Origin: Pelagibacterales bacterium SAG-MED11
GTDB taxonomy: Bacteria > Pseudomonadota > Alphaproteobacteria > Pelagibacterales > Pelagibacteraceae
Reading direction: 5' to 3'
DNA length: 64,000 bases
Assembly (NCBI GenBank): GCA_014654265.1
Contig: JACWDI010000002.1
Span: forward strand, 1-64,000
Below the pieces are notes generated by a model. The model had not been told where the DNA came from. It saw nothing but the letters and a program-made list of their open reading frames with translations, and did no database searches. The position numbers and the translations under genes are program-made. How positions within the stretch are numbered: the first letter of the stretch is position 1; every line of letters starts with the position of its first letter. Of the stretch, positions 1 through 64,000 are shown piece by piece.

Positions 1-653
1 GTATGACTATCTGTACCAACAAGTGTATCAGGAAATAAATAATTTTGACCTTCGTGCTCAGCTAACCAAACAACTTTTGAAAGATATTCAAGATTAACTT
101 GATGACAAATCCCCGTTCCTGGTGGAACTATTCTAAAGTTATTAAATGCCTGTTGTCCCCATTTAAGAAAAGAGTATCGTTCTCCATTTCTATTAAATTC
201 AATTTCAACATTTTTATCAAAAGAGTCTGCTTTTGCAGATTGGTCTACTTGTACCGAGTGGTCAATAACAAGGTCTACAGCTGAAAGAGGGTTAATTGTA
301 TTTGGATCTTTATTTTTGTCCTTAACAGCTTCTCGCATAGCAGCAAGATCTGCTACTGCAGGTATTCCAGTGTAGTCTTGAAGTAAAACTCTTGCTGGTC
401 TATATGCTATTTCAGTTTTAGATTTTTTTTCTTTTAGCCAATTTTTTATTGCTTCAATTTGATTTTTAGTAACTGACAAGTCATCTTCATATCTTAAAAG
501 ATTTTCAAGCAATACCTTAAGGGATTTGGGTAGCTTTGATATACCATCTAGGCCATTAGTCTCAGCTTTAGATAAAGAAAAAATTTTAAAGTCTTTATTA
601 TTAATCTTTATTTCTGTTAATGAATTGTATGAATTTTTTGTACCTGGTTTCAT
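1..653 (-). CDS. acnA: aconitate hydratase, N-terminal part (gene runs off the left edge)
   Basis: Aconitase of the TCA cycle, which isomerises citrate to isocitrate using a [4Fe-4S] cluster in the cytoplasm. About 217 N-terminal residues are visible, from MKPGTKNSYNSL to a stretch ending VGTDSH, a conserved aconitase active-site segment; the family is close to 890 residues, so most of the gene lies outside the window. It is missing from the ORF track only because it is cut by the edge. The start at 651-653 lies 3 bp after the stop of the LysE-family gene, so csaA, the exporter and acnA look co-transcribed. The family call is firm. Confidence 0.93.
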   Translation of the reverse strand, partial: MKPGTKNSYNSLTEIKINNKDFKIFSLSKAETNGLDGISKLPKSLKVLLENLLRYEDDLSVTKNQIEAIKNWLKEKKSKTEIAYRPARVLLQDYTGIPAVADLAAMREAVKDKNKDPNTINPLSAVDLVIDHSVQVDQSAKADSFDKNVEIEFNRNGERYSFLKWGQQAFNNFRIVPPGTGICHQVNLEYLSKVVWLAEHEGQNYLFPDTLVGTDSH

Positions 654-656
654 GTA

Positions 657-1247
657 TTATATATAAAAAGTAATTATGCTTAAAATAAGAAGCAGTGACA
701 TAACACAATTAAAGTATTTAATAAATTTCTCATTTGTCGCAAATTTCCTAAGATATTTACCTACAAATGTCCAAAAAGTAATGCTGCTTAAAGAAACTAA
801 GAATGCAAAAAGAATAACTTGAGTCGCATATTTAAAATAGTTCTCTCCATTTTCGACATAAGTTGATACAATAATTATACCAATTAATACACCTTTAGGG
901 TTTAAGAATTGAAAAAGAAATGTCTCAATGAACTTTACTGGGTTTTCATTTTTTTTCTCACTATCTATCTTAGAAAAATAAATTTTATAAGCTAAGTAAA
1001 CTAAAAAAATACTTCCTAAATATTTTAAAGAAACTTGAATAATAGGAAATATTTTGAAGACATTAACTAAACCAATTGTTAATAGAAAAATCAGAAAAGT
1101 AAATCCTAAAGCAACTCCAAAAATATGTGGTAATGTTTTTTTTATACCAAAATTAAAACCTGAATAAGAAGCTATTACATTGTTGGGACCTGGGGTGTAG
1201 GCTGCTACTATCCAAAACAAAGCCATTGATAAAATTTCAGGGTGCAT
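657..1247 (-). CDS. LysE/RhtB-family amino-acid exporter
   Basis: A 196-residue inner-membrane protein of the LysE/RhtB efflux superfamily, which exports amino acids or related small molecules. It has the N-terminal signature AAYTPGPNN (the PGPN turn of the first helix pair), about six hydrophobic segments and a short charged linker near residues 90-105 (KIDSEKKNEN). Length fits the family (about 200). It lies between csaA (4 bp upstream) and acnA (3 bp downstream), so the three are probably translated from one mRNA. The substrate cannot be read from the sequence. A second LysE-family gene lies at 35038-35652. Confidence 0.85.
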   Translation of the reverse strand: MHPEILSMALFWIVAAYTPGPNNVIASYSGFNFGIKKTLPHIFGVALGFTFLIFLLTIGLVNVFKIFPIIQVSLKYLGSIFLVYLAYKIYFSKIDSEKKNENPVKFIETFLFQFLNPKGVLIGIIIVSTYVENGENYFKYATQVILFAFLVSLSSITFWTFVGKYLRKFATNEKFIKYFNCVMSLLLILSIITFYI

Positions 1248-1251
1248 GAAA

Positions 1252-1593
1252 TTAGGCTATAGGAAGACCATTTTCAGATTTTTGAGATGGATGTACTAAG
1301 ATTACTTTTCCTTCTTTGTCGATTGAACCTAAAATCAAAACTTGTGAGACTACTCCAGCAATATTTTTTTCAGCAAAATTGCAAACACCTATAACTTGTT
1401 TACCTTTTAAATTTTCTTCATTATAGTAATGAGTAATCTGAGCTGATGATTGCTTAATACCAATTTCCTCTCCAAAATCTACTTCAACAACTAATGAGGG
1501 TTTTCTAGCTTTTTCATTTTTCTTTACTGAAACCACTGTTCCAACTCTAATATCAACTTTATCAAAAATATCGTATGTTATTTCTTCTTTCAT
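1252..1593 (-). CDS. csaA: CsaA-type tRNA-binding-domain protein
   Basis: A 113-residue protein made of a single EMAPII/tRNA-binding OB-fold, the size and layout of CsaA, described in Bacillus as an export-related chaperone. Typical features are the start FDKVDIRVGTVVSV, the central KGKQVIGVCNF and the end LGSIDKEG...HPSQKSENGLPIA. Its start is about 30 bp from the divergent argE start, so both promoters must share a very small region. It heads the csaA-exporter-acnA run. Whether it acts as a chaperone or a tRNA-binding protein in this lineage is unknown. Confidence 0.85.
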   Translation of the reverse strand: MKEEITYDIFDKVDIRVGTVVSVKKNEKARKPSLVVEVDFGEEIGIKQSSAQITHYYNEENLKGKQVIGVCNFAEKNIAGVVSQVLILGSIDKEGKVILVHPSQKSENGLPIA

Positions 1594-1622
1594 AAATGCA
1601 GTATTTATATTAATTATTGGTT

Positions 1623-2813
1623 ATGAGTACAGATATTAATTTAGAAGAATTATATAATAATTCTGTAAAAATTTTATCAGATCTAATAGGTTTTAGGACT
1701 ATTTCAGGAGAAGATAATAGTGAATTAATTAATTATTGTGAAAATTTACTAAAAGAACTTGGAGCAACATCTTTTAAGACATTTGATAATGAAAAAAAAA
1801 GAGTAAATCTTTTTGCGACTATTAAAGCAAAAAAATCTAATGGTACTAAACCAATTATTTTATCTGGTCATACAGATACAGTTCCTGTCTCTAAAAGTTG
1901 GAGCACTGATCCTTTTAAAGCAACAATTAAGGATAACAAACTTTATGGTAGAGGTTCTTGTGACATGAAAGGTTTTATAGCATGCACTTTAGCTTTTGCT
2001 CCAATTTATGCAAAAATAAATTTAAATAGAGATATCCATTTTTCATTTACCTTTGATGAAGAGACAGCATGTTTAGGAGCTCCTATTTTAATCAAAGAAC
2101 TTCAAAAAAGAAATATTCAAGATGGAATTTGTATTATTGGTGAACCTACTAAAATGAAAATCATAGATGCTCATAAAGGTTGTTATGAATATACAACTTA
2201 TTTTGAGGGTTTAGCAGGACACAGCTCTGCTCCTCATAAAGGTGTTAGTGCTGTTGAATTTGCGGCAAGATACGCATCAAAATTAATTGAATTAAGAAAT
2301 GAACTTAAAAAAAGAGCACCAAAAGACTCCATATTTGATCCACCTTTTTCAACTTTACAAGTAGGAGGAATATTTGGAGGTATTGCTCATAATGTTATAG
2401 CTGATAAGTGTCATATTAATTGGGAAACGAGACCTGTTGTTAAAGAAGATGGTGTTTTTTTAAATAAAAAAATTGATGAATACGCGAATGATATTCTTTT
2501 GCCAGAAATGAAAAAAGTTTTTTCTAAATCAAATATTAGAAAAGAAATAATAGGTGAAGTAACAGGATTCGATCGAGTTGAAAAATCTGAGGCTTGTGAG
2601 TTAGTCTCAAGTCTAACTGGTGATAATTCAAGAGAAGTTGTGTCTTTTGGAACAGAGGCAGGATTATTTCAGGAAATTGGTATGAGTACAGTTGTATGTG
2701 GTCCAGGCTCAATTGAACAAGCTCACAAAGTAGATGAATTTATTGAACTAAATGAATTAAAAAAGTGTTTAAAGTTTCTAGATGGTTTAAAAAAACAATC
2801 TCTTCTAAATTAA
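1623..2813 (+). CDS. argE: acetylornithine deacetylase / M20 metallopeptidase
   Basis: M20-family zinc deacetylase that would release acetate from N-acetylornithine in arginine synthesis. Zinc-site motifs are in order: SGHTDTVPV (His), GRGSCDMKGF (Asp), DEETACLG (catalytic Glu and ligand Glu) and CGPGSIEQAH near the C-terminus (His). The ORF track starts at a TTG at 1617; I prefer the ATG at 1623 (MSTDINLEE), giving 396 residues. The 3' end overlaps the convergent aldehyde dehydrogenase stop by 4 bp. Related M20 deacylases cannot be excluded; with an M24 ectoine-hydrolase-like gene nearby, a different acyl-amine substrate is possible. Confidence 0.82.
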   Translation: MSTDINLEELYNNSVKILSDLIGFRTISGEDNSELINYCENLLKELGATSFKTFDNEKKRVNLFATIKAKKSNGTKPIILSGHTDTVPVSKSWSTDPFKATIKDNKLYGRGSCDMKGFIACTLAFAPIYAKINLNRDIHFSFTFDEETACLGAPILIKELQKRNIQDGICIIGEPTKMKIIDAHKGCYEYTTYFEGLAGHSSAPHKGVSAVEFAARYASKLIELRNELKKRAPKDSIFDPPFSTLQVGGIFGGIAHNVIADKCHINWETRPVVKEDGVFLNKKIDEYANDILLPEMKKVFSKSNIRKEIIGEVTGFDRVEKSEACELVSSLTGDNSREVVSFGTEAGLFQEIGMSTVVCGPGSIEQAHKVDEFIELNELKKCLKFLDGLKKQSLLN

Positions 2814-4243
2814 CTCCAGCCACCCACAGATTTTACTTCCAAAAATTCCTCAAGGCCATGTTCACCAGCTTCTCTACCGATTCCTGAATGTTTAAAACCT
2901 CCAAATGGAGCATCAACAGCAATACCAGCTCCATTTACATCAACCATTCCTGATCTCAGCTTTCTCGCAACTCTTTTTACTTTTTCTGAGTCTTTAGTTT
3001 GAATATAGTTTGTTAATCCATAAGGTGTGTCATTGGCAATTTCAATTGCTTCTTCTTCGGTTTCAAATGGAATTACCGATAATACTGGTCCAAAAATTTC
3101 TGTTCTTGCGACTTCCATATTATTATTTACATCTGCAAATACAGTGGGTTTAACAAAATAGCCTTTGTCTAGTCCTGGTGGTTTACCTGGTCCACCTGCA
3201 ACTAATTTAGCACCTTCATCAATTCCCTTTTTAATTAAAGTTTGAATTTTATTATATTGAGTTTCAGAAATCACTGGGCCTATATGCTCTCCTTCTTTTT
3301 TAGGGTCACCTACCTCAAAATTTTCTGTATATTTTTTCAATCTTTCTATTGCATCACTATACATAGATTTCTCTACTAGCATTCTTGTAGGAGCATTACA
3401 TGATTGACCTGAATTTCTAAAACATCTTAACGCACCTCTTTCAATTGCTTCAGGATCAGCATCCTTAAAAATAATATTAGCACCTTTACCTCCTAATTCT
3501 AAACTCACTCTTTTAAAGTCTTTAGCAGCATTCTGAGAAATTAAAGCTCCTGCTCTAGTTGATCCTGTAAAAGAAATCATATTTATATCCGGGTGGCTTG
3601 TTAGTGCATCACCTGTTGTGGCTCCATCTCCATTAACTAAATTGAACACTCCTGCAGGAAATTTGGTATCATCTATCAATTCGGCGAGTATGATTGATGA
3701 TAATGGCGCAAGTTCTGATGGTTTTAAAACCATTGTACATCCAGATGCAATTGCAGGCATAACTTTTAAGCAAACTTGGTTCATTGGCCAGTTCCAAGGT
3801 GTTATTAACGCACAAACTCCTTTTGGTTCATAGATAAGTCTTTGGTTTGGAGCATGTTCACCTAATGGTTTTTCAAATTCGAAATTTTTTAAATACCTAA
3901 TAAAAGACTTTAAATGAGCCGCACCTGTTCCAGCTTGAAGTTTTGTAGCAAAGTCTTTTGGTGCACCCATTTCAACAGTAATTGCATTAGCAATATCTGC
4001 CCATCTTTTTTTATAATTCTCATAAAGTTTTTCTAATAATCTTATTCTTTCCTCTTTTGGTGAAAACGCCCATGAACTATAAGCTTTTTTTGCAGCGTTT
4101 ACTGCTAAGTCAACATCTTCTTTGTTTCCTAATGATATTACAGCACATTCTTCTTCTGTAGCAGGGTTGATTACTTTAATTTCTTCTTTGCTTATTGCCG
4201 TTACCCATTTACCATCTATATAAAAATTTTTTTTATTTTCCAT
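2810..4243 (-). CDS. NAD(P)-dependent aldehyde dehydrogenase
   Basis: A 477-residue member of the aldehyde dehydrogenase superfamily, oxidising an aldehyde to its acid in the cytoplasm. The catalytic Cys is in NSGQSCNAPTRM, the general-base Glu in SLELGGKGANI, and the cofactor fold has PWNWPMNQ and FTGSTRAG. It follows the agmatinase-like gene by 20 bp on the same strand, so the pair may handle a guanidino compound: the ureohydrolase releases urea and an amine, and after deamination the dehydrogenase oxidises the aldehyde. That pairing is inference; the aldehyde cannot be named. Confidence 0.9.
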   Translation of the reverse strand: MENKKNFYIDGKWVTAISKEEIKVINPATEEECAVISLGNKEDVDLAVNAAKKAYSSWAFSPKEERIRLLEKLYENYKKRWADIANAITVEMGAPKDFATKLQAGTGAAHLKSFIRYLKNFEFEKPLGEHAPNQRLIYEPKGVCALITPWNWPMNQVCLKVMPAIASGCTMVLKPSELAPLSSIILAELIDDTKFPAGVFNLVNGDGATTGDALTSHPDINMISFTGSTRAGALISQNAAKDFKRVSLELGGKGANIIFKDADPEAIERGALRCFRNSGQSCNAPTRMLVEKSMYSDAIERLKKYTENFEVGDPKKEGEHIGPVISETQYNKIQTLIKKGIDEGAKLVAGGPGKPPGLDKGYFVKPTVFADVNNNMEVARTEIFGPVLSVIPFETEEEAIEIANDTPYGLTNYIQTKDSEKVKRVARKLRSGMVDVNGAGIAVDAPFGGFKHSGIGREAGEHGLEEFLEVKSVGGWS

Positions 4244-4263
4244 AGCAGACTCCTAACCTTTCC

Positions 4264-5223
4264 TTATTTTTTTGCAAACAAATTAGTTAATTCATAAACT
4301 ATTGTTGCTGCAGCAAGAGAGGTTACTTCAGCATGATCATAAGCTGGAGAAACCTCAACAACATCAGCTGAAATTAAATTTAAACCTGACAAACCTCTTA
4401 TAGTGTTAACCATTTCTCTTGAGGTCATTCCAGCAATTTCTGGTGTACCGGTTCCAGGGGCAAAAGCAGGATCTAATACATCTATATCAATAGATAAATA
4501 TAAAGGGTTATCTCCAACTCTTTTTTTAATTCTTTCAGCAATTTTATCGGTTCCTTGAGTTTGAAATTCATCACAATGAATAATCTTAAATCCAAAACTT
4601 TCATCATTTTTGATATCATCTTTACTGTACAAAGGTCCTCTTATACCCACATGCATTGAAGCATCATCTAAAAATAAATTTTCTTCCCTTGCTCTTCTAA
4701 AAGGCGTACCGTGAGTGTAAGGTGCACCAAAATAAGTATCCCAAGTATCTAGGTGTGCATCAAAATGAACTAAAGCTACTGGACCATTGTTAATTTTATT
4801 AACAGCTTTTAACAATGGAAATGCAATTGTGTGGTCACCACCAAGACTTATAATTCCCCCAACTTTATTCAATAATTCTTCAGCTCCCACCTCTATCTGT
4901 TTAATTGCCTCTTCAATATTAAATGGGTTGCAAGTGATATCTCCTGCATCAGCTACCTGTTGTACTTTGAAAGGTTCAACATCATAACTTGGATGGTAAT
5001 TTGTTCTTAAGTGTCTGGAAGCTTGTCTAATACTTTGGGGTCCAAATCTTGCACCTGGTCTGTAACTGGTTCCGGCATCAAATGGAATCCCGACAATTGC
5101 AACATCACAACTCTCCACATCTCTTAGCTCAGGTAATCTTGCAAATGTTGAAGGTCCAGCAAACCGTGGCACTTTAGTTCCACTTACTGGTTGGATTGGA
5201 TCTTTATTTCTTTTTTTTTTCAC
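4264..5223 (-). CDS. speB: agmatinase/guanidino-acid ureohydrolase
   Basis: A 319-residue member of the arginase/agmatinase family, a di-manganese enzyme that hydrolyses a guanidino group to urea and an amine. Metal-ligand motifs are present: GGDHTIAF (His), HFDAHLDTWD (Asp-His-Asp) and SIDIDVLDPAFAPGTGTPE (two Asp). The YTHGTPFRRA segment is of the agmatinase/guanidinobutyrase type rather than arginase. The N-terminus is rich in Lys/Arg. It sits just upstream of an aldehyde dehydrogenase. Agmatinase, guanidinobutyrase and guanidinopropionase cannot be told apart by eye, so the symbol is by homology only. Confidence 0.75.
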   Translation of the reverse strand: MKKKRNKDPIQPVSGTKVPRFAGPSTFARLPELRDVESCDVAIVGIPFDAGTSYRPGARFGPQSIRQASRHLRTNYHPSYDVEPFKVQQVADAGDITCNPFNIEEAIKQIEVGAEELLNKVGGIISLGGDHTIAFPLLKAVNKINNGPVALVHFDAHLDTWDTYFGAPYTHGTPFRRAREENLFLDDASMHVGIRGPLYSKDDIKNDESFGFKIIHCDEFQTQGTDKIAERIKKRVGDNPLYLSIDIDVLDPAFAPGTGTPEIAGMTSREMVNTIRGLSGLNLISADVVEVSPAYDHAEVTSLAAATIVYELTNLFAKK

Positions 5224-5264
5224 AGTAAAATTGTATCACATTCATCTAAATTGGAATATCTTCT

Positions 5265-5999
5265 ATGTGTAAATTTATGAGCTTAATTAGATTAATTATA
5301 CTATCTTTATTTATTTTTACTCAAACTCAAGCTGATACTATTTATAATCTTATAAAAATTCCAAATTTAGAAATTTATGATATTAAAACTCCAAACAAAC
5401 TTAGATACTTATATGCCAAACAACCTTTTACTCTCGGTGTTGAAAAAAATATAGATTGTTATAATTCTGAAAAGAAAATTCTTGATCAAAAATACAAAAT
5501 AATTAAAAAAAATTTAGATAGATATAGTCAAGAATTTTTAAAAAAAATTAATCTTAAATACATAGTCCTGTGTGAAGATTTATCCATATCGAAAATTAAT
5601 ACTGCTGGAATTCCTGACCATATAATGAAAACATTAATCTTAGATATTAAATTTAACGAAGATTATTTTGAACGTGTAATCCACCATGAAGTGTTCCATA
5701 TTATAAATGATAGTTTTAAACAATTATTTGACGAAGACGTCTGGTCTAAATTTAACGTCAAAGAATTCAAATATGCTGAATGCTCCACCTGTACAGATAA
5801 ATTAGGCTTAGATACATACACAAATACTAATGGTTTTTTAACTGAATATTCAAGATCTACTGCATCTGAGGATATGGCTGAAGTATTCTCTCATTTAATG
5901 ATTGGATTAAATTTAGATAGTCTTGATCCAATTTTAGAAAAGAAAATTCACTTTATTAAAACTAATCTTTTAAAGATAGATGAAACTTTCATTTTATGA
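5265..5999 (+). CDS. secreted putative zinc metalloprotease (HExxH), uncharacterised
   Basis: A 244-residue protein I do not recognise by name. A signal peptide covers about residues 1-23 (SLIRLIILSLFIFTQTQA), so it should act in the periplasm or outside. Residues 141-145 read HEVFH, a zinc-protease HExxH motif within a hydrophobic helix (ERVIHHEVFHIIND), and about 57 residues later ASEDMAEVF supplies a likely third ligand Glu, the spacing of gluzincin-type peptidases. A CSTC pair lies near residue 173. An in-frame ATG at 5277 could also be the start. It overlaps the cyclophilin gene by 4 bp (ATGA), so the two are probably translationally coupled. Confidence 0.7.
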   Translation: MCKFMSLIRLIILSLFIFTQTQADTIYNLIKIPNLEIYDIKTPNKLRYLYAKQPFTLGVEKNIDCYNSEKKILDQKYKIIKKNLDRYSQEFLKKINLKYIVLCEDLSISKINTAGIPDHIMKTLILDIKFNEDYFERVIHHEVFHIINDSFKQLFDEDVWSKFNVKEFKYAECSTCTDKLGLDTYTNTNGFLTEYSRSTASEDMAEVFSHLMIGLNLDSLDPILEKKIHFIKTNLLKIDETFIL

Positions 6000-6643
6000 T
6001 TGAAAAAATTAAGGCGTCAAAATCTGAAAAAGCGATTTTGATATTTATAGTTACTTTAGCTATATTCTTTTTTGGTTCTTTCTTTTTGATAAAAGATAAA
6101 TGTTTATTTGTAAAAAATTATGACCCTCTAAAAATTACTTTTGATAATCCAAAAAATATTGCAATATTGAATGTTACTTGTGGAAATGTAATAATTGAAC
6201 TTTATCCTAACATTTCACCCAATGCTGTGAAAAGATTTAAACAATTAATTAACACGAAATCTTATGATGATGTTGCATTTCATAGAGTAATTAAAGACAC
6301 ACTTGTTCAGGCTGGGGATTTAGAGTTTGGAAAAAGGGGTAATTTAAATTACGGAAAAATTGGAACTGGGAAATCTGGATTAGGAACAATCAATTCAGAG
6401 GTGGATACTCCATTTAACTTTGATAAAGGTAGTGTCGGTTTTGCAAGAGGTCAAAAATATAACACTGAGGATAGTCAATTTTTTATAATTCTCAGAGATG
6501 AGCCATTATATGAAACTGAATATACCCCAATAGGAAAGGTAATTTATGGATTGGAAGCTTTGGAAAAAATAAAATATTTAGATAAATCAGAATATGTATT
6601 AAGGCCTGACTTTATAAATACTCTAAGAATGTTAGTTGACTAA
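5996..6643 (+). CDS. membrane-anchored cyclophilin-type peptidyl-prolyl isomerase
   Basis: A 215-residue cyclophilin (peptidyl-prolyl cis-trans isomerase) with an N-terminal anchor (about residues 16-38, AILIFIVTLAIFFFGSFFLI), placing the catalytic domain in the periplasm. Cyclophilin motifs are FHRVIKDTLVQAGD (catalytic Arg), GSVGFARG and DSQFFIILRDEP. It starts on the stop of the HExxH gene and overlaps the convergent hydroxyacyl-CoA dehydrogenase by 12 bp. The pairing with a secreted protease suggests a shared role in envelope protein folding or turnover. Confidence 0.85.
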   Translation: MIEKIKASKSEKAILIFIVTLAIFFFGSFFLIKDKCLFVKNYDPLKITFDNPKNIAILNVTCGNVIIELYPNISPNAVKRFKQLINTKSYDDVAFHRVIKDTLVQAGDLEFGKRGNLNYGKIGTGKSGLGTINSEVDTPFNFDKGSVGFARGQKYNTEDSQFFIILRDEPLYETEYTPIGKVIYGLEALEKIKYLDKSEYVLRPDFINTLRMLVD

Positions 6644-8854
6644 AGGTTTACCTGTAGCAAGAGTGTGTTTTATTCTATCTTGGGTTTTTTGAGTTTCAAT
6701 TAATCTCATAAAAGCATCAAGCTCTAATTTAAACAAATCATCTTCAGATAAAGTTTTATCGATTGTTGTATCACCTCCACTCAAAACATGAGCTAGCTCT
6801 TTTGCAACCTCAACCCCATGTTCTAATATAACTTTATCATTATAAAGTTTTTCTAAAATTTTATCCATTTCTCCTCTTACTGCTTTTCCAGGTAGATTAA
6901 ATTTATGTTCATCAGGTGCTTTAAAATCTTTATTTTCACTAAGAATTTTTTTTGAAACTTCTAATAAACTATTTCTATTCATTATTTTTTTATCATTTGG
7001 CCTCAAATATTTCATAGGTTCTGCTTCAACTGGTGAAGTAGCTGTCTTTCCATATCCAATAATATCAAACACTTTAAGTGGAGCAAAATTAGGATCCTTT
7101 TTGGCTTCGTCAGTATCAAGCCATCTAGCTAACATTTCCTTACATCCTCCACCTGCTGGGATCAAACCAACAATAGTTTCAACTAATCCAACTACTATAT
7201 TTGTGTGTGAGGCAACAAAATTACTTTGAACCATTACTTCAAATCCACCACCTAAAGTTAATCCTGAAGGAGCTGAAATTACTGGATATTTGGAATATTT
7301 TAAATGTTTACATGTTTCTTGGAAATATTTAATGAATTTTTCAATTGATTTAAAATCTTTTTTATCAGCAAATTGCATTGTGTAGGTTAAATTAACACCA
7401 GCAGAGAACTGCATACTTTCATTAATTATTATCAGAGGTTTATCAGTTGCTTTTTTAAGAGCATCCATAGAGTCATAATCTAAAGCATTAGCTTTAGTAG
7501 TAAACTCAACAATGTTATAGTCACTAAACTTATAAATTTTTGCTGAGTCATTTCCATCCAAACTTAAGGCTGTTTTCTTAACTTTGCCTAAAGTTTCAAT
7601 ATTTGTATATTTTTGTCTTTCACCATAAAAATCTTCATTTTGAGTTTTAGATAAATTTTCTAAAAAACTATTGCCACTAAAATTATCAACTTTATCAAAG
7701 AAATTTTTAACCCCTATTTCTTCAAGCATTTCGAAAGGACCTTTAGCCCAGTTGAAGCCAAGCCTCATTGCTTCATCAATATCATTAAATTCTTTAGTAA
7801 TTCCTGGCACTAATGAAGACGCATATTTAATTATTTGAGATATTACAGACCAAGCATATTCACCATATTTATCTTCTCTATCAATTAGCGCTTTAAGATC
7901 TACTTTATCTGATTTCATATCAATCTTTTTGGTAGGTGAATAATCACCAGTCGCAAGATTAATAGCTTCCATAACTTTATTAGTTCCAGTTTTGTTTGTT
8001 CTGTAAAAACCACCTTTACCTTTTCTTCCAGTATAGCCAGTATCAATTAATTTTTTTACTAATGGAATTTCTTTTGCAACCTCATGAAACTTATCTGTCT
8101 CGGGCAACTCTTTAATAAAACTTTTTAAAACATCAGCCATTAAATCAATACCTATTAAATCATAAAGACCAAATACTCCTGTTTTTGGAATTCCCATTGG
8201 TCTTCCAAAAATTGCATCTGCTTCTTCGACTGATAATTTCATTTTAAAAGCTTCAGTCATAGCTATTTGCATAGCATAAACACCTACTCTGTTTCCTAAA
8301 AAGCCAGGAGTATCATTACAAACAATTGCACCTTTTCCCAGTTCTATTTCACAAAATTCTTTTAATTCGTTTATTTTATTTAGATCATTATTTTCATTTT
8401 TAACGATTTCTAAAAGGCCCATATATCTCACAGGGTTAAAAAAGTGAGTAATACAAAAATCTTTTTTTTCTTTATCAGTTAAGTGTTGTGATAAGACTTT
8501 AATTGGAATAGATGAGGTATTTGAAGAAACAATCGCTCCATCTTTTCTTGCTTTAAATATTTTTTCATAAATTTGATGTTTGATGTCAATTCTTTCCACA
8601 ACTGCTTCAACAACCCAATCAGCATCTTTTACTACATCAAAATTGTCATCTATATTTCCAACTTTAATATTATTAATTTTTGATCTATCGAGTAATAAAG
8701 GTGGTCTGGATTTATGAATTCTATCTCTTGCCTTTTCACTAATTTCAGTTTTTAAATCTAGTAAAGTAACTGGAACATTTGCGTTACATAAATGAGCAGC
8801 TATCCCGCTTCCCATAGTTCCTGAACCGATCACTACTACATTCTTAATCTTCAT
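6632..8854 (-). CDS. 3-hydroxyacyl-CoA dehydrogenase/enoyl-CoA hydratase fusion (FadN-type)
   Basis: A 740-residue bifunctional beta-oxidation enzyme. The N-terminal NAD domain carries VVIGSGTMGSGIAAHL, the catalytic-His motif HFFNPVRYMGLLEI and NDTPGFLGNRVG; a second dehydrogenase C-domain follows around residues 330-400. The C-terminal part is an enoyl-CoA hydratase/crotonase domain with GLTLGGGFEVM and VETIVGLIPAGGG, both of which keep a Glu. This order (dehydrogenase first, hydratase last) is that of Bacillus FadN, opposite to E. coli FadB. It follows the ABC permeases by 12 bp, so the imported compound, or a product of it, may be broken down as a CoA ester. Substrate chain length is unknown. 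Confidence 0.88.
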   Translation of the reverse strand: MKIKNVVVIGSGTMGSGIAAHLCNANVPVTLLDLKTEISEKARDRIHKSRPPLLLDRSKINNIKVGNIDDNFDVVKDADWVVEAVVERIDIKHQIYEKIFKARKDGAIVSSNTSSIPIKVLSQHLTDKEKKDFCITHFFNPVRYMGLLEIVKNENNDLNKINELKEFCEIELGKGAIVCNDTPGFLGNRVGVYAMQIAMTEAFKMKLSVEEADAIFGRPMGIPKTGVFGLYDLIGIDLMADVLKSFIKELPETDKFHEVAKEIPLVKKLIDTGYTGRKGKGGFYRTNKTGTNKVMEAINLATGDYSPTKKIDMKSDKVDLKALIDREDKYGEYAWSVISQIIKYASSLVPGITKEFNDIDEAMRLGFNWAKGPFEMLEEIGVKNFFDKVDNFSGNSFLENLSKTQNEDFYGERQKYTNIETLGKVKKTALSLDGNDSAKIYKFSDYNIVEFTTKANALDYDSMDALKKATDKPLIIINESMQFSAGVNLTYTMQFADKKDFKSIEKFIKYFQETCKHLKYSKYPVISAPSGLTLGGGFEVMVQSNFVASHTNIVVGLVETIVGLIPAGGGCKEMLARWLDTDEAKKDPNFAPLKVFDIIGYGKTATSPVEAEPMKYLRPNDKKIMNRNSLLEVSKKILSENKDFKAPDEHKFNLPGKAVRGEMDKILEKLYNDKVILEHGVEVAKELAHVLSGGDTTIDKTLSEDDLFKLELDAFMRLIETQKTQDRIKHTLATGKPLVN

Positions 8855-8866
8855 GTAGCGATCTTA

Positions 8867-9721
8867 CTATCTGTTAATACCTCTGAGTCTCTCAGATCTT
8901 CTTCTTAAGAGTTCAGCGGTAACTAATATTAATGTTGATAAAATAATTAGACAAGTTGCAACGGCCAGAATGGTTGGGCTCAACTGTTCTCTTAACCCTG
9001 TCCACATTTGAATAGGGATTGTAGTATTTTCTAACCCAGCTAAGAACAATACCACCACAACTTCATCAAATGAAGTTACAAAAGCAAATAATCCTCCAGA
9101 TATCACACCGGGTAGAATTAATGGTAAAGTAATTTTCATAAAAGTATTTACTGGATTACTACCAAGACTTGCTGCTGCTCTTGTTACGCTATGGTCAAAT
9201 CCTGATAAAGTTGCAGTAACAGTGATTACTACAAATGGTGTACCTAATATAATATGAGCAAGAATTATACCTAAATGAGTTGCAGCCAAACCTGCTTTAG
9301 CCATAAAGAAAAATATTGCTACACCAGAAATAATTAATGGAACGATCATTGGAGATATTAAAACTGCCATAATTAAACCCTTGTAAGGCATGTGTCTACT
9401 GCTTAAGCCTAAAGCAGCAACAGTTCCTAAAATAACTGAACCAATTGTTGCAAAAATTGCAATGATAAAACTATTTTTTGTAGCTAAACCCCAAGGATTT
9501 TTGGTTCCATAGATCATGTCCTTATACCATCTTAATGAAAACGCATCAGGGTCTAGTCGTTTCATTCCATCGGAAAAAACTAAAAATTCCTCAGCATTGA
9601 AAGATAATGGGAAAATTACAAATAGTGGAGCAATAAGAAAAAAGAAAACTGCTGCACAAATAGTCAAATAAACATAATGCCAAATTCTATAATGTGGTTC
9701 TGTATATTTTGGTAAGGCCAT
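8867..9721 (-). CDS. ABC transporter permease, PotC-like
   Basis: A 284-residue inner-membrane permease of the spermidine/putrescine/iron-type family (binding-protein-dependent transport domain), with about six membrane segments. The cytoplasmic coupling loop reads TRAAASLGSNPVNTFMKITLPLILPG, the EAA-type motif that docks the ATPase. It is the last transporter gene of the set, 4 bp after the other permease and 12 bp before the FadN-type gene. The fold does not reveal the substrate; a polyamine, ectoine-like solute or other amine would all be compatible. Confidence 0.88.
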   Translation of the reverse strand: MALPKYTEPHYRIWHYVYLTICAAVFFFLIAPLFVIFPLSFNAEEFLVFSDGMKRLDPDAFSLRWYKDMIYGTKNPWGLATKNSFIIAIFATIGSVILGTVAALGLSSRHMPYKGLIMAVLISPMIVPLIISGVAIFFFMAKAGLAATHLGIILAHIILGTPFVVITVTATLSGFDHSVTRAAASLGSNPVNTFMKITLPLILPGVISGGLFAFVTSFDEVVVVLFLAGLENTTIPIQMWTGLREQLSPTILAVATCLIILSTLILVTAELLRRRSERLRGINR

Positions 9722-9725
9722 TCTT

Positions 9726-10979
9726 TTATCCTAATTTAATATTATCTATTCCAACTAATTTATTATACACCCAGTAAATCGCTAAAACTCCAGTCAATAA
9801 CATTAAACCCATTGCTGATGCAAAACTCCAATCAAGCGTACTCTTCATATGAAATGCAATTTGATTACTGATTAAAGTACCAGAGGCTCCTCCAACTAAG
9901 GCTGGGGTTATATAATAACCTATAGCTAATATGAAAACTAATAAACAACCAGCTCCAATTCCTGGAATAGTTAATGGAAAATAAACTTTCCAAAAAGCTA
10001 CAAAAGGTGTGCCACCTAATGATTTTCCAGCTCTCATCAAGCTTGGGGAGATAGTTTTCATCACGCTATAAAGTGGCAAAACCATAAAAGGTAACAAAAT
10101 CTGTGTCATCGCAACATAGCTACCTGTTTTATTGAACATCATTTCAGGCCTATTATCATCGGCCACTAATCCTATGCCAACAAAGAAATCATTAACCAAA
10201 CCCTGTTGTTGCAACAAAATCATCCAACTAGCAGTTCTTACAAGTAATGATGTCCAAAATGGAAGAAGTACACAGATCATTAAAAGGTTACTATACTTCA
10301 TAGGTAAAGTAGCTAACAAATGAGCAATTGGGTATGCCATTAAAAAACAAAATAATGTAACAAAAAATGCAATTTCTAAAGTTCTTAGCCATAGAACTCT
10401 ATGGATTCGTCTATCTTCAGGAACATTTACTATTTCTCCATTCTCATTTTTAAACATGTCTATACCCTTTAGATATTTCTGACCAGTATATGCTGGAGCT
10501 CTTCTTTTAATTGCTTGCCAATATTCAACATTAGCCCATCTTTTGTGAACAGCCATTATTTGTTCTTTGTAGTTTCCTTCTTCGAAAGATTTAGATTTTC
10601 TCCTTAATTTTTTAATAATACTTTTAAATCCATTCTTTGTATAATTTAGTTGTGTAGATAATTTTCCCTCACGTTTTTCTTCTACTAATTTTATAAAATC
10701 TGAATGAAAAGCTGCAAAAACTTCTTCCTCTGGTAATTCTTTACCATCCCATTTTTCCATTGCTTTAAAAGTTTTGGGAAGCATTTCAGTGACCATCTTA
10801 TCATCCACACTTCTCATAAGCATGTCTCCAATGGGAAAAACATAAGTGATAATAATAAATAATAGCAAAGGTGCTACAAGTAGGAAGGCTTTAATCTTAT
10901 TTCTTCTTTCAGCTTTTTTAAGACTTACCTCTAAAGGAATTCCATCGGTTGTTAAAATTTGTTTTGTTTCTGAGCTCAT
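9726..10979 (-). CDS. ABC transporter permease, PotB-like, with a large N-terminal insert
   Basis: A 417-residue permease partner of the PotC-like protein, considerably longer than classic PotB (about 275-285). The first membrane helix is at about residues 28-50. A soluble, highly charged segment of about 140 residues (about 55-190, including KLRRKSKSFEEGNYKEQ) then precedes the usual permease core. The coupling loop is MRAGKSLGGTPFVAFWKVYFPLTIPG. The insert should face the periplasm if the first helix is oriented as in PotB. A hairpin terminator lies just upstream, between this gene and the SBP gene. Confidence 0.87.
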   Translation of the reverse strand: MSSETKQILTTDGIPLEVSLKKAERRNKIKAFLLVAPLLLFIIITYVFPIGDMLMRSVDDKMVTEMLPKTFKAMEKWDGKELPEEEVFAAFHSDFIKLVEEKREGKLSTQLNYTKNGFKSIIKKLRRKSKSFEEGNYKEQIMAVHKRWANVEYWQAIKRRAPAYTGQKYLKGIDMFKNENGEIVNVPEDRRIHRVLWLRTLEIAFFVTLFCFLMAYPIAHLLATLPMKYSNLLMICVLLPFWTSLLVRTASWMILLQQQGLVNDFFVGIGLVADDNRPEMMFNKTGSYVAMTQILLPFMVLPLYSVMKTISPSLMRAGKSLGGTPFVAFWKVYFPLTIPGIGAGCLLVFILAIGYYITPALVGGASGTLISNQIAFHMKSTLDWSFASAMGLMLLTGVLAIYWVYNKLVGIDNIKLG

Positions 10980-10986
10980 AAATAAA

Positions 10987-11013
10987 AAGGGCGGTTATCA
11001 AATAACCGCCCTT
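10987..11013 (-). terminator. strong hairpin between the SBP and permease genes
   Basis: A perfect 12-bp inverted repeat with a 3-nt loop (AAGGGCGGTTAT / ATAACCGCCCTT), followed on the minus strand by TTTTTATT. It matches an intrinsic terminator placed after the SBP stop and before the permease start. Partial readthrough would give much SBP and little permease, a common arrangement for binding-protein transporters. Confidence 0.85.
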
Positions 11014-11050
11014 AAATTATAATATATAATTAAGTTTAATAAAACTTAAA

Positions 11051-12172
11051 TTATAGACCAGCTTTCATAGCTTCCCATTTTTCACCAAGCTCTGTACCGT
11101 TGTCAGCCCAGTAAAGTGGATCTACTAAGAAGTAGTTTTTAGTGTTAGCTGGTGCAGTTGGCATTTGTGGTACCATATTAGTTTTACCATCTTTATACCA
11201 CGGCTCTCCTGCTTCCATAATAGCTATAGAAGATTTTCTCCAAGGAGCGTATGCAATATATTTTGCACTTCCTGCTAACATTTCTGTGCTAGTCATCATA
11301 GCTAAAGCTTTTTTAGCCATACCATTAGCATCGTTTGGTCCACCCTTAACTTGTACGAAGTACTCGTAGTCAAGACCTTGTCCATCCCATACTTGAACTA
11401 GTGGTGCACCTTCTCCAACGATAGCATTGAAGAATCTACCATTCCAACCAGTTGCCATAACAACTTCACCGCTCATTAATAGTTCTGGTGGTTGAGCACC
11501 TGCAGACCAAAATACACATCCACCTTTTGGATCTGTACATAACTCTTTGATCTTGTTCATAGCTCTATCAACACCTTTATCTGTGTTTAAAGCTTTATAG
11601 ATTTTTGCTCCACCTTTTCCTGGTTTAACTCCATCTGCAGCTAAAGCGATCTCTAAGTTTGTTAAAGCGCCTTTGTAGATAGCTCTTTTTCCAGGGAATT
11701 TTTTAGTGTTAAAGAAATCTTTGATAGTCTTTGGAGTACCTTTAACATTATTTTTGTTATAAGCGTAGTTCCAAGAATATAAAATATTTCCTACAGCACA
11801 TTTACTTGGCATTGCAGTAAAGAAATCTTTACTTGCAGGAGTTCCATCTGGTGCAGGTGGGAAGTCTTTGTCAAAATCAAATTCAACAAATAATCCTTCA
11901 TCACATCCATTGATAGTATCCATTGCAAATACGTCGATTATATCCCACGTAATTTTGCCAGCTTCTTTTTGTGCTTTGATCTCAGACAATCCACCTGAAT
12001 AATCAACCCAGTTGATAGTTATACCAAGGGCTTTTCCAGTAGGATCACCATAACCTAACTTTTGAGACTCTGTGTAAGCTCCACCCCAAGACACTGCAGT
12101 TACTGCAAATGCTGAAGTAGTTACAGAGATAGCAAAAGAAATGGCTAGTAATAATTTACTAAGTGTTTTCAT
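11051..12172 (-). CDS. periplasmic substrate-binding protein, PotD/spermidine-putrescine type
   Basis: A 373-residue binding protein of the extracellular solute-binding family 1/PotD type. A signal peptide (residues 1-23, LSKLLLAISFAISVTTSAFA) is followed by VSWGGAYTESQ, the usual first strand of this family. It carries several Trp and Tyr residues and Cys at about residues 89, 124 and 193. It has its own sigma70-like promoter, a GGAGG ribosome site 4 nt before ATG, and a terminator right after the stop, so it is built for higher expression than its neighbours. The ligand is unknown; an ectoine-hydrolase-like gene upstream suggests a compatible solute or diamine. Confidence 0.88.
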   Translation of the reverse strand: MKTLSKLLLAISFAISVTTSAFAVTAVSWGGAYTESQKLGYGDPTGKALGITINWVDYSGGLSEIKAQKEAGKITWDIIDVFAMDTINGCDEGLFVEFDFDKDFPPAPDGTPASKDFFTAMPSKCAVGNILYSWNYAYNKNNVKGTPKTIKDFFNTKKFPGKRAIYKGALTNLEIALAADGVKPGKGGAKIYKALNTDKGVDRAMNKIKELCTDPKGGCVFWSAGAQPPELLMSGEVVMATGWNGRFFNAIVGEGAPLVQVWDGQGLDYEYFVQVKGGPNDANGMAKKALAMMTSTEMLAGSAKYIAYAPWRKSSIAIMEAGEPWYKDGKTNMVPQMPTAPANTKNYFLVDPLYWADNGTELGEKWEAMKAGL

Positions 12173-12207
12173 TTTTCCTCCGTTTAAACGTTTTTTTATA
12201 AAAAGAG

Positions 12208-12236
12208 ATTACAACAAGATCGATAATGAGAGTCAA
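12208..12236 (-). promoter_or_regulatory. sigma70-type promoter of the PotD-like SBP gene
   Basis: On the minus strand, TTGACT (plus 12231-12236) and TGTAAT (plus 12208-12213) are separated by exactly 17 bp, near the consensus boxes. The start point would fall about 30 bp upstream of the SBP ATG, after a GTTTAAAC palindrome. It supports independent transcription of the SBP downstream of the ATPase gene. Confidence 0.6.
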
Positions 12237-12274
12237 CAGCCCTTTTTGTAAGTTATACAAGATGTAATTGGTGT

Positions 12275-13354
12275 TTATTTTGGGTCTAATGCTCTAGCAT
12301 CTTCACTATTCCAACCAATTTTGATTTCATTACCTAATTTAACATCAAGATTAGATGAACTATTTGGTACTTTGAGAATAAATTCAGAATTTCCTAATAA
12401 ATTAATTCTTACTCTAGTATGGTCACCATGATAAATAACTTCTTCAATTTTTCCTTTATGAACATTATCCATCTTGTCACCTGGATTGATTAAAGCTCTC
12501 TCAGGTCTTAAAGATACGGTTGTTTTATCCCCTTTTCCTTTAACAGAAATAGGATTTGCTAATATTTCTGCATTAGCTAACTTCACTTTACATTTTCCAC
12601 CAGAAATATCTGACACTTCTCCAGCAAAAGTATTATTTTCTCCAATAAATTCTGCAACAAATGAATTAACTGGTTTTTCATACAGTTCATCAGGACTTGA
12701 GAGCTGTTGAACTTTACCATCATTGAAAACTGCAATACGATTTGACATTGTAAGAGCTTCACTTTGGTCATGTGTTACATAAACAACAGTTACACCAATA
12801 CTTTCATGAATATGTTTAATTTCATACTGCATACTCTCTCTCAAATTTTTATCTAAAGCACCCAGAGGTTCATCCATTAAAACTAGTTGTGGATCAAATA
12901 CTAGTGACCTCGCTACTGCAACTCTTTGTTGCTGTCCTCCGGACAATTGACCTGGCATTCTCTGAGCAAATCCTTGCAGTGAAACCATTGATAGTGCTTT
13001 ATCAATTTTTTTATCTGCTTCATCTTTAGGAATTTTTCTAACTCTTAAAGGAAATGCTAAATTTTCATAAACTGTCATATGTGGAAACAAAGCATAATTT
13101 TGAAATACCATTCCGATACCTCTTTTATGGGGTGGAATACTTGAAATTGCTTTTCCGTCTAAATAAATTTCACCATGGGTTGGTGTTTCAAATCCAGCCA
13201 ACATCATTAAACAAGTAGTCTTACCAGAACCAGAAGGTCCTAACATAGTAACAAACTCTCCTTCTTCGATATCTAATTGAAGATCTTTTACGACAAGTAT
13301 TTTACCGTCATAACTTTTGTCTACTTTGTCAAATTTTACGAATTCTTTATTCAT
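12275..13354 (-). CDS. ABC transporter ATPase, PotA-like
   Basis: A 359-residue ATPase that energises the adjacent permeases. It has Walker A GPSGSGKTT, Q-loop VFQNYALFPHMT, signature LSGGQQQRVAVARSL, Walker B LVLMDEPLGALD and the H-loop VTHDQSEAL. About 120 C-terminal residues form a TOBE-type regulatory domain (SLRPERALINPGD), as in PotA/UgpC/FbpC. It lies between the M24 gene and the SBP on the same strand. The family is broad, so PotA is structural shorthand and not a claim that polyamines are the substrate. Confidence 0.9.
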   Translation of the reverse strand: MNKEFVKFDKVDKSYDGKILVVKDLQLDIEEGEFVTMLGPSGSGKTTCLMMLAGFETPTHGEIYLDGKAISSIPPHKRGIGMVFQNYALFPHMTVYENLAFPLRVRKIPKDEADKKIDKALSMVSLQGFAQRMPGQLSGGQQQRVAVARSLVFDPQLVLMDEPLGALDKNLRESMQYEIKHIHESIGVTVVYVTHDQSEALTMSNRIAVFNDGKVQQLSSPDELYEKPVNSFVAEFIGENNTFAGEVSDISGGKCKVKLANAEILANPISVKGKGDKTTVSLRPERALINPGDKMDNVHKGKIEEVIYHGDHTRVRINLLGNSEFILKVPNSSSNLDVKLGNEIKIGWNSEDARALDPK

Positions 13355-13410
13355 TGAAATTAAATTATGAATTTAAAACATTTGTAAGTGTAAATATCAA
13401 CCCCTAATAA

Positions 13411-14580
13411 CTAGCTTTTCACATGAAGTTCTTTAGAAAAATTACAAAATAATTCATAACCCTTATCAGTAACTCTAATTGCTTCAGATGCTTCAACTCC
13501 CCAATTCCCAAATTGCATCACTGCAATCATATGAAAAGTAACATTAGGTTGTAAAACCGTCATATCACCTTTAGAAATATTTAAAGTATGCTCGCCCCAA
13601 TCAGGTGGATATCCTATACCAATGGAATATCCAGTTCTTGAAGTTTTTTCTATTCCATATTTATCTAACACTTTCCAAAAAGCTTGAGCAACATCATCAG
13701 CAGTATTTCCTACTTTAACTAGATCTATTCCTGCTTGAAGCGCTTCATTAGTCTTCTTCATAGTATCAATTTTTTTTTGGTCTGGTTTTCCTAGTAGAAC
13801 TGTACGAGCCATAGGACAGTGATATTTTTTATTAACACCTGATAATTCAATAATCGTAGCTTCTCCTTCAACAAATTTATCTTCTGACCACGTTAGATGT
13901 GAAGCAGATGTACCTTTTCCAGTTGGTATCATTGGAACTATTGATGAATAGTCTCCTCCAAAATCAGGAGTTCCTTTTATTAATGTAGTATAGATTTCTG
14001 AAACTGCATCGCATTGTCTTACTCCTGGATTAATAACTTCAAAAGCCTTTTTCATTCCTAGTTGAGAAATTTGAGATGCAGCTTTCATAAACTTTATTTC
14101 TGCATCAGATTTTACAACTCTAACCCAATTTACTAACCGCTCACAATCCAAAATTTTTGCATTTGGTAAACCTTGTTTAATTTTCTCGTAACAATAAGCA
14201 GTGAAATAATGACTATCCATTTCTAGTCCTACTGAGAGTTTGTCCCACTTTCTTTCTTTAATAAGATCTACTAAAGCGTCGTAAGGGTGTAACGGCCATG
14301 TATGTATATATTTTTCATGATACTTAATTATATTTTCATCTTTTAGATAGGTTTTTATATATGCGCCTCCCGCATCTTGATTTCTAACAAAACAAATTGG
14401 TTCATCGGCGTTTATATGTACCATTACACATTGAGCATAATAAAATGACCAAGCATCATAACCTGTTAAATAATTCATATTAGATGGATCTTGTGAGATT
14501 AAAAGTTCAATACCTTTTTTCTGCATTGAAGCTTGGACTTTTTTTAATCTTGATTTGTATTCTTCACTAGTAAAATTCAT
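13411..14580 (-). CDS. doeA: M24-family hydrolase, probable ectoine hydrolase (DoeA/EutD-like)
   Basis: A 389-residue protein with the creatinase N-domain (about 1-130) and pita-bread M24 catalytic domain (about 160-380). The metal ligands of true aminopeptidases are not conserved: the usual Asp-x-Gly start is IIELSGVNKKYH, and the second Asp position reads CPMART. Ectoine hydrolases share this metal-free pattern; Glu245 lines up, as I recall it, with the nucleophilic Glu described for EutD. Ring opening of ectoine would give N-acetyl-diaminobutyrate. It lies 3 bp from an EutA-like gene, a known eut/doe pairing. Creatinase-like or proline-dipeptidase-like activity remains possible; no DoeB deacetylase is seen here. 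Confidence 0.62.
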   Translation of the reverse strand: MNFTSEEYKSRLKKVQASMQKKGIELLISQDPSNMNYLTGYDAWSFYYAQCVMVHINADEPICFVRNQDAGGAYIKTYLKDENIIKYHEKYIHTWPLHPYDALVDLIKERKWDKLSVGLEMDSHYFTAYCYEKIKQGLPNAKILDCERLVNWVRVVKSDAEIKFMKAASQISQLGMKKAFEVINPGVRQCDAVSEIYTTLIKGTPDFGGDYSSIVPMIPTGKGTSASHLTWSEDKFVEGEATIIELSGVNKKYHCPMARTVLLGKPDQKKIDTMKKTNEALQAGIDLVKVGNTADDVAQAFWKVLDKYGIEKTSRTGYSIGIGYPPDWGEHTLNISKGDMTVLQPNVTFHMIAVMQFGNWGVEASEAIRVTDKGYELFCNFSKELHVKS

Positions 14581-14583
14581 AAT

Positions 14584-15327
14584 CTAATTATTAAATAATT
14601 CACCGTAGCCTTCAATTTTACTTTTAAAATCAATCTGGTTGAGTGTATCCCAAATTAAAGTTTGATTGCTAGATAAAACTATTTTATTCATTTTTTTTTC
14701 TAGATCTTTAATAATTGATAATACAGGTAACGCAGTACAAGAAACAAACAATGCATCACTATTTAACAAATCTATTTTACTTAAAACATCAAATAAATGA
14801 TCTGGATTAACTTTTCCTATATCTAAATCTGAGGCTATATCAAAATAAGTTAGTCCAGTAATTTCTATATTTTCTTTTTTAAAATAATTGATTACTGACT
14901 GATTTATTTCATCTGTATAAGGTGTGAATATAGATAATTTATTTATCTTAAGTGCTTTTAATGCATTAATTGCAGATGTAATTGGTGTTGTAACTTTTGT
15001 ATTTGGTTTTGTTGAATTAACTTTTTCATAAATAGATGAATATCCTGCAGCAATTGTTCCTGAAGTACATCCATATGCTATACAATCAATTTTTTGACCA
15101 GGTAAGATATTCTTTACAACTTTAGGAATATCATCTGCCATTTTTTTTAATGTTTCGTTTGTTAAGGGATTATAACTTTGAATTCTGTTACAAAATAAGT
15201 CTATGTCTTTACCATAAATTATATTGTTAAAATCTTTTTCAATTCTAAAGTCACTTGCTAAGGTAATTAATCCTATCCTTGGGTTATGTTTTTCAATAAA
15301 TTTTGGTTCTATTTTAGTTAGTTTCAT
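14584..15327 (-). CDS. eutA: Asp/Glu racemase-superfamily protein, EutA-like
   Basis: A 247-residue member of the Asp/Glu racemase/maleate isomerase/arylmalonate decarboxylase superfamily. The two catalytic-type cysteines are present at matching places in the two half-domains: AYGCTSGTIAAG near residue 87 and VSCTALPV near residue 197. IFTPYTDEINQ and the ITSAINALKAL helix also fit. EutA proteins of this superfamily occur in ectoine-utilisation clusters next to the M24 hydrolase EutD, as here (3-bp gap). The exact reaction of EutA is uncertain, and maleate isomerase is an alternative name. It heads the minus-strand run, divergent from the monooxygenase gene. Confidence 0.62.
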   Translation of the reverse strand: MKLTKIEPKFIEKHNPRIGLITLASDFRIEKDFNNIIYGKDIDLFCNRIQSYNPLTNETLKKMADDIPKVVKNILPGQKIDCIAYGCTSGTIAAGYSSIYEKVNSTKPNTKVTTPITSAINALKALKINKLSIFTPYTDEINQSVINYFKKENIEITGLTYFDIASDLDIGKVNPDHLFDVLSKIDLLNSDALFVSCTALPVLSIIKDLEKKMNKIVLSSNQTLIWDTLNQIDFKSKIEGYGELFNN

Positions 15328-15467
15328 TTAATTGCTGATTAAATATATATTGATTAAATAGTCTAGTTAAATTACAGTCTTAGTTGAGCGATACATAACT
15401 CGTCGATATTTACAAAATACGAAAGTGGGATCGATCGTCTTAGATTTAATTATTTAAGGAGGTTCGA

Positions 15468-16634
15468 ATGAAATTTGGATATTTTTGCAACACCACAAAT
15501 TGGAATCACAAACCATATAATCAACTACTTAATGAAACCAAAGAGATCACAACTTTTTGTGATGAAAATAATTGGGACTCAATTTGGTATACTGAGCATC
15601 ATTTTAATCATGAAGGAATGGAGTCTTGTACAAATCCTTTAATGATGGGTGTTGATGCAGCAGCTAGAACTAAACAAATAAGAATTGGACAAGCATGCAA
15701 TGTCATTACATTTCATAATCCAATCAGATTAGCAGAAGACATAGCCTTGTTAGATCAATTATCAGGTGGCAGAGTTGATGTTGGTATTGGTAGAGGAATC
15801 TATGGAAGAGAAGCAATAAATATGAATAAAGAAGCTGATCTTAAAGACCAGGCTAAAAATTTCAGACTATTCGAAGAATCTTTAACAATTATGAAAAAAG
15901 CTTGGACAGAAGAGTTTTTTAGTCACCAAGGTGAATTTTATACTTATCCCTCACCAAATTTTGTTTGGCAACATGATATGAGTCCGCCAAGTGAAAAGTT
16001 TTTAGATACAAAAACAAATGAAATAAAAAAAATAAGTATCGTTCCTAAACCAAAACAATCACCGCATCCTCCTATTTGGCAAGTTGTTGATGGCGCTAGA
16101 TCAATTGAGTGGGCTGCACAGAATGGTTTAAATACAATTATGTGGATACCAACTGTTAAAGCTTTAAAGAAAAGATTTGAAATTTATAGAGATGCAAAAT
16201 CAAAGGCTGAAAATAGAGATGTTCCATTAGGAGAAGGTATATCTTTAGTAAGAGATATGTTTGTTGCTGAAACTATGGAAGAAGCAGAAAAAATGGCTGG
16301 TGAACACATCATTAATTATATGAAATGGGTTTGTCATTGGAGAGGCTTAGGAAATCACATGGATCCTGGCGAAGAACTTCCTGAGACAAAACATAAATTG
16401 GATTTACTAAACTATGATTTTCTTCATAAAAGAAATTTATTATTTGGTACTCCTGAGTATGTTGTTAATAAAATTAACGAATTAAAATCTGAATTAAATT
16501 TACAAAATCTACAAGTTTGGTCAAACTTCCCCGGTATAGATCATAAAGCTTGCATGAGAAGCATTAAATTATTTAATGACGAGGTAATTCCAAAAATTAA
16601 TTTAGACTCTTCTAATATAGAAAAAGCAAGTTAA
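15468..16634 (+). CDS. luciferase-like flavin-dependent monooxygenase (LLM class)
   Basis: A 388-residue bacterial-luciferase-fold oxygenase using reduced FMN from a separate reductase (none in the window). Typical features are NWDSIWYTEHHFNHEG (the EHH motif), IRIGQACNVITFHNPIRLAEDIALLDQLSGGR and GIGRGIYGRE. It has an unusually good ribosome site for this genome: AAGGAGG at 15456-15462, 5 nt before ATG. It overlaps the AA_synth gene by 1 bp and heads a plus-strand cluster. RutA, which opens the uracil ring, belongs to the same class, and an alpha/beta hydrolase follows, but the Rut partners RutB, RutC and RutF are absent. Confidence 0.87.
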   Translation: MKFGYFCNTTNWNHKPYNQLLNETKEITTFCDENNWDSIWYTEHHFNHEGMESCTNPLMMGVDAAARTKQIRIGQACNVITFHNPIRLAEDIALLDQLSGGRVDVGIGRGIYGREAINMNKEADLKDQAKNFRLFEESLTIMKKAWTEEFFSHQGEFYTYPSPNFVWQHDMSPPSEKFLDTKTNEIKKISIVPKPKQSPHPPIWQVVDGARSIEWAAQNGLNTIMWIPTVKALKKRFEIYRDAKSKAENRDVPLGEGISLVRDMFVAETMEEAEKMAGEHIINYMKWVCHWRGLGNHMDPGEELPETKHKLDLLNYDFLHKRNLLFGTPEYVVNKINELKSELNLQNLQVWSNFPGIDHKACMRSIKLFNDEVIPKINLDSSNIEKAS

Positions 16635-17221
16635 TGGATTTAGAACTTAGAAAGTTTGCAAAGTTTGTTGATAAAACTTTCATTGAAGGTGGAAAGAAAG
16701 CTAAAGAACCAGTCTTATTAGTATCAGTAGCTGCTGTATTCAAAAATCCTTGGGCTGGAAAAGGTTTTGTCGAAGATTTAAAACCAATCATTTTAGATTT
16801 GGCTCCAAAACTTGGTGATATTTTAGTTCCGGAATTAATAAAAGAAATTGGATCACCAGAAAAAATTTTAGCTTATGGTAAAGCAGGAACTGTTGGCTTA
16901 AACGGTGAAATTGAACATGCATCAGCATTCATTCATACCTTAAGATTTGGAAATAAATTTAGAGATGCTGTTGGTGGAACATCTTATTTAAGTTTTACAA
17001 ACACCAGAGGTCCTGCAGGCTCTAAAATATCTATACCAATGATGCATAAAACCGACTCAGGTTTAAGACCTTATTATTTAACTCATGAGTTTACAATTCA
17101 CGATGCACCATTTGATGATGAAATAGTAATTGCAATTGGAGGTGCTTCAAGTGGTAGAGCACATGCTAGAACTGGAGATCGTTATCAAGATATGAAAGAA
17201 ATGGGTTTAGATCCAAAATAA
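16634..17221 (+). CDS. amino acid synthesis family protein (DUF1185/AA_synth)
   Basis: A 195-residue protein of the AA_synth/DUF1185 family, named for gene neighbourhoods rather than known chemistry. I recognise the family from HASAFIHTLRFGNKFRDAVGGTSYLSFTNTR-type blocks, the SKISIPMMHK core and the end ARTGDRYQDMKEMG. It has no signal peptide and should be cytoplasmic. It sits between a flavin monooxygenase (1-bp overlap) and an alpha/beta hydrolase (4-bp gap), so it probably carries out or assists a step between oxygenation and hydrolysis. That role is inference. Confidence 0.75.
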   Translation: MDLELRKFAKFVDKTFIEGGKKAKEPVLLVSVAAVFKNPWAGKGFVEDLKPIILDLAPKLGDILVPELIKEIGSPEKILAYGKAGTVGLNGEIEHASAFIHTLRFGNKFRDAVGGTSYLSFTNTRGPAGSKISIPMMHKTDSGLRPYYLTHEFTIHDAPFDDEIVIAIGGASSGRAHARTGDRYQDMKEMGLDPK

Positions 17222-17225
17222 TTCA

Positions 17226-18008
17226 ATGTCTGATAATTTTGATTCAAATCAAAATCACTATTTTTTTTTAAAAAAAAATACAACTCCGTTAGTTTTTATT
17301 CATGGAGTTGGCCTTGATCATCAAATGTGGCAATCACAAATTAGTAAATTAAATGAATTTTCTATAATTACATATGATTTATTGGGTCATGGAAAAACAC
17401 CTTGCAAAAAAGAAGAGTTAACTCTCAATGATTTTACGAAACAACTTGATGAAATACTAAATAATCTTCAAGTAGATAAGATTAATCTTATTGGGTTTTC
17501 TCTTGGATCTCTAATAGCCTTAGACTTTACCTCAAATTACCAAGATAAAGTTAATAAGCTTATATTAATCGGGACAACTTATAAAAGATCTGAAGCTGAA
17601 AGAGCACTAGTTTTAGATAGATATAACCAAGCTAAACTAAATAAACCAATATCAAAACAAGCACTAAAAAGATGGTTTAGCGATAATTATCTAGAAAACA
17701 ATCCTTCGACTTACGATTTGTTTATGAAAATACTAACTAAAGAACCTGAGGCTCATAAAAACTTTCTTAAAGCTTATGAATTATTTGCTAATCACAACGA
17801 TAATTCATTAATAATCAAGAATATTACTTCAAAGACTTTAATTATGACTGGATCTAATGACCCTGGATCGACTCCAAAAATGTCTCAAGAATTAGCTAAA
17901 GACCTACCTAATTCAATTTTTATTGAAATTAAAAATGGAAAACATCTTTGTAGTATAGAGTGTGCAGATGATGTTAATATGAATATCAAGAATTTTATTA
18001 ATAATTAA
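17226..18008 (+). CDS. alpha/beta-fold hydrolase (RutD/enol-lactonase-like)
   Basis: A 260-residue cytoplasmic serine hydrolase. Features are the oxyanion region FIHGVGLDHQMW, the nucleophile elbow GFSLGS, the acid in MTGSNDPGSTP and the catalytic His in NGKHLCSIE. The size and layout resemble RutD and 3-oxoadipate enol-lactonase PcaD. It is 4 bp after the AA_synth gene and overlaps the aldehyde dehydrogenase by 1 bp. It probably hydrolyses an ester, lactone or carbamate made by the monooxygenase; this is inferred from order alone. Confidence 0.83.
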   Translation: MSDNFDSNQNHYFFLKKNTTPLVFIHGVGLDHQMWQSQISKLNEFSIITYDLLGHGKTPCKKEELTLNDFTKQLDEILNNLQVDKINLIGFSLGSLIALDFTSNYQDKVNKLILIGTTYKRSEAERALVLDRYNQAKLNKPISKQALKRWFSDNYLENNPSTYDLFMKILTKEPEAHKNFLKAYELFANHNDNSLIIKNITSKTLIMTGSNDPGSTPKMSQELAKDLPNSIFIEIKNGKHLCSIECADDVNMNIKNFINN

Positions 18009-19489
18009 TGCCAAAAATTCAAAATTTTAAAATGTATATAAATGGTGAGTGGGTAAACTCCTTATCGGGTAAAAAAATACAAACTCTTAACCCAGAAAAC
18101 AATGAGGTGTGGGCAACAGTTCCTGAAGCTAATGAGAAAGATGTAGATAAAGCTGTTCAATCAGCACAAAATGCTTTTGAAAATAGTTGGTCAATACTTC
18201 ACCCGAGAGATAGAGCAAAATACTTAAGATTAATTGCAGATCAACTAAGAGAAAATGCAGAGTATCTAGGAAAAATAGAAACTATAGATACTGGAAAAAT
18301 TTATAGAGAAACAAAAAACCAGGCTAATTATATTGCAGAATATTATGATTATTTTGCTGGACTGGCTGACAAGGTTGAAGGAACTGTAGTTCCAATTGAT
18401 AAACCTAATATGCAAGTTACTACAACAAGGATACCGATTGGTGTTGTAGCAGCAATTATTCCTTGGAATTCTCAAATGCTATTGACTGCTGTAAAACTTG
18501 CTCCTGCACTTGCTATGGGTAATACAGTAGTAATAAAAGCATCAGAACTTGCCCCTGTAACCCTTTTAGAATTTGCAAAATTAATAGAAAAAACTGGAAT
18601 ACCCAAAGGAGTAATTAATATAATTACCGGATTAGGGGAGCCATGTGGTAAAGCACTAACTACACATAATCTTGTGGAAAGAATTGCATTTACCGGTGGC
18701 CCTGAAACAGCCAAACATATTATAAAAAATTCTGCTGAAAATTTATCACAAGTAAGTTTAGAACTTGGTGGAAAAAGTCCTGTCGTAGTGTTTGATGATG
18801 CTGATCAAGAAAATGCTTTAAATGGAATTACTGCAGGAATATTTGGTGCTAGTGGTCAAAGTTGTATAGCTGGATCAAGACTCTATTTACAATCTAAAAT
18901 TTATAATGAATTTTTAGACAAATTGATAACTAAAGCAAAAAAAATAAAATTAGGCAGACCTATGGAAGAAGATACTCAGATGGGACCTTTAAATAGTTTT
19001 AAACAATTAGAAAATATAGAAAAAAATATTAAGGCAACTACTAAACAAGGTGGAAAAATTAGATGTGGTGGTAAAAGATCCTCTGTTTCAAATAAAGGTT
19101 ATTATTTTCCTGCAACAATTATTGAATGTGAAAATCATAACCTCCCAGTAGCAGAGAATGAATTGTTTGGACCAATATTATCTGTTATGAAATTTCATAA
19201 AGAAGAAGAAGTCATAAAAAAAATGAATGATAACAAATATGGTTTATCATCTGGAGTTTATACGTCTAACTTTGCAAGAGGTCTTAGGGTTTCAAAAGCA
19301 ATAAGAGCAGGGATAGTATTTATAAATACTTATCGACTAATATCTCCAATGGCACCTTTTGGTGGAATTAAAGATAGTGGCTATGGAAAAGAAGCGGGTA
19401 TAGAGTCAATTAAAGAATATACGAGAATTAAAACAACTTGGTATAACTCCTCTGATAAGCCAATGTCCGATCCTTTCACAATGGGTTAA
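18008..19489 (+). CDS. aldehyde dehydrogenase
   Basis: A 493-residue NAD(P)-dependent aldehyde dehydrogenase. It has the cofactor segment IIPWNSQMLL, FTGGPETAKHI, the general-base Glu in SLELGGKSPVVV and the catalytic Cys in ASGQSCIAGSRL. It overlaps the hydrolase gene by 1 bp. In the cluster it would oxidise an aldehyde released after oxygenation and hydrolysis. It is only a general relative of the 2810-4243 aldehyde dehydrogenase, so this is not a recent tandem copy. Confidence 0.9.
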   Translation: MPKIQNFKMYINGEWVNSLSGKKIQTLNPENNEVWATVPEANEKDVDKAVQSAQNAFENSWSILHPRDRAKYLRLIADQLRENAEYLGKIETIDTGKIYRETKNQANYIAEYYDYFAGLADKVEGTVVPIDKPNMQVTTTRIPIGVVAAIIPWNSQMLLTAVKLAPALAMGNTVVIKASELAPVTLLEFAKLIEKTGIPKGVINIITGLGEPCGKALTTHNLVERIAFTGGPETAKHIIKNSAENLSQVSLELGGKSPVVVFDDADQENALNGITAGIFGASGQSCIAGSRLYLQSKIYNEFLDKLITKAKKIKLGRPMEEDTQMGPLNSFKQLENIEKNIKATTKQGGKIRCGGKRSSVSNKGYYFPATIIECENHNLPVAENELFGPILSVMKFHKEEEVIKKMNDNKYGLSSGVYTSNFARGLRVSKAIRAGIVFINTYRLISPMAPFGGIKDSGYGKEAGIESIKEYTRIKTTWYNSSDKPMSDPFTMG

Positions 19490-19493
19490 TTAT

Positions 19494-20351
19494 TTGCCAA
19501 TCAAACATTTATTAATTTTACTCTTTATAATGGCCGCACATGGTAGTGCTTTTCCTGTTGCGAAACTAGCTTTAAATAATTCGGTACCACCAATACTAAT
19601 GGCATCTCTGCGTATGGCATTAGTGTTATTGATTTTAATTCCATTTTGGAAGTTCAAATTACCAGAAAAAAAATATTATAAGTCTTTAATACTCTTTTCG
19701 TTATCTATGGGAGTAATGGTTTATGTATTTATGAACTTATCATTATTTCATTCCTCTATTATTTCCCCAATAATACTAGGATCACAATTAGCAATTCCAT
19801 TTGGTATAATTGCAAGTGCTTTTATACTTAATGAAAATATCAGTAGAAAAAAGTGGATATTAATTTTTACTTCTTTTTTAGGGATTCTAATAATATTTTT
19901 TGATCCAAAACTAGCTGAAAATTTTCTTGGTTTATTATTTGCAAGTTTAATGGCATTATTTTTTGGATTAGCACAAGTTTACTCTAGACAATTAAAAGAT
20001 TTAAGTATCAGTCTAATTAATGCAAGCACAGGTCTTTTTGGTTTTGTTATCTTAATTTTAATTTCATCAATATTAGAAGGTGGGATAATTAAGAATATCA
20101 GACTAATTGAAATAGAGTCTTGGATATTAATTTCATACCAAGCAATTATTGTTTCTTTATGTGCACATCTATTAATGTTCTATTTGTATAAATTTTATAC
20201 AGTAGGTAAAATTTTTCCCTTCTATTCCTTGTTTCCAATCTTTGGTATTTTACTAAGTTTTCTTATATTTGGAGAGGTTCCTTCATTCTTATTTGTAATA
20301 GGGGGCATTATTGTGATTAGTTCTGTAATCTTTCTGCATAAAATAAGTTAA
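19494..20351 (+). CDS. EamA/DMT-family transporter
   Basis: A 285-residue inner-membrane protein of the drug/metabolite transporter superfamily with two EamA halves and about ten helices. It begins MAAHGSAFPVAKLALNN, the first-helix motif, and includes LGSQLAIPFGIIASAFILNE in the first half. The reading frame starts with TTG at 19494, 4 bp after the preceding stop; the next ATG is 12 codons in and would cut the first helix, so I keep TTG. It probably exports or exchanges a metabolite of this cluster. Direction and substrate are unknown. Confidence 0.83.
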   Translation: MPIKHLLILLFIMAAHGSAFPVAKLALNNSVPPILMASLRMALVLLILIPFWKFKLPEKKYYKSLILFSLSMGVMVYVFMNLSLFHSSIISPIILGSQLAIPFGIIASAFILNENISRKKWILIFTSFLGILIIFFDPKLAENFLGLLFASLMALFFGLAQVYSRQLKDLSISLINASTGLFGFVILILISSILEGGIIKNIRLIEIESWILISYQAIIVSLCAHLLMFYLYKFYTVGKIFPFYSLFPIFGILLSFLIFGEVPSFLFVIGGIIVISSVIFLHKIS

Positions 20352-20359
20352 ATAGGTTA

Positions 20360-20388
20360 TTGAAAATTTTTAGAAAATTAGATTTAAT
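20360..20388 (+). promoter_or_regulatory. sigma70-type promoter of the Liv-type SBP gene
   Basis: TTGAAA (20360-20365) and TTTAAT (20383-20388) are separated by 17 bp. They lie just after the EamA stop and about 36 bp before the SBP start, giving the SBP a promoter of its own. The same TTTAAT -10 box and 17-bp spacing occur before the other Liv-type SBP gene. Confidence 0.5.
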
Positions 20389-20400
20389 TTATCTTTTATA

Positions 20401-20414
20401 AATTGTTAACAATT
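20401..20414. promoter_or_regulatory. 14-bp perfect palindrome near the SBP transcription start
   Basis: AATTGTTAACAATT is a perfect palindrome lying about 13 bp after the -10 box and 10 bp before the start codon of the SBP gene. Its position fits a repressor operator or a translation-affecting hairpin. In AT-rich DNA such a palindrome can arise by chance, so the regulatory role is only a suggestion. Confidence 0.35.
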
Positions 20415-20423
20415 AAAAGGAAG

Positions 20424-21608
20424 ATGATGAAAAAACTATTTATTGCTGCTTTTATATTCGTTTCAACTTTTACAACGAATACATTTGCAGATGTTAAGAT
20501 GGGAATTATATTAGGATTTACTGGTCCTATTGAATCTCTTACACCAGCAATGGCTGCCTCTGCTGAGCTTGCTTTCAAAGAAGCTTCAGAATCAGGATCG
20601 CTATTAGGTGGGCAAACTATTTCAGTAGTAAGAGCAGATTCTACTTGTGTGGACTCAGCAGCGGCAACCGCAGCAGCTGAGGGTGTTATTGCGCAAGGTG
20701 TAGCGGCTATTATGGGCGCAGACTGTTCAGGTGTAACTGGAGCAATAGCTTCAAATGTTGCTGTACCAAATGGTGTAGTAATGATTTCACCATCAGCTAC
20801 ATCACCAGGATTAACTACTTTAGATGACAAAGGGTATTTCTTTAGAACTGCTCCGTCTGATGCTAGAGGAGGTCAAATTTTAGCTGATATTACGAAAGAT
20901 AGAAAAGTTAAAAGTGTTGCAATCACTTATACTAACAATGACTATGGAAAAGGTTTGGCAGATGTTTACAAAGCAGCTGTTGAAGCTCATGGTATCAAAG
21001 TAACTACTGTAACTGCTCATGAAGATGGTAAAGCAGATTACTCCTCTGAAGTAGCAACTCTTGCTTCAGCAGGTGGTGATGCAGTAGCTGTAATTGGTTA
21101 CTTAGACCAAGGTGGTAAAGGAATTATCCAAGCCTCACTAGACTCTGGTGCGTTTGATAAATTCATTTTATCTGATGGTATGATCGGTCAGTCTTTAGTT
21201 GATGCATTTGGAAAAGACTTGAAAAAATCTTTTGGTTCAATGCCAGGTTCAACTGGTAAAGGTGCGAGTGTATTCGGTGATGTAGCAAAAGCTGCTGGTA
21301 TCGATAGCTCAGGTCCTTATACTGGTGAATCTTATGATGCTGCTGCTTTAATTATTTTAGCAATGCAAGCAGGTGGTTCAGCTGATAGAGCATCAATCGC
21401 AAAAAATGTGATGGATGTTGCTAATGGTCCTGGAACAAAAATTTATCCCGGTGAACTTAAAAAAGGTTTGGATTTATTAGCAAAAGGTAAAAAAGTTAAC
21501 TACGAAGGTGCAACTGGAGTTACTTTTACTAGTGTCGGTGAAGCTGAAGGTTCTTTCTTAGAACAAGAAATTAAAGGCGGAAAATTTAAAACTAAAAAAC
21601 AAAGATAA
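20424..21608 (+). CDS. Liv-type periplasmic substrate-binding protein
   Basis: A periplasmic binding protein of the branched-chain amino acid (type I, LivJ/LivK) family. A signal peptide (MKKLFIAAFIFVSTFTTNTFA) precedes VKMGIILGFTGPIESLTPAM, the usual first strand and ligand loop. The ORF track begins at a TTG at 20403 inside the promoter region; ATG at 20424 (or 20427), preceded by AAAAGGAAG, is the better start. Mature-protein Cys residues in DSTCVDSAAA and GADCSG may form a disulfide. It faces the LivM-H-F-G genes across a terminator and is the only SBP near them. Its ligand may be the substrate of the upstream monooxygenase cluster. Confidence 0.88.
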   Translation: MMKKLFIAAFIFVSTFTTNTFADVKMGIILGFTGPIESLTPAMAASAELAFKEASESGSLLGGQTISVVRADSTCVDSAAATAAAEGVIAQGVAAIMGADCSGVTGAIASNVAVPNGVVMISPSATSPGLTTLDDKGYFFRTAPSDARGGQILADITKDRKVKSVAITYTNNDYGKGLADVYKAAVEAHGIKVTTVTAHEDGKADYSSEVATLASAGGDAVAVIGYLDQGGKGIIQASLDSGAFDKFILSDGMIGQSLVDAFGKDLKKSFGSMPGSTGKGASVFGDVAKAAGIDSSGPYTGESYDAAALIILAMQAGGSADRASIAKNVMDVANGPGTKIYPGELKKGLDLLAKGKKVNYEGATGVTFTSVGEAEGSFLEQEIKGGKFKTKKQR

Positions 21609-21625
21609 TTAGATCTTAAAATATA

Positions 21626-21660
21626 AACCCCCAGCATTAGTTTGTTGGGGGTTTTTTTTT
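21626..21660 (+). terminator. intrinsic terminator after the Liv-type SBP
   Basis: AACCCCCAGCA and GTTGGGGGTT form a GC-rich stem around a short AT loop, followed by nine or more T. It ends the SBP transcript. The reverse strand also has a T-rich tail (TTTATATTTT), so it may stop the convergent LivM transcript as well. Confidence 0.9.
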
Positions 21661-21730
21661 AAAAAAATATATATTTATCTGCTATATACAAAGCCCAAGC
21701 TATTGCGGCACCTGTTATAATATATTTCAT
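21659..21730 (-). CDS. possible 23-residue membrane microprotein after livM
   Basis: A very short ORF, absent from the track: MKYIITGAAIAWALYIADKYIFF. ATG is at 21728-21730, 4 bp after the livM stop, and TAA lies in the terminator T-tract. It is almost one hydrophobic helix (IITGAAIAWALYI) with Lys at the start and an aromatic end, a plausible small transmembrane peptide translated at the end of the operon. No clear ribosome site is visible (GAAATAAAATAAAATT before ATG). It could equally be chance in AT-rich DNA. Confidence 0.35.
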   Translation of the reverse strand: MKYIITGAAIAWALYIADKYIFF

Positions 21731-21734
21731 AATT

Positions 21735-23105
21735 TTATTTTATTTCTATTTTTTCTGGAAGTATACCTTTTGGTCTGTATCTCATAATTAATAATAAGCC
21801 TATTCCCATCATTAAAAACCTAAAGTAAGGAACACTTTCAATTAAATGTTGTTTTAAAAAATGAGTATCAGCTAATCCAGATGTAGTTAGATTAATTACA
21901 AAGAGTGCAATTGGTGCAGCTTCAATCCATAAAAACCAAACTACAAAACCACCTAAAATTGCACCAAAATTATTTCCACTTCCTCCAACAATTACCATTA
22001 CCCAAATTAAAAAAGTATATCGCATTGGTCTGTAGCTTCCAGGGGTAAATAACCCATCTTGGGTTACTAACATTGCTCCGGCAATTCCAACTATAGCTGA
22101 GCCTAAAACAAATATTAGAAGATGTTGCTTAACAACATTTTTACCCATGGCATTTGCTGCCTCTTCATTATCCCTTATCGCTCTCATCATTCGTCCCCAT
22201 GGTGAATAAAGAGCTTTCTGCGTTAATATTAAAAGAATAATTACTACAACTAAAAATAATCCTGAATAACAAAGTTTTACAAAAATTGAAGAACCTTCAA
22301 TGACCAACTGGTTAAGTGCACTTTGTCTTTCTGAAAAATCTTGTATCAAATTTAATTTACTGAAATTAAATTTTTCAACTAAATTTATGAACCAATCTGT
22401 TTGCTGAAGATCTACTTCATATGGTGCTGGGCGCTTCAAGCCTATTACATTTTTAACACCTCTTGTTAACCAGTCTTCATGTTTAATAATTGCTATTACG
22501 ATTTCTGAAATAAGTAGAGTTGCTATTGCTAAGTAATCAGCTCTTAAACCTAAAGCTACTTTACCAATAATAAAGGCTAAACCACCTGCAAATACTGCCC
22601 CTACTATCCATGAAAAAATAATTGGCAATCCAAAACCACCGAGAAAACCTGTTTTAGCAGGATTTACTTCTTCTATTGCTTCAATACCAGGTTCAGAAAC
22701 AAATCTAACAAGAATAATTCCTGTAATAATAATTGTGGCAATTATATAAGTTCTTAGTTTAGATTTATCATATTTTTTTAAAACATATCTAACAGCTAAT
22801 ACTATTCCTATAATTAAGAATAAGCTAAATAAAATATTAGAACCTCCTACACTCCAAGCTTCCTGAACTGGATTAACTGAAATTAAAACTGCTGCTAAAC
22901 CACCTAAAGCTGTATAACCCATTATTCCAAAATTAATTAGACCAGCATAACCCCATTGGATATTAGCACCCATCGTCATGACAGCTGAGATTAAACAAAG
23001 ATTAAATATTGATAAAGCAATATTCCATGACTGAAATATTCCAACAAGTATGATTAATCCCATCATAATGCTGTAAGCAGCAATTACGTTTAAATTTTTT
23101 TTCAT
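21735..23105 (-). CDS. livM: Liv-type ABC permease LivM
   Basis: A 456-residue inner-membrane permease of the LivM family (branched-chain amino acid or amide-type uptake). Family motifs are NIQWGYAGLINFGIMGYTALGG near the N-terminus, LGLRADYLAIATLLISEIV and the coupling loop MMRAIRDNEEAANAMGKN. It is longer than typical LivM because of two hydrophilic loops (about residues 105-150 and 215-270). The start overlaps the livH stop by 4 bp. It is the last large gene of the LivG-F-H-M set. Confidence 0.9.
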   Translation of the reverse strand: MKKNLNVIAAYSIMMGLIILVGIFQSWNIALSIFNLCLISAVMTMGANIQWGYAGLINFGIMGYTALGGLAAVLISVNPVQEAWSVGGSNILFSLFLIIGIVLAVRYVLKKYDKSKLRTYIIATIIITGIILVRFVSEPGIEAIEEVNPAKTGFLGGFGLPIIFSWIVGAVFAGGLAFIIGKVALGLRADYLAIATLLISEIVIAIIKHEDWLTRGVKNVIGLKRPAPYEVDLQQTDWFINLVEKFNFSKLNLIQDFSERQSALNQLVIEGSSIFVKLCYSGLFLVVVIILLILTQKALYSPWGRMMRAIRDNEEAANAMGKNVVKQHLLIFVLGSAIVGIAGAMLVTQDGLFTPGSYRPMRYTFLIWVMVIVGGSGNNFGAILGGFVVWFLWIEAAPIALFVINLTTSGLADTHFLKQHLIESVPYFRFLMMGIGLLLIMRYRPKGILPEKIEIK

Positions 23106-24112
23106 AGTACCTTGCCTTTAAATATTCCAGATGGTCGGTATAACAACACAATTACTAATATTGAAAAAGAAACTGCAAATTTGTAATCAGTTGAAAGTAA
23201 TTGAACTAAACCATCAGGCTCCATACTTTCTGGTAAAACATACATAAAAAATTTCTTATAAGCATATGTCAAAAGTATTTCAGAAAAAGCAATTACATAT
23301 CCTCCTAGAAACGCTCCAAAAGGATTACCAATTCCCCCAACTATTGCTGCAGCAAATATGGGTAGCATATTGTTAAAGTATGTGAATGGTTTAAAGCTTT
23401 TGTCTAAACCATAAAGAGTTCCACCAATAGTTGCCAATATTCCAGCAATTATCCAAGTAATCATAACTATTTTTTTGGGATCTATGCCTGAGAGTAAAGC
23501 TAGATCTTCATTATCCGAATAAGCTTTCATACTTTTTCCAGTCTTAGTTTTATTCAAAAACCAAAAAAGCGTTGAAACTAAAATTAAAGTTACCAGTATA
23601 GTTAATATTTGAGTTGATTTAATTGCAAGACCTTCATTTAATCCTGTAATTTCTTTAAATTCACCTGCTTTAATTATGAATTTCTCGCCATCAAAAAATC
23701 TTCTATCTGAAGGCCCTATAATAATTCTTACTACTGCTTGAGTAACAAACATTACACCTATACTAACCATAGCAAGTTGAACAGGTGGGCTTTTTTGATT
23801 TCTATAGTATTTGAAAACAAATTTATCAATCAATAGCATATAAAAAATCATAAAAATGATTGCAAATGGAATAGCTATAAGTGCTGTTGGTAAAACACCC
23901 AAGGAAACACCCAAGGATTGAAAATACCAAGTAAACAAAATTGCTGCCATAGTTCCGAATGACATCATGTCCCCAGTAGCAAAATTGGCAAATCTTAAAA
24001 TACCATAAATCAATGTCACGAATATTGCACCTAGTGCTAACTGTGAACCATAAGTTAAAGCTGGAACAAATATATAGTTTAGTAAAAGAATAATTGCGTT
24101 TATAAAATCCAT
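23102..24112 (-). CDS. livH: Liv-type ABC permease LivH
   Basis: A 336-residue permease of the LivH family, partner of the LivM above. Typical segments are GAIFVTLIYGILRFANFATGDMMSFG, the coupling loop KAYSDNEDLALLSGIDPKK and AAIVGGIGNPFGAFLGGYVIA. It overlaps livM by 4 bp and abuts livF. The livF-livH-livM order and tight spacing indicate one translocon. Confidence 0.9.
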   Translation of the reverse strand: MDFINAIILLLNYIFVPALTYGSQLALGAIFVTLIYGILRFANFATGDMMSFGTMAAILFTWYFQSLGVSLGVLPTALIAIPFAIIFMIFYMLLIDKFVFKYYRNQKSPPVQLAMVSIGVMFVTQAVVRIIIGPSDRRFFDGEKFIIKAGEFKEITGLNEGLAIKSTQILTILVTLILVSTLFWFLNKTKTGKSMKAYSDNEDLALLSGIDPKKIVMITWIIAGILATIGGTLYGLDKSFKPFTYFNNMLPIFAAAIVGGIGNPFGAFLGGYVIAFSEILLTYAYKKFFMYVLPESMEPDGLVQLLSTDYKFAVSFSILVIVLLYRPSGIFKGKVL

Positions 24113-24820
24113 TTAACCGCCTAAGAATGAGCTTCTTACTCTTGAGTCATTCAATAATTCCTTTCCCGTGCCAGAATAACGATTCTCTCCAGTTACTAGC
24201 ACGTATCCTCTATCAGAAATGCTTAACGCTTGTTTGGCATTTTGTTCAACCATAAGAATGGCGACATTAGTTTTTTTTACTTTTATTATATGATCAAATA
24301 GCTCATCCATTACTATGGGAGAAACTCCAGCTGTAGGTTCATCTAACATTAATACTGAAGGCTTAATCATCAATGCCCTTCCTAAAGCAACTTGTTGCCT
24401 TTGTCCTCCTGATAACTCTCCAACTAATTGATTTTTTTTTTCTTGTAAAATCGGAAATAAATCAAAAATATCATCTATCAATTTTTTTAAATCTTTATCT
24501 AATAAAAATGCACCCATCTCCAAATTTTCCTCAACAGTCATTCCTGCAAATACATTTTTAGTTTGGGGTACAAATGAAATTCCTTGTTTCACTCGATCTT
24601 GGGGTGACAAGTTTGAAATATCTTTTCCATCTATAGTTATTGTACCTGACTTTAAATTAAGAAGTCCTAACATAGCCTTCATGGCTGTAGATTTTCCTGC
24701 ACCGTTGGGTCCAAGAATAGATACAATTTCTCCCCTATCAACAGTAACAGAACATGAGTGAATAATATCAGGACCATTTCCATAACCACCAGTCATTTTA
24801 TTTCCCTCAAAGAAAGCCAT
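24113..24820 (-). CDS. livF: Liv-type ABC ATPase LivF
   Basis: A 235-residue nucleotide-binding subunit. It has Walker A GPNGAGKST, signature LSGGQRQQVALGRAL, Walker B VLMLDEPTAGVSP and the H-loop VEQNAKQAL. Length and the C-terminal RSSFLGG are typical of LivF. It overlaps the LivG-type gene by 1 bp and works with it as the ATPase pair of the transporter. Confidence 0.92.
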   Translation of the reverse strand: MAFFEGNKMTGGYGNGPDIIHSCSVTVDRGEIVSILGPNGAGKSTAMKAMLGLLNLKSGTITIDGKDISNLSPQDRVKQGISFVPQTKNVFAGMTVEENLEMGAFLLDKDLKKLIDDIFDLFPILQEKKNQLVGELSGGQRQQVALGRALMIKPSVLMLDEPTAGVSPIVMDELFDHIIKVKKTNVAILMVEQNAKQALSISDRGYVLVTGENRYSGTGKELLNDSRVRSSFLGG

Positions 24821-25611
24821 CAGTTTTTATCCTTTAATTTTGATCCTCTGCCTAAATAGCTCTCTATAACCTTTTGATCTTTTTTTGCATTTTCTACAGT
24901 ACCCTCGAATAAAACTGAACCTTCTGCCATAACAATTACTGGATCGCAAAGTCTACCAATAAAATCCATATCATGTTCGATCATACAAAAAGTATAACCC
25001 TTTTCTTGATTCAATTTTTGAATTGCAGTGCCTAAATCTTTAAGCAATGTTCTATTAACTCCAGCACCAACTTCGTCTAATAATACTAATTTTGCATCAA
25101 CCATCATTGTTCTACCAAGCTCTAAGAGCTTTTTTTGACCTCCAGATAGATTTCCAGCAAGTTCATTTGAAAGGTGACTTAAATTTAAAAATTCTACTAC
25201 TTCTTTTGCTTTTTCTTTAATTAAATTTTCTTCTCTTGCAACAAGAGAAGGCTTTAACAAAACATTCGTTAATTTTTCACCAGATTGATTTCCAGGTACC
25301 ATCATTAGATTTTCTAAGACAGATAAATTAGTAAATTCATGTGCAATTTGAAAAGTTCTCAATAAACCTTTAGAAAATAATTCATATGATGGAGTATCAG
25401 TAATATCTTCATTATTAAATTTAACATTTCCTTTAGATGATTTTAAATTTCCAGCTATTAAATTAAATAAAGTTGTTTTACCAGATCCATTCGGACCTAT
25501 GATTCCTGTGATAGTTCCCTTTTTTACTTTTAATGAACAGTCCGATACAGCAGCTAATCCTCCAAAAAATTTTGAAAGATTATTAATTTCTAAAATATTT
25601 TGAGACATCAA
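24820..25611 (-). CDS. livG: Liv-type ABC ATPase LivG
   Basis: A 263-residue ATPase of the LivG type. It has Walker A GPNGSGKTT, the LivG-specific LLRTFQIAHEFTNLSVLENL, signature LSGGQKKLLELGRTM and Walker B LVLLDEVGAGVNR, in which the usual DEP reads DEV. The preferred start may be the second Met (MSQNILEI). It begins directly after the ProC homologue (no gap), so the translocon genes appear to be transcribed from upstream, through proC. Confidence 0.9.
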   Translation of the reverse strand: MMSQNILEINNLSKFFGGLAAVSDCSLKVKKGTITGIIGPNGSGKTTLFNLIAGNLKSSKGNVKFNNEDITDTPSYELFSKGLLRTFQIAHEFTNLSVLENLMMVPGNQSGEKLTNVLLKPSLVAREENLIKEKAKEVVEFLNLSHLSNELAGNLSGGQKKLLELGRTMMVDAKLVLLDEVGAGVNRTLLKDLGTAIQKLNQEKGYTFCMIEHDMDFIGRLCDPVIVMAEGSVLFEGTVENAKKDQKVIESYLGRGSKLKDKN

Positions 25612-26379
25612 TTATTTATTCAATCTCTTGTGAATACTATTTAAAGTATTAACAACAGATTTATAAACACCTTTTTTTGACATCGTATTAAGACCTTGTT
25701 GGTTAAGTCCTTTAGGCGTTTGCGACTCTTTCACTAAATGTTTTAAATCCTTATTAGAATTTACAACTGCATCCTCTGATAAAGCTAAAAATAATGAAGT
25801 TATATATTTTTGAGCATCTTGTTTTTTAATACCTTTTCTTACAAGCCAATTACTCATTACTCTTAACATTTCGTAATAAGACGCCATCATCCCAGATGTC
25901 GACCAAAAATTAATAGACAGTTTTTCATTTTTAATTTCTATAGTAGATCCAATTTTATCAAAAAAACTTTTTACCTGTCTATTAGGTGGACAAATAGGAA
26001 CTGGACCTTTCTTGATTGATATTGGAGGCAGCGGTATTGCTCTAATAATTTTAGATTTTACTTTGATCATTTTTTTAAGTTCAGAAAGATTTATAGTTGA
26101 AATAAAACTTATAATTGTTTGATTTGATCTAAATTTTAAATCTTTAATAATTTTATCTCCTACTTTTGGGGTGACAGATAAAAATATCCAATTTGATTTG
26201 TTAATTACATCTTGATTATTTTTCGCAATACTTACTTTTTTAAATTTTTTCTTTAAATTATTTGCTATTCGCTTATTCCTTGGAGATACTATTATTTGCC
26301 TAAACCTTATCTTAGATCTACATACTCCTAAAATAACTGAAGAAGCTATTTTTCCTGTTCCAATAAATCCTAATTTCAT
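25612..26379 (-). CDS. pyrroline-5-carboxylate reductase-family protein
   Basis: A 255-residue NAD(P)-binding protein of the ProC family. The N-terminal GFIGTGKIASSVILG is the Rossmann motif, and the helical C-terminal half ends with SQTPKGLNQQGLN where ProC usually has a SPGGTT-like segment. ProC makes proline from pyrroline-5-carboxylate, but the altered end motif and its place between glaH and an ABC transporter make a different imine or keto substrate plausible. Whether a second, canonical proC exists elsewhere cannot be seen here. Confidence 0.7.
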   Translation of the reverse strand: MKLGFIGTGKIASSVILGVCRSKIRFRQIIVSPRNKRIANNLKKKFKKVSIAKNNQDVINKSNWIFLSVTPKVGDKIIKDLKFRSNQTIISFISTINLSELKKMIKVKSKIIRAIPLPPISIKKGPVPICPPNRQVKSFFDKIGSTIEIKNEKLSINFWSTSGMMASYYEMLRVMSNWLVRKGIKKQDAQKYITSLFLALSEDAVVNSNKDLKHLVKESQTPKGLNQQGLNTMSKKGVYKSVVNTLNSIHKRLNK

Positions 26380-26413
26380 AAATTTATAAATTTCTTATTT
26401 AAGGAATGATAGT

Positions 26414-27325
26414 TTAATTTTGGAAAAATGAACCCCTAATTCTCAAGAGTTCTCTACTCAAATCTTTGTTTTCTTTGAATGGACGTCTGCCATGTAACCA
26501 AAAATAATTGTTTGCTACAATAGCTGAACCGACTGGTAATTTTGTTATGACTTTATTTTTACTCTCTTCTAAACAATCAGATAATTTTTGCAAAAAATTT
26601 CCTTGAGACATATTTTTTGGTTCAGGAAATTGATCAATATATGAAATTTGAGCTTTGCCATTTTCATCTTTTGAAAATACTGGATGCTCAACTTTATAAT
26701 CTATATTTTTACTTTTTGGAGAAGACCAAACAAAGTTTTCTTTACCCACTGGATCGTTAAATAATTCTTCACAATACTCCCAATCATCTAAGTGAAGCAT
26801 TGCTGTTTCACCACCTTCAACATTTCTTTCTTCAATCTTTGTCATCAAAAGCCAATCGGTTACTTCTTTTACATATGTTCCATCAGTATGAAGATCCATA
26901 TTGGTATAAGCTTTCCTTAAATAAGAGTCACTCTTATCTACATGTTTTACATGAAATCTTGCATAGTACTTTCCTGCCATAGAGTCATGATTGGGGTTAC
27001 CAATTAAATGAGATATCGCAGTGGACAGCTTAACTAAAAAAATATCATCAATATTAGAATTTTTATCTTCTGGACCAATTATAAAACACCCTAATTTTCT
27101 ATCTCTGATAATTTTATTTAATAAAATACTAAGTTTATTTTGAGTTAAGTCATCTAAACTTTTTGCAATTGTAAATCTCGTAAATGGTTTGTACTCAATT
27201 GCTGTTAGATCAAATTTTTTAAAAGGGAAAATTAATTTTTCAATAGTTTCATTTTTAATCTTTATATCGATTATTCTAGGGGAATCTTTATTTGGTAAAA
27301 TTTCAAATCCTGGTATGTCGTTCAT
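26414..27325 (-). CDS. glaH: glutarate 2-hydroxylase GlaH (CsiD family)
   Basis: A 303-residue Fe(II)/2-oxoglutarate dioxygenase that converts glutarate to L-2-hydroxyglutarate, as E. coli CsiD/GlaH does in lysine degradation. The iron ligands are visible: His146 and Asp148 in DLHTDGTY and His278 in WLHGRRPF. The blocks SDSYLRKAYTNMDLH, LHLDDWEYCEELF and ISYIDQFPEPK match CsiD closely from memory. The partner L-2-hydroxyglutarate oxidase (LhgO) is not in the window. It lies between azlD and the ProC homologue, among transporters for amino-acid-like substrates, so glutarate may come from an imported compound or lysine. Confidence 0.88.
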   Translation of the reverse strand: MNDIPGFEILPNKDSPRIIDIKIKNETIEKLIFPFKKFDLTAIEYKPFTRFTIAKSLDDLTQNKLSILLNKIIRDRKLGCFIIGPEDKNSNIDDIFLVKLSTAISHLIGNPNHDSMAGKYYARFHVKHVDKSDSYLRKAYTNMDLHTDGTYVKEVTDWLLMTKIEERNVEGGETAMLHLDDWEYCEELFNDPVGKENFVWSSPKSKNIDYKVEHPVFSKDENGKAQISYIDQFPEPKNMSQGNFLQKLSDCLEESKNKVITKLPVGSAIVANNYFWLHGRRPFKENKDLSRELLRIRGSFFQN

Positions 27326-27366
27326 AATTTAAATAATTTATCCAATTATAACAAGTTTTTAAAGTC

Positions 27367-27702
27367 TTAAAAATAATTATTAATTAAGCTCATTGCAACT
27401 GCTGAAAATACTGTAGGGTAAACAAAGTTTTTTTTTGTAACAAAAAAAATTCCCAAACTCAACAAGACAACTAAAATTCTACTTAAGTAACTTGCATCAG
27501 ATAACGCCCCAACAGGAAATATTATAGTTCGTGCAATAAGTGCTGCTAGTGTTGCGTAAGCTAAACAATTGAACCAACGAAATATTTTTGAAGTTTCTTT
27601 GATTCTAACTGATGACAAAACTCCTAAGAATCTTGATATATAAGTTGCCAGCGAAGTTACAATTATCGATAATAAAATATTAATTGACATTTTTTTCTCC
27701 AA
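27367..27702 (-). CDS. azlD: AzlD-family branched-chain amino acid transport protein
   Basis: A 111-residue, four-helix membrane protein of the AzlD family, the small partner of AzlC. Family-like segments are ATYISRFLGVL and CLAYATLAALIARTI. It overlaps azlC by 23 bp, which is large, and an internal start could shorten it; MSINILLSI (fifth residue) is a candidate. AzlCD is known as an amino acid exporter, for example of branched-chain amino acids and azaleucine. Confidence 0.82.
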   Translation of the reverse strand: MEKKMSINILLSIIVTSLATYISRFLGVLSSVRIKETSKIFRWFNCLAYATLAALIARTIIFPVGALSDASYLSRILVVLLSLGIFFVTKKNFVYPTVFSAVAMSLINNYF

Positions 27703-28384
27703 TTAAATAAGATATTGATCCTGCAATTAATCCACCAAGTAAAATTGACCATTCGGGTGAAAAAAAATAAAAAAATGGACCTAATATTCCTCCAAGTATA
27801 ACTGACAAACTAACTTGAATTGTTTTCATCGCTCCTACCAACATACATGTAAAATAAATTGGATTTAAAATAGCTAAACCCATTAACATATCTTTATTTA
27901 GATAATCAGATAAATAAAAACCAAGAATTGTTGATACAACTGCAACACTCCATGTGGCAGAACCTATGCCTATCCAGAAATCAACTCGATCTTTTTTTTC
28001 AATCGTCTCATAGTTACTTTTCATAATTAACCAAGCTGAGACAGCAATGAAGTGACAAGATAAATAATATTTCCATTTTGGTTGTTTTTCATCCATCATC
28101 AAAGGGAATAAAGAAACTGCCATTGGATAAAGTCTTGCATTAACAAACCAAACTGCAATAAAAATACTTAGTAACGAAGCACCTACTAAAATTGACTCAG
28201 CCATGACTAGTGAGCCTGGCAAAGCATAAATTAACATTGTAGAAAAAATGCTTTCCTGAATATTAAAACCTATATTTTTTAGAAGTGCACCAATAGCAAT
28301 GAAACAGCATCCTAGTGCTATTGCAGGACTATCAGGTTTTAAAATTGATTTAAATCCTTTAAAAAATAATTCTTTTTTGATCAT
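27680..28384 (-). CDS. azlC: AzlC-family permease
   Basis: A 234-residue membrane protein of the AzlC family, forming a secondary amino acid exporter with AzlD. Helices include PAIALGCCFIAIGALLKNIGF, STMLIYALPGSLVMAES and WFVNARLYPMAVSLFP, the last resembling the conserved AzlC NARH/NARL region. It starts 1 bp from the LivF stop. An exporter encoded inside an importer operon may balance uptake of an unwanted amino acid. Confidence 0.83.
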   Translation of the reverse strand: MIKKELFFKGFKSILKPDSPAIALGCCFIAIGALLKNIGFNIQESIFSTMLIYALPGSLVMAESILVGASLLSIFIAVWFVNARLYPMAVSLFPLMMDEKQPKWKYYLSCHFIAVSAWLIMKSNYETIEKKDRVDFWIGIGSATWSVAVVSTILGFYLSDYLNKDMLMGLAILNPIYFTCMLVGAMKTIQVSLSVILGGILGPFFYFFSPEWSILLGGLIAGSISYLIGEKNVN

Positions 28385-29169
28385 TAACCGCCTAAAAATA
28401 AGCGACCTACATCAGGATTATTTAAAAGATCGTCTCCTTTACCAGCTATTGCAGTTTGTCCAGAGACCAAAACATAACCAATATCTGCAAACTCAAGACC
28501 TTTTTTAGCATTCTGCTCTACAAGAATAATAGTTTTTTTTTCATTCTGTTGAAGATCTCTCAAAATTTCAAATACCATATCTATATATCTAGGCTCTAAT
28601 CCAATTGATGGTTCATCAACTAATAAAACTGATGGCTTCATCACTAATGCCCTAGAAATTTCCAACAATCTTCTTTCTCCCCCAGACAATACTTTTGCTG
28701 GTTGATATCTTCTATTTCCTAATCTCTCGTATTTTTGAAGAATTTTTTCTGCTTCTTCATAAGACTCTTCTGTTTTATCTTTAATAAACCCACCCATTAA
28801 TAAATTTTCTTCTACTGTCATATCTGGAAAAACTGAATTATCCTGGAGAATATAGGCTATTCCAACTGATTTGAGTTTCTCAGCAGGAGAAAGATTTGTA
28901 ATTTCTTTTCCATCTATTTCTATTTTTCCAGAAAAAATATTTGTAAATCCATAAATTGAATGGAGTATTGTTGATTTTCCCGCCCCGTTAGGACCTATTA
29001 AACAAAGTGATTGTGCTTTACTTACAAAAAGTTCAAAATTATGAAGTATTTCCATTTTACCATAACCAGCATTGAGATTCTTTATTGTTAAGTGAACATC
29101 ATTAGGAGATAGGTTTTTTAAATCTTCAGCAACAGGAGCTTTACCCAAAACTTCATATTGATTTGACAT
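28384..29169 (-). CDS. livF: Liv-type ABC ATPase LivF (second system)
   Basis: A 261-residue ATPase of the LivF type with an N-terminal extension of about 25 residues (APVAEDLKNLSPNDV) before the core. It has Walker A GPNGAGKST, Q-loop ILQDNSVFPDMT, signature LSGGERRLLEISRAL, Walker B VLLVDEPSIGLEP and ends RLFLGG. It abuts the LivG gene and the AzlC gene. It belongs to the second, upstream translocon with the SBP at 33707-34948. Confidence 0.9.
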   Translation of the reverse strand: MSNQYEVLGKAPVAEDLKNLSPNDVHLTIKNLNAGYGKMEILHNFELFVSKAQSLCLIGPNGAGKSTILHSIYGFTNIFSGKIEIDGKEITNLSPAEKLKSVGIAYILQDNSVFPDMTVEENLLMGGFIKDKTEESYEEAEKILQKYERLGNRRYQPAKVLSGGERRLLEISRALVMKPSVLLVDEPSIGLEPRYIDMVFEILRDLQQNEKKTIILVEQNAKKGLEFADIGYVLVSGQTAIAGKGDDLLNNPDVGRLFLGG

Positions 29170-29909
29170 TATTGTGCTCCCAAATAAGCATCGATAACAC
29201 GCTTATCATTTTTAATTTCATCTGGTGATCCATTTGCAAGCATCTTACCATGTGCTAAGCAAAAAATATCTTCTGCTAACTGCATAATTACTTTCATATT
29301 ATGTTCGATAACTAAAAGTGTAATACCAAAATCTTGATTAACTTTAATTAATCTATCTATAATTCCATTTATTAAAGTAGGATTGATACCAGCAGTTGGT
29401 TCATCTAATAGCAACATCTCAGGTTCATTCATAAGTGCCATTGCTAATTCTAATAATTTTTGTTGTCCAAAAGATAAATCGCCAGCTCTTAAGTTTCTTT
29501 TTTGATACAATCCAACAAAATTTAATAAATTTTCTGCCTTTTCTGTTAAGTCTTTTGGAATTTTTGAAAAAATTGTAAATAAGCTTGCGTCACTTCCTTT
29601 ATGACTAATAAGCATATTCTCTACACAATTTAATTTGCCATAAATTCTAGTTTGTTGAAATGTTCTTAATAAACCAAGTTTTGCTATTACTGGAACAGGT
29701 AATTCTGATACTTCTTTCTCATTAAATTTAATTGATCCGTTATCGATTGGATAAGTGCCGACAATAGAATTAAATAAAGTTGTTTTACCTGAACCATTTG
29801 GTCCTATTAGACCAACAATTTTTCCTTTCTCAACTTTCATTGAAATATCAACATTGGCTTTTACACCACCAAATGATTTACTGACATTACTAACTTCTAA
29901 AATACTCAT
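29169..29909 (-). CDS. livG: Liv-type ABC ATPase LivG (second system)
   Basis: A 246-residue LivG-type ATPase. It has Walker A GPNGSGKTT, the LivG segment LLRTFQQTRIYGKLNCVENML, signature LSFGQQKLLELAMAL (F in place of the usual second G, as in many LivG proteins) and Walker B MLLLDEPTAGINP. It overlaps livM by 4 bp and livF by 1 bp, indicating a single translationally coupled unit. Confidence 0.9.
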   Translation of the reverse strand: MSILEVSNVSKSFGGVKANVDISMKVEKGKIVGLIGPNGSGKTTLFNSIVGTYPIDNGSIKFNEKEVSELPVPVIAKLGLLRTFQQTRIYGKLNCVENMLISHKGSDASLFTIFSKIPKDLTEKAENLLNFVGLYQKRNLRAGDLSFGQQKLLELAMALMNEPEMLLLDEPTAGINPTLINGIIDRLIKVNQDFGITLLVIEHNMKVIMQLAEDIFCLAHGKMLANGSPDEIKNDKRVIDAYLGAQ

Positions 29910-30955
29910 TTTAATTCTACCTGTGCTTTTCGATCTGCTTCATCAACTACTTCCCCAAATCTCTCTGGATATTTCTCTCTTAACCATCCCATGATTCCTT
30001 CCGGGAAATAAATTACAATTACAACTATAAGAACTCCTAGTGCAACGTATTGCCAACCTAAGAAGAATGTCCAAAAACCTTCTTTGAAGATATGAAATAC
30101 AGTTGCTCCAATAACAGGTCCCCATAAAGTTCCTTTTCCACCTAAGATAGCCATCAAGACCATGAACACTCCCATCTCTCTTCCATCAAATGCAACATCA
30201 GTTGAATCTATATAACCAACTAGACCACCCATAATTCCTCCAGCTAATCCACAAAAGAAAGCAGATATCATCCAACCAATAATTTTATATTTCATTGTTT
30301 GAATTCCCATTGCCTCAGCTTTGTCTTCATTGTCTCTTATTGCATTTAGTATTAATTTAAATCTTGTTGAATAAATTGATTTGACTGTAATAAAAGTCAA
30401 AACAACTGCCATGAAACTCAAGAAGTAAAAGAATTCACCTCTTGCTTCTAAGCTTCCTACATCTGGGAAAGGTGGAGTTGTAAAACCTTGTCCAGCTCCT
30501 ATAATTTCTATACCACCTGAAATCTCACCAGCTGCAACTCCTAAACCCAATGTACAAATTGCAAAGTAATGGCCTCTTAATCCTAAAATTGAGTAACCAA
30601 TTAAACCAGCAACAATTGTTGGGATTACTGCAGCAACAACAAGACCCATAGCCATTCCTTGAAAAAATTGAGTTGGAGTATGCACAAATGTTTTCTCACC
30701 ACCACTTTCAGTCCATTCAGCTAGTGGAAAAAACATTCCTACTTGAACTGATGCACAAAGGTACATCCCAAGTCCATAAAACAAAATATTTCCAAAGGTA
30801 TTGTAGCCCATTTCCCCACCTTGAATATTCCACGTAAGAGCTAATACAATCAAAACACAAAGTATCGATAATTGAACTTTAAATGCAGGAAAAATAAATG
30901 GTGCTGCTATTCCAAAAACTAATATTGCTGCGTATAAAATAATATTTTTACTCAT
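29906..30955 (-). CDS. livM: Liv-type ABC permease LivM (second system)
   Basis: A 349-residue LivM-family permease. Motifs are LTWNIQGGEMGYNTFGNILFYGLG near the N-terminus, LGLRGHYFAICTLGLGVAAGE and the coupling loop LNAIRDNEDKAEAMGIQTMK. A hydrophilic loop (about residues 75-95, PLAEWTESGGEKT) faces the periplasm. The start overlaps the secreted-protein gene's stop by 1 bp. It pairs with the LivH at 32751-33644, from which it is separated by two genes for exported proteins. Confidence 0.9.
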   Translation of the reverse strand: MSKNIILYAAILVFGIAAPFIFPAFKVQLSILCVLIVLALTWNIQGGEMGYNTFGNILFYGLGMYLCASVQVGMFFPLAEWTESGGEKTFVHTPTQFFQGMAMGLVVAAVIPTIVAGLIGYSILGLRGHYFAICTLGLGVAAGEISGGIEIIGAGQGFTTPPFPDVGSLEARGEFFYFLSFMAVVLTFITVKSIYSTRFKLILNAIRDNEDKAEAMGIQTMKYKIIGWMISAFFCGLAGGIMGGLVGYIDSTDVAFDGREMGVFMVLMAILGGKGTLWGPVIGATVFHIFKEGFWTFFLGWQYVALGVLIVVIVIYFPEGIMGWLREKYPERFGEVVDEADRKAQVELK

Positions 30956-31575
30956 TATTTCCTTGATACTAATTTTGTAAAACCTTTATTGGGACAATAA
31001 GTATAGTCGTTATCATCTATTACTTTTCCTGATCTTTTTCCACCCATAACAGTAAGCTGCCACCTGAAAGTAAGACATTTTTTTTCATCACCTAATTTTT
31101 TAATAGTCAGTGTCTTTTTCATCCCAGTTCTTTTGCTAGTAGAGCTACCACCTGATTTTTTTTTCGGCCAGTTATAAGCTGAAAAGAAATCACGAGTTTC
31201 TCCCTCTTTCCAAATTCCTAGTGGGAATTTACAGCCATTATCTATTGCAACAACAACTCCTCTTTTTCTTTTCCTACTGTCCCACACTCTTCCCAAGCAT
31301 TGACCATTATTAGTTATTGTAAAGAGCTGTATTTTAGAACCTCTTTTTCTCTCATAAACTTTAATTGTCTTTCCTGTTATCTCATTTTTCCAGTCAATAG
31401 GACCTGCGACTTTTAATTTTCCATTATGTTGCTTATTATTCACCTCATAAAATTTCAATTCACTTGAACCAGTCGATGGTATCCCCAGCCATAATTCAAT
31501 TGGTATAAATCTTTCATTTCCTATAGATAAATTTGGAAATGTTAACAATAATATCATTAGTAATATTTTCCTCAT
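30955..31575 (-). CDS. secreted protein of unknown function in the second Liv operon
   Basis: A 206-residue protein I do not recognise. A signal peptide (MRKILLMILLLTFPNLSIG) is followed by a basic, beta-rich mature region with four Cys (NNGQCLGRVW, DNGCKFPLG, KKCLTFRWQ, DYTYCPNKG), suggesting two disulfides. There is a Lys/Ser-rich linker near residue 140 (KKKSGGSSTSKR). No catalytic motif is evident. Its ATG overlaps the TGA of the livH tail remnant (ATGA), the same junction seen between livH and the hydrolase, so it was probably once the gene directly after livH. A role in capturing or preparing the Liv substrate is a guess. Confidence 0.6.
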   Translation of the reverse strand: MRKILLMILLLTFPNLSIGNERFIPIELWLGIPSTGSSELKFYEVNNKQHNGKLKVAGPIDWKNEITGKTIKVYERKRGSKIQLFTITNNGQCLGRVWDSRKRKRGVVVAIDNGCKFPLGIWKEGETRDFFSAYNWPKKKSGGSSTSKRTGMKKTLTIKKLGDEKKCLTFRWQLTVMGGKRSGKVIDDNDYTYCPNKGFTKLVSRK

Positions 31576-31628
31576 TTTAGGTACTCTCTTTTTCTTGATA
31601 ATTTAAATCTTCTATAAACCAAAATTAA
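31572..31628 (-). repeat. 57-bp imperfect direct repeat, copy A (livH-tail remnant)
   Basis: Aligned base by base with copy B at 32751-32807, 49 of 57 positions agree. Of the eight differences, all but one (AAA versus AGA, Lys/Arg) are synonymous in the livH frame. The two copies flank the secreted hydrolase gene. Confidence 0.9.
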
Positions 31629-31643
31629 ATTATTTTTATTCAT
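31572..31643 (-). pseudogene. livH 3'-end remnant (duplicated C-terminal tail)
   Basis: In the gap between the hydrolase stop and the next gene, the minus strand reads MNKNNLILVYRRFKLSRKRE then YLK-stop. The last 18 residues match the end of LivH (LILVYRRFKLSKKREYLK) with one Lys/Arg change. It is too short to be a permease and has no helix bundle. It is either a scar of a second livH copy or a short peptide still translated as the coupling leader for the next gene. Confidence 0.85.
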
Positions 31644-31647
31644 AATA

Positions 31648-32754
31648 TTATAATTTTTTCGCTATAAATTTTTTGATGTCCTCTAGATAAGGCGTAAAAC
31701 ACATATCAGATGCAATATTGTGTCCAGCAGCTTTTTTTTTCATTTCAGCTTTTTCTTTAGGATCTACTACAGTCCAAGCTTTCGATTTATGGCCGTAATC
31801 CCAATTATGCTTTATTTTCCAACCACTGTTCATTCTATATTTTATTTTGCATTCTACTCCATTAATTATAAATTCCTTTCCATTTGGACTGTTGTGAACT
31901 GGAAGTTCAACCCATTCAGCACCAGGCTTATCTCCAATCCACCTCATATAACTTGAAATTCCTAAATAGCTACTTGCTCCATCCATTTCTCCATGGAAAG
32001 TTAAAGCGTCTAATTTGTCTGCACCTCTTATTTCATCTAACTGAAACTCTCTCATTAAATCATTATCAATATTATCCCAACAATTCGGATTAAGAGAAAT
32101 TGCAGCATTATAAACTTCTGGAAACACAGCCTCCATTCTTAAACTTCCAATACCCCCACATGAATGGCCTGAAATAAAAAGTTGGTTTCTTGGTGTTCCT
32201 TTTTCAACAAATATATCCGCAATTGCACTATTTATTGCTGCTCTATTTTTTAAAGGAAAATTACTAACATATTCTGGAACTTGTAAAATATCATCTTTAG
32301 AGGTTTTTACTTTTTTTATATAAGTTGGTGGTCCCCACATACATTTCCAATATGGTGGAGTAAAATATAATTTTTTACCCTTATACATATGCTCCCCTTT
32401 TACACATTTGTTTTCATGTGTATAAAGACCAGCTTTCCATAATTCCATATTAATCCAAACAACTAATTCTTTACCATCTATAATTGTTCCTGAAAGTTGG
32501 GCTAATACACTTTGCATACTATTATTTTTTTGAATACAAAAACGAGAACCTTTTTTTACATGCCATGATCCACGATTAAAAACCATAATTATTTTATCTT
32601 GAGGATTTTCAATGTCATAACCTTCAATAAATTTACCTTTGCCGTCCTTATAGTATAAAAATCCACTTTTCTTTATTTCACGACCTTCGCAAGCAAAAGC
32701 TGTAGATGACACAACCACTGAAAACAAAATTAAAAGTATAATTTTTCTTATCAT
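31648..32754 (-). CDS. secreted alpha/beta-hydrolase-like protein in the second Liv operon
   Basis: A 368-residue protein with a signal peptide (IRKIILLILFSVVVSSTAFA). The motif FISGHSCGGIGSLRMEA is a serine-hydrolase nucleophile elbow of the feruloyl-esterase/PHB-depolymerase style (G-H-S-x-G-G). An Asp in FHGEMDGASSY and a His in KHNWDYGHKSK could complete a triad. Several Cys are present in the mature protein. It starts on the livH stop (ATGA overlap) and is flanked by the 57-bp livH-tail repeat, as if inserted there. It may release a Liv-transported product from a larger periplasmic substrate; that is inference and the substrate is unknown. Confidence 0.68.
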   Translation of the reverse strand: MIRKIILLILFSVVVSSTAFACEGREIKKSGFLYYKDGKGKFIEGYDIENPQDKIIMVFNRGSWHVKKGSRFCIQKNNSMQSVLAQLSGTIIDGKELVVWINMELWKAGLYTHENKCVKGEHMYKGKKLYFTPPYWKCMWGPPTYIKKVKTSKDDILQVPEYVSNFPLKNRAAINSAIADIFVEKGTPRNQLFISGHSCGGIGSLRMEAVFPEVYNAAISLNPNCWDNIDNDLMREFQLDEIRGADKLDALTFHGEMDGASSYLGISSYMRWIGDKPGAEWVELPVHNSPNGKEFIINGVECKIKYRMNSGWKIKHNWDYGHKSKAWTVVDPKEKAEMKKKAAGHNIASDMCFTPYLEDIKKFIAKKL

Positions 32755-32807
32755 TTTAAATATTCTCTTTTTTTTGATAATTTAAAGCGTCTATAAACTA
32801 ATATTAA
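32751..32807 (-). repeat. 57-bp imperfect direct repeat, copy B (true livH 3' end)
   Basis: The 3' end of intact livH, coding LILVYRRFKLSKKREYLK and the stop that overlaps the hydrolase ATG. It matches copy A (31572-31628) at 49 of 57 positions, including the ATGA overlap itself. Confidence 0.9.
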
Positions 32808-33644
32808 TACTAATAATAAAAACACAGATCCAATTCTAAACTCTGTTCCTAAAATATAATCAGCAAATTCTTCAAAAACTCCTAATCCCATTCCTGACAT
32901 TGCAACACCTGGTAGATTTCCTAATCCTGCAACAATAACAATCATAAAAGATCTAATAGTATAAGGTAATCCCATATAAGGATGAATTGTAAAAGTAATT
33001 GATATTAAAGCTCCAGCTACCCCACATAATGCTGCATTAATACCAAATGTTGCAGCATAAACTTTTTCTGTATCAACACCTAAAATCTTTGCTGCTCGAG
33101 CGTTTTGAGCAGTAGCTCTAATTGCTCTACCAAGCTTAGATTTCTTCATATAAATAACCAAACCTATTGCAAAAATAATACTAATGAATGCTGAAAATAT
33201 TTTAGAATTCGGTAATGTCACAGAATTATCAAATAACATTGTTGTTCCATAGCCAGAGTTTGCAAGAACAACATCAGCACCGAATGCAAAGTTCATTAAC
33301 TGCATAAATAAAATACTTATCCCAAATGTTGCTAGAATTGAGATAAATAAATCTCTATCCACTACTTTATTAATAACTAATTTGTAAATTCCAACTCCGA
33401 CAAAATACATTATAAATGGTGAAACAATCACTCCCCACGCTGGATGAATTCCCCAAAGATACATAAAGTAAGCAATGTACCCACCTAAAATAACTAAGTC
33501 TCCTTGAGCAATATTTATAATATTCATTACCCCCCATTGAAGAGCCATTCCATAAGCAATCAATGCAAATAAAATTCCTAACAACACACCGTCAAGCGTT
33601 GCTTGTAAAGTGAGCATAGGAACTTGGAATATTAAAAAATCCAT
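32751..33644 (-). CDS. livH: Liv-type ABC permease LivH (second system)
   Basis: A 297-residue LivH-family permease. Motifs are GILFALIAYGMALQWGVMNIINIAQGDLVILGGY, the coupling loop IRATAQNARAAKILGVDTEK and IVIVAGLGNLPGVAMSGMGLGVFEEF. A hairpin terminator lies between it and the SBP gene upstream. Its last 18 codons are repeated downstream of the hydrolase gene. The basic tail YRRFKLSKKREYLK is the normal cytoplasmic end. Confidence 0.92.
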   Translation of the reverse strand: MDFLIFQVPMLTLQATLDGVLLGILFALIAYGMALQWGVMNIINIAQGDLVILGGYIAYFMYLWGIHPAWGVIVSPFIMYFVGVGIYKLVINKVVDRDLFISILATFGISILFMQLMNFAFGADVVLANSGYGTTMLFDNSVTLPNSKIFSAFISIIFAIGLVIYMKKSKLGRAIRATAQNARAAKILGVDTEKVYAATFGINAALCGVAGALISITFTIHPYMGLPYTIRSFMIVIVAGLGNLPGVAMSGMGLGVFEEFADYILGTEFRIGSVFLLLVLILVYRRFKLSKKREYLK

Positions 33645-33665
33645 AATTTAGATACTGTTATAAAA

Positions 33666-33693
33666 AAATGCCCCCTAGAATTAGGGGGCATTT
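33666..33693 (-). terminator. strong hairpin between the second Liv SBP and livH
   Basis: A perfect 12-bp stem (AAATGCCCCCTA / TAGGGGGCATTT) with a 4-nt loop, followed on the minus strand by a run of T (TTTTTTTATAA including stem bases). It lies 14 bp after the SBP stop and upstream of the permease genes, so the transport genes are transcribed by readthrough or from an unseen promoter. Confidence 0.87.
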
Positions 33694-33706
33694 CAAATAT
33701 TAGATA

Positions 33707-34948
33707 TTATCTATCTGACCAGCTTGGAATAGGGTGGATCAATTTCGCTGAAGCCCATTTAGTCGGAGCTACAACTTTATTTTCACACTTACTTCCGTCA
33801 GCATTACACATAACTTGAAATAATACCATTGGCTTATCAACATTCTGACCACCTTCTGCAAATTTTATGTTTCCATAAAAAGTTTGCATATTAGTGGCAG
33901 CTAATGCATCCCTCACTTTTTTCTTGTCAAATGAGTTTGCTCTTTCAAATGCATCTTTGAATACTAACAAAGCTGCAGATGACTCAGCTGCTTGATATGG
34001 TGGGTCATAACCAAACTCTTTTGTAAAGTCAGCAGCATATTTCATTCCACCACCAAAGAACTTGTCTTTGTATGATAAAGATTTATGCCATTGAGATGCA
34101 CATAGTGCATATTCTGAGTTTTTACCATGTTGTTTAGATAATTTAGCAGCATCACAGTGTGTCATTGCTAACATTGGAACATCAACTTTCATTTCAGCGA
34201 TTTGTCTGATTGCAGTCAATGCACCTTTTGTATGACCTGAAACTACAAGAACATCTGGTTTTACAGCTTTAACTTTTGCTAAAGTTGCTGCCATATCATT
34301 TAGTTCTTTTGGTAATTTGTCATCAATAATGATTTTAGATCCTGTTCTTTCAGCAGCTTCTAAAATACCTAATCTAACGTCTTGTGAGAAAGCATCTTGT
34401 TCAAAAGCCTGTGCTATTTTAACAGGTTTGCCACCGTTCTTTTCAACAGCTAAATCAATTGCTACATCAAGATATAGGTTTGCTGGTGCAAGCACTGCAA
34501 ATAAATATTTATATCCTTTTGTAAATAATGATCTAGATGCACCATTAGCTTCTACCATTGGTACACCATATTTTTCTGTTACTGGAGCGATTGCTTTTGT
34601 TAATCCAGAACTGTATGGGCCAAGCATGAACTCAACACCATCTTGTGAGATTAATCTTTCTGCAAGCTGTGCTGCTCTTTTTGGGTTTGATTCATCATCG
34701 TAATAAATGATTTCAAACTTATAAGTTTTTCCACCAACTTTAACTCCACCCATGCTGTTGATTCTGTCAACGGCCATATTATAACCGTTTTGAGTGTGAA
34801 CACCATTTGAAGAATATTTTCCAGTTAATGAAATAGCAGAACCTAAAACTATCTTATCACCAACAACTTTTGCAAAAGATGTTACTGAAGTAGATAATAA
34901 TAATGCTATTGCAGAAATAAAACTTAAGATTATTTTATTTATTTTCAT
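33707..34948 (-). CDS. Liv-type periplasmic substrate-binding protein (second system)
   Basis: A 413-residue type I binding protein. A signal peptide (FISAIALLLSTSVTSFA) precedes IVLGSAISLTGKYSSNGVHTQNGYNMAVDRINSMGGV, the classic N-lobe start. YYDDESNPKRAAQLAERLI and FMLGPYSSGLTKAIAP are typical of amide/branched-chain-type binders. Three Cys occur in the C-lobe. It has a sigma70-like promoter with AAGGGA before ATG and a strong terminator after the stop. It heads the run LivH-hydrolase-secreted protein-LivM-LivG-LivF-AzlC-AzlD. The ligand cannot be told from sequence; it need not be a branched-chain amino acid. Confidence 0.9.
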   Translation of the reverse strand: MKINKIILSFISAIALLLSTSVTSFAKVVGDKIVLGSAISLTGKYSSNGVHTQNGYNMAVDRINSMGGVKVGGKTYKFEIIYYDDESNPKRAAQLAERLISQDGVEFMLGPYSSGLTKAIAPVTEKYGVPMVEANGASRSLFTKGYKYLFAVLAPANLYLDVAIDLAVEKNGGKPVKIAQAFEQDAFSQDVRLGILEAAERTGSKIIIDDKLPKELNDMAATLAKVKAVKPDVLVVSGHTKGALTAIRQIAEMKVDVPMLAMTHCDAAKLSKQHGKNSEYALCASQWHKSLSYKDKFFGGGMKYAADFTKEFGYDPPYQAAESSAALLVFKDAFERANSFDKKKVRDALAATNMQTFYGNIKFAEGGQNVDKPMVLFQVMCNADGSKCENKVVAPTKWASAKLIHPIPSWSDR

Positions 34949-34983
34949 TTTATTTCCCTTGTTAATTAATTAATTAATAGCTA

Positions 34984-35012
34984 ATTAAATAAAGAAAACA
35001 GTTGTTTTGCAA
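34984..35012 (-). promoter_or_regulatory. sigma70-type promoter of the second Liv SBP gene
   Basis: On the minus strand, TTGCAA (35007-35012) and TTTAAT (34984-34989) are separated by 17 bp. A TTAAT repeat tract (TTAATTAATTAATTAA) follows in the leader before the AAGGGA ribosome site. The -10 box is the same as in the promoter at 20360-20388. Confidence 0.5.
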
Positions 35013-35037
35013 GAGACAAAAGGTGCAATAAGTTTTT

Positions 35038-35652
35038 TTAATATTGTTGTGAAATAATAATTATTAGTGCAATTAGAACTAAAACACTCGCTGAGATTGT
35101 ATTAATTGTTTTTGGATTTGTTTTTATCCAAGTAATAAGTTTTTGTGCAAGTAAAGCGTAACCAATCAAAGATAAAAAATCTAAAACTACATAAGTTGTT
35201 ATTAAAATAAAAAATTGAACAACATAATTTGAATTAAAGTCTATAAACTGTGGAAATATTAATGGAAAAAACAACCAAGCCTTTGGACTTGTACCTGCAA
35301 CTAAAAAACCATCTTTAAAAAAAGAAAAAAAACTTTTTGAAGAGATTACATCTGAATTAATATTCTTTGGTGCTGTTTTGTAAACATCATAAGCTAAATA
35401 AAGTAAATAAATTACACCTATCCATTTTAATATACTTAAAAAATTTGGGTTATCCGAAAAAAAACTACCCAAAACAAATATAACTAAAGTAGCTTGAATT
35501 AAGTTTGCGGTAATATCTCCTAATGCAGTCCAAATACATTTTTGAACTCCGTAATTCATCGAATATGAGATAATAACAATTCTAGGAGTACCAGGTGTAA
35601 TAAAAAGAAAAATTATAATCTGTAAAAAAAGAAAATAATTTAAGGGGAGCAT
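35038..35652 (-). CDS. LysE/RhtB-family exporter with a hairpin leader
   Basis: A 204-residue inner-membrane exporter of the LysE/RhtB superfamily. The first loop reads LFITPGTPRIVII (PGT in place of the common PGP), then ALGDITANLIQATLVIFVLGSF and KWIGVIYLLYLAYDVYK follow the family pattern, with a charged linker near residue 100. No ribosome-binding site is visible: the 8 bases before ATG are UUUUUUAA, directly after a long hairpin. Expression may therefore be controlled through that leader. The substrate is unknown. Confidence 0.83.
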   Translation of the reverse strand: MLPLNYFLFLQIIIFLFITPGTPRIVIISYSMNYGVQKCIWTALGDITANLIQATLVIFVLGSFFSDNPNFLSILKWIGVIYLLYLAYDVYKTAPKNINSDVISSKSFFSFFKDGFLVAGTSPKAWLFFPLIFPQFIDFNSNYVVQFFILITTYVVLDFLSLIGYALLAQKLITWIKTNPKTINTISASVLVLIALIIIISQQY

Positions 35653-35654
35653 TT

Positions 35655-35709
35655 AAAAAAAGATAGCCCTTAAAAACCGGGAGCTAAAGATGGCTAAGAA
35701 GGACTATCT
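35655..35709 (-). promoter_or_regulatory. hairpin plus U-tract leader directly before a LysE-family start codon
   Basis: On the minus strand, AGATAGTCCTT (35709-35699) pairs along all 11 bases with AAGGGCTATCT (35671-35661), counting one G-U pair. The loop is 27 nt and six U follow, ending 2 nt before AUG. On the plus strand the same position is an A-C mismatch and there is no T-tract, so the RNA made from the minus strand is the likely functional one. A -10-like TATATTATTAT lies just upstream. It looks like a terminator or attenuator filling the whole leader. No known riboswitch was recognised. Confidence 0.6.
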
Positions 35710-35771
35710 ATAATAATATATCAGATCTGAAAAAAAATGCATTATCGATTTTTTTCAAATATAAGGAATTT

Positions 35772-36068
35772 ATGAAAAAAAAAGGTCACACCCCAATTAC
35801 CCGCGTCAAAAATCCTGAGCCAAATGTTGAAAGTCCAGATTGGGTCATCTGGGCTGCTTGGGCAGATAGAATCACTTTTGAGGAAATTGAAAAAAAAACT
35901 GGCTACAAAGAATCTGATGTAATTAAAATAATGAGACGATCTCTCAAACCATCATCATTTAGATTATGGAGAAAAAGAGTAAATCAAAAAAGTATAAAGC
36001 ACAGAAAAAAGTTCGAATACTCTAGAAAACAAATTACTAGTAAAATAAAAAAAGGTGACTATCTTTAA
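35772..36068 (+). CDS. DUF2805/TIGR03643-family small protein
   Basis: A 98-residue basic protein of the TIGR03643 (DUF2805) family, recognised from SPDWVIWAAWADRITFEEIEKKTG and MRRSLKPSSFRLWRKRV. The middle looks like a helix-turn-helix (FEEIEKKTGYKESDVIKIMRR), so DNA or RNA binding is plausible, but no function is established to my knowledge. AAGGAATTT precedes ATG. The glutaredoxin gene follows after 3 bp, probably in the same transcript. Confidence 0.8.
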   Translation: MKKKGHTPITRVKNPEPNVESPDWVIWAAWADRITFEEIEKKTGYKESDVIKIMRRSLKPSSFRLWRKRVNQKSIKHRKKFEYSRKQITSKIKKGDYL

Positions 36069-36071
36069 ATA

Positions 36072-36326
36072 ATGAAAAAAATAACAATTTATACAGGTCC
36101 ATTTTGTAATTATTGTGATGCAGCAAAAAGATTATTAACTAGAAACAATGCTACTTATAATGAAATTGATATTGGAAAAGTAGATGGTGCTATGGATGAA
36201 ATGATTAAAAAAGCTAATGGAAAAAGAACAATTCCTCAGATTTTTTTTAATGAAGAACACATTGGTGGCTACGATGAAGTCAGGGCTTTAGAAAAAGAAA
36301 ATAAATTACAAGATCTCTTAAAATAA
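36072..36326 (+). CDS. grxC: glutaredoxin 3-type
   Basis: An 84-residue glutaredoxin, a cytoplasmic glutathione-dependent thiol-disulfide reductase. The active site is GPFCNYCDAAKRLL; the motif is CNYC rather than the common CPYC. TIPQIFFNEEHIGGYDEVRAL holds the cis-Pro and glutathione-binding GGYD. The length is standard. Its 3' end overlaps the convergent membrane protein gene by 9 bp. Confidence 0.9.
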   Translation: MKKITIYTGPFCNYCDAAKRLLTRNNATYNEIDIGKVDGAMDEMIKKANGKRTIPQIFFNEEHIGGYDEVRALEKENKLQDLLK

Positions 36327-36659
36327 AACGAAGTAAACTATTAAAAAAATCAAAGAATATTCGAAAAAACTTTTAAAAATTGTTATTTGTTTTTCGTTAA
36401 ACTTTTGATTTATATATTTTTTTAGTAAATAAAAACCAATATTTACTAACAAAATTCCAATTGTAGCACCGATTATAGTAGATTTAATTGTAAAGTTTTT
36501 ATAACCAAAGTAACAAGCCACAACAAAAGTAAGCCAAGAAACTTTTGTAATAAAAATTTTGAATATTATTCCAGCTTTCTTACTAAAAATTGATTGTGTT
36601 TTTATTATTGAGTATGACCAAATAATTCCAGTTAAAAAGCTAATGTACTTAATAATCAT
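36318..36659 (-). CDS. small membrane protein of unknown function
   Basis: A 113-residue protein with about four hydrophobic segments (for example IIKYISFLTGIIWSYSII, WLTFVVACYFGY, IIGATIGILLVNIGFYLL and a C-terminal YSLIFLIVYFVLF) separated by short basic loops. I do not recognise a family. It overlaps the msrB stop by 1 bp, so it is co-transcribed as the last gene of the dadA-msrB run. Confidence 0.6.
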   Translation of the reverse strand: MIIKYISFLTGIIWSYSIIKTQSIFSKKAGIIFKIFITKVSWLTFVVACYFGYKNFTIKSTIIGATIGILLVNIGFYLLKKYINQKFNEKQITIFKSFFEYSLIFLIVYFVLF

Positions 36660-37027
36660 TATTTTTCTTTAAAAACTAAGCAAATCCCATTATTACAATA
36701 TCTTTTTCCTGTAGGTTGAGGTCCATCTTCAAAGATATGACCGTGGTGACCACCACAATTTTTACAATGATACTCTGTTCTTGCATATCCTATTAAATGA
36801 TCAGTTTTAGTTTCAAAAACTTCAGGTAAAGACTCGAAAAAAGAAGGCCAACCAGAACCACTTTCATATTTACTATTTGAATTAAATAATTTTATTCCAC
36901 AGTTTGCACAATGATAACTTCCTTCTCGTTTTTCATTGTTTAATTCACTAGTACCAGGTGGTTCAGTTCCATCCTCGAACATAACTAATTTTTGTTCTGC
37001 AGTTAGATTAGGATTTTTTTTAACCAT
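36659..37027 (-). CDS. msrB: peptide-methionine (R)-S-oxide reductase MsrB
   Basis: MsrB repairs methionine-R-sulfoxide in proteins. Two zinc CxxC pairs are present (CANC and CKNC), with GSGWPSFFESL, GYARTEYHCKNCGGHHGHIFEDGP and the catalytic Cys in RYCNNGICL. An extra Cys sits five residues after the catalytic one, where many MsrB proteins have Ala/Ser-Leu. The track start at 37048 lies inside the upstream HDAC-family gene; MVKKNPNLT at 37027 gives a clean 4-bp gap and a normal length of 122. Confidence 0.9.
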   Translation of the reverse strand: MVKKNPNLTAEQKLVMFEDGTEPPGTSELNNEKREGSYHCANCGIKLFNSNSKYESGSGWPSFFESLPEVFETKTDHLIGYARTEYHCKNCGGHHGHIFEDGPQPTGKRYCNNGICLVFKEK

Positions 37028-37031
37028 AAAA

Positions 37032-37925
37032 TTATAATAATTTAGCACATGATTGGTGTAAAAATGAGTGCAATTCGACTAATTTATCAAAGTCTTTGTT
37101 ATAACCCCCTCCTAAAACACCACAAAGGGGGATACCCTTTGAAAAGAAGTTTTCTGTAACAAGTTCATCTCTTTCTTTAATTCCTTCGTCGGAAATCTTT
37201 AAATTACCTAATCGATCATTATGATGAATATCAACACCAGCTATATAAAAAACATAATCAAAATTTTCTTCATTAAGCTCATTTAAATAAAACTTGAGAG
37301 TTTTAAGATATTGTTTGTCCTCTAAATTATCCTCAAGTTCAACATCTAGATCACTTATTGATTTTTTAGCAGGATAGTTTGATTTTGAGTGCATGCTAAA
37401 AGTAAATACATTTGAATTACCTTTAAATATATCTGAATTTCCATTTCCTTGATGTACATCTAAATCAACAATTAAAATTCTACCTGCTAGTCCTCTATCA
37501 AGTAGATAATATGCAGCTACTGCTACATCATTAAAAACACAATAACCAGCACCACCCTCAAAATTTGCATGGTGACTACCTCCAGCAGTATTGCAAGCAA
37601 GACCATAATTAATTGCAAGCTTTGATGCTAAAACGGTTCCCCCAGTTGCTACCAAGGATCTTTGAACGACACTATCGACTAAAGGGAAACCAATTTTTTT
37701 TACTCCATTTTTATCTAAAGTTTTATTCTTAATATCTTTAATATATTTTTCCGAATGAGCCCTTTTTAAGGTCTCATCAGAACATGGATATGGTTTATGA
37801 AATTCTTTTACTATCTTTTGATCTATTAGATATTTTGCAAGTTCACTAAATTTGTTAATTGGAAATTTATGATCATCTCCAATTTTAGCAAAATAATCTT
37901 CATGATTAATAACTGGCAAATCCAT
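37032..37925 (-). CDS. histone deacetylase-superfamily amidohydrolase
   Basis: A zinc amidohydrolase of the HDAC/AcuC/acetylpolyamine-amidohydrolase superfamily. Motifs are GGSHHANFEGGAGYCVFND (catalytic His pair), ILIVDLDVHQGNGN (zinc Asp and His), AGVDIHHNDRLGNLK (zinc Asp) and GVLGGGYNKD. The track extends to 37964 inside the dehydrogenase gene; the Met at 37925 (MDLPVINHEDYFAKIG) leaves a 2-bp gap and 297 residues. It would remove acetyl groups from lysine, acetoin-pathway proteins or acetylpolyamines; the substrate is undetermined. Confidence 0.85.
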   Translation of the reverse strand: MDLPVINHEDYFAKIGDDHKFPINKFSELAKYLIDQKIVKEFHKPYPCSDETLKRAHSEKYIKDIKNKTLDKNGVKKIGFPLVDSVVQRSLVATGGTVLASKLAINYGLACNTAGGSHHANFEGGAGYCVFNDVAVAAYYLLDRGLAGRILIVDLDVHQGNGNSDIFKGNSNVFTFSMHSKSNYPAKKSISDLDVELEDNLEDKQYLKTLKFYLNELNEENFDYVFYIAGVDIHHNDRLGNLKISDEGIKERDELVTENFFSKGIPLCGVLGGGYNKDFDKLVELHSFLHQSCAKLL

Positions 37926-37927
37926 TT

Positions 37928-38878
37928 TTATTCTATAATACGAATAGGTTTTCCATTTACACAAGACTCTAAAGACTCGATCATTTGATTATAATAAGTA
38001 GTGTAATTTTCAGCTGTCACATAGCCAATATGAGGGGTAAGCAAAGCATTTGGTAAAAATCTCAATTTATTGTTTTCAGGTAAAGGTTCTTTATCGTAAA
38101 CATCAATTCCAGCTCCTGCAATTTCGTTAGTTGATAAAGCTATTATTAAATCATCTTCATTTATAATTGGACCTCTTGAGGTGTTTATTAAGAAAGAAGT
38201 CTTTTTCATTTTATCCATCTCTTTTAAAGTAATGCAATCTTTGTATCTCTCTCCACCTTGAACATGAATTGATAGAAAGTCTGAATTCTTAATTAAATCT
38301 TCTTTACTACATGGCAGAACATCTAGTTCCTTACAAGTATCTAAGTTTAAATTTTCACTCCAAGCCATGACTTGCATGCCAAAAGCTTTTCCAATTTTAG
38401 CTACTTGTGATCCAACTTTACCTAGTCCAATTAAACCCAAAATTTTTCCTTTAAGCTCCACCCCTACTGTTGTCTGCCAGTATCCTTGATACATATTATC
38501 AATTTCCTCTTTAAAATTTCTAGCTAATCCAAGTATTAAACCCCATGTCAACTCAGGAGTTGGATTAATATTCGTTTCTGTTCCACAAACTGTAATTTTT
38601 CTTTTTTTGGCGGCCACTAGATCAATAGATTTATTTCTTAATCCACTTGTAATAATAAATTTTAATTTAGTTAAATTTTCAATAATTTTTTTGGTAATTG
38701 GAGTTCTTTCTCGCATTACCAATAACGCTTCAAAATCTGATAATTGCTCAATTACATCCGCTTCATCAACAAAAGGTTCACTGAAAATTTTAATTTCATA
38801 TTTCCCTGATAGTTTTTCTAAATCAATAAATTGTTGAGAAACATTTTGATAATCATCTAAAATTGCAACTTTAAGCAT
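37928..38878 (-). CDS. D-2-hydroxyacid dehydrogenase (SerA/GhrA-like)
   Basis: A 316-residue NAD-dependent dehydrogenase interconverting 2-keto acids and D-2-hydroxyacids. It has the Rossmann motif GLIGLGKVGSQVAKI, the catalytic Arg in VQGGERYKD or NTSRGPIINEDDL, the Glu in DVYDKEPLPENN and the catalytic His in LLTPHIGYVT. Phosphoglycerate dehydrogenase is a relative, but the protein lacks an ACT domain. It overlaps the EamA gene by 8 bp. Confidence 0.88.
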   Translation of the reverse strand: MLKVAILDDYQNVSQQFIDLEKLSGKYEIKIFSEPFVDEADVIEQLSDFEALLVMRERTPITKKIIENLTKLKFIITSGLRNKSIDLVAAKKRKITVCGTETNINPTPELTWGLILGLARNFKEEIDNMYQGYWQTTVGVELKGKILGLIGLGKVGSQVAKIGKAFGMQVMAWSENLNLDTCKELDVLPCSKEDLIKNSDFLSIHVQGGERYKDCITLKEMDKMKKTSFLINTSRGPIINEDDLIIALSTNEIAGAGIDVYDKEPLPENNKLRFLPNALLTPHIGYVTAENYTTYYNQMIESLESCVNGKPIRIIE

Positions 38879-39764
38879 TTTTTATTTCCTTATTTGATAA
38901 GAATAAACCTAATATAATTAAAATTGCTCCAATCAAGTGAAAAAATTGAAATTGTTCATTATAAAAGAATATTGCCATTATTGTGCTGAATAATGGAATT
39001 AGAGATAAGAATATGCCGGCTCTATTTGCCCCAATGATAGAAACTGCTCCAGCCCAGCAATAATAAGATCCGATACTTGGAAATATTGCAACATAGATTA
39101 AAATATAAAAAAGATTTTCACTTATCTCAATAACTTTTCCCTGAGTTATATCTAAAATAAAAAGTGGCAGAAGAAAAATTAATCCAAATGTACAAATTAT
39201 GTGGACCAGAGTAAGTAAAGATACTTCAAAGGTTCTTTTTCTTAAATACGCAGAATATATTCCCCATGCAATTATTGCTCCAATCATAAATAGATCTCCC
39301 CTATTAAAATTTAAGGTAAGTAAAATATTAAGATCAATTCTAGTAATAATAGCTAAAATTCCAAAGACAGAAATTAGTAATCCAGATATTTGAAAAATAT
39401 TTGTTTTTTCAATTTTTAACAGAAAGCAAACTAAAATTATTGTTACAGGTATTGCAGTATTAAAAAGTGATGCATTGATCACTTGAGTATGATTTAAGGC
39501 ATTATAAGTAAGTGAAGTGAATATGCACACACTGGTAGAGCCTAAAATAAGAAATAATGATACGTTTCTTTTAATTTGATTTTTTAATTTTAATATCTCT
39601 TTATAAGTGAATGGAAGTAAAATTATCCATACTAGGCACCATCTTAAAAATGCAAGTGAGTTTGGAGGTATATTTTCTAAATAAGCAAACTTTCCTAATG
39701 TAAAGTTACCTGCCCAGAATAATGTAGCACATACCAGCATTACATATGCTTTGGTATTTTGCAT
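38871..39764 (-). CDS. EamA/DMT-family transporter
   Basis: A 297-residue ten-helix membrane protein of the drug/metabolite transporter superfamily, opening MLVCATLFWAGNFTLGKFAYLENIPP with the usual first-helix motif, and with a second EamA half beginning GDLFMIGAIIAWGIYSAYL. It lies 3 bp after the DadA-like gene and overlaps the hydroxyacid dehydrogenase by 8 bp. It may export a metabolite of this small operon. Confidence 0.85.
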   Translation of the reverse strand: MQNTKAYVMLVCATLFWAGNFTLGKFAYLENIPPNSLAFLRWCLVWIILLPFTYKEILKLKNQIKRNVSLFLILGSTSVCIFTSLTYNALNHTQVINASLFNTAIPVTIILVCFLLKIEKTNIFQISGLLISVFGILAIITRIDLNILLTLNFNRGDLFMIGAIIAWGIYSAYLRKRTFEVSLLTLVHIICTFGLIFLLPLFILDITQGKVIEISENLFYILIYVAIFPSIGSYYCWAGAVSIIGANRAGIFLSLIPLFSTIMAIFFYNEQFQFFHLIGAILIILGLFLSNKEIKNA

Positions 39765-39767
39765 GAA

Positions 39768-41009
39768 CTAATTGAATCTTGCTGAGCTATAAGGGTCTAA
39801 ATTTAAATTGGTATTTTCTTTAGCTATCATTCCAGAAACAATCTTTCCAGAAATTGGACCTAATGTCCATCCTAAATGATGATGTCCAAAACAATAGAAA
39901 ACATTTTTATGATTTTTTGATGGTCCCATTACTGGTAAAAAGTCTGGTAAAGTTGGCCTAAATCCTAACCACTCATCTTCATGATCCGGCAAATCCCCTA
40001 ACATATATTTAGCATTATCAATTAAATTTTTTATTCTTGATTTTGAAAGAGGATTATCTAATCCACCAAACTCAACTGTTCCAACAACTCTCAATCCTTG
40101 CTCCATTGGGGTGATCCCAAAGCCTCGATTAGAAAATATTACTGGTCTACTTAACAGATGATCACAATCTTTAAAATGCACATGATATCCCCTTTCAGTA
40201 TCTAAAGGAATTTTTTCATCTAATTTATCTGTTAATCTTTTAGAAAATGCCCCACAAGCAATAACCACTCTATCAAAAGAATATCTGTTATTGTCAGTTA
40301 TAAATACAGGACTGTCATCATCAAAACTTATATCTTGAACATTCATTTTATTAAATTTTCCACCTTTTTTTATAAAAAGTTCAAAAAGTTTTAATAAAAT
40401 CTTTTTTGGATTTCTTGCATGTCTTGCGTAAGGATAATAAACGCCAGCATGATAAAATGGTTTTATGTTAGGCTCTAAGTCATGAATTTCATCTTTATTT
40501 ACAAGTTGTTGTTTGACACCTAATTCTTCTCTAACTTTAATTTCTAATTCTCTGCTTTTTAAATCTTTATCATTCCATATATAAAGTATTCCTTTATTTT
40601 CAACTAATCCCTCTAAGTCTATTTCGTCAAATAATTCATCATATGCTGGTAAAGCTAAATCTAAAATTTGATGCATGTTTCTAGCTGTGTGCATCATTTT
40701 ATTTTTTGATGTATTTAAAATAAATTTAATAAACCATGGGATCATTTTTGGAACATAATTCCATTTAAGTGCCAATGGTCCAGTAGAGCTCATCAACATT
40801 GCTGGAACATCAGCTAAAACATCAGTTCTGTTTAAAGATAGTGAAGCATATGGAGAAAAATGCCCTGCATTTCCATACGATGCTGCCGGGCTGCCGGGCT
40901 CTTCTCTATCAAAAACCGTTACATCAAAACCTTTTTTTTGAAGAAATAAAGCATTGGATATTCCTTGAATACCAGCACCAATTATTCCAACTTTTAAAGG
41001 ATTACTCAT
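39768..41009 (-). CDS. dadA: FAD-dependent D-amino acid dehydrogenase-like (DadA family)
   Basis: A 413-residue flavoprotein of the DAO/DadA family, which oxidatively deaminates D-amino acids to 2-keto acids at the inner membrane. The N-terminal FAD motif is VGIIGAGIQGISNALFLQKKG, with SYGNAGHFSPYA after it, RVVIACGAFSKRL in the middle and the C-terminal HHLGWTLGPISGKIVS. With a D-2-hydroxyacid dehydrogenase two genes downstream, the operon could turn a D-amino acid into a keto acid and then a hydroxyacid; that link is inferred. Related sarcosine or glycine oxidases are alternatives. Confidence 0.8.
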   Translation of the reverse strand: MSNPLKVGIIGAGIQGISNALFLQKKGFDVTVFDREEPGSPAASYGNAGHFSPYASLSLNRTDVLADVPAMLMSSTGPLALKWNYVPKMIPWFIKFILNTSKNKMMHTARNMHQILDLALPAYDELFDEIDLEGLVENKGILYIWNDKDLKSRELEIKVREELGVKQQLVNKDEIHDLEPNIKPFYHAGVYYPYARHARNPKKILLKLFELFIKKGGKFNKMNVQDISFDDDSPVFITDNNRYSFDRVVIACGAFSKRLTDKLDEKIPLDTERGYHVHFKDCDHLLSRPVIFSNRGFGITPMEQGLRVVGTVEFGGLDNPLSKSRIKNLIDNAKYMLGDLPDHEDEWLGFRPTLPDFLPVMGPSKNHKNVFYCFGHHHLGWTLGPISGKIVSGMIAKENTNLNLDPYSSARFN

Positions 41010-41058
41010 AATAAACTTATATAATAATTTTTAAAATAAATTAGGTGACAAATTATAC

Positions 41059-42186
41059 TTATGCAATTGATTGTTGGTTGTGGACTTTGGCACTCATTAC
41101 TATTCCAAAGCCGATCATTGTAGCCAACATTGATGACCCACCATAAGACATAATTGGCAAAGGTGATCCAACTATTGGAAGCAAACCAAGTACCATGCTC
41201 ATATTAATTGTGATGTAAACAAAAATTGATGCTGCAAAACTGTAACAAAATAATTTTGCAAAATAACTTCTAGATTGAGCGCCAATTGCAACTATCCTAT
41301 AAATAATGATTGCATATATTAAAAGAAGAAATACTGAACCAATAAATCCAAATTCCTCAGAAAATAATGTGAAAATAAAATCTGTATGTTTTTCTGGTAA
41401 AAACTCTAAATAACTTTGAGTGCCTTTTAAAAAACCTTTACCAAAAATTCCTCCTGAACCAACAGCAATTTTAGATTGAATTATTTGATATCCTGCACCC
41501 AGAGGATCTCTATCTGGGTTTAAGAAAGTTAAAACTCTTAATTTTTGATAAGGCTTTAAAAAAGAGATTATAAAAGGTAAAGAGATTAAAAATCCTATCA
41601 TAGTATAGATAAAATATTTATGATTTATTCCAGCAAACCATAATACAGCCAGTCCACTAATAGATATTAGAAGTGAAGTTCCTAAATCAGGTTGAACAAT
41701 TACTAAACCCATGGGTAATAGAATAATAATCAAAGATGATAAAATTGCATAAAGTGAATTTACGTTTTCTAATTTCATTCTATGAAAATATTTAGCCAAA
41801 CATAAAATGATGCATATCTTCATTAATTCTGAGGGTTGTAAATTTATAAAATATAAATCTATCCATCTTTGAGATCCTGAAGATTTAATTCCAAATAAAT
41901 ATGTCCAAATTAAAAGTCCAATTATTATAATATAAAAAAAATAACCAATAGAATACCAAAATTTGATATTAATAAATGAAAATATCAACATCATAATTGT
42001 AAAAACAATCAACTTAGTAAAATGACTCTTAGTATGAAATAAAATTTTTCCTCCATCAGTTGAGTACATCGTAGCAAGACTAATAACACCCAACAACAAA
42101 ATACATGCCATTAAAACATAGTCAAAATTTGCTAATTTTGAAAAAAAATTAAAATTATTTGTTGTAAATCTATTATGTTGGTACAT
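41059..42186 (-). CDS. rodA: rod-shape peptidoglycan polymerase RodA
   Basis: A 375-residue SEDS-family glycosyltransferase that polymerises peptidoglycan with PBP2 for side-wall growth. It has about ten membrane helices. The motif YFINLQPSELMKICIILCLA and the region GSGGIFGKGFLKGTQSYLEFLPEKHTDFIF hold conserved catalytic residues, and the C-terminal PLPIMSYGGSSMLATMIGFGI is characteristic. It abuts mrdA directly. It is the last gene of the mreBCD-mrdA-rodA series. Confidence 0.95.
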   Translation of the reverse strand: MYQHNRFTTNNFNFFSKLANFDYVLMACILLLGVISLATMYSTDGGKILFHTKSHFTKLIVFTIMMLIFSFINIKFWYSIGYFFYIIIIGLLIWTYLFGIKSSGSQRWIDLYFINLQPSELMKICIILCLAKYFHRMKLENVNSLYAILSSLIIILLPMGLVIVQPDLGTSLLISISGLAVLWFAGINHKYFIYTMIGFLISLPFIISFLKPYQKLRVLTFLNPDRDPLGAGYQIIQSKIAVGSGGIFGKGFLKGTQSYLEFLPEKHTDFIFTLFSEEFGFIGSVFLLLIYAIIIYRIVAIGAQSRSYFAKLFCYSFAASIFVYITINMSMVLGLLPIVGSPLPIMSYGGSSMLATMIGFGIVMSAKVHNQQSIA

Positions 42187-44070
42187 CTAAATATCCAAAT
42201 ATTTTTTATTATTAATTGACTCTCTTAATTGATGTCTATCAATAATTGTTTTAAATAATTTTTTTGCCATTGGAGCTGCTGTAGTGCTTCCATTTCCTCC
42301 ATGCTCAACTAAAATACTAACTGCATAACGTGGGTTTTTATACGGACCATATGCTATATAAAGAGCGTGATCTCTTTCCTCATAAGGAATTTGAAAAGTT
42401 TTTAAATCTAACTCACGATCTCTCTCAGTAATTTTTTTAACCTGAGCTGTTCCAGTTTTTCCTGCAAATTGATATTTTGGATCATCAATTCTAGATTTAT
42501 AAGAAGTTCCTCTTACTTCATTGGTTGAGGCAAACATTGCATCTTGAACAATCTTAATATTTTTAGAATTTTTATACAATGGCGTGAATTTATCGATTGG
42601 TGATACCTTGTTTTCATCATCTATAACTATTTTTGGATAAATCTTATAGCCTCCATTCGCAATTTGAGCAGTCATTAAACATAATTGAATCGGAGTTGTT
42701 TGAATATAGCCTTGACCAATTCCAGTAATTACAGTTTCTCCCAATACCCAACTTTGTCCTAAAGCATTTTTCTTCCATTGTGTATTTGGAATTAAACCTT
42801 TTTTTTCAATGTTAAATAGATTGCCAAAAACTTCTTTTCCTAATCCAAATTTTTTAGCAGTTTCACTTAATCGATCTACTCCAAGTTTTCTTGCTATCTC
42901 ATAAAAATAGTTATCACACGATTGTTTCATTGCATTTCTTAAATTCACAAATCCATGCCCCTCCTTTTTCCAACAATGATAAGTTTGACCGTAGAGCTCT
43001 AATGGATGTTTATGCCCCCTACAATTAACAGTAAAATTAGTATTAATAATTCCATTCTCTAAAGCTGATAAAGCAACAATAGGTTTAATAGTTGACCCAG
43101 GAGAATAATTTCCCTGTAAAGTTTTATTAACCAATGGTTTCATTGGATCATTACGAATAATTTGCCAATCATCTTGGCTTATGCCAAAAACAAATAGGTT
43201 AGGATCAAATGAAGGAGAAGAATGCATTGCAATTACCTCACCTGTATAAATATCCATGACGCAGATAGATCCAGCCTGATCTTTTAGTAATTCATTGGAT
43301 AATTGTTGGACTTTAGTATCCACTGTTAACCTGAGAGATTTACCTTTCTCTCCTTTTTGAAACTCTAACTGACTAATTCTTCTTCCATAAGCATTTACTT
43401 CATATCTCTCAATATCATTAGAGCCAATAAGTTGTTTTTCAAAAGATTTTTCTAAACCTACTTTTCCAATTTTAAGACCAGGTACAAAATTTTTCTTTAT
43501 CACTTCATTATTTTCAATATCTTGCTCATTTGCCTGACTTACATATCCGATAACATGCGTAAAATTAGATCCAAAAGGATAATTTCTAGAAATAGAAATA
43601 ACTGGCTTAACACCATTTAGATCATAAAGATGATTGTTAATTTTTGAGAATTTTTTCCAACTTAGATTATCTGATACAATTAAAGTTTCCCATGACTTAA
43701 TCTCATTTTTCTTTTTTATTATTCTTTTAAATTCTTTATCACTCAACTCTAGTAAATCTTTTATTCTATAAATTACATATCTAAAATCTTCTACTTGTTC
43801 TGGAATAATATGTAATTGATATGCCTCAAAATTACCCGCAATAACATTTCCAAAATAATCATGAAATTCTCCCCTTACAGGAGCTAACTTCCATTCTCTT
43901 ATTCTATTTTTATCTGAAAGAGTTAAATATTTCTTATTTTCTTTAACCTGTAAAAAAAATAATCGACTTATTAATCCAATCATTATAAAAAACTTTACTG
44001 AGCCAGTAATAAACATTCTTCTATTTATAGAATTAAGTTTTTTTACATTATCACTAGATGAATTAATCAT
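42187..44070 (-). CDS. mrdA: penicillin-binding protein 2 (MrdA)
   Basis: A 627-residue class B transpeptidase, the cross-linking partner of RodA. An N-terminal anchor (KFFIMIGLISRLFFLQV) precedes the pedestal domain, then the penicillin-binding domain with SPGSTIKP (active Ser and Lys), SCDNYF (SxN) and KTGTAQV (KTG). The N-terminal EWKLAPVRGEFHDYFG matches the R(G)xIxDRxG region of PBP2. It overlaps mreD by 8 bp. Confidence 0.95.
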   Translation of the reverse strand: MINSSSDNVKKLNSINRRMFITGSVKFFIMIGLISRLFFLQVKENKKYLTLSDKNRIREWKLAPVRGEFHDYFGNVIAGNFEAYQLHIIPEQVEDFRYVIYRIKDLLELSDKEFKRIIKKKNEIKSWETLIVSDNLSWKKFSKINNHLYDLNGVKPVISISRNYPFGSNFTHVIGYVSQANEQDIENNEVIKKNFVPGLKIGKVGLEKSFEKQLIGSNDIERYEVNAYGRRISQLEFQKGEKGKSLRLTVDTKVQQLSNELLKDQAGSICVMDIYTGEVIAMHSSPSFDPNLFVFGISQDDWQIIRNDPMKPLVNKTLQGNYSPGSTIKPIVALSALENGIINTNFTVNCRGHKHPLELYGQTYHCWKKEGHGFVNLRNAMKQSCDNYFYEIARKLGVDRLSETAKKFGLGKEVFGNLFNIEKKGLIPNTQWKKNALGQSWVLGETVITGIGQGYIQTTPIQLCLMTAQIANGGYKIYPKIVIDDENKVSPIDKFTPLYKNSKNIKIVQDAMFASTNEVRGTSYKSRIDDPKYQFAGKTGTAQVKKITERDRELDLKTFQIPYEERDHALYIAYGPYKNPRYAVSILVEHGGNGSTTAAPMAKKLFKTIIDRHQLRESINNKKYLDI

Positions 44071-44569
44071 TTATACCTTTTAGATAAAATTTAAATATTG
44101 TAAGAAAAATAAGATAAAATAAGAAAGTAAAAAAAGTATTAACCACGTAACCCCACAATATTAAATTATATGAAAAAAATAATGTTAAAATTGAGTAATT
44201 CAAAGAGTTAACTAAAATTATAACAAATAAAAAATAAAACCAATCTTTTGTTTGATTAGGTCTAATTGTAATATTTCGAAAATATGATGTTGCTATACAA
44301 ATTATCATGAAAGATAAGCTGCTTAAACCAAGAGGTAAACCTACAACAGTATCATTAATCAATCCTGCCAAAAAAACTAAAAGATAATCAAAGTTTTTAA
44401 AATCTTTTAATGTGAAAAAAAAAATTAAAATAAAAGGAAAGTTGAAAGAGAAAAAGTCAAGGTCTAAATAATTAACATCAAATTCATTTAATACAGACAC
44501 ATATAAAACAACTATCGGCAACCAAGCGTAAAATTTTGAGAAAAAACCTTTAGATTTTAAACTAGTCAT
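44063..44569 (-). CDS. mreD: rod-shape protein MreD
   Basis: A 168-residue, about five-helix inner-membrane protein. The sequence itself is poorly conserved, but length, hydrophobicity, LVFLAGLINDTVVGLPLGLSSLSFM (the conserved D...P.G region) and its place between mreC and mrdA make the call secure. It overlaps mreC and mrdA by 8 bp each. It links MreC/MreB to the elongation synthases. Confidence 0.9.
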   Translation of the reverse strand: MTSLKSKGFFSKFYAWLPIVVLYVSVLNEFDVNYLDLDFFSFNFPFILIFFFTLKDFKNFDYLLVFLAGLINDTVVGLPLGLSSLSFMIICIATSYFRNITIRPNQTKDWFYFLFVIILVNSLNYSILTLFFSYNLILWGYVVNTFFTFLFYLIFLTIFKFYLKGIND

Positions 44570-45797
44570 TAATTATTGTTCCCTTGTTTAAAACACACTT
44601 TTTATATTCGTCACTTCCAGGTTCAAAACCTATAGATTTTTGAAAAAGTTTATTAGATTTGCGACACTTATGCCCAAATTCTAAATTAAGTCTTAAAAAT
44701 TCTAATTCTGTTTTATCGATATTAAACTGGCTAATTGTAATATTTTTAGATGATAATTCATTATTTAATATCAATAACTTATTGTTAAGATTATTTATTT
44801 CACTTTTTAAATCTATGTTTTCTTCTAAAAATTTAGAATTAGTCTCCTGAAAAATTTTAAGTTCATCTTCTAAAATTTTTAGTTTTGCATCTAAAGTATT
44901 GTTAGTTTCATTGTCAGGTTCAATAGTATTTTGGTCTGGTATCTCAAATGTAGTTGTTATTTCAGCAAAAACATATTTAAGTTGAGAAAAATCACTATAA
45001 AATTCTACACTAAATTCAGTTGATGAATTTTCTTTAATAATTTTCAGTGTTCCTATTGGAATTCCACTTTTAAAAATTGCCCCTGTTCCAGAGGTATAAA
45101 TTATACTTTTTTCCTCAATTTCCTCAGAAAGGCCATCTTTAATATATTTAATTTGACCATAATTATCTCCTGTACCTGTAACTATTGCCTGAATATTTTG
45201 AGGTGCGATTGTAACAGGAACATTAGAATTTAGGTCAGATAATAATAATACTCTTGAGGTCTTATAATTAACTTCTATTACTCTACCCACTAAATATGAC
45301 TGATCATATATGTTAGTGCCAATTTTGATATTATCTTTACTACCTTTGTTAATAATTATACTTTTTAAAAAAGGACTTTCATGATCAACTATAATTTTTG
45401 CCAAAATTTTATCTGAAGTTGAAACATAGTCATTGATTAACTCTTTTAATTCTCTATTTTCATTTTGAATTATCTCACTAGAGACGAAGTTTGATTTTAA
45501 TTTACTTAATTCTAATCTTTTTTTTTTATAATCATTAAAAAAAGTTGTATAGTCAGTTACTTCTATAAATGTATCCTTAATAAAGTTTTCTGGAATTGAT
45601 ACTACAAAAGAAGATCTGTAAACTAATTCATTAATTCCTATTTTAAGATATCTTACAGCTTTAAAATCTAGATTTGATAATACAATTATAAAAATGGAAG
45701 CAAATACTAAACTAAGTAAAGAAAATTTTTGCTGGGTACTTTTTTTTAAAAAAGCAGATCTGATTGCTATTATAAAATCATCTCTGCTTGATGCCAT
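44562..45797 (-). CDS. mreC: rod-shape protein MreC with a cysteine-bearing C-terminal extension
   Basis: MreC, anchored by one helix (LLSLVFASIFIIVLSNL) with a coiled coil and two periplasmic beta-barrel domains (ILAKIIVDHESPFLKSIIINKGSKDNIKIGT is typical). It has 411 residues, longer than most MreC proteins. From about residue 285 there is a low-complexity link, a second coiled coil (LEDELKIFQETNSKFLEEN, then EINNLNNKLLILNNELSSK) and a tail with two Cys: HKCRKSNKL and IGFEPGSDEYKKCVLNKG. That tail resembles the C...GFxPGTxxFxxC motif found at ends of other alphaproteobacterial envelope proteins. Confidence 0.9.
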   Translation of the reverse strand: MASSRDDFIIAIRSAFLKKSTQQKFSLLSLVFASIFIIVLSNLDFKAVRYLKIGINELVYRSSFVVSIPENFIKDTFIEVTDYTTFFNDYKKKRLELSKLKSNFVSSEIIQNENRELKELINDYVSTSDKILAKIIVDHESPFLKSIIINKGSKDNIKIGTNIYDQSYLVGRVIEVNYKTSRVLLLSDLNSNVPVTIAPQNIQAIVTGTGDNYGQIKYIKDGLSEEIEEKSIIYTSGTGAIFKSGIPIGTLKIIKENSSTEFSVEFYSDFSQLKYVFAEITTTFEIPDQNTIEPDNETNNTLDAKLKILEDELKIFQETNSKFLEENIDLKSEINNLNNKLLILNNELSSKNITISQFNIDKTELEFLRLNLEFGHKCRKSNKLFQKSIGFEPGSDEYKKCVLNKGTIIND

Positions 45798-45802
45798 CTT
45801 TC

Positions 45803-48414
<2,612 letters not shown>

Positions 48415-48479
48415 ATAAAAGTTTTATTTAAGAAATATACAACCTCTCGTATAGATTGCAAAATAAAATAATAATTTTC

Positions 48480-48494
48480 GCCCCAATATGGAGC
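48480..48494 (-). terminator. weak hairpin between ilvC and leuA
   Basis: On the minus strand, GCTCC-ATATT-GGGGC forms a 5-bp stem with one G-T pair, followed by GAAAATTATTATTTT. It may reduce or end transcription after ilvC, but the stem is short and the T-tract interrupted. Confidence 0.3.
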
Positions 48495-48500
48495 TAAAGT

Positions 48501-49538
<1,038 letters not shown>

Positions 49539-49542
49539 TTAT

Positions 49543-50091
49543 TTATTTAAAAACTTCTGCCCCTCTTGTCATAGCTATAGCTCCAGTTCTTGATGTGCTA
49601 GTTAAGCCAAAAGGTTTTAATTTTTTACTCATTTTGTCAATTTCTCGCCTTAAAGCAGTTATTTGGATAACAATGGATTGTTTAGTTTTATCCAATATAA
49701 CTGGATTAAAGCTTTTACAGGCTTTAAGTGTTTTTTCTATCTTTTTTTTATTTCCAACAACTTTAAGTAGAGCCATTTCTTTAAATATTACTTTTTTATC
49801 TTCTCTTTTAAAATCAGCTACTTTATGAACAGGGACTAATTTTTTCAATTGTAACTTAATTTGATCTATTACTTGAGGAGTTCCTGTAGTTACAATTGTA
49901 ATCCTAGAAATGTTTTTTTTTGCGTCAACTTCCGCTACAGCCAAAGACTCAATATTATAACCTCTACCAGAAAACAAGCCCACCACTCGAGCTAATACTC
50001 CAGATTCATTATCAACCCAAACAACAAAAATGTGTGTGTCTAATTTACCTATCTTAGTTGGTATACTATATGCTGATTTTGCTTTTGCCAT
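49543..50091 (-). CDS. ilvN: acetolactate synthase small (regulatory) subunit
   Basis: A 182-residue regulatory subunit with an N-terminal ACT domain (HIFVVWVDNESGVLARVVGLFSGRGYNIESLAV) that binds valine, and a C-terminal ACT-like part (LKPFGLTSTSRTGAIAMTRG). It starts 1 bp from the ilvB stop, and the pair forms the acetohydroxyacid synthase complex. IlvH is the equivalent name. Confidence 0.94.
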   Translation of the reverse strand: MAKAKSAYSIPTKIGKLDTHIFVVWVDNESGVLARVVGLFSGRGYNIESLAVAEVDAKKNISRITIVTTGTPQVIDQIKLQLKKLVPVHKVADFKREDKKVIFKEMALLKVVGNKKKIEKTLKACKSFNPVILDKTKQSIVIQITALRREIDKMSKKLKPFGLTSTSRTGAIAMTRGAEVFK

Positions 50092-51857
50092 TAAACTAAT
50101 GCTTTGCCTTTTCCTGTAATCTTATTTTCCTCTTTATCATTAGGTCCTAAAATCATTTGATTGTGAGGCTTTCCAGAAGGTATCATTGGAAAGCAGTTTT
50201 CATTTGGGTCAACCTGACAGTCAAATATTACAGGGCCATTGTGATCAATCATTTCTTTAATCTTTGAATCAAGTTCATCTGGATTATCAACTTTAATTCC
50301 TTTACATCCATAAGCCTCAGCTAATTTTACAAAATCAGGTAAGGCTTCTGAATAACTTTCAGAATAGTTTTTTTCATGTAATAACTCCTGCCATTGTCTA
50401 ACCATTCCCATATATTGATTATTTAAAACAAAAATTTTGATAGGTAAATTGTATTGAACTGCTGTAGACATTTCTTGCATAGTCATTAAAACTGAAGCCT
50501 CTCCAGCTATATCAATAACAAGTTTATCTGGATGGGCGATTTGAACACCTACAGCTGCAGGAAGACCATATCCCATAGTTCCAAGTCCCCCAGATGTCAT
50601 CCATCTATTTGGTTTGTTAAATTTGTAATGTTGTGCAGCCCACATTTGATGTTGACCAACTTCTGTAGTTACAAAGGTATCTTGGTTTTTTGTTAATTCA
50701 TATAGTCTTTGAACAGCATGTTGAGGTTTAATAGTTTTTTCACTATTAATAAAACCTAAAGAATTTTTTGTTCTCCATTTTTGTATCTGTTCCCACCATT
50801 TAGAAATATTTTGCTTATTTGATATCTTAGAACCATTTTGTTTTTTATTGATCTTTTTAATTGTAGTTTTAAGAACTTCATTAACGTCACCAACTATTGC
50901 TAAATCTACTTTTATAATTTTATTAATTGATGATGGATCAATATCAATATGTACCTTTTTTGATCTTGGTGAAAATTCATCTATCTTTCCTGTTATCCTA
51001 TCATCAAATCTTGCTCCAATATTGATTAATAAATCACAATCATGCATTGCATTATTTGCTTCATAGGTTCCATGCATTCCTAGCATTCCTATAAATTGAT
51101 TGTCATCACCAGGAAACGCGCCAAGTCCTTGCAATGTAGATGTAATTGGAAAGCCAATTAATCTAACAAACTCTCTCAGAGACTCACTTGCTTTTGGACC
51201 AGAATTAATAACACCACCACCAGTATAAATTACTGGTTTTTTTGCTTTTGAAATTAAATTAATTAATTCATTAATTTCATCTTGTGAAAATTTATTATGT
51301 AATTTTTCATTAATTTTTTTTTCTATTTTTGGTTTTGAATAATTTGTTTTAGCAAATTGAATATCTTTAGGTATATCAACTAGTACTGGGCCTGGTCTTC
51401 CTGTAGTTGCAACTCGAAAGGCTTCATGCATAATTTTAGGTAAATCTTTAATGTCTTTAACTAACCAATTATGTTTTGTACATGGTCTGGTAATTCCTGT
51501 TGTATCACATTCTTGAAAGGCATCAGTTCCAATTAAGTGAGTTGGTACTTGTCCTGATATACATACTAAAGGAACAGAGTCCATATATGCATCAGTTAAA
51601 GCTGTGACAACATTAGTTGCACCTGGACCAGATGTTACTAGAACTACTCCAGGTTTACCTGAAGATCTTGCATAGCCTTCTGCTGCATGTCCTGCACCCT
51701 GTTCATGTCTGACTAAGATATGTTTAATAGTTGAATGATTTTTAAGTTCATCATAAATTGGTAGTACAGCTCCACCTGGATATCCAAAAATAAACTTAAC
51801 ATCTTGATCTTCAAGACATTTAAATACTATTTCAGCGCCTGAATATAATTTGGACAT
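50091..51857 (-). CDS. ilvB: acetolactate synthase large subunit
   Basis: A 588-residue thiamine-diphosphate enzyme making acetolactate from pyruvate. The conserved Glu lies in [19 protein letters not shown], and the diphosphate/magnesium motif is [39 protein letters not shown]. No Shine-Dalgarno sequence is evident before ATG; instead a hairpin (51862-51889) ends 4 nt upstream of it. It begins the ilvBNC-leuA group, 53 bp after miaA. Confidence 0.95.
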
Positions 51858-51861
51858 TCAG

Positions 51862-51889
51862 CCAATCTAGCTGAAGTTGTGCTGATTGG
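51862..51889 (-). promoter_or_regulatory. hairpin just upstream of the ilvB start codon
   Basis: On the minus strand, CCAATC pairs with GATTGG around a 16-nt loop, and the stem ends 4 nt before the ilvB ATG. A competing pairing of CAGC with GCTG, or AGCC with GGCT, is also possible. It could tune translation of the branched-chain amino acid genes. No leader peptide rich in Ile, Leu or Val is visible. Confidence 0.35.
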
Positions 51890-51910
51890 TCAAGGCTAAG
51901 TAAGAGATAT

Positions 51911-52819
51911 CTAAATTTTTTTTAAGAATTTCTTTAGGACAGCGGGATTCATTTTGATCCAATTTTGCATGTTGCCTCTAGCCCAAGTGCTTTGTCTTTT
52001 AGCATATTGTCTAGTCTTTATTGATATTTTCTCGATAACTTGATCAATTCCAATTTTTTTTTGGATATATTGATTAATCTCATTAATTCCAATAGCTTTG
52101 TGGGCTGTCTTATCTTTACGAACTTTTATTTTAATAAACCTTTTTACCTCCAGCACGGCTCCTTTTTTGATCATTTCTTTAGCTCTTAAACTAATTCTAT
52201 CTAAAAGCTCATTTCTAGGAAAATCTATATAAATCTTATAAAAATCTTTCTTTTCATAATTAGATTTAGTTTTTTTAAACCAATCATAAATGGAACTTTT
52301 AGTAAATGACTTAACCTCGTAAGCTCTTATACATCTTTGAGTATCTGAGTAATTGAGATTATATTTAACTAGGGGATCTAACTTTATTAACCTTGAAAAA
52401 AATCTTTTAGGTCCAATCTTTTTATGTAACGATCTAATCTTTTCTCTAAATTTTACTGGAACGCTTGGAATATTAACTAAGCCATCGGTTAATGCCTTAA
52501 AATACAAACCTGTACCACCAACTATAATTGGGACTTTTTTCCTTTTTTTTAAATTTAAAATTTTTTGATCAATTAATTTTAACCAATCCCCTGTGGAAAA
52601 ATTTTTTGTTACACTTTGGAAACCATACAAATGATGTTTAATTTTTTGATAATCTTTTTTAAAAGGTCTAGCAGACAAAACTTTAAGTTCTTTGTATACC
52701 TGCATGCTATCTGCATTTATTATTTCACCATCAATTTTTTTTGCTAGTTTAACTGCAAAATTAGATTTACCAGATGCCGTAGGTCCGTAAATTAAAATAA
52801 TTTTGGATTTTAAATCCAT
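51911..52819 (-). CDS. miaA: tRNA dimethylallyltransferase
   Basis: A 302-residue enzyme that adds an isopentenyl group to A37 of tRNAs reading UNN codons. It has the P-loop GPTASGKSNFAVKLAKK, NADSMQVYKELKVLSARP, the VGGTGLYFKAL motif and RQYAKRQSTWARG near the C-terminus. It lies 3 bp after the HtrA-type gene start-to-stop junction, within the same minus-strand block. Confidence 0.95.
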   Translation of the reverse strand: MDLKSKIILIYGPTASGKSNFAVKLAKKIDGEIINADSMQVYKELKVLSARPFKKDYQKIKHHLYGFQSVTKNFSTGDWLKLIDQKILNLKKRKKVPIIVGGTGLYFKALTDGLVNIPSVPVKFREKIRSLHKKIGPKRFFSRLIKLDPLVKYNLNYSDTQRCIRAYEVKSFTKSSIYDWFKKTKSNYEKKDFYKIYIDFPRNELLDRISLRAKEMIKKGAVLEVKRFIKIKVRKDKTAHKAIGINEINQYIQKKIGIDQVIEKISIKTRQYAKRQSTWARGNMQNWIKMNPAVLKKFLKKI

Positions 52820-52822
52820 AAA

Positions 52823-54229
52823 TTAGTTTAATTTAACACCTATATATCTTCTTTGATTTTGATTATTGTAAATAACTAATAATATAGTTTTTTGATTAGT
52901 ACTTAGAACTTTCTCTACTGCTTGATTTAAATCATTCACATTTCTTATTTTTTTCTTTTGAGCTTCTAAAATTATACTATTCAATTCTATAGAATTTAAT
53001 AAAGGACTATTACTATCAATTTTTGTGACAACCAATCCACGAGTTTGATTTGGTAAATTTCTTGATTTTATATCTTCTTTTGAAACTTCTCTTACATTTA
53101 TTTTTAATTTTTCAATTCTTAAATCTTTTGGTTCTGAGTTTTGTTCAGCGACCTTAAAATCCTCTGAAGTTTCTAATCTTCCTAAAGTAATTATTTTCGT
53201 AATTTCTTTTTTATTTCTCCAAATTTTTACTTCAACTTTCTTACCTACTTCTGTTCTTGCAACAATCATCGGAAGTTGTTTCATTTCTTGAATTCTTTGT
53301 CCGTCAAATTCTAAAATTATATCTCCAGCTTTAACACCTCCTTTATCAGATGGACTGTTTGCAGCTACACTAGCAACCAATGCTCCTCTTGGTTTATCTA
53401 ACTTTTCGACTTCTGCAATTTCTTTTGTAACGTCTTGAATTCTTACTCCCAGCCATCCTCTTTTTGTTTCACCAAATTTAATCAATTGATCAATTACAAT
53501 TTTTGCACTATTTGATGGTATAGAAAAACCAATTCCAATTGATCCACTTCTTCCTAAGATAGCTGTGTTAATTCCAATGACATCTCCATTCATATCAAAA
53601 AGTGGACCTCCAGAATTACCTTGGTTAATAGAAGCGTCTGTTTGAATATAATCTTCATATCTACTTAAACCGATAGAACGATTTCTTGCTGAAATTATCC
53701 CAGAGGTTACTGTTCCACCTAGTCCAAAAGGGTTTCCAATTGCAATTACCCAATCACCAATTCTTGCTTTATCCGAATTACCAAATTTAACTGGAATAAA
53801 TTTTTCATCAGTTTCTAATTGTAACACAGCAATATCAGATAAAGGGTCTGACCCTAACACCTTTGCTTTAAATTCCTTGTCTCCATTAACTCTAATAATA
53901 ATGTCTTTAGCATCTTGAATTACATGGTTATTCGTTACAACTATCCCTTTTTCATCAATTATAAAACCAGAGCCTAATGCTGCAGATGGTCTCTCTTGTG
54001 GTGTTCCAAATTCTTTAAACATATCCTCAAATGGTGATCCCGGAGGAAATTGAAAAGGAAATTGATTTGGTTGAGTTTTAACGATTGTTGTTGTTGAAAT
54101 ATTAACTACTGATGGCATTAGCTTCTCTGCTAAATCCGCAAATGAGCCTGGATAATCTTTTGAAAAAGAAATGGATTGAAAATTTAAGATTAATATTATT
54201 GATAATAAGAATGTTTTGATTTTTTTCAT
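52823..54229 (-). CDS. degQ: periplasmic Do-type serine protease (DegP/DegQ/HtrA)
   Basis: A 468-residue HtrA-family protease/chaperone. A signal peptide (FLLSIILILNFQSISFS) is followed by the trypsin-like domain with catalytic His in VVTNNHVI, Asp in PLSDIAVL and Ser in QGNSGGPLFD, then PDZ1 (GWLGVRIQDVTKEIAE) and PDZ2 near the C-terminus. It directly follows DUF2065 and hflC, a frequent proteobacterial order (hflK-hflC-DUF2065-degP). DegP versus DegQ cannot be decided by eye. Confidence 0.92.
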   Translation of the reverse strand: MKKIKTFLLSIILILNFQSISFSKDYPGSFADLAEKLMPSVVNISTTTIVKTQPNQFPFQFPPGSPFEDMFKEFGTPQERPSAALGSGFIIDEKGIVVTNNHVIQDAKDIIIRVNGDKEFKAKVLGSDPLSDIAVLQLETDEKFIPVKFGNSDKARIGDWVIAIGNPFGLGGTVTSGIISARNRSIGLSRYEDYIQTDASINQGNSGGPLFDMNGDVIGINTAILGRSGSIGIGFSIPSNSAKIVIDQLIKFGETKRGWLGVRIQDVTKEIAEVEKLDKPRGALVASVAANSPSDKGGVKAGDIILEFDGQRIQEMKQLPMIVARTEVGKKVEVKIWRNKKEITKIITLGRLETSEDFKVAEQNSEPKDLRIEKLKINVREVSKEDIKSRNLPNQTRGLVVTKIDSNSPLLNSIELNSIILEAQKKKIRNVNDLNQAVEKVLSTNQKTILLVIYNNQNQRRYIGVKLN

Positions 54230-54415
54230 TTAATTTTTTGTATAATAAATAATAATAAAACCTATTATAGCAAAGATTAATCCTCCAGTTCTTAATTGAC
54301 TGACCTTTACTAATTCTAACTTCTTTAACATATTTTTCATTTTTGATGGAAATATGGCATATAAAATACCTTCAATGAATAAGAATAGACCAAATGCAAT
54401 GATCAATTCCTTCAT
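54230..54415 (-). CDS. DUF2065 small membrane protein
   Basis: A 61-residue protein with two membrane helices (IIAFGLFLFIEGILYAIFP and TGGLIFAIIGFIIIYY) around a basic loop, the size and pattern of DUF2065 proteins found next to hflC. It lies 8 bp after hflC and abuts the HtrA-type gene. The function is unknown; context suggests a part in the HflKC/protease system. Confidence 0.85.
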   Translation of the reverse strand: MKELIIAFGLFLFIEGILYAIFPSKMKNMLKKLELVKVSQLRTGGLIFAIIGFIIIYYTKN

Positions 54416-54423
54416 TTGAAAAT

Positions 54424-55293
54424 TTAATTTGATTTAGGTTTTATATTTCCAAAGAATTTAAAAAACTCACTATCAGGAGATAAAATCAGTGATGTCTCTC
54501 CTCCAATTAAAGCTTTTTCATAAGCTTGCATAGCTCTATAAAATGCAAAAAATTCAGGGTCTTGGCCAAAAGCACCAGCAAAGATATTATTTCTTTTACC
54601 ATCTCCTTCACCCTTCATTATCTCTGATTTTTTTTGAGCATCTGCGAGTATTACGGTAACCTCTTTATCTGCAGTTGAAGTAATAGTTACAGCCATCTCT
54701 GCTCCTCTTGCTCTAAATTCTTTTGCTTCTCTTTCCCTTTCAGTTTGCATTCTTCTAAAAATTGCATCACTGTTTGCTTGAGGAAGGTCAGCTCTTTTTA
54801 TTCTCACATCATTAATTTTAATTCCAAAATTTTCAGCTTCATTATTTACACCTTCTTGTATTAAGGCCATCTGCTTGGTTCTATCTTCTGATAAAAGCGT
54901 TTGTAATTCTTGTTGACCTAAAACGTTTCTTATTCTCGAATTTATAATTGTTGCTAATCTTGATCTTGCAACTCTCTCATTTCCAACTGAAATATAAAAT
55001 TTTAAAGGATCTACAATTTGAAATCTTGCAAAAGCATCAACAATTAATCTTTTTTGGTCAGATGCAATTACTTCTTCTGGTGGGGTATCTAGATTTAAAA
55101 TTCTCTTATCTAAAAAAACAACGTTTTGGATAAATGGAATTTTAAAATTTAATCCTGGTTTTGAAATTATTCTTTTAGGATCACCAAATTGCAAAACAAT
55201 AGCTTGGTTCACTTCTTTAACTATAAAGATTGAAAAATATGCTGTTGCAACAAGCAAAGCAATTATCCCAGCAATAACTTTTCCCATATTCAT
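54424..55293 (-). CDS. hflC: HflC, FtsH-modulating SPFH protein
   Basis: A 289-residue SPFH/band-7 protein anchored by an N-terminal helix (IIALLVATAYFSIFIV). Typical segments are VNQAIVLQFGDPKRIISKPGLNFKIPF and RMQTEREREAKEFRARGAEMAVTITSTADKEVTVILADAQ. With HflK it forms a cage around the membrane protease FtsH. It follows hflK after 1 bp. Confidence 0.94.
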   Translation of the reverse strand: MNMGKVIAGIIALLVATAYFSIFIVKEVNQAIVLQFGDPKRIISKPGLNFKIPFIQNVVFLDKRILNLDTPPEEVIASDQKRLIVDAFARFQIVDPLKFYISVGNERVARSRLATIINSRIRNVLGQQELQTLLSEDRTKQMALIQEGVNNEAENFGIKINDVRIKRADLPQANSDAIFRRMQTEREREAKEFRARGAEMAVTITSTADKEVTVILADAQKKSEIMKGEGDGKRNNIFAGAFGQDPEFFAFYRAMQAYEKALIGGETSLILSPDSEFFKFFGNIKPKSN

Positions 55294-55294
55294 T

Positions 55295-56410
55295 TTAATT
55301 AGTCGCTTTCTTTTTACTTAGTTCTGGTAACGGAAGATAAGGAACTACTCCTGATCCTGCGTTTTTTTCTATGATAACTTTATCTATATCTGCTAGAACT
55401 TTTTCCATTGTTTCTAGATACATTCTTTCTTGAGTTACAGATTTTGCCATTTTGTATTCATTATAAATTGCTAAAAACCTGCTTGCTTCACCTTCTGCTT
55501 TTGCAACAACTTCTTTTTTATATGCTTCTGCTGCTTGAAGAATTTTTTGCGCTTCCCCACGAGCTCTTGGTATTACATCATTTGCATACGCTTCAGCTTC
55601 GTTTTTAGATCTTTCCATATCAGCTCTTGCAGCTTGTACATCTCTGAATGCATCAATTACTTGATCAGGTGGATCAGCTTTTTGAGTTTGAACTTGAGTT
55701 ATTTGAATACCACTAGTGTATTCATCTAAAATTTTTTGAATAATCTCTTGAGTGTCAGTCTCTATTAGGGATCTTCCTTCTGTTAAAATTGGCTGAATAT
55801 CTGATCTAGCAATTACTTCTCTCATTGCTGTCTCGGCTGCTGCTTTTACAGTTCCTTCAGGATCTTGAATTTTAAATAAAAAATTTCCAGCATCTTTGAT
55901 TACCCAGAAAACAGAAAAATCTATATTAACAATATTTTCATCTCCTGTTAACATTAAGCTTTCTTGAGGAACATCAGCAACTCCACCTGAAGAGGAAAAT
56001 CCACTATCTCTTTCAGACCTAAAGCCGATATCAATTCTATTAACTTTGGTGACTTTTGGAGTAAGTACTGACTCAACTGGAAAAGGTATATGATAATTTA
56101 ATCCAGGCTGAGTTGTTTTTACAAATTTTCCAAATCTTAAAACTACACCTTGTTCATCAGGTAAAACTCTATAAAGGCCACTTGCAAGCCATACAAAACC
56201 TAAAATAATTAAAACTAAAATAGCCTGTTTACCACCAGAAGAACTTCCGCCTGGTAAAAATTTTTTTATTTTTTCTTGAAACTCTCTAATAATTTTTTCA
56301 ATATCTGGAGGTGTAGGGCCTCTTCCTGATCCATTACCACTTCCGCCTCCTCCTGGGGGAGTTCCCCAAGGACTGCCACCTCTTTGTTGAAAATCGTCTG
56401 ACATAGACAT
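55295..56410 (-). CDS. hflK: HflK, FtsH-modulating SPFH protein
   Basis: The larger HflKC subunit. A Gly/Pro-rich N-terminus (SPWGTPPGGGGSGNGSGRG) comes before the membrane helix (ILVLIILGFVWLASGLY) and the SPFH domain (EQGVVLRFGKFVKTTQPGLNYHIPFP). The track start at 56488 overlaps the divergent mrp gene; MSMSDDFQQRGG at 56410 (or the next Met at 56404) is the standard HflK beginning, giving 371 residues and a 44-bp divergent gap. Confidence 0.93.
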   Translation of the reverse strand: MSMSDDFQQRGGSPWGTPPGGGGSGNGSGRGPTPPDIEKIIREFQEKIKKFLPGGSSSGGKQAILVLIILGFVWLASGLYRVLPDEQGVVLRFGKFVKTTQPGLNYHIPFPVESVLTPKVTKVNRIDIGFRSERDSGFSSSGGVADVPQESLMLTGDENIVNIDFSVFWVIKDAGNFLFKIQDPEGTVKAAAETAMREVIARSDIQPILTEGRSLIETDTQEIIQKILDEYTSGIQITQVQTQKADPPDQVIDAFRDVQAARADMERSKNEAEAYANDVIPRARGEAQKILQAAEAYKKEVVAKAEGEASRFLAIYNEYKMAKSVTQERMYLETMEKVLADIDKVIIEKNAGSGVVPYLPLPELSKKKATN

Positions 56411-56454
56411 TCTATATAGTGTCTTTATATAGAAAAACAAGTTAAGATCTAAAT

Positions 56455-57279
56455 ATGCCAAAGGAAAAGCCTGAATTAAGTGACGCAATGCGAAAAAAAA
56501 TGAGCGGTAAAAAGCTTGAGAAAAACCCCATTAAAGGAACAAAGTTTACAATAGCAATTTCAAGTGCAAAAGGAGGTGTAGGAAAATCTACCTTTGCAAC
56601 AAACTTAGCATTAGCACTTAAAAATATTGGTTGCAAAGTAGGTTTGCTAGATGCGGATATTTATGGACCGTCTATTCCTAAGATGCTTGGTATTAATGAA
56701 AAACCTAAAAGCGATGGTGAAAAATTAGAACCAATTAAAAAATATGATATTCAGTGTATGTCAATTGGTTTCCTTACAGATCAAGAGACTCCAATGATAT
56801 GGCGTGGACCTATGGTAACCAGTGCAATTAAAACTTTTACTCAAAAAGTAAATTGGCAAGATTTGGATTTTATAATTGTAGATATGCCTCCTGGTACAGG
56901 AGATACTCAACTTACTTTTGCACAAGATATTAAAATGGATGGTGCAATTATAGTTTCTACTCCTCAGGAAGTTGCCTTACTTGATGTCAAAAGAGGAATT
57001 AAAATGTTTGATAAATTAGGAGTTAAAATTTTAGGTTTAATTGATAACATGAGCTTTTTTACTGGTGATGATGGAAAAAAGTATAAAATTTTTGGTGAAG
57101 GTGGTGTCAAAAAAACTGCTGATGAATTTAAAAAAGAGTTCTTAGGAGAAATACCAATAGATCCTAAGGTTGGAAAATCAGGAGACGAGGGCATGCCTAT
57201 TGTAGAGTCTGATCCTACTAATGAAGTTTCTAAAATATACTTAAATTTTGCTAATAAGATTAAATCAACTTATCTTTAA
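56455..57279 (+). CDS. mrp: Mrp/ApbC-type P-loop ATPase lacking the CxxC pair
   Basis: A 274-residue ParA/MinD-like ATPase of the Mrp (NBP35/ApbC) family, thought to carry or insert Fe-S clusters. It has the deviant Walker [33 protein letters not shown] and [16 protein letters not shown]. The DUF59 N-domain of longer homologues is absent. Where the bridging-cluster CxxC would lie the sequence is [20 protein letters not shown], with no Cys; I recall the same loss in other alphaproteobacteria. It overlaps the convergent thyX by 20 bp. Confidence 0.9.
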
Positions 57280-58207
57280 GATCAAAAGCTTCCATTAATT
57301 CATTCCATTCTCGTTTTGAAAGACCAGAGTCTTCCATCGAAATGGACTCACCTTTAATTAATTTCTGGATAATAACTTTTCCTTTTGCAGAAACTTCTGT
57401 TCCACCAACTCTATAATCCAAAAAAGCATCATAAGTAATTGGGACCCATTTTTTTACAGTGTCTAACATTATATCTGCGTAAACTCTTATTTCATATTGA
57501 GCATGACTGTCAGCTCTTAATCTTAAAAAATTCATCAAATTTAACAAGTCTGTTTTCCAATACCATTGGGTATATGTATTCAAAGTCAAATTCATCCTTG
57601 CTAATTCTCTAGCTAAACCTTTTTTATTTTCATCAATGGTTGATCCGTCGTACCTCTCATTGAGCATTGTCTCATAGTTATCATAAGTTCTCTCAGCATC
57701 ATTTTTCAAAAGTTCTAAAACTTCTTTAGCTTGTTGTCCCTCAAGTACATCTCCTCTACCTTGTCTGTTACTTGTTGATTGTGCAGCAAGATTATCAGAC
57801 GTTGGTAAATAAAATTCCTTATCTAAAATAGAATATCTTGCAGAATACTCGTTAACATTAGCAGTTCTATGTCTTATCCATTGACGAGCAATAAATATTG
57901 GTAATTTAACATGATATTTTATTTCACACATTTCAAATGGAGTACTATGCCAATGACGCATCAAATATTTTATTAAACCTTTATCTGTAGAAACTTGTTT
58001 TGTTCCTTTACCATAGGAAACTCTAGCAGATTGTACTATTGAAGTATCATCACCCATATAATCAACAACTCTTACAAATCCATGATCTAATGCTGGAAGA
58101 GCTTCATAAAGTATCTTTTCTAGCTCTTGAACTGTAACTCTTTTAGTCGAATTGCTTTGAGATTGTTGATTCTTTATTTCTGCTGATTGTTCTTTAGTTA
58201 ATTTCAT
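57260..58207 (-). CDS. thyX: FAD-dependent thymidylate synthase ThyX
   Basis: The flavin-dependent thymidylate synthase, converting dUMP to dTMP. The ThyX motif [15 protein letters not shown] is intact, as are VSYGKGTK and HWHSTPFEM. The track ORF starts at 58330 inside the tmRNA gene; the proper start is the Met at 58207 ([14 protein letters not shown]), giving 315 residues. It is divergent from the tmRNA, with about 40 bp between its start and the presumed tmRNA start, and overlaps the mrp 3' end. Confidence 0.95.
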
Positions 58208-58215
58208 GATTGTTA

Positions 58216-58243
58216 TTGAATCTCTTGTGATTCCTTTTATATT
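58216..58243 (+). promoter_or_regulatory. candidate tmRNA promoter
   Basis: TTGAAT (58216-58221) and TATATT (58238-58243) are 16 bp apart; TATTAA two bases later is an alternative. The start would fall near 58250, just where a GTTGG-TTTT-CCAAC hairpin begins. Confidence 0.4.
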
Positions 58244-58249
58244 AATAAG

Positions 58250-58510
58250 GTTGGTTTTCCAACTATGACGATAAACGAATTTCGTAATAACCATCGCGGA
58301 CGTGGGGGCAGTACCCACCACCTCCACCATTTACAACTTATGGGGGTGAACCAGAATCGACGGATGACTAAAGGCTATTCTTTTGTTCGGAATTGCTCCT
58401 CCGTAAAGGGCTAATTTATAACTGCTAACGAAAGTTACGCAATTGCTGCTTAATTAACTTTGTTAATTAAGTAAACGGGGTCCGGGGCACCTGGCAACAG
58501 AACGCCCCCA
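58250..58510 (+). ncRNA. ssrA: circularly permuted two-piece tmRNA (alphaproteobacterial ssrA)
   Basis: tmRNA rescues stalled ribosomes by acting as alanyl-tRNA and then mRNA. The gene order is permuted: the 3' tRNA half ending CACCTCC-A-CCA (CCA at 58327-58329) comes first. A 12-nt intervening piece follows, then the 5' half GGGGGTG (58342-58348) with AATCGACGG. The halves form a 7-bp acceptor stem with a G3-U70 pair, the alanine identity mark. The tag frame GCT AAC GAA AGT TAC GCA ATT GCT GCT TAA (58424-58453) codes ANESYAIAA. A hairpin (58450-58470) and GGGGC/GCCCC stem follow. The 5' and 3' ends are approximate. Confidence 0.92.
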
Positions 58511-58587
58511 TAAAAAAGTATTTTTGTCGCTGATGATTTTAAAAATTTATTTAGAAAAAATTTACTTTAAGGTATAGGAAATCTTCA

Positions 58588-59949
58588 ATGAAAATCAAAT
58601 TAAATTTTATCTATATAATTATAATAACTTTTTTAATTTCTTTATTAATCTTTGGTTATCTTCTTAACCAAAAAAGTTCAGCATCAAAAAAAAATGAAAT
58701 TTCAAGCATGATGCAGCAATTAAAAACTAGAAATACTCAAATTGCTGAAATTCAAAAAAATTTATTTAAAAACGATAAAAATATAAATGATTTAATAAAT
58801 CAAAAAAAAATTAACTTTAAAAAAGTCGTTAATGATAAAGAGCTAGCTGGTTTTGATAATTACTTTTTTTCCAAATATACAACTAATGATATATTATTTA
58901 TTGGAAACCGAAGAGCTATTGGTACTGGGTATATTGATTTTTATAACAAAGATAAAAAATTGTTATTGGCAACATACGATGGGATTTTCGCGTATTCCGA
59001 AATAGATAACTTAATAAATTTTCAAAAAATTAACTCTAATATTAATTCATTGATTAAATATGAAAAATTTTACTTACATGAACAATATGGAATTAAAGAT
59101 ATTTTCATAGATAAGGACACTCTTTATGTAGCTTATATAGGAAATAAAAAAGATAACTGTTATGATTTAAAAATTATTACTTCTAAATTAAGTGAGACAT
59201 ATTTAGATTTTCAGTTGTTCTACCAAACATCCAATTGTGTTGACAAAAATAATAATCATGGATTTTGGGCACATCAAGGTGCAGGAGGAAGGATTACTAA
59301 AATAGATAATTTTCATCTTTTATTTACCACAGGAGATTTTAGAAATAGACCTCTGGCACAAAACAAGGAAAGTAATTATGGAAAGATTTTAAAAATTAAC
59401 ATCCAAAATAACGAAGCTGAAGTTATTTCTATGGGTCATAGGAACCCTCAAGGGCTATATTATAGTAAAAATTTTAATTTTGTATTATCGACTGAACATG
59501 GCCCTAAAGGAGGAGATGAGATTAATATAAATCATAAGCCATTTTTAAATATAAAAAACTTTGGTTGGCCAATATCCTCTTACGGCGAACACTATTACAA
59601 ACATTATTCAAAAGAAATATTATCAGAGGCACCATTAAACAATTCTCATAGGAAGTATGGATTCGAAGAACCTATTAAATATTTTGATCCTTCTATAGGT
59701 ATAAGTGAAGTAATTCCTTTCAACAAAAATGATAGCGAGTTTTTAATTGGTGCAATGGGTAATGAAATTAAAGAACAGGATTTAGGTATACATTATATTC
59801 AACTTAATAAAAAACGAGTTAAAATTATTAACCATAAATTTATCCCTTTAAATGAAAGAGTAAGAGATATGATAATTTCTAAAGATAAAAAAATAATAAT
59901 TATGTTTTTAGAAACTACAAGCTCTTTGGCGGTTTTAAGAAAAAAATAG
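58588..59949 (+). CDS. membrane-anchored glucose/sorbosone dehydrogenase-like protein
   Basis: A 453-residue protein. An N-terminal helix (IYIIIITFLISLLIFGYLL) is followed by a coiled coil (about 30-75) and a beta-propeller domain. The C-terminal half has the GSDH signature: GHRNPQGLYY, STEHGPKGGDEINI and NFGWPISSYGEHYY, plus HQGAGGRI. In the family these residues bind PQQ and calcium for periplasmic oxidation of sugars or alcohols. The N-terminal half is less typical. No PQQ genes are in the window. It starts after the tmRNA gene with no clear ribosome site other than AAGGTATAGG. Confidence 0.75.
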   Translation: MKIKLNFIYIIIITFLISLLIFGYLLNQKSSASKKNEISSMMQQLKTRNTQIAEIQKNLFKNDKNINDLINQKKINFKKVVNDKELAGFDNYFFSKYTTNDILFIGNRRAIGTGYIDFYNKDKKLLLATYDGIFAYSEIDNLINFQKINSNINSLIKYEKFYLHEQYGIKDIFIDKDTLYVAYIGNKKDNCYDLKIITSKLSETYLDFQLFYQTSNCVDKNNNHGFWAHQGAGGRITKIDNFHLLFTTGDFRNRPLAQNKESNYGKILKINIQNNEAEVISMGHRNPQGLYYSKNFNFVLSTEHGPKGGDEININHKPFLNIKNFGWPISSYGEHYYKHYSKEILSEAPLNNSHRKYGFEEPIKYFDPSIGISEVIPFNKNDSEFLIGAMGNEIKEQDLGIHYIQLNKKRVKIINHKFIPLNERVRDMIISKDKKIIIMFLETTSSLAVLRKK

Positions 59950-59979
59950 TTATTACAATAAAAGATATTTATTATTAAT

Positions 59980-62637
59980 TTATTTTTTTATTTCAGCTTG
60001 AGCTGCTGCAAGTCTTGCAATAGGGACTCTATAAGGAGAACAGGAAATATAATTTAGTCCCACTTTTGAACAAAAAAATATACTCTCTGGATCACCACCG
60101 TGTTCGCCACATATACCTAATTTAATTTTTTTATTTTGTTTTTTACCTTTAGCTACTGCTATTTCTACAAGATCTTTTACACCTTCATCAATAGAGACAA
60201 ATGGGTCTATTGTGAATATTTTATTCTCAATATAGTCATTTAAAAACTTACCACTATCATCTCTGCTAATCCCAAAAGTAGTTTGAGTTAAATCATTTGT
60301 ACCAAAGCTAAAAAATTCAGCATGTTTTGCAATGTCTTTTGCTTTGATGGCAGCTCTGGGTAATTCAATCATAGTACCAACTAAAAAATCAATTTTAATT
60401 TTATTTTCTTTTTGTACTTGTTTTGCTATCTTAATTACAAGATCCTTCATTATTTTTATTTCTACTTCTGTTGACACAAGTGGGATCATTATTTCTGGAA
60501 ATGCGGAAATTTTTTTATTTTTCTTTAAATCTGATAATGCTTCAAAAATTGCCCTACACTGCATCTCATAAATTTCTGGGAAAGATATCCCTAATCTACA
60601 ACCTCTATGACCAAGCATTGGGTTTTGCTCGTGTAATTCCTCGATTCTTGTCTCAACTTCTTTTGCATTGGTCCCAACAACATTCGCTACTTCTAATATC
60701 TCTCTATTAGATTTCGGTAAAAATTCGTGCAGAGGGGGATCAAGTAAACGAACTGTTACTGGAAGTCCATGCATGATTTTAAATATTTCAATAAAATCTT
60801 TTTTTTGATGTGGTAAAAGCTTTTTAAGAGCTCTAGCTCTATCTTCTTGGGTTTTAGATAAAATCATTTCTCTCACAGATAAAATTCTCTCTTCATCAAA
60901 AAACATGTGCTCAGTCCTACAAAGTCCAATCCCCTCTGCTCCAAAATCTCTAGCTGTTTTGGTGTCTAAGGGTGTTTCAGAGTTTGTTCTTACCTTTAAT
61001 TTTCTTACATTGTCTGCCCACCTCATTAGTTTTGAAAAATCCCCTGAAATTTCTGGTTTTACGGTGGGAACATCTCCTAGGATTATTCTTCCTGTAGAAC
61101 CATCTATGGTAATTACATCCCCTTCTTTAACTTCTGCAGATGAAGTTTTAAAAATTTTTTGTTCATAGTTGATATCAATTTCACTAGAGCCAGAAACACA
61201 AGGCCTACCCATTCCTCTTGCAACTACTGCTGCATGACTAGTCATTCCACCTCTGGCTGTTAAAATTCCTTTAGCTGCATGCATTCCTTGAATATCTTCT
61301 GGAGACGTTTCTACTCTTACTAAAATAGTGTCTTGCATCATGTCATTAAGTCTTTGTGCCTCTTCTGAAGAAAAGACTACTTTACCACTTGCAGCACCAG
61401 GTGATGCAGGTAAACCATTTGCAATTACTTGAATAGAACTTTTTTCATCTAAAGTTGGATGAAGCAATGTATCCAAAGAGTTTGGGTCAATCCTTAATAT
61501 AGCTTGATTTTTTGAAATTAATTTTTCTTTAACCATATCTACTGCTATCTTCACAGCTGATTTTGATGTTCTTTTCCCAGAACGAGTTTGTAAAATCCAG
61601 AGTTTTTTATTTTCAACAGTAAATTCTACATCTTGCATATCCTTATAGTGTTTTTCTAATTTTTTTAAGATCTTAAATAATTCCGAATAAACTTTAGGCA
61701 TCGACTCTTCCATGGATGCTTCTTTAACTTTAGCTTCTTTTTTTGCTTTTTTTGTTATGTACTGTGGTGTTCTTGTCCCAGCAACAACATCTTCACCTTG
61801 AGCATTAATCAAATATTCTCCATAAATATCGTTTGATCCATCAGAAGGATTTCTTGTAAAAACTACACCAGTAGCACAATCATTTCCCATATTTCCAAAT
61901 ACCATTGACTGTACATTCACTGCAGTTCCCCATTCAGAAGGTATCTGATTTAATTTTCTATAAACTTTTGCTCTTTTACTCTCCCAAGAAAGAAATACTG
62001 CACTTATTGCACCTAGTAATTGTTGATTAACATCTTGCGGAAATTCTTTATTTGTTTTTTCTTTAACAACATTTTTAAAATCTTTTATTAGTCCATCCCA
62101 ATCATCTTCATCTAAATCAGTATCTAGTAACACTCCTTTGGTTAGCTTATAATTTTCTATTAATTCCTCAAAATGGTAACCTTCAACACCCATTACAACG
62201 TTACCATACATTTGAATAAATCTTCTGTAGCTATCTTTGGCAAATCTACCATTTGAAGTCTTGTTTGCTAAAGCAATTACGGTTTTATCATTTAAACCAA
62301 GATTAAGAATTGTATCCATCATGCCAGGCATCGAAACTCTAGCCCCAGATCTTACAGATAATAAAAGTGGATTTTTTAAGTCTCCAAATTTTTTTGATAC
62401 GTCCTTTTCAATTACTTTTAACTCTTTTTTAATTTGGTTAATTAATTTAGAATTTAATTTCTTTTTATCTTTATAAAAAACTTCACAAACCTTAGTAGAA
62501 ATTGTAAATCCTGGTGGTACTGGAAGTCCCATTCTTCCCATTTCTGAAAGGTTAGCACCTTTTCCACCCAAAAAATTTTTAGGATTTTTAATTTTTTGTG
62601 TATCTTTCGATTTAAAATTTAAAATTAGTTTATTCAT
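59980..62637 (-). CDS. ppdK: pyruvate, phosphate dikinase
   Basis: An 885-residue enzyme interconverting pyruvate/ATP/phosphate and PEP/AMP/diphosphate. The N-terminal nucleotide domain starts GGKGANLSEMGRMGLPVPPGF, the swivelling phospho-His domain holds GGMTSHAAVVARGMGRPCVSG, and the C-terminal PEP-binding barrel has FFSFGTNDLTQTTFG and the catalytic Cys in ICGEHGGDPES. Its start overlaps the glyS stop by 8 bp. The full family length is present. Confidence 0.96.
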   Translation of the reverse strand: MNKLILNFKSKDTQKIKNPKNFLGGKGANLSEMGRMGLPVPPGFTISTKVCEVFYKDKKKLNSKLINQIKKELKVIEKDVSKKFGDLKNPLLLSVRSGARVSMPGMMDTILNLGLNDKTVIALANKTSNGRFAKDSYRRFIQMYGNVVMGVEGYHFEELIENYKLTKGVLLDTDLDEDDWDGLIKDFKNVVKEKTNKEFPQDVNQQLLGAISAVFLSWESKRAKVYRKLNQIPSEWGTAVNVQSMVFGNMGNDCATGVVFTRNPSDGSNDIYGEYLINAQGEDVVAGTRTPQYITKKAKKEAKVKEASMEESMPKVYSELFKILKKLEKHYKDMQDVEFTVENKKLWILQTRSGKRTSKSAVKIAVDMVKEKLISKNQAILRIDPNSLDTLLHPTLDEKSSIQVIANGLPASPGAASGKVVFSSEEAQRLNDMMQDTILVRVETSPEDIQGMHAAKGILTARGGMTSHAAVVARGMGRPCVSGSSEIDINYEQKIFKTSSAEVKEGDVITIDGSTGRIILGDVPTVKPEISGDFSKLMRWADNVRKLKVRTNSETPLDTKTARDFGAEGIGLCRTEHMFFDEERILSVREMILSKTQEDRARALKKLLPHQKKDFIEIFKIMHGLPVTVRLLDPPLHEFLPKSNREILEVANVVGTNAKEVETRIEELHEQNPMLGHRGCRLGISFPEIYEMQCRAIFEALSDLKKNKKISAFPEIMIPLVSTEVEIKIMKDLVIKIAKQVQKENKIKIDFLVGTMIELPRAAIKAKDIAKHAEFFSFGTNDLTQTTFGISRDDSGKFLNDYIENKIFTIDPFVSIDEGVKDLVEIAVAKGKKQNKKIKLGICGEHGGDPESIFFCSKVGLNYISCSPYRVPIARLAAAQAEIKK

Positions 62638-64000
62638 TATTTATTTTCAATAATTGAAAGTTTATAAAATTTTGAAATGTTTTACATAACATATTAATAA
62701 GTTCCAATCTGTTTTTTCGTAAAGTTTCATTTTCTTCATTAACTTTGACATTGTCAAAAAATTCGAAAATATCTTTCTTTGCACCTGCCAAAATCGTTAA
62801 TGATTGTTCATAGTTTTCATCGTTATTAATATTTGAATAGTATTTTTTAATCTCATTAATCTTTTTATATAAATTTTTCTCAATATCTGTTTTAAAAATA
62901 CCAGGATCAGTTGTATTGGTCATTTCTATTTCACTATTTTTCAATTCATTATCTAATATATTTGATGCTCTTTTATAACTTGAGATAATATCTATTCCTT
63001 GTTGGTTATTAATAATCTTATTTAGTCGGTTCGCTTTTTCATAAGATGAGAATAAATTATTTAGTGAAAAAGAAGAGATAGTAGCTTCAATTATGTCAAG
63101 ACGGATTTTTTTTTCTTTCATGTAATATCTAAATCTATCTTTTAAAAAATTATGTAACTCTTTCTGTAAATTTTGATTATTTAAATTATAACCTTGTTCT
63201 TGATATAAACTTGTAGAATAACTTAATAGATCATTTACTTTAAAATTTTTTTTATTTTCAATTATTGTTCTAATAATACCAAGCGCAGTGCGTCTTAATG
63301 CAAATGGATCTTTTGAACTTGTAGGTTTTTCGTTAATTCCAAAAAAACCAACTAAAGTGTCTATTTTATCTGAAACAGATAAAGCAACACTAAAAGGTTT
63401 TTTGGGAGTTTGAGTATCCAAACCAATTGGTAAATATTGTTCAGTTATTGCTAATGAAACATCTCTATCAAAACCTTGGTGTAAGGCAAAATATCCACCC
63501 ATAATTCCTTGAAGCTCAGGAAATTCTCCGACTAAATTGGAAGTTAAATCTGTTTTACAAATTGAAGCTGACAATTCTACTTTTTCTTTACTAATCAACA
63601 ACTCATCAGAAATAATTCCACCCAATTTTCTCAATCGTTGAACTTTGTCAAAATATGTTCCTAATCCTTTGAAAAAATTCATTAATTTTAATTCAGAAAT
63701 TTTTTTAACTAAATTTTGAGTTTTATCTTTATTCCAAAAAAATTCTGCATCACTAAGCCTTGCCTCAATAACTCTTTCATTTCCAATCTTTATCAGTCCT
63801 TTTTGATCTTTTTTGTTTGAGACAATTAAAAATTCATTTGTAATCACACCATTATTATCAAAGGTTGGAAAGTATTTTTGATGAGATTGCATAGTTAAAG
63901 TTAAAATCTCTTTTGGAATAGATAAAAATCTTTTATTAAAGCTACACAATAAAACATTTGGGTTATCTACTATATTTATTACTTCATCAAATAATTTTGG
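62630..64000 (-). CDS. glyS: glycine-tRNA ligase beta subunit, C-terminal part (runs off the right edge)
   Basis: Beta subunit of the bacterial alpha2beta2 glycyl-tRNA synthetase. The open frame continues without a stop to base 64000, so the TTG start in the track at 63949 is an artefact. Motifs are FLSIPKEILTLTMQSHQKYFP, SDAEFFWNKD, CKTDLTSNLVGEFPELQGIMGGYFALHQG and DPFALRRTALGIIRTI, all of GlyS. About 457 C-terminal residues are visible of about 690. glyQ should lie just upstream, outside the window. Confidence 0.93.
   Translation of the reverse strand, partial: PKLFDEVINIVDNPNVLLCSFNKRFLSIPKEILTLTMQSHQKYFPTFDNNGVITNEFLIVSNKKDQKGLIKIGNERVIEARLSDAEFFWNKDKTQNLVKKISELKLMNFFKGLGTYFDKVQRLRKLGGIISDELLISKEKVELSASICKTDLTSNLVGEFPELQGIMGGYFALHQGFDRDVSLAITEQYLPIGLDTQTPKKPFSVALSVSDKIDTLVGFFGINEKPTSSKDPFALRRTALGIIRTIIENKKNFKVNDLLSYSTSLYQEQGYNLNNQNLQKELHNFLKDRFRYYMKEKKIRLDIIEATISSFSLNNLFSSYEKANRLNKIINNQQGIDIISSYKRASNILDNELKNSEIEMTNTTDPGIFKTDIEKNLYKKINEIKKYYSNINNDENYEQSLTILAGAKKDIFEFFDNVKVNEENETLRKNRLELINMLCKTFQNFINFQLLKINNE

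Follow-up and report, generated by a model that had tools for sequence, protein, structure and literature searches.

Gene content of the locus and kinship with trigonelline-type cassettes

Which compound do the closely packed genes at this SAR11 locus break down, and what switches them on? The window (the whole 64,000-nucleotide stretch of contig JACWDI010000002.1 from Pelagibacterales bacterium SAG-MED11 that was analyzed) carries the following genes and terminator-like hairpin.

15468-16634, plus strand: luciferase-like (LLM) flavin monooxygenase, SAR11-type subfamily (PF00296, 4.6e-45)
16634-17221, plus strand: AA_synth/DUF1185 protein, cassette clade (PF06684, 2.4e-64; 1-base overlap with the LLM gene)
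17226-18008, plus strand: alpha/beta hydrolase, PcaD/RutD-like class, fast evolving (PF00561, 2.4e-27; 4-base gap after AA_synth)
18008-19489, plus strand: aldehyde dehydrogenase (ALDH) related to TgnC (PF00171, 2.4e-161; 1-base overlap with the hydrolase gene)
19494-20351, plus strand: EamA-type transporter (PF00892; TTG start; 4-base gap after ALDH)
20427-21608, plus strand: Liv-type solute-binding protein (SBP; PF13458)
21625-21654: terminator-like hairpin after the SBP gene
21735-25611, minus strand: LivMHFG set, convergent to the SBP gene

Open reading frames, overlaps or gaps and Pfam matches bear out the original prediction of five packed plus-strand genes and an SBP gene facing a Liv translocon. 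The promoter proposed in front of the SBP gene gained no support from a consensus scan, in which the region had fewer promoter-like sites than its shuffles.

The genes for LLM, AA_synth, hydrolase and ALDH form a conserved block, kept in all SAR11 cassettes examined and present in two other alphaproteobacteria; in a non-SAR11 relative, a PF01613 flavin reductase gene lies directly upstream of the block. The cluster had been thought undescribed, but the same set of families makes up a trigonelline-type (tgn) cassette on many plasmids, where genes for AA_synth, hydrolase, flavin reductase, oxygenase and ALDH are neighbors, and three cassette genes of Acinetobacter NZ_CP094644.1 are annotated as tgnA/B/C of the trigonelline pathway. 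A trigonelline degradation cassette of Acinetobacter, tgnABCD(E), was reportedly described by Perchat et al. in 2018. The core genes do co-occur elsewhere, both on plasmids and in other alphaproteobacteria, and the chemistry predicted for them (ring opening by oxygenation, aldehyde oxidation and hydrolysis) matches what the closest annotated cassettes are named for.

Judged by its sequences, the SAR11 operon appears to be a variant of the tgn-type ring-opening cassette. Both have adjoining genes for AA_synth, alpha/beta hydrolase, LLM oxygenase and TgnC-type ALDH, four homologous families in common, with the SAR11 AA_synth 54-60% identical to that of the plasmid ring-opening cassettes and the SAR11 ALDH about 50% identical to its counterpart. 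The ALDH is placed by trees as TgnC-related, its gene clusters with those of AA_synth and the alpha/beta hydrolase, and the top plasmid matches examined, out of 10,745 ALDH-like places, sit in AA_synth cassettes. AA_synth matches PF06684 over its full length (216 bits, curated cut-off 27) and has distant solved relatives in 2qtp and 3byq; a single-sequence AlphaFold model of it was discarded (mean pLDDT 35.5). The statement that DUF1185 has no established reaction agrees with the structural literature, where only a role in amino-acid metabolism was proposed (PMC2954203).

The hydrolase is remote from the tgn-type hydrolase, and its best plasmid matches include AA_synth cassettes. The SAR11 LLM belongs to another clade: it is only 24-30% identical to TgnB-type LLMs, which form a clade of their own (support 100/100) with the SAR11 protein outside. 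Unlike the tgn cassette, the SAR11 form has no linked flavin reductase, SSADH or GntR regulator, and no PF01613 flavin reductase was found in this genome or genus. A GntR or HTH regulator gene stands alongside the cassettes of relatives, whereas the SAR11 operon has a leader RNA (see below). Moreover, many SAR11 cassettes carry between LLM and AA_synth an extra Xsc-like ThDP enzyme; as this has no tgn counterpart, the substrate may differ.

The original comparison with the Rut uracil pathway stands only as far as the enzyme classes go, since both have an LLM oxygenase and an alpha/beta hydrolase. Beyond that it does not hold: RutB/C/F are indeed missing from the operon, with AA_synth and ALDH in their place, the hydrolase is nearer to PcaD than to RutD and falls far below the RutD cut-off, and none of the LLM matches listed is to the RutA model.

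A conserved RNA element in the operon leader

The 140-base leader 5' of the first gene contains a structured RNA, which the original prediction had overlooked. Its parts are as follows.

15377-15450, plus strand: structured RNA element, model R1 (76.6 bits, the model having been built from near-identical relatives of the window sequence, among others)
15385-15392 with 15434-15442, plus strand: P1 helix
15403-15405 with 15420-15422, plus strand: P2 helix
15393-15401 and 15423-15432, plus strand: invariant core, ACATAACTC and AAGTGGGATC
15433-15464, plus strand: alternative hairpin P3 (15438-15445 with 15452-15459, plus 15433-15436 with 15461-15464)

The leader is a previously uncatalogued, conserved two-helix RNA with covariation. 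In Rfam 15, its best match reached 18.3 bits against a gathering threshold of 50, and four further loci were also without a match. In an alignment of 40 sequences, 8 of the 12 pairs vary on both sides, and the covariation score of 0.216 compares with 0.148 in shuffles (0/500 as high) and with 0.03-0.115 for structures slid along the alignment. Compensating changes in P2 (UA to CG, GC to AU, UA to AU) separate two SAR11 families. P1 is imperfectly kept, with 82.5% of cells paired, and the counts lean somewhat towards it since it was drawn from inspection and single-sequence folds and then pair-counted; RNAalifold on the MAFFT alignment recovered P2 and not P1. Taken by itself, the aptamer has an unremarkable folding energy. 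The distance from the core to the ATG is 34-41 bases, once 20, and as it does not vary in multiples of three, a coding function of the leader was rejected.

The element is tied one-to-one to the operon: 60 of 62 genomes with the cassette have it, and of the 135 other genomes only three do, in each of which the LLM gene follows and the contig then ends; all five exceptions to the pairing are contig-end cuts. No element was found in viral contigs, with a search pattern somewhat narrower than the family. A weak class-wide match (24.9 bits) had neither the GGGATC core nor any cassette gene and was taken as chance.

P3 sequesters the Shine-Dalgarno sequence AAGGAGG at 15456-15462, and its 5' arm is the 3' strand of P1, so that the P1 and P3 pairings are mutually exclusive. 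Each of the 46 distinct spacers gives a more stable fold than its own shuffles (mean z -3.24, versus -0.35 for control SAR11 5' regions), and the outer strand can pair with the ribosome-binding site in nearly all of the 46 distinct leaders; at one locus, the spacer is shortened and too short for the long P3. The unconstrained fold of the window leader contains P3, and enforcing P1 and P2 makes it far less stable (-5.7 versus -17.0 kcal/mol). In translational ON switches in general, an aptamer helix is exclusive with a hairpin that hides the Shine-Dalgarno sequence. The re-use of a P1 strand in the Shine-Dalgarno-pairing hairpin has this layout: a covarying, aptamer-like structure stands 5' of related genes, with an expression platform exclusive with the aptamer helix. 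The nearest known RNA in organism and position is SAM-V, found in a Pelagibacter survey (PMC2704228), likewise a small RNA in a SAR11 leader, close to a start codon, although sequence, fold and gene context all differ.

Proposed mechanism and substrate

With moderate confidence, we read the locus as a four-gene catabolic operon, a variant of the tgn type, under an ON riboswitch leader. The mechanism, for which we infer the putative ligand binding, the ON direction, the substrate and the order of the reactions, would run as follows. The leader RNA would replace the GntR or HTH regulator gene of the relatives. In the resting state, P3 would conceal the Shine-Dalgarno site; the two-helix aptamer would be stabilized by a ligand, the likeliest being the substrate or a product of an early step, whereupon P1 would capture the 5' arm of P3, P3 would open and translation would begin. 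The oxygenase, receiving reduced flavin from an unlinked reductase, would split a C-C bond of a small N-heterocycle, the resulting aldehyde would be oxidized by the ALDH, and the hydrolase would cut the open-chain enamide, with AA_synth assisting at an unspecified step.

Our best guess for the substrate or ligand is a pyridinium betaine, most likely homarine or trigonelline. BCCT, ProX and Rieske/choline-type genes are found near cassettes, a ProV-like ATPase lies near some SAR11 copies, and methylamine or N-methylglutamate genes adjoin two tgn-type cassettes, all of which fit a betaine. Catabolism of homarine, a marine N-methylpyridinium betaine, is reported to involve N-methylglutamate dehydrogenase, in what PMC13390433 says when citing Nat Microbiol 2026. 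Two candidates were set aside: GMAS-like genes, whose SAR11 matches are just 36-45% identical to the query and whose co-occurrence is weak (42/49 versus 47/68, p 0.048, kinship ignored), and PotD of a neighboring ABC system as a tgn-linked transporter, whose best plasmid matches could not be placed in cassettes.

There is, however, a substantial chance, if somewhat short of even, that the operon acts on something other than a pyridinium betaine (a different heterocycle, or a lactone) and that the LLM was exchanged to suit it while the downstream logic stayed the same. The distinct LLM clade and the extra ThDP enzyme would suit such a swap, as would distant AA_synth genes that adjoin those for 6-hydroxynicotinate reductase and molybdopterin enzymes, a context which indicates that the family extends over several ring systems. 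On the other side, AA_synth and ALDH remain close to the tgn-type proteins, and genes for betaine-type transport and catabolism turn up repeatedly in the neighborhood of cassettes. Returning to the betaine, we put forward as a tentative possibility that the leader is the first recognized member of a new riboswitch class, which would sense homarine, trigonelline or a ring-opened product and switch on a divergent ring-opening operon.

Alternative readings of the leader and of the unit

A real leader RNA that serves autoregulation by binding a protein (AA_synth or another operon enzyme, or an unlinked regulator) instead of a small molecule appears unlikely. Proteins, too, can bind two-helix elements whose internal loops are conserved, and the Pelagibacter survey (PMC2704228) called its three other motifs likely protein-binding leaders. 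Yet an invariant internal loop combined with a variable P2 resembles an aptamer, and mutual exclusion of the kind seen between P1 and P3 is standard in riboswitches. As for AA_synth, it accompanies the element in all genomes whose contigs allow, but the AA_synth cassettes of relatives were found to have no R1 element, so AA_synth does not require it.

The original prediction of a single six-gene unit, with an EamA exporter and the Liv-type SBP as dedicated substrate importer, is very unlikely to hold as a whole; it stands for LLM, AA_synth, hydrolase and ALDH. EamA is not conserved as part of the unit, its gene being missing, replaced or unrelated in many orthologous loci. The SBP (at least 78% identity) is present in 105 of 117 same-genus genomes among those listed, including all 49 with the cassette, within 7 kb of it in 42 of these, which favors a link; but it is also found in 56 of 68 same-genus genomes without the cassette. 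Furthermore, no cassette-adjacent SBP was found at 16 full-length named SAR11 loci, and at the six of these that were read, panB/guaA-type genes take its place. The SBP is thus a frequent neighbor outside the conserved unit.

The least probable reading takes the two conserved blocks for an operator in the DNA at which a transcription factor binds, with incidental pairing. Although the primary sequence is strongly conserved and several pairs vary little, the stretch between the blocks ranges from 11 to 40 bases, P2 changes are compensated between the two families and the spacers hold a stable Shine-Dalgarno-pairing hairpin.

Implications

Among marine cells, SAR11 bacteria rank with the most abundant. 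Homarine is reported to be one of the most plentiful particulate metabolites in the subtropical gyre, and the genetic basis of its turnover was not known at the time of that report (PMC8269247). If the riboswitch reading is true, ligand-dependent protection is expected at ACAUAACUC/AAGUGGGAUC of the leader RNA and, because the RNA is tied one-to-one to the operon, a ligand that binds it should reveal the substrate of the operon. The operon would, in addition, give the AA_synth/DUF1185 family a functional setting.

Extent of the gene block and its neighbors

The original prediction described a six-gene unit of five tightly packed ORFs followed by an SBP gene, and its positions, 1-base overlaps and 4-base gaps proved correct throughout, with Pfam family names matching the gene labels.

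Features in the window, which belongs to a genome of 1.10 Mb with Pelagibacteraceae (SAR11) as its close relatives in a named genome collection
6632-15327, minus strand, divergent neighbor set: Pot-type ABC transporter, M24 protein, EutA-like protein and FadB-like gene
15377-15450, leader element (structured RNA) upstream of the LLM gene
15468-19489, plus strand, cassette: LLM oxygenase, AA_synth (PF06684/DUF1185), alpha/beta hydrolase and aldehyde dehydrogenase (ALDH)
19494-20351, plus strand, EamA-type transporter
20427-21608, plus strand, Liv-type SBP
35644-35726, minus strand, rhtB sRNA (RF01814), above the gathering score
58212-58512, plus strand, tmRNA

As a unit, only the four cassette genes held: they are kept together in 20 same-order loci and joined in 80 named SAR11 contigs, as far as contigs extend, but the presence of EamA is inconsistent across the compared SAR11 loci and the SBP is no member of the conserved block. 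The SBP occurs in 150 of the 197 genomes of the order (AA_synth in 62) and, at the genus level, in all 49 cassette genomes plus 56 genomes without the cassette. Since it lies within 7 kb of the cassette in 42 of those 49, it may be linked to the cassette through transport. The divergent neighbor set is kept beside the cassette in many SAR11; its M24 protein resembles ectoine hydrolase (DoeA), with the M24 and EutA-like matches both below curated cut-offs.

In 38 of 59 measured loci, the leader-to-AA_synth distance points to an insert, roughly 1.7 kb or longer, that separates LLM from AA_synth. In the copies read directly (L061-L063, L067-L069 and L250) this is a ThDP-dependent enzyme, whose nearest family, sulfoacetaldehyde acetyltransferase, scores far under the cut-off; from the LLM-AA_synth gap, we infer the same enzyme in L051, L052, L059, L060 and L066. 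The window cassette lacks it, and the best matches elsewhere in its genome reach just 29-30%.

Relationship to trigonelline-type cassettes

The proposed neighborhood check of AA_synth bore out the grouping, as hydrolase, LLM and ALDH genes recur beside AA_synth on plasmids of Rhizobium, Leisingera, Paraburkholderia and others (54-60% identity to the window AA_synth). Hydrolase, flavin reductase, LLM and ALDH genes appear there in two different orders, one including a GntR gene, and a third cassette form includes RidA and CoA-type genes. Three cassette genes of Acinetobacter sp. PK01 are annotated tgnA, tgnB and tgnC; the trigonelline pathway is said, in work by Perchat and colleagues from 2018, to consist of C5-C6 ring cleavage, aldehyde oxidation and hydrolysis. 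The best plasmid matches examined for the window ALDH sit in such AA_synth cassettes, and in trees the window AA_synth and ALDH group with those of these cassettes, whereas the LLM is placed elsewhere. The SAR11-type LLM was found near AA_synth, hydrolase and ALDH in two non-SAR11 alphaproteobacteria; in one of the two, L168, a flavin reductase gene lies immediately upstream. No PF01613 (flavin reductase) protein was found in the SAR11 genus searched; two FMN_red-type proteins of the window genome possibly stand in for it.

At two comparison loci (L046 4226-9585 and L214 16525-23479), glutamate-amine ligase/glutamate synthase-type (gmaS-mgs-like) genes directly flank tgn-type cassettes, and sarcosine-oxidase-like (N-methylglutamate dehydrogenase-like) genes likewise adjoin them, consistent with methylamine or N-methylglutamate release. 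At another (L040 1519-8585), a distant AA_synth pair (32%) neighbors genes for 6-hydroxynicotinate reductase, molybdopterin-dependent oxidoreductase and UPF0280, a hint that the AA_synth family more broadly has a role in the catabolism of N-heterocycles.

A structured RNA leader ahead of the cassette

Comparison of the 160 bases upstream of the LLM start revealed two invariant blocks at variable spacing, a pattern that occurs exactly once per locus, ahead of the LLM gene, in 100 of 100 loci. No Rfam family matched the element, and a 2009 structured-RNA survey of 'Cand. Pelagibacter ubique' HTCC1062 mentions none upstream of a monooxygenase/luciferase-like gene (PMC2704228). Helices P1 and P2 were first proposed by inspection and single-sequence folds and then tested on an alignment of 40 non-redundant leader sequences, in which their covariation exceeds shuffled and slid controls, the pair counts being biased towards P1/P2 as the structure that was sought. 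Between two SAR11 families, P2 pairs switch from UA to CG and from GC to AU.

A covariance model placed the element in 63 of the 197 genomes of the order, 60 of them also having AA_synth, counts that come from related genomes with non-independent events; Fisher tests on them, like those on the co-occurrence counts at the genus level, ignore relatedness. Both cassettes without the element start at contig starts, and in the three elements without AA_synth, LLM comes next and then the contig end. The element is missing from 26 non-SAR11 loci, of which the majority are cassette loci, and across 318 genomes of the class the only matches were the window itself and one at chance level. This exact matching of element and cassette, across two families and differing flanking genes, is otherwise hard to explain. 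An extra copy in genome G024 (L248 1784-1874, minus strand) is an orphan beside EutA, with no LLM gene and a changed P1 strand, and is probably a remnant left after the cassette moved away.

In all 46 distinct versions, the spacer between core and start codon folds into a more stable structure than its own shuffles. Its mean z is -3.24, compared with -0.35 in a control set of 21 other SAR11 5' regions that contain a Shine-Dalgarno motif; these z-scores come from related and thus non-independent sequences. In the alternative hairpin P3, the 5' arm is formed by the P1 3' strand and pairs with the Shine-Dalgarno region, whose five central bases pair at 0.64-1.0 in the subset of sequences computed. 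Because the P1 3' strand doubles as the P3 5' arm, the two helices are mutually exclusive. The layout is that of a translational ON switch, from which we infer that the leader binds a ligand and acts in the ON direction.
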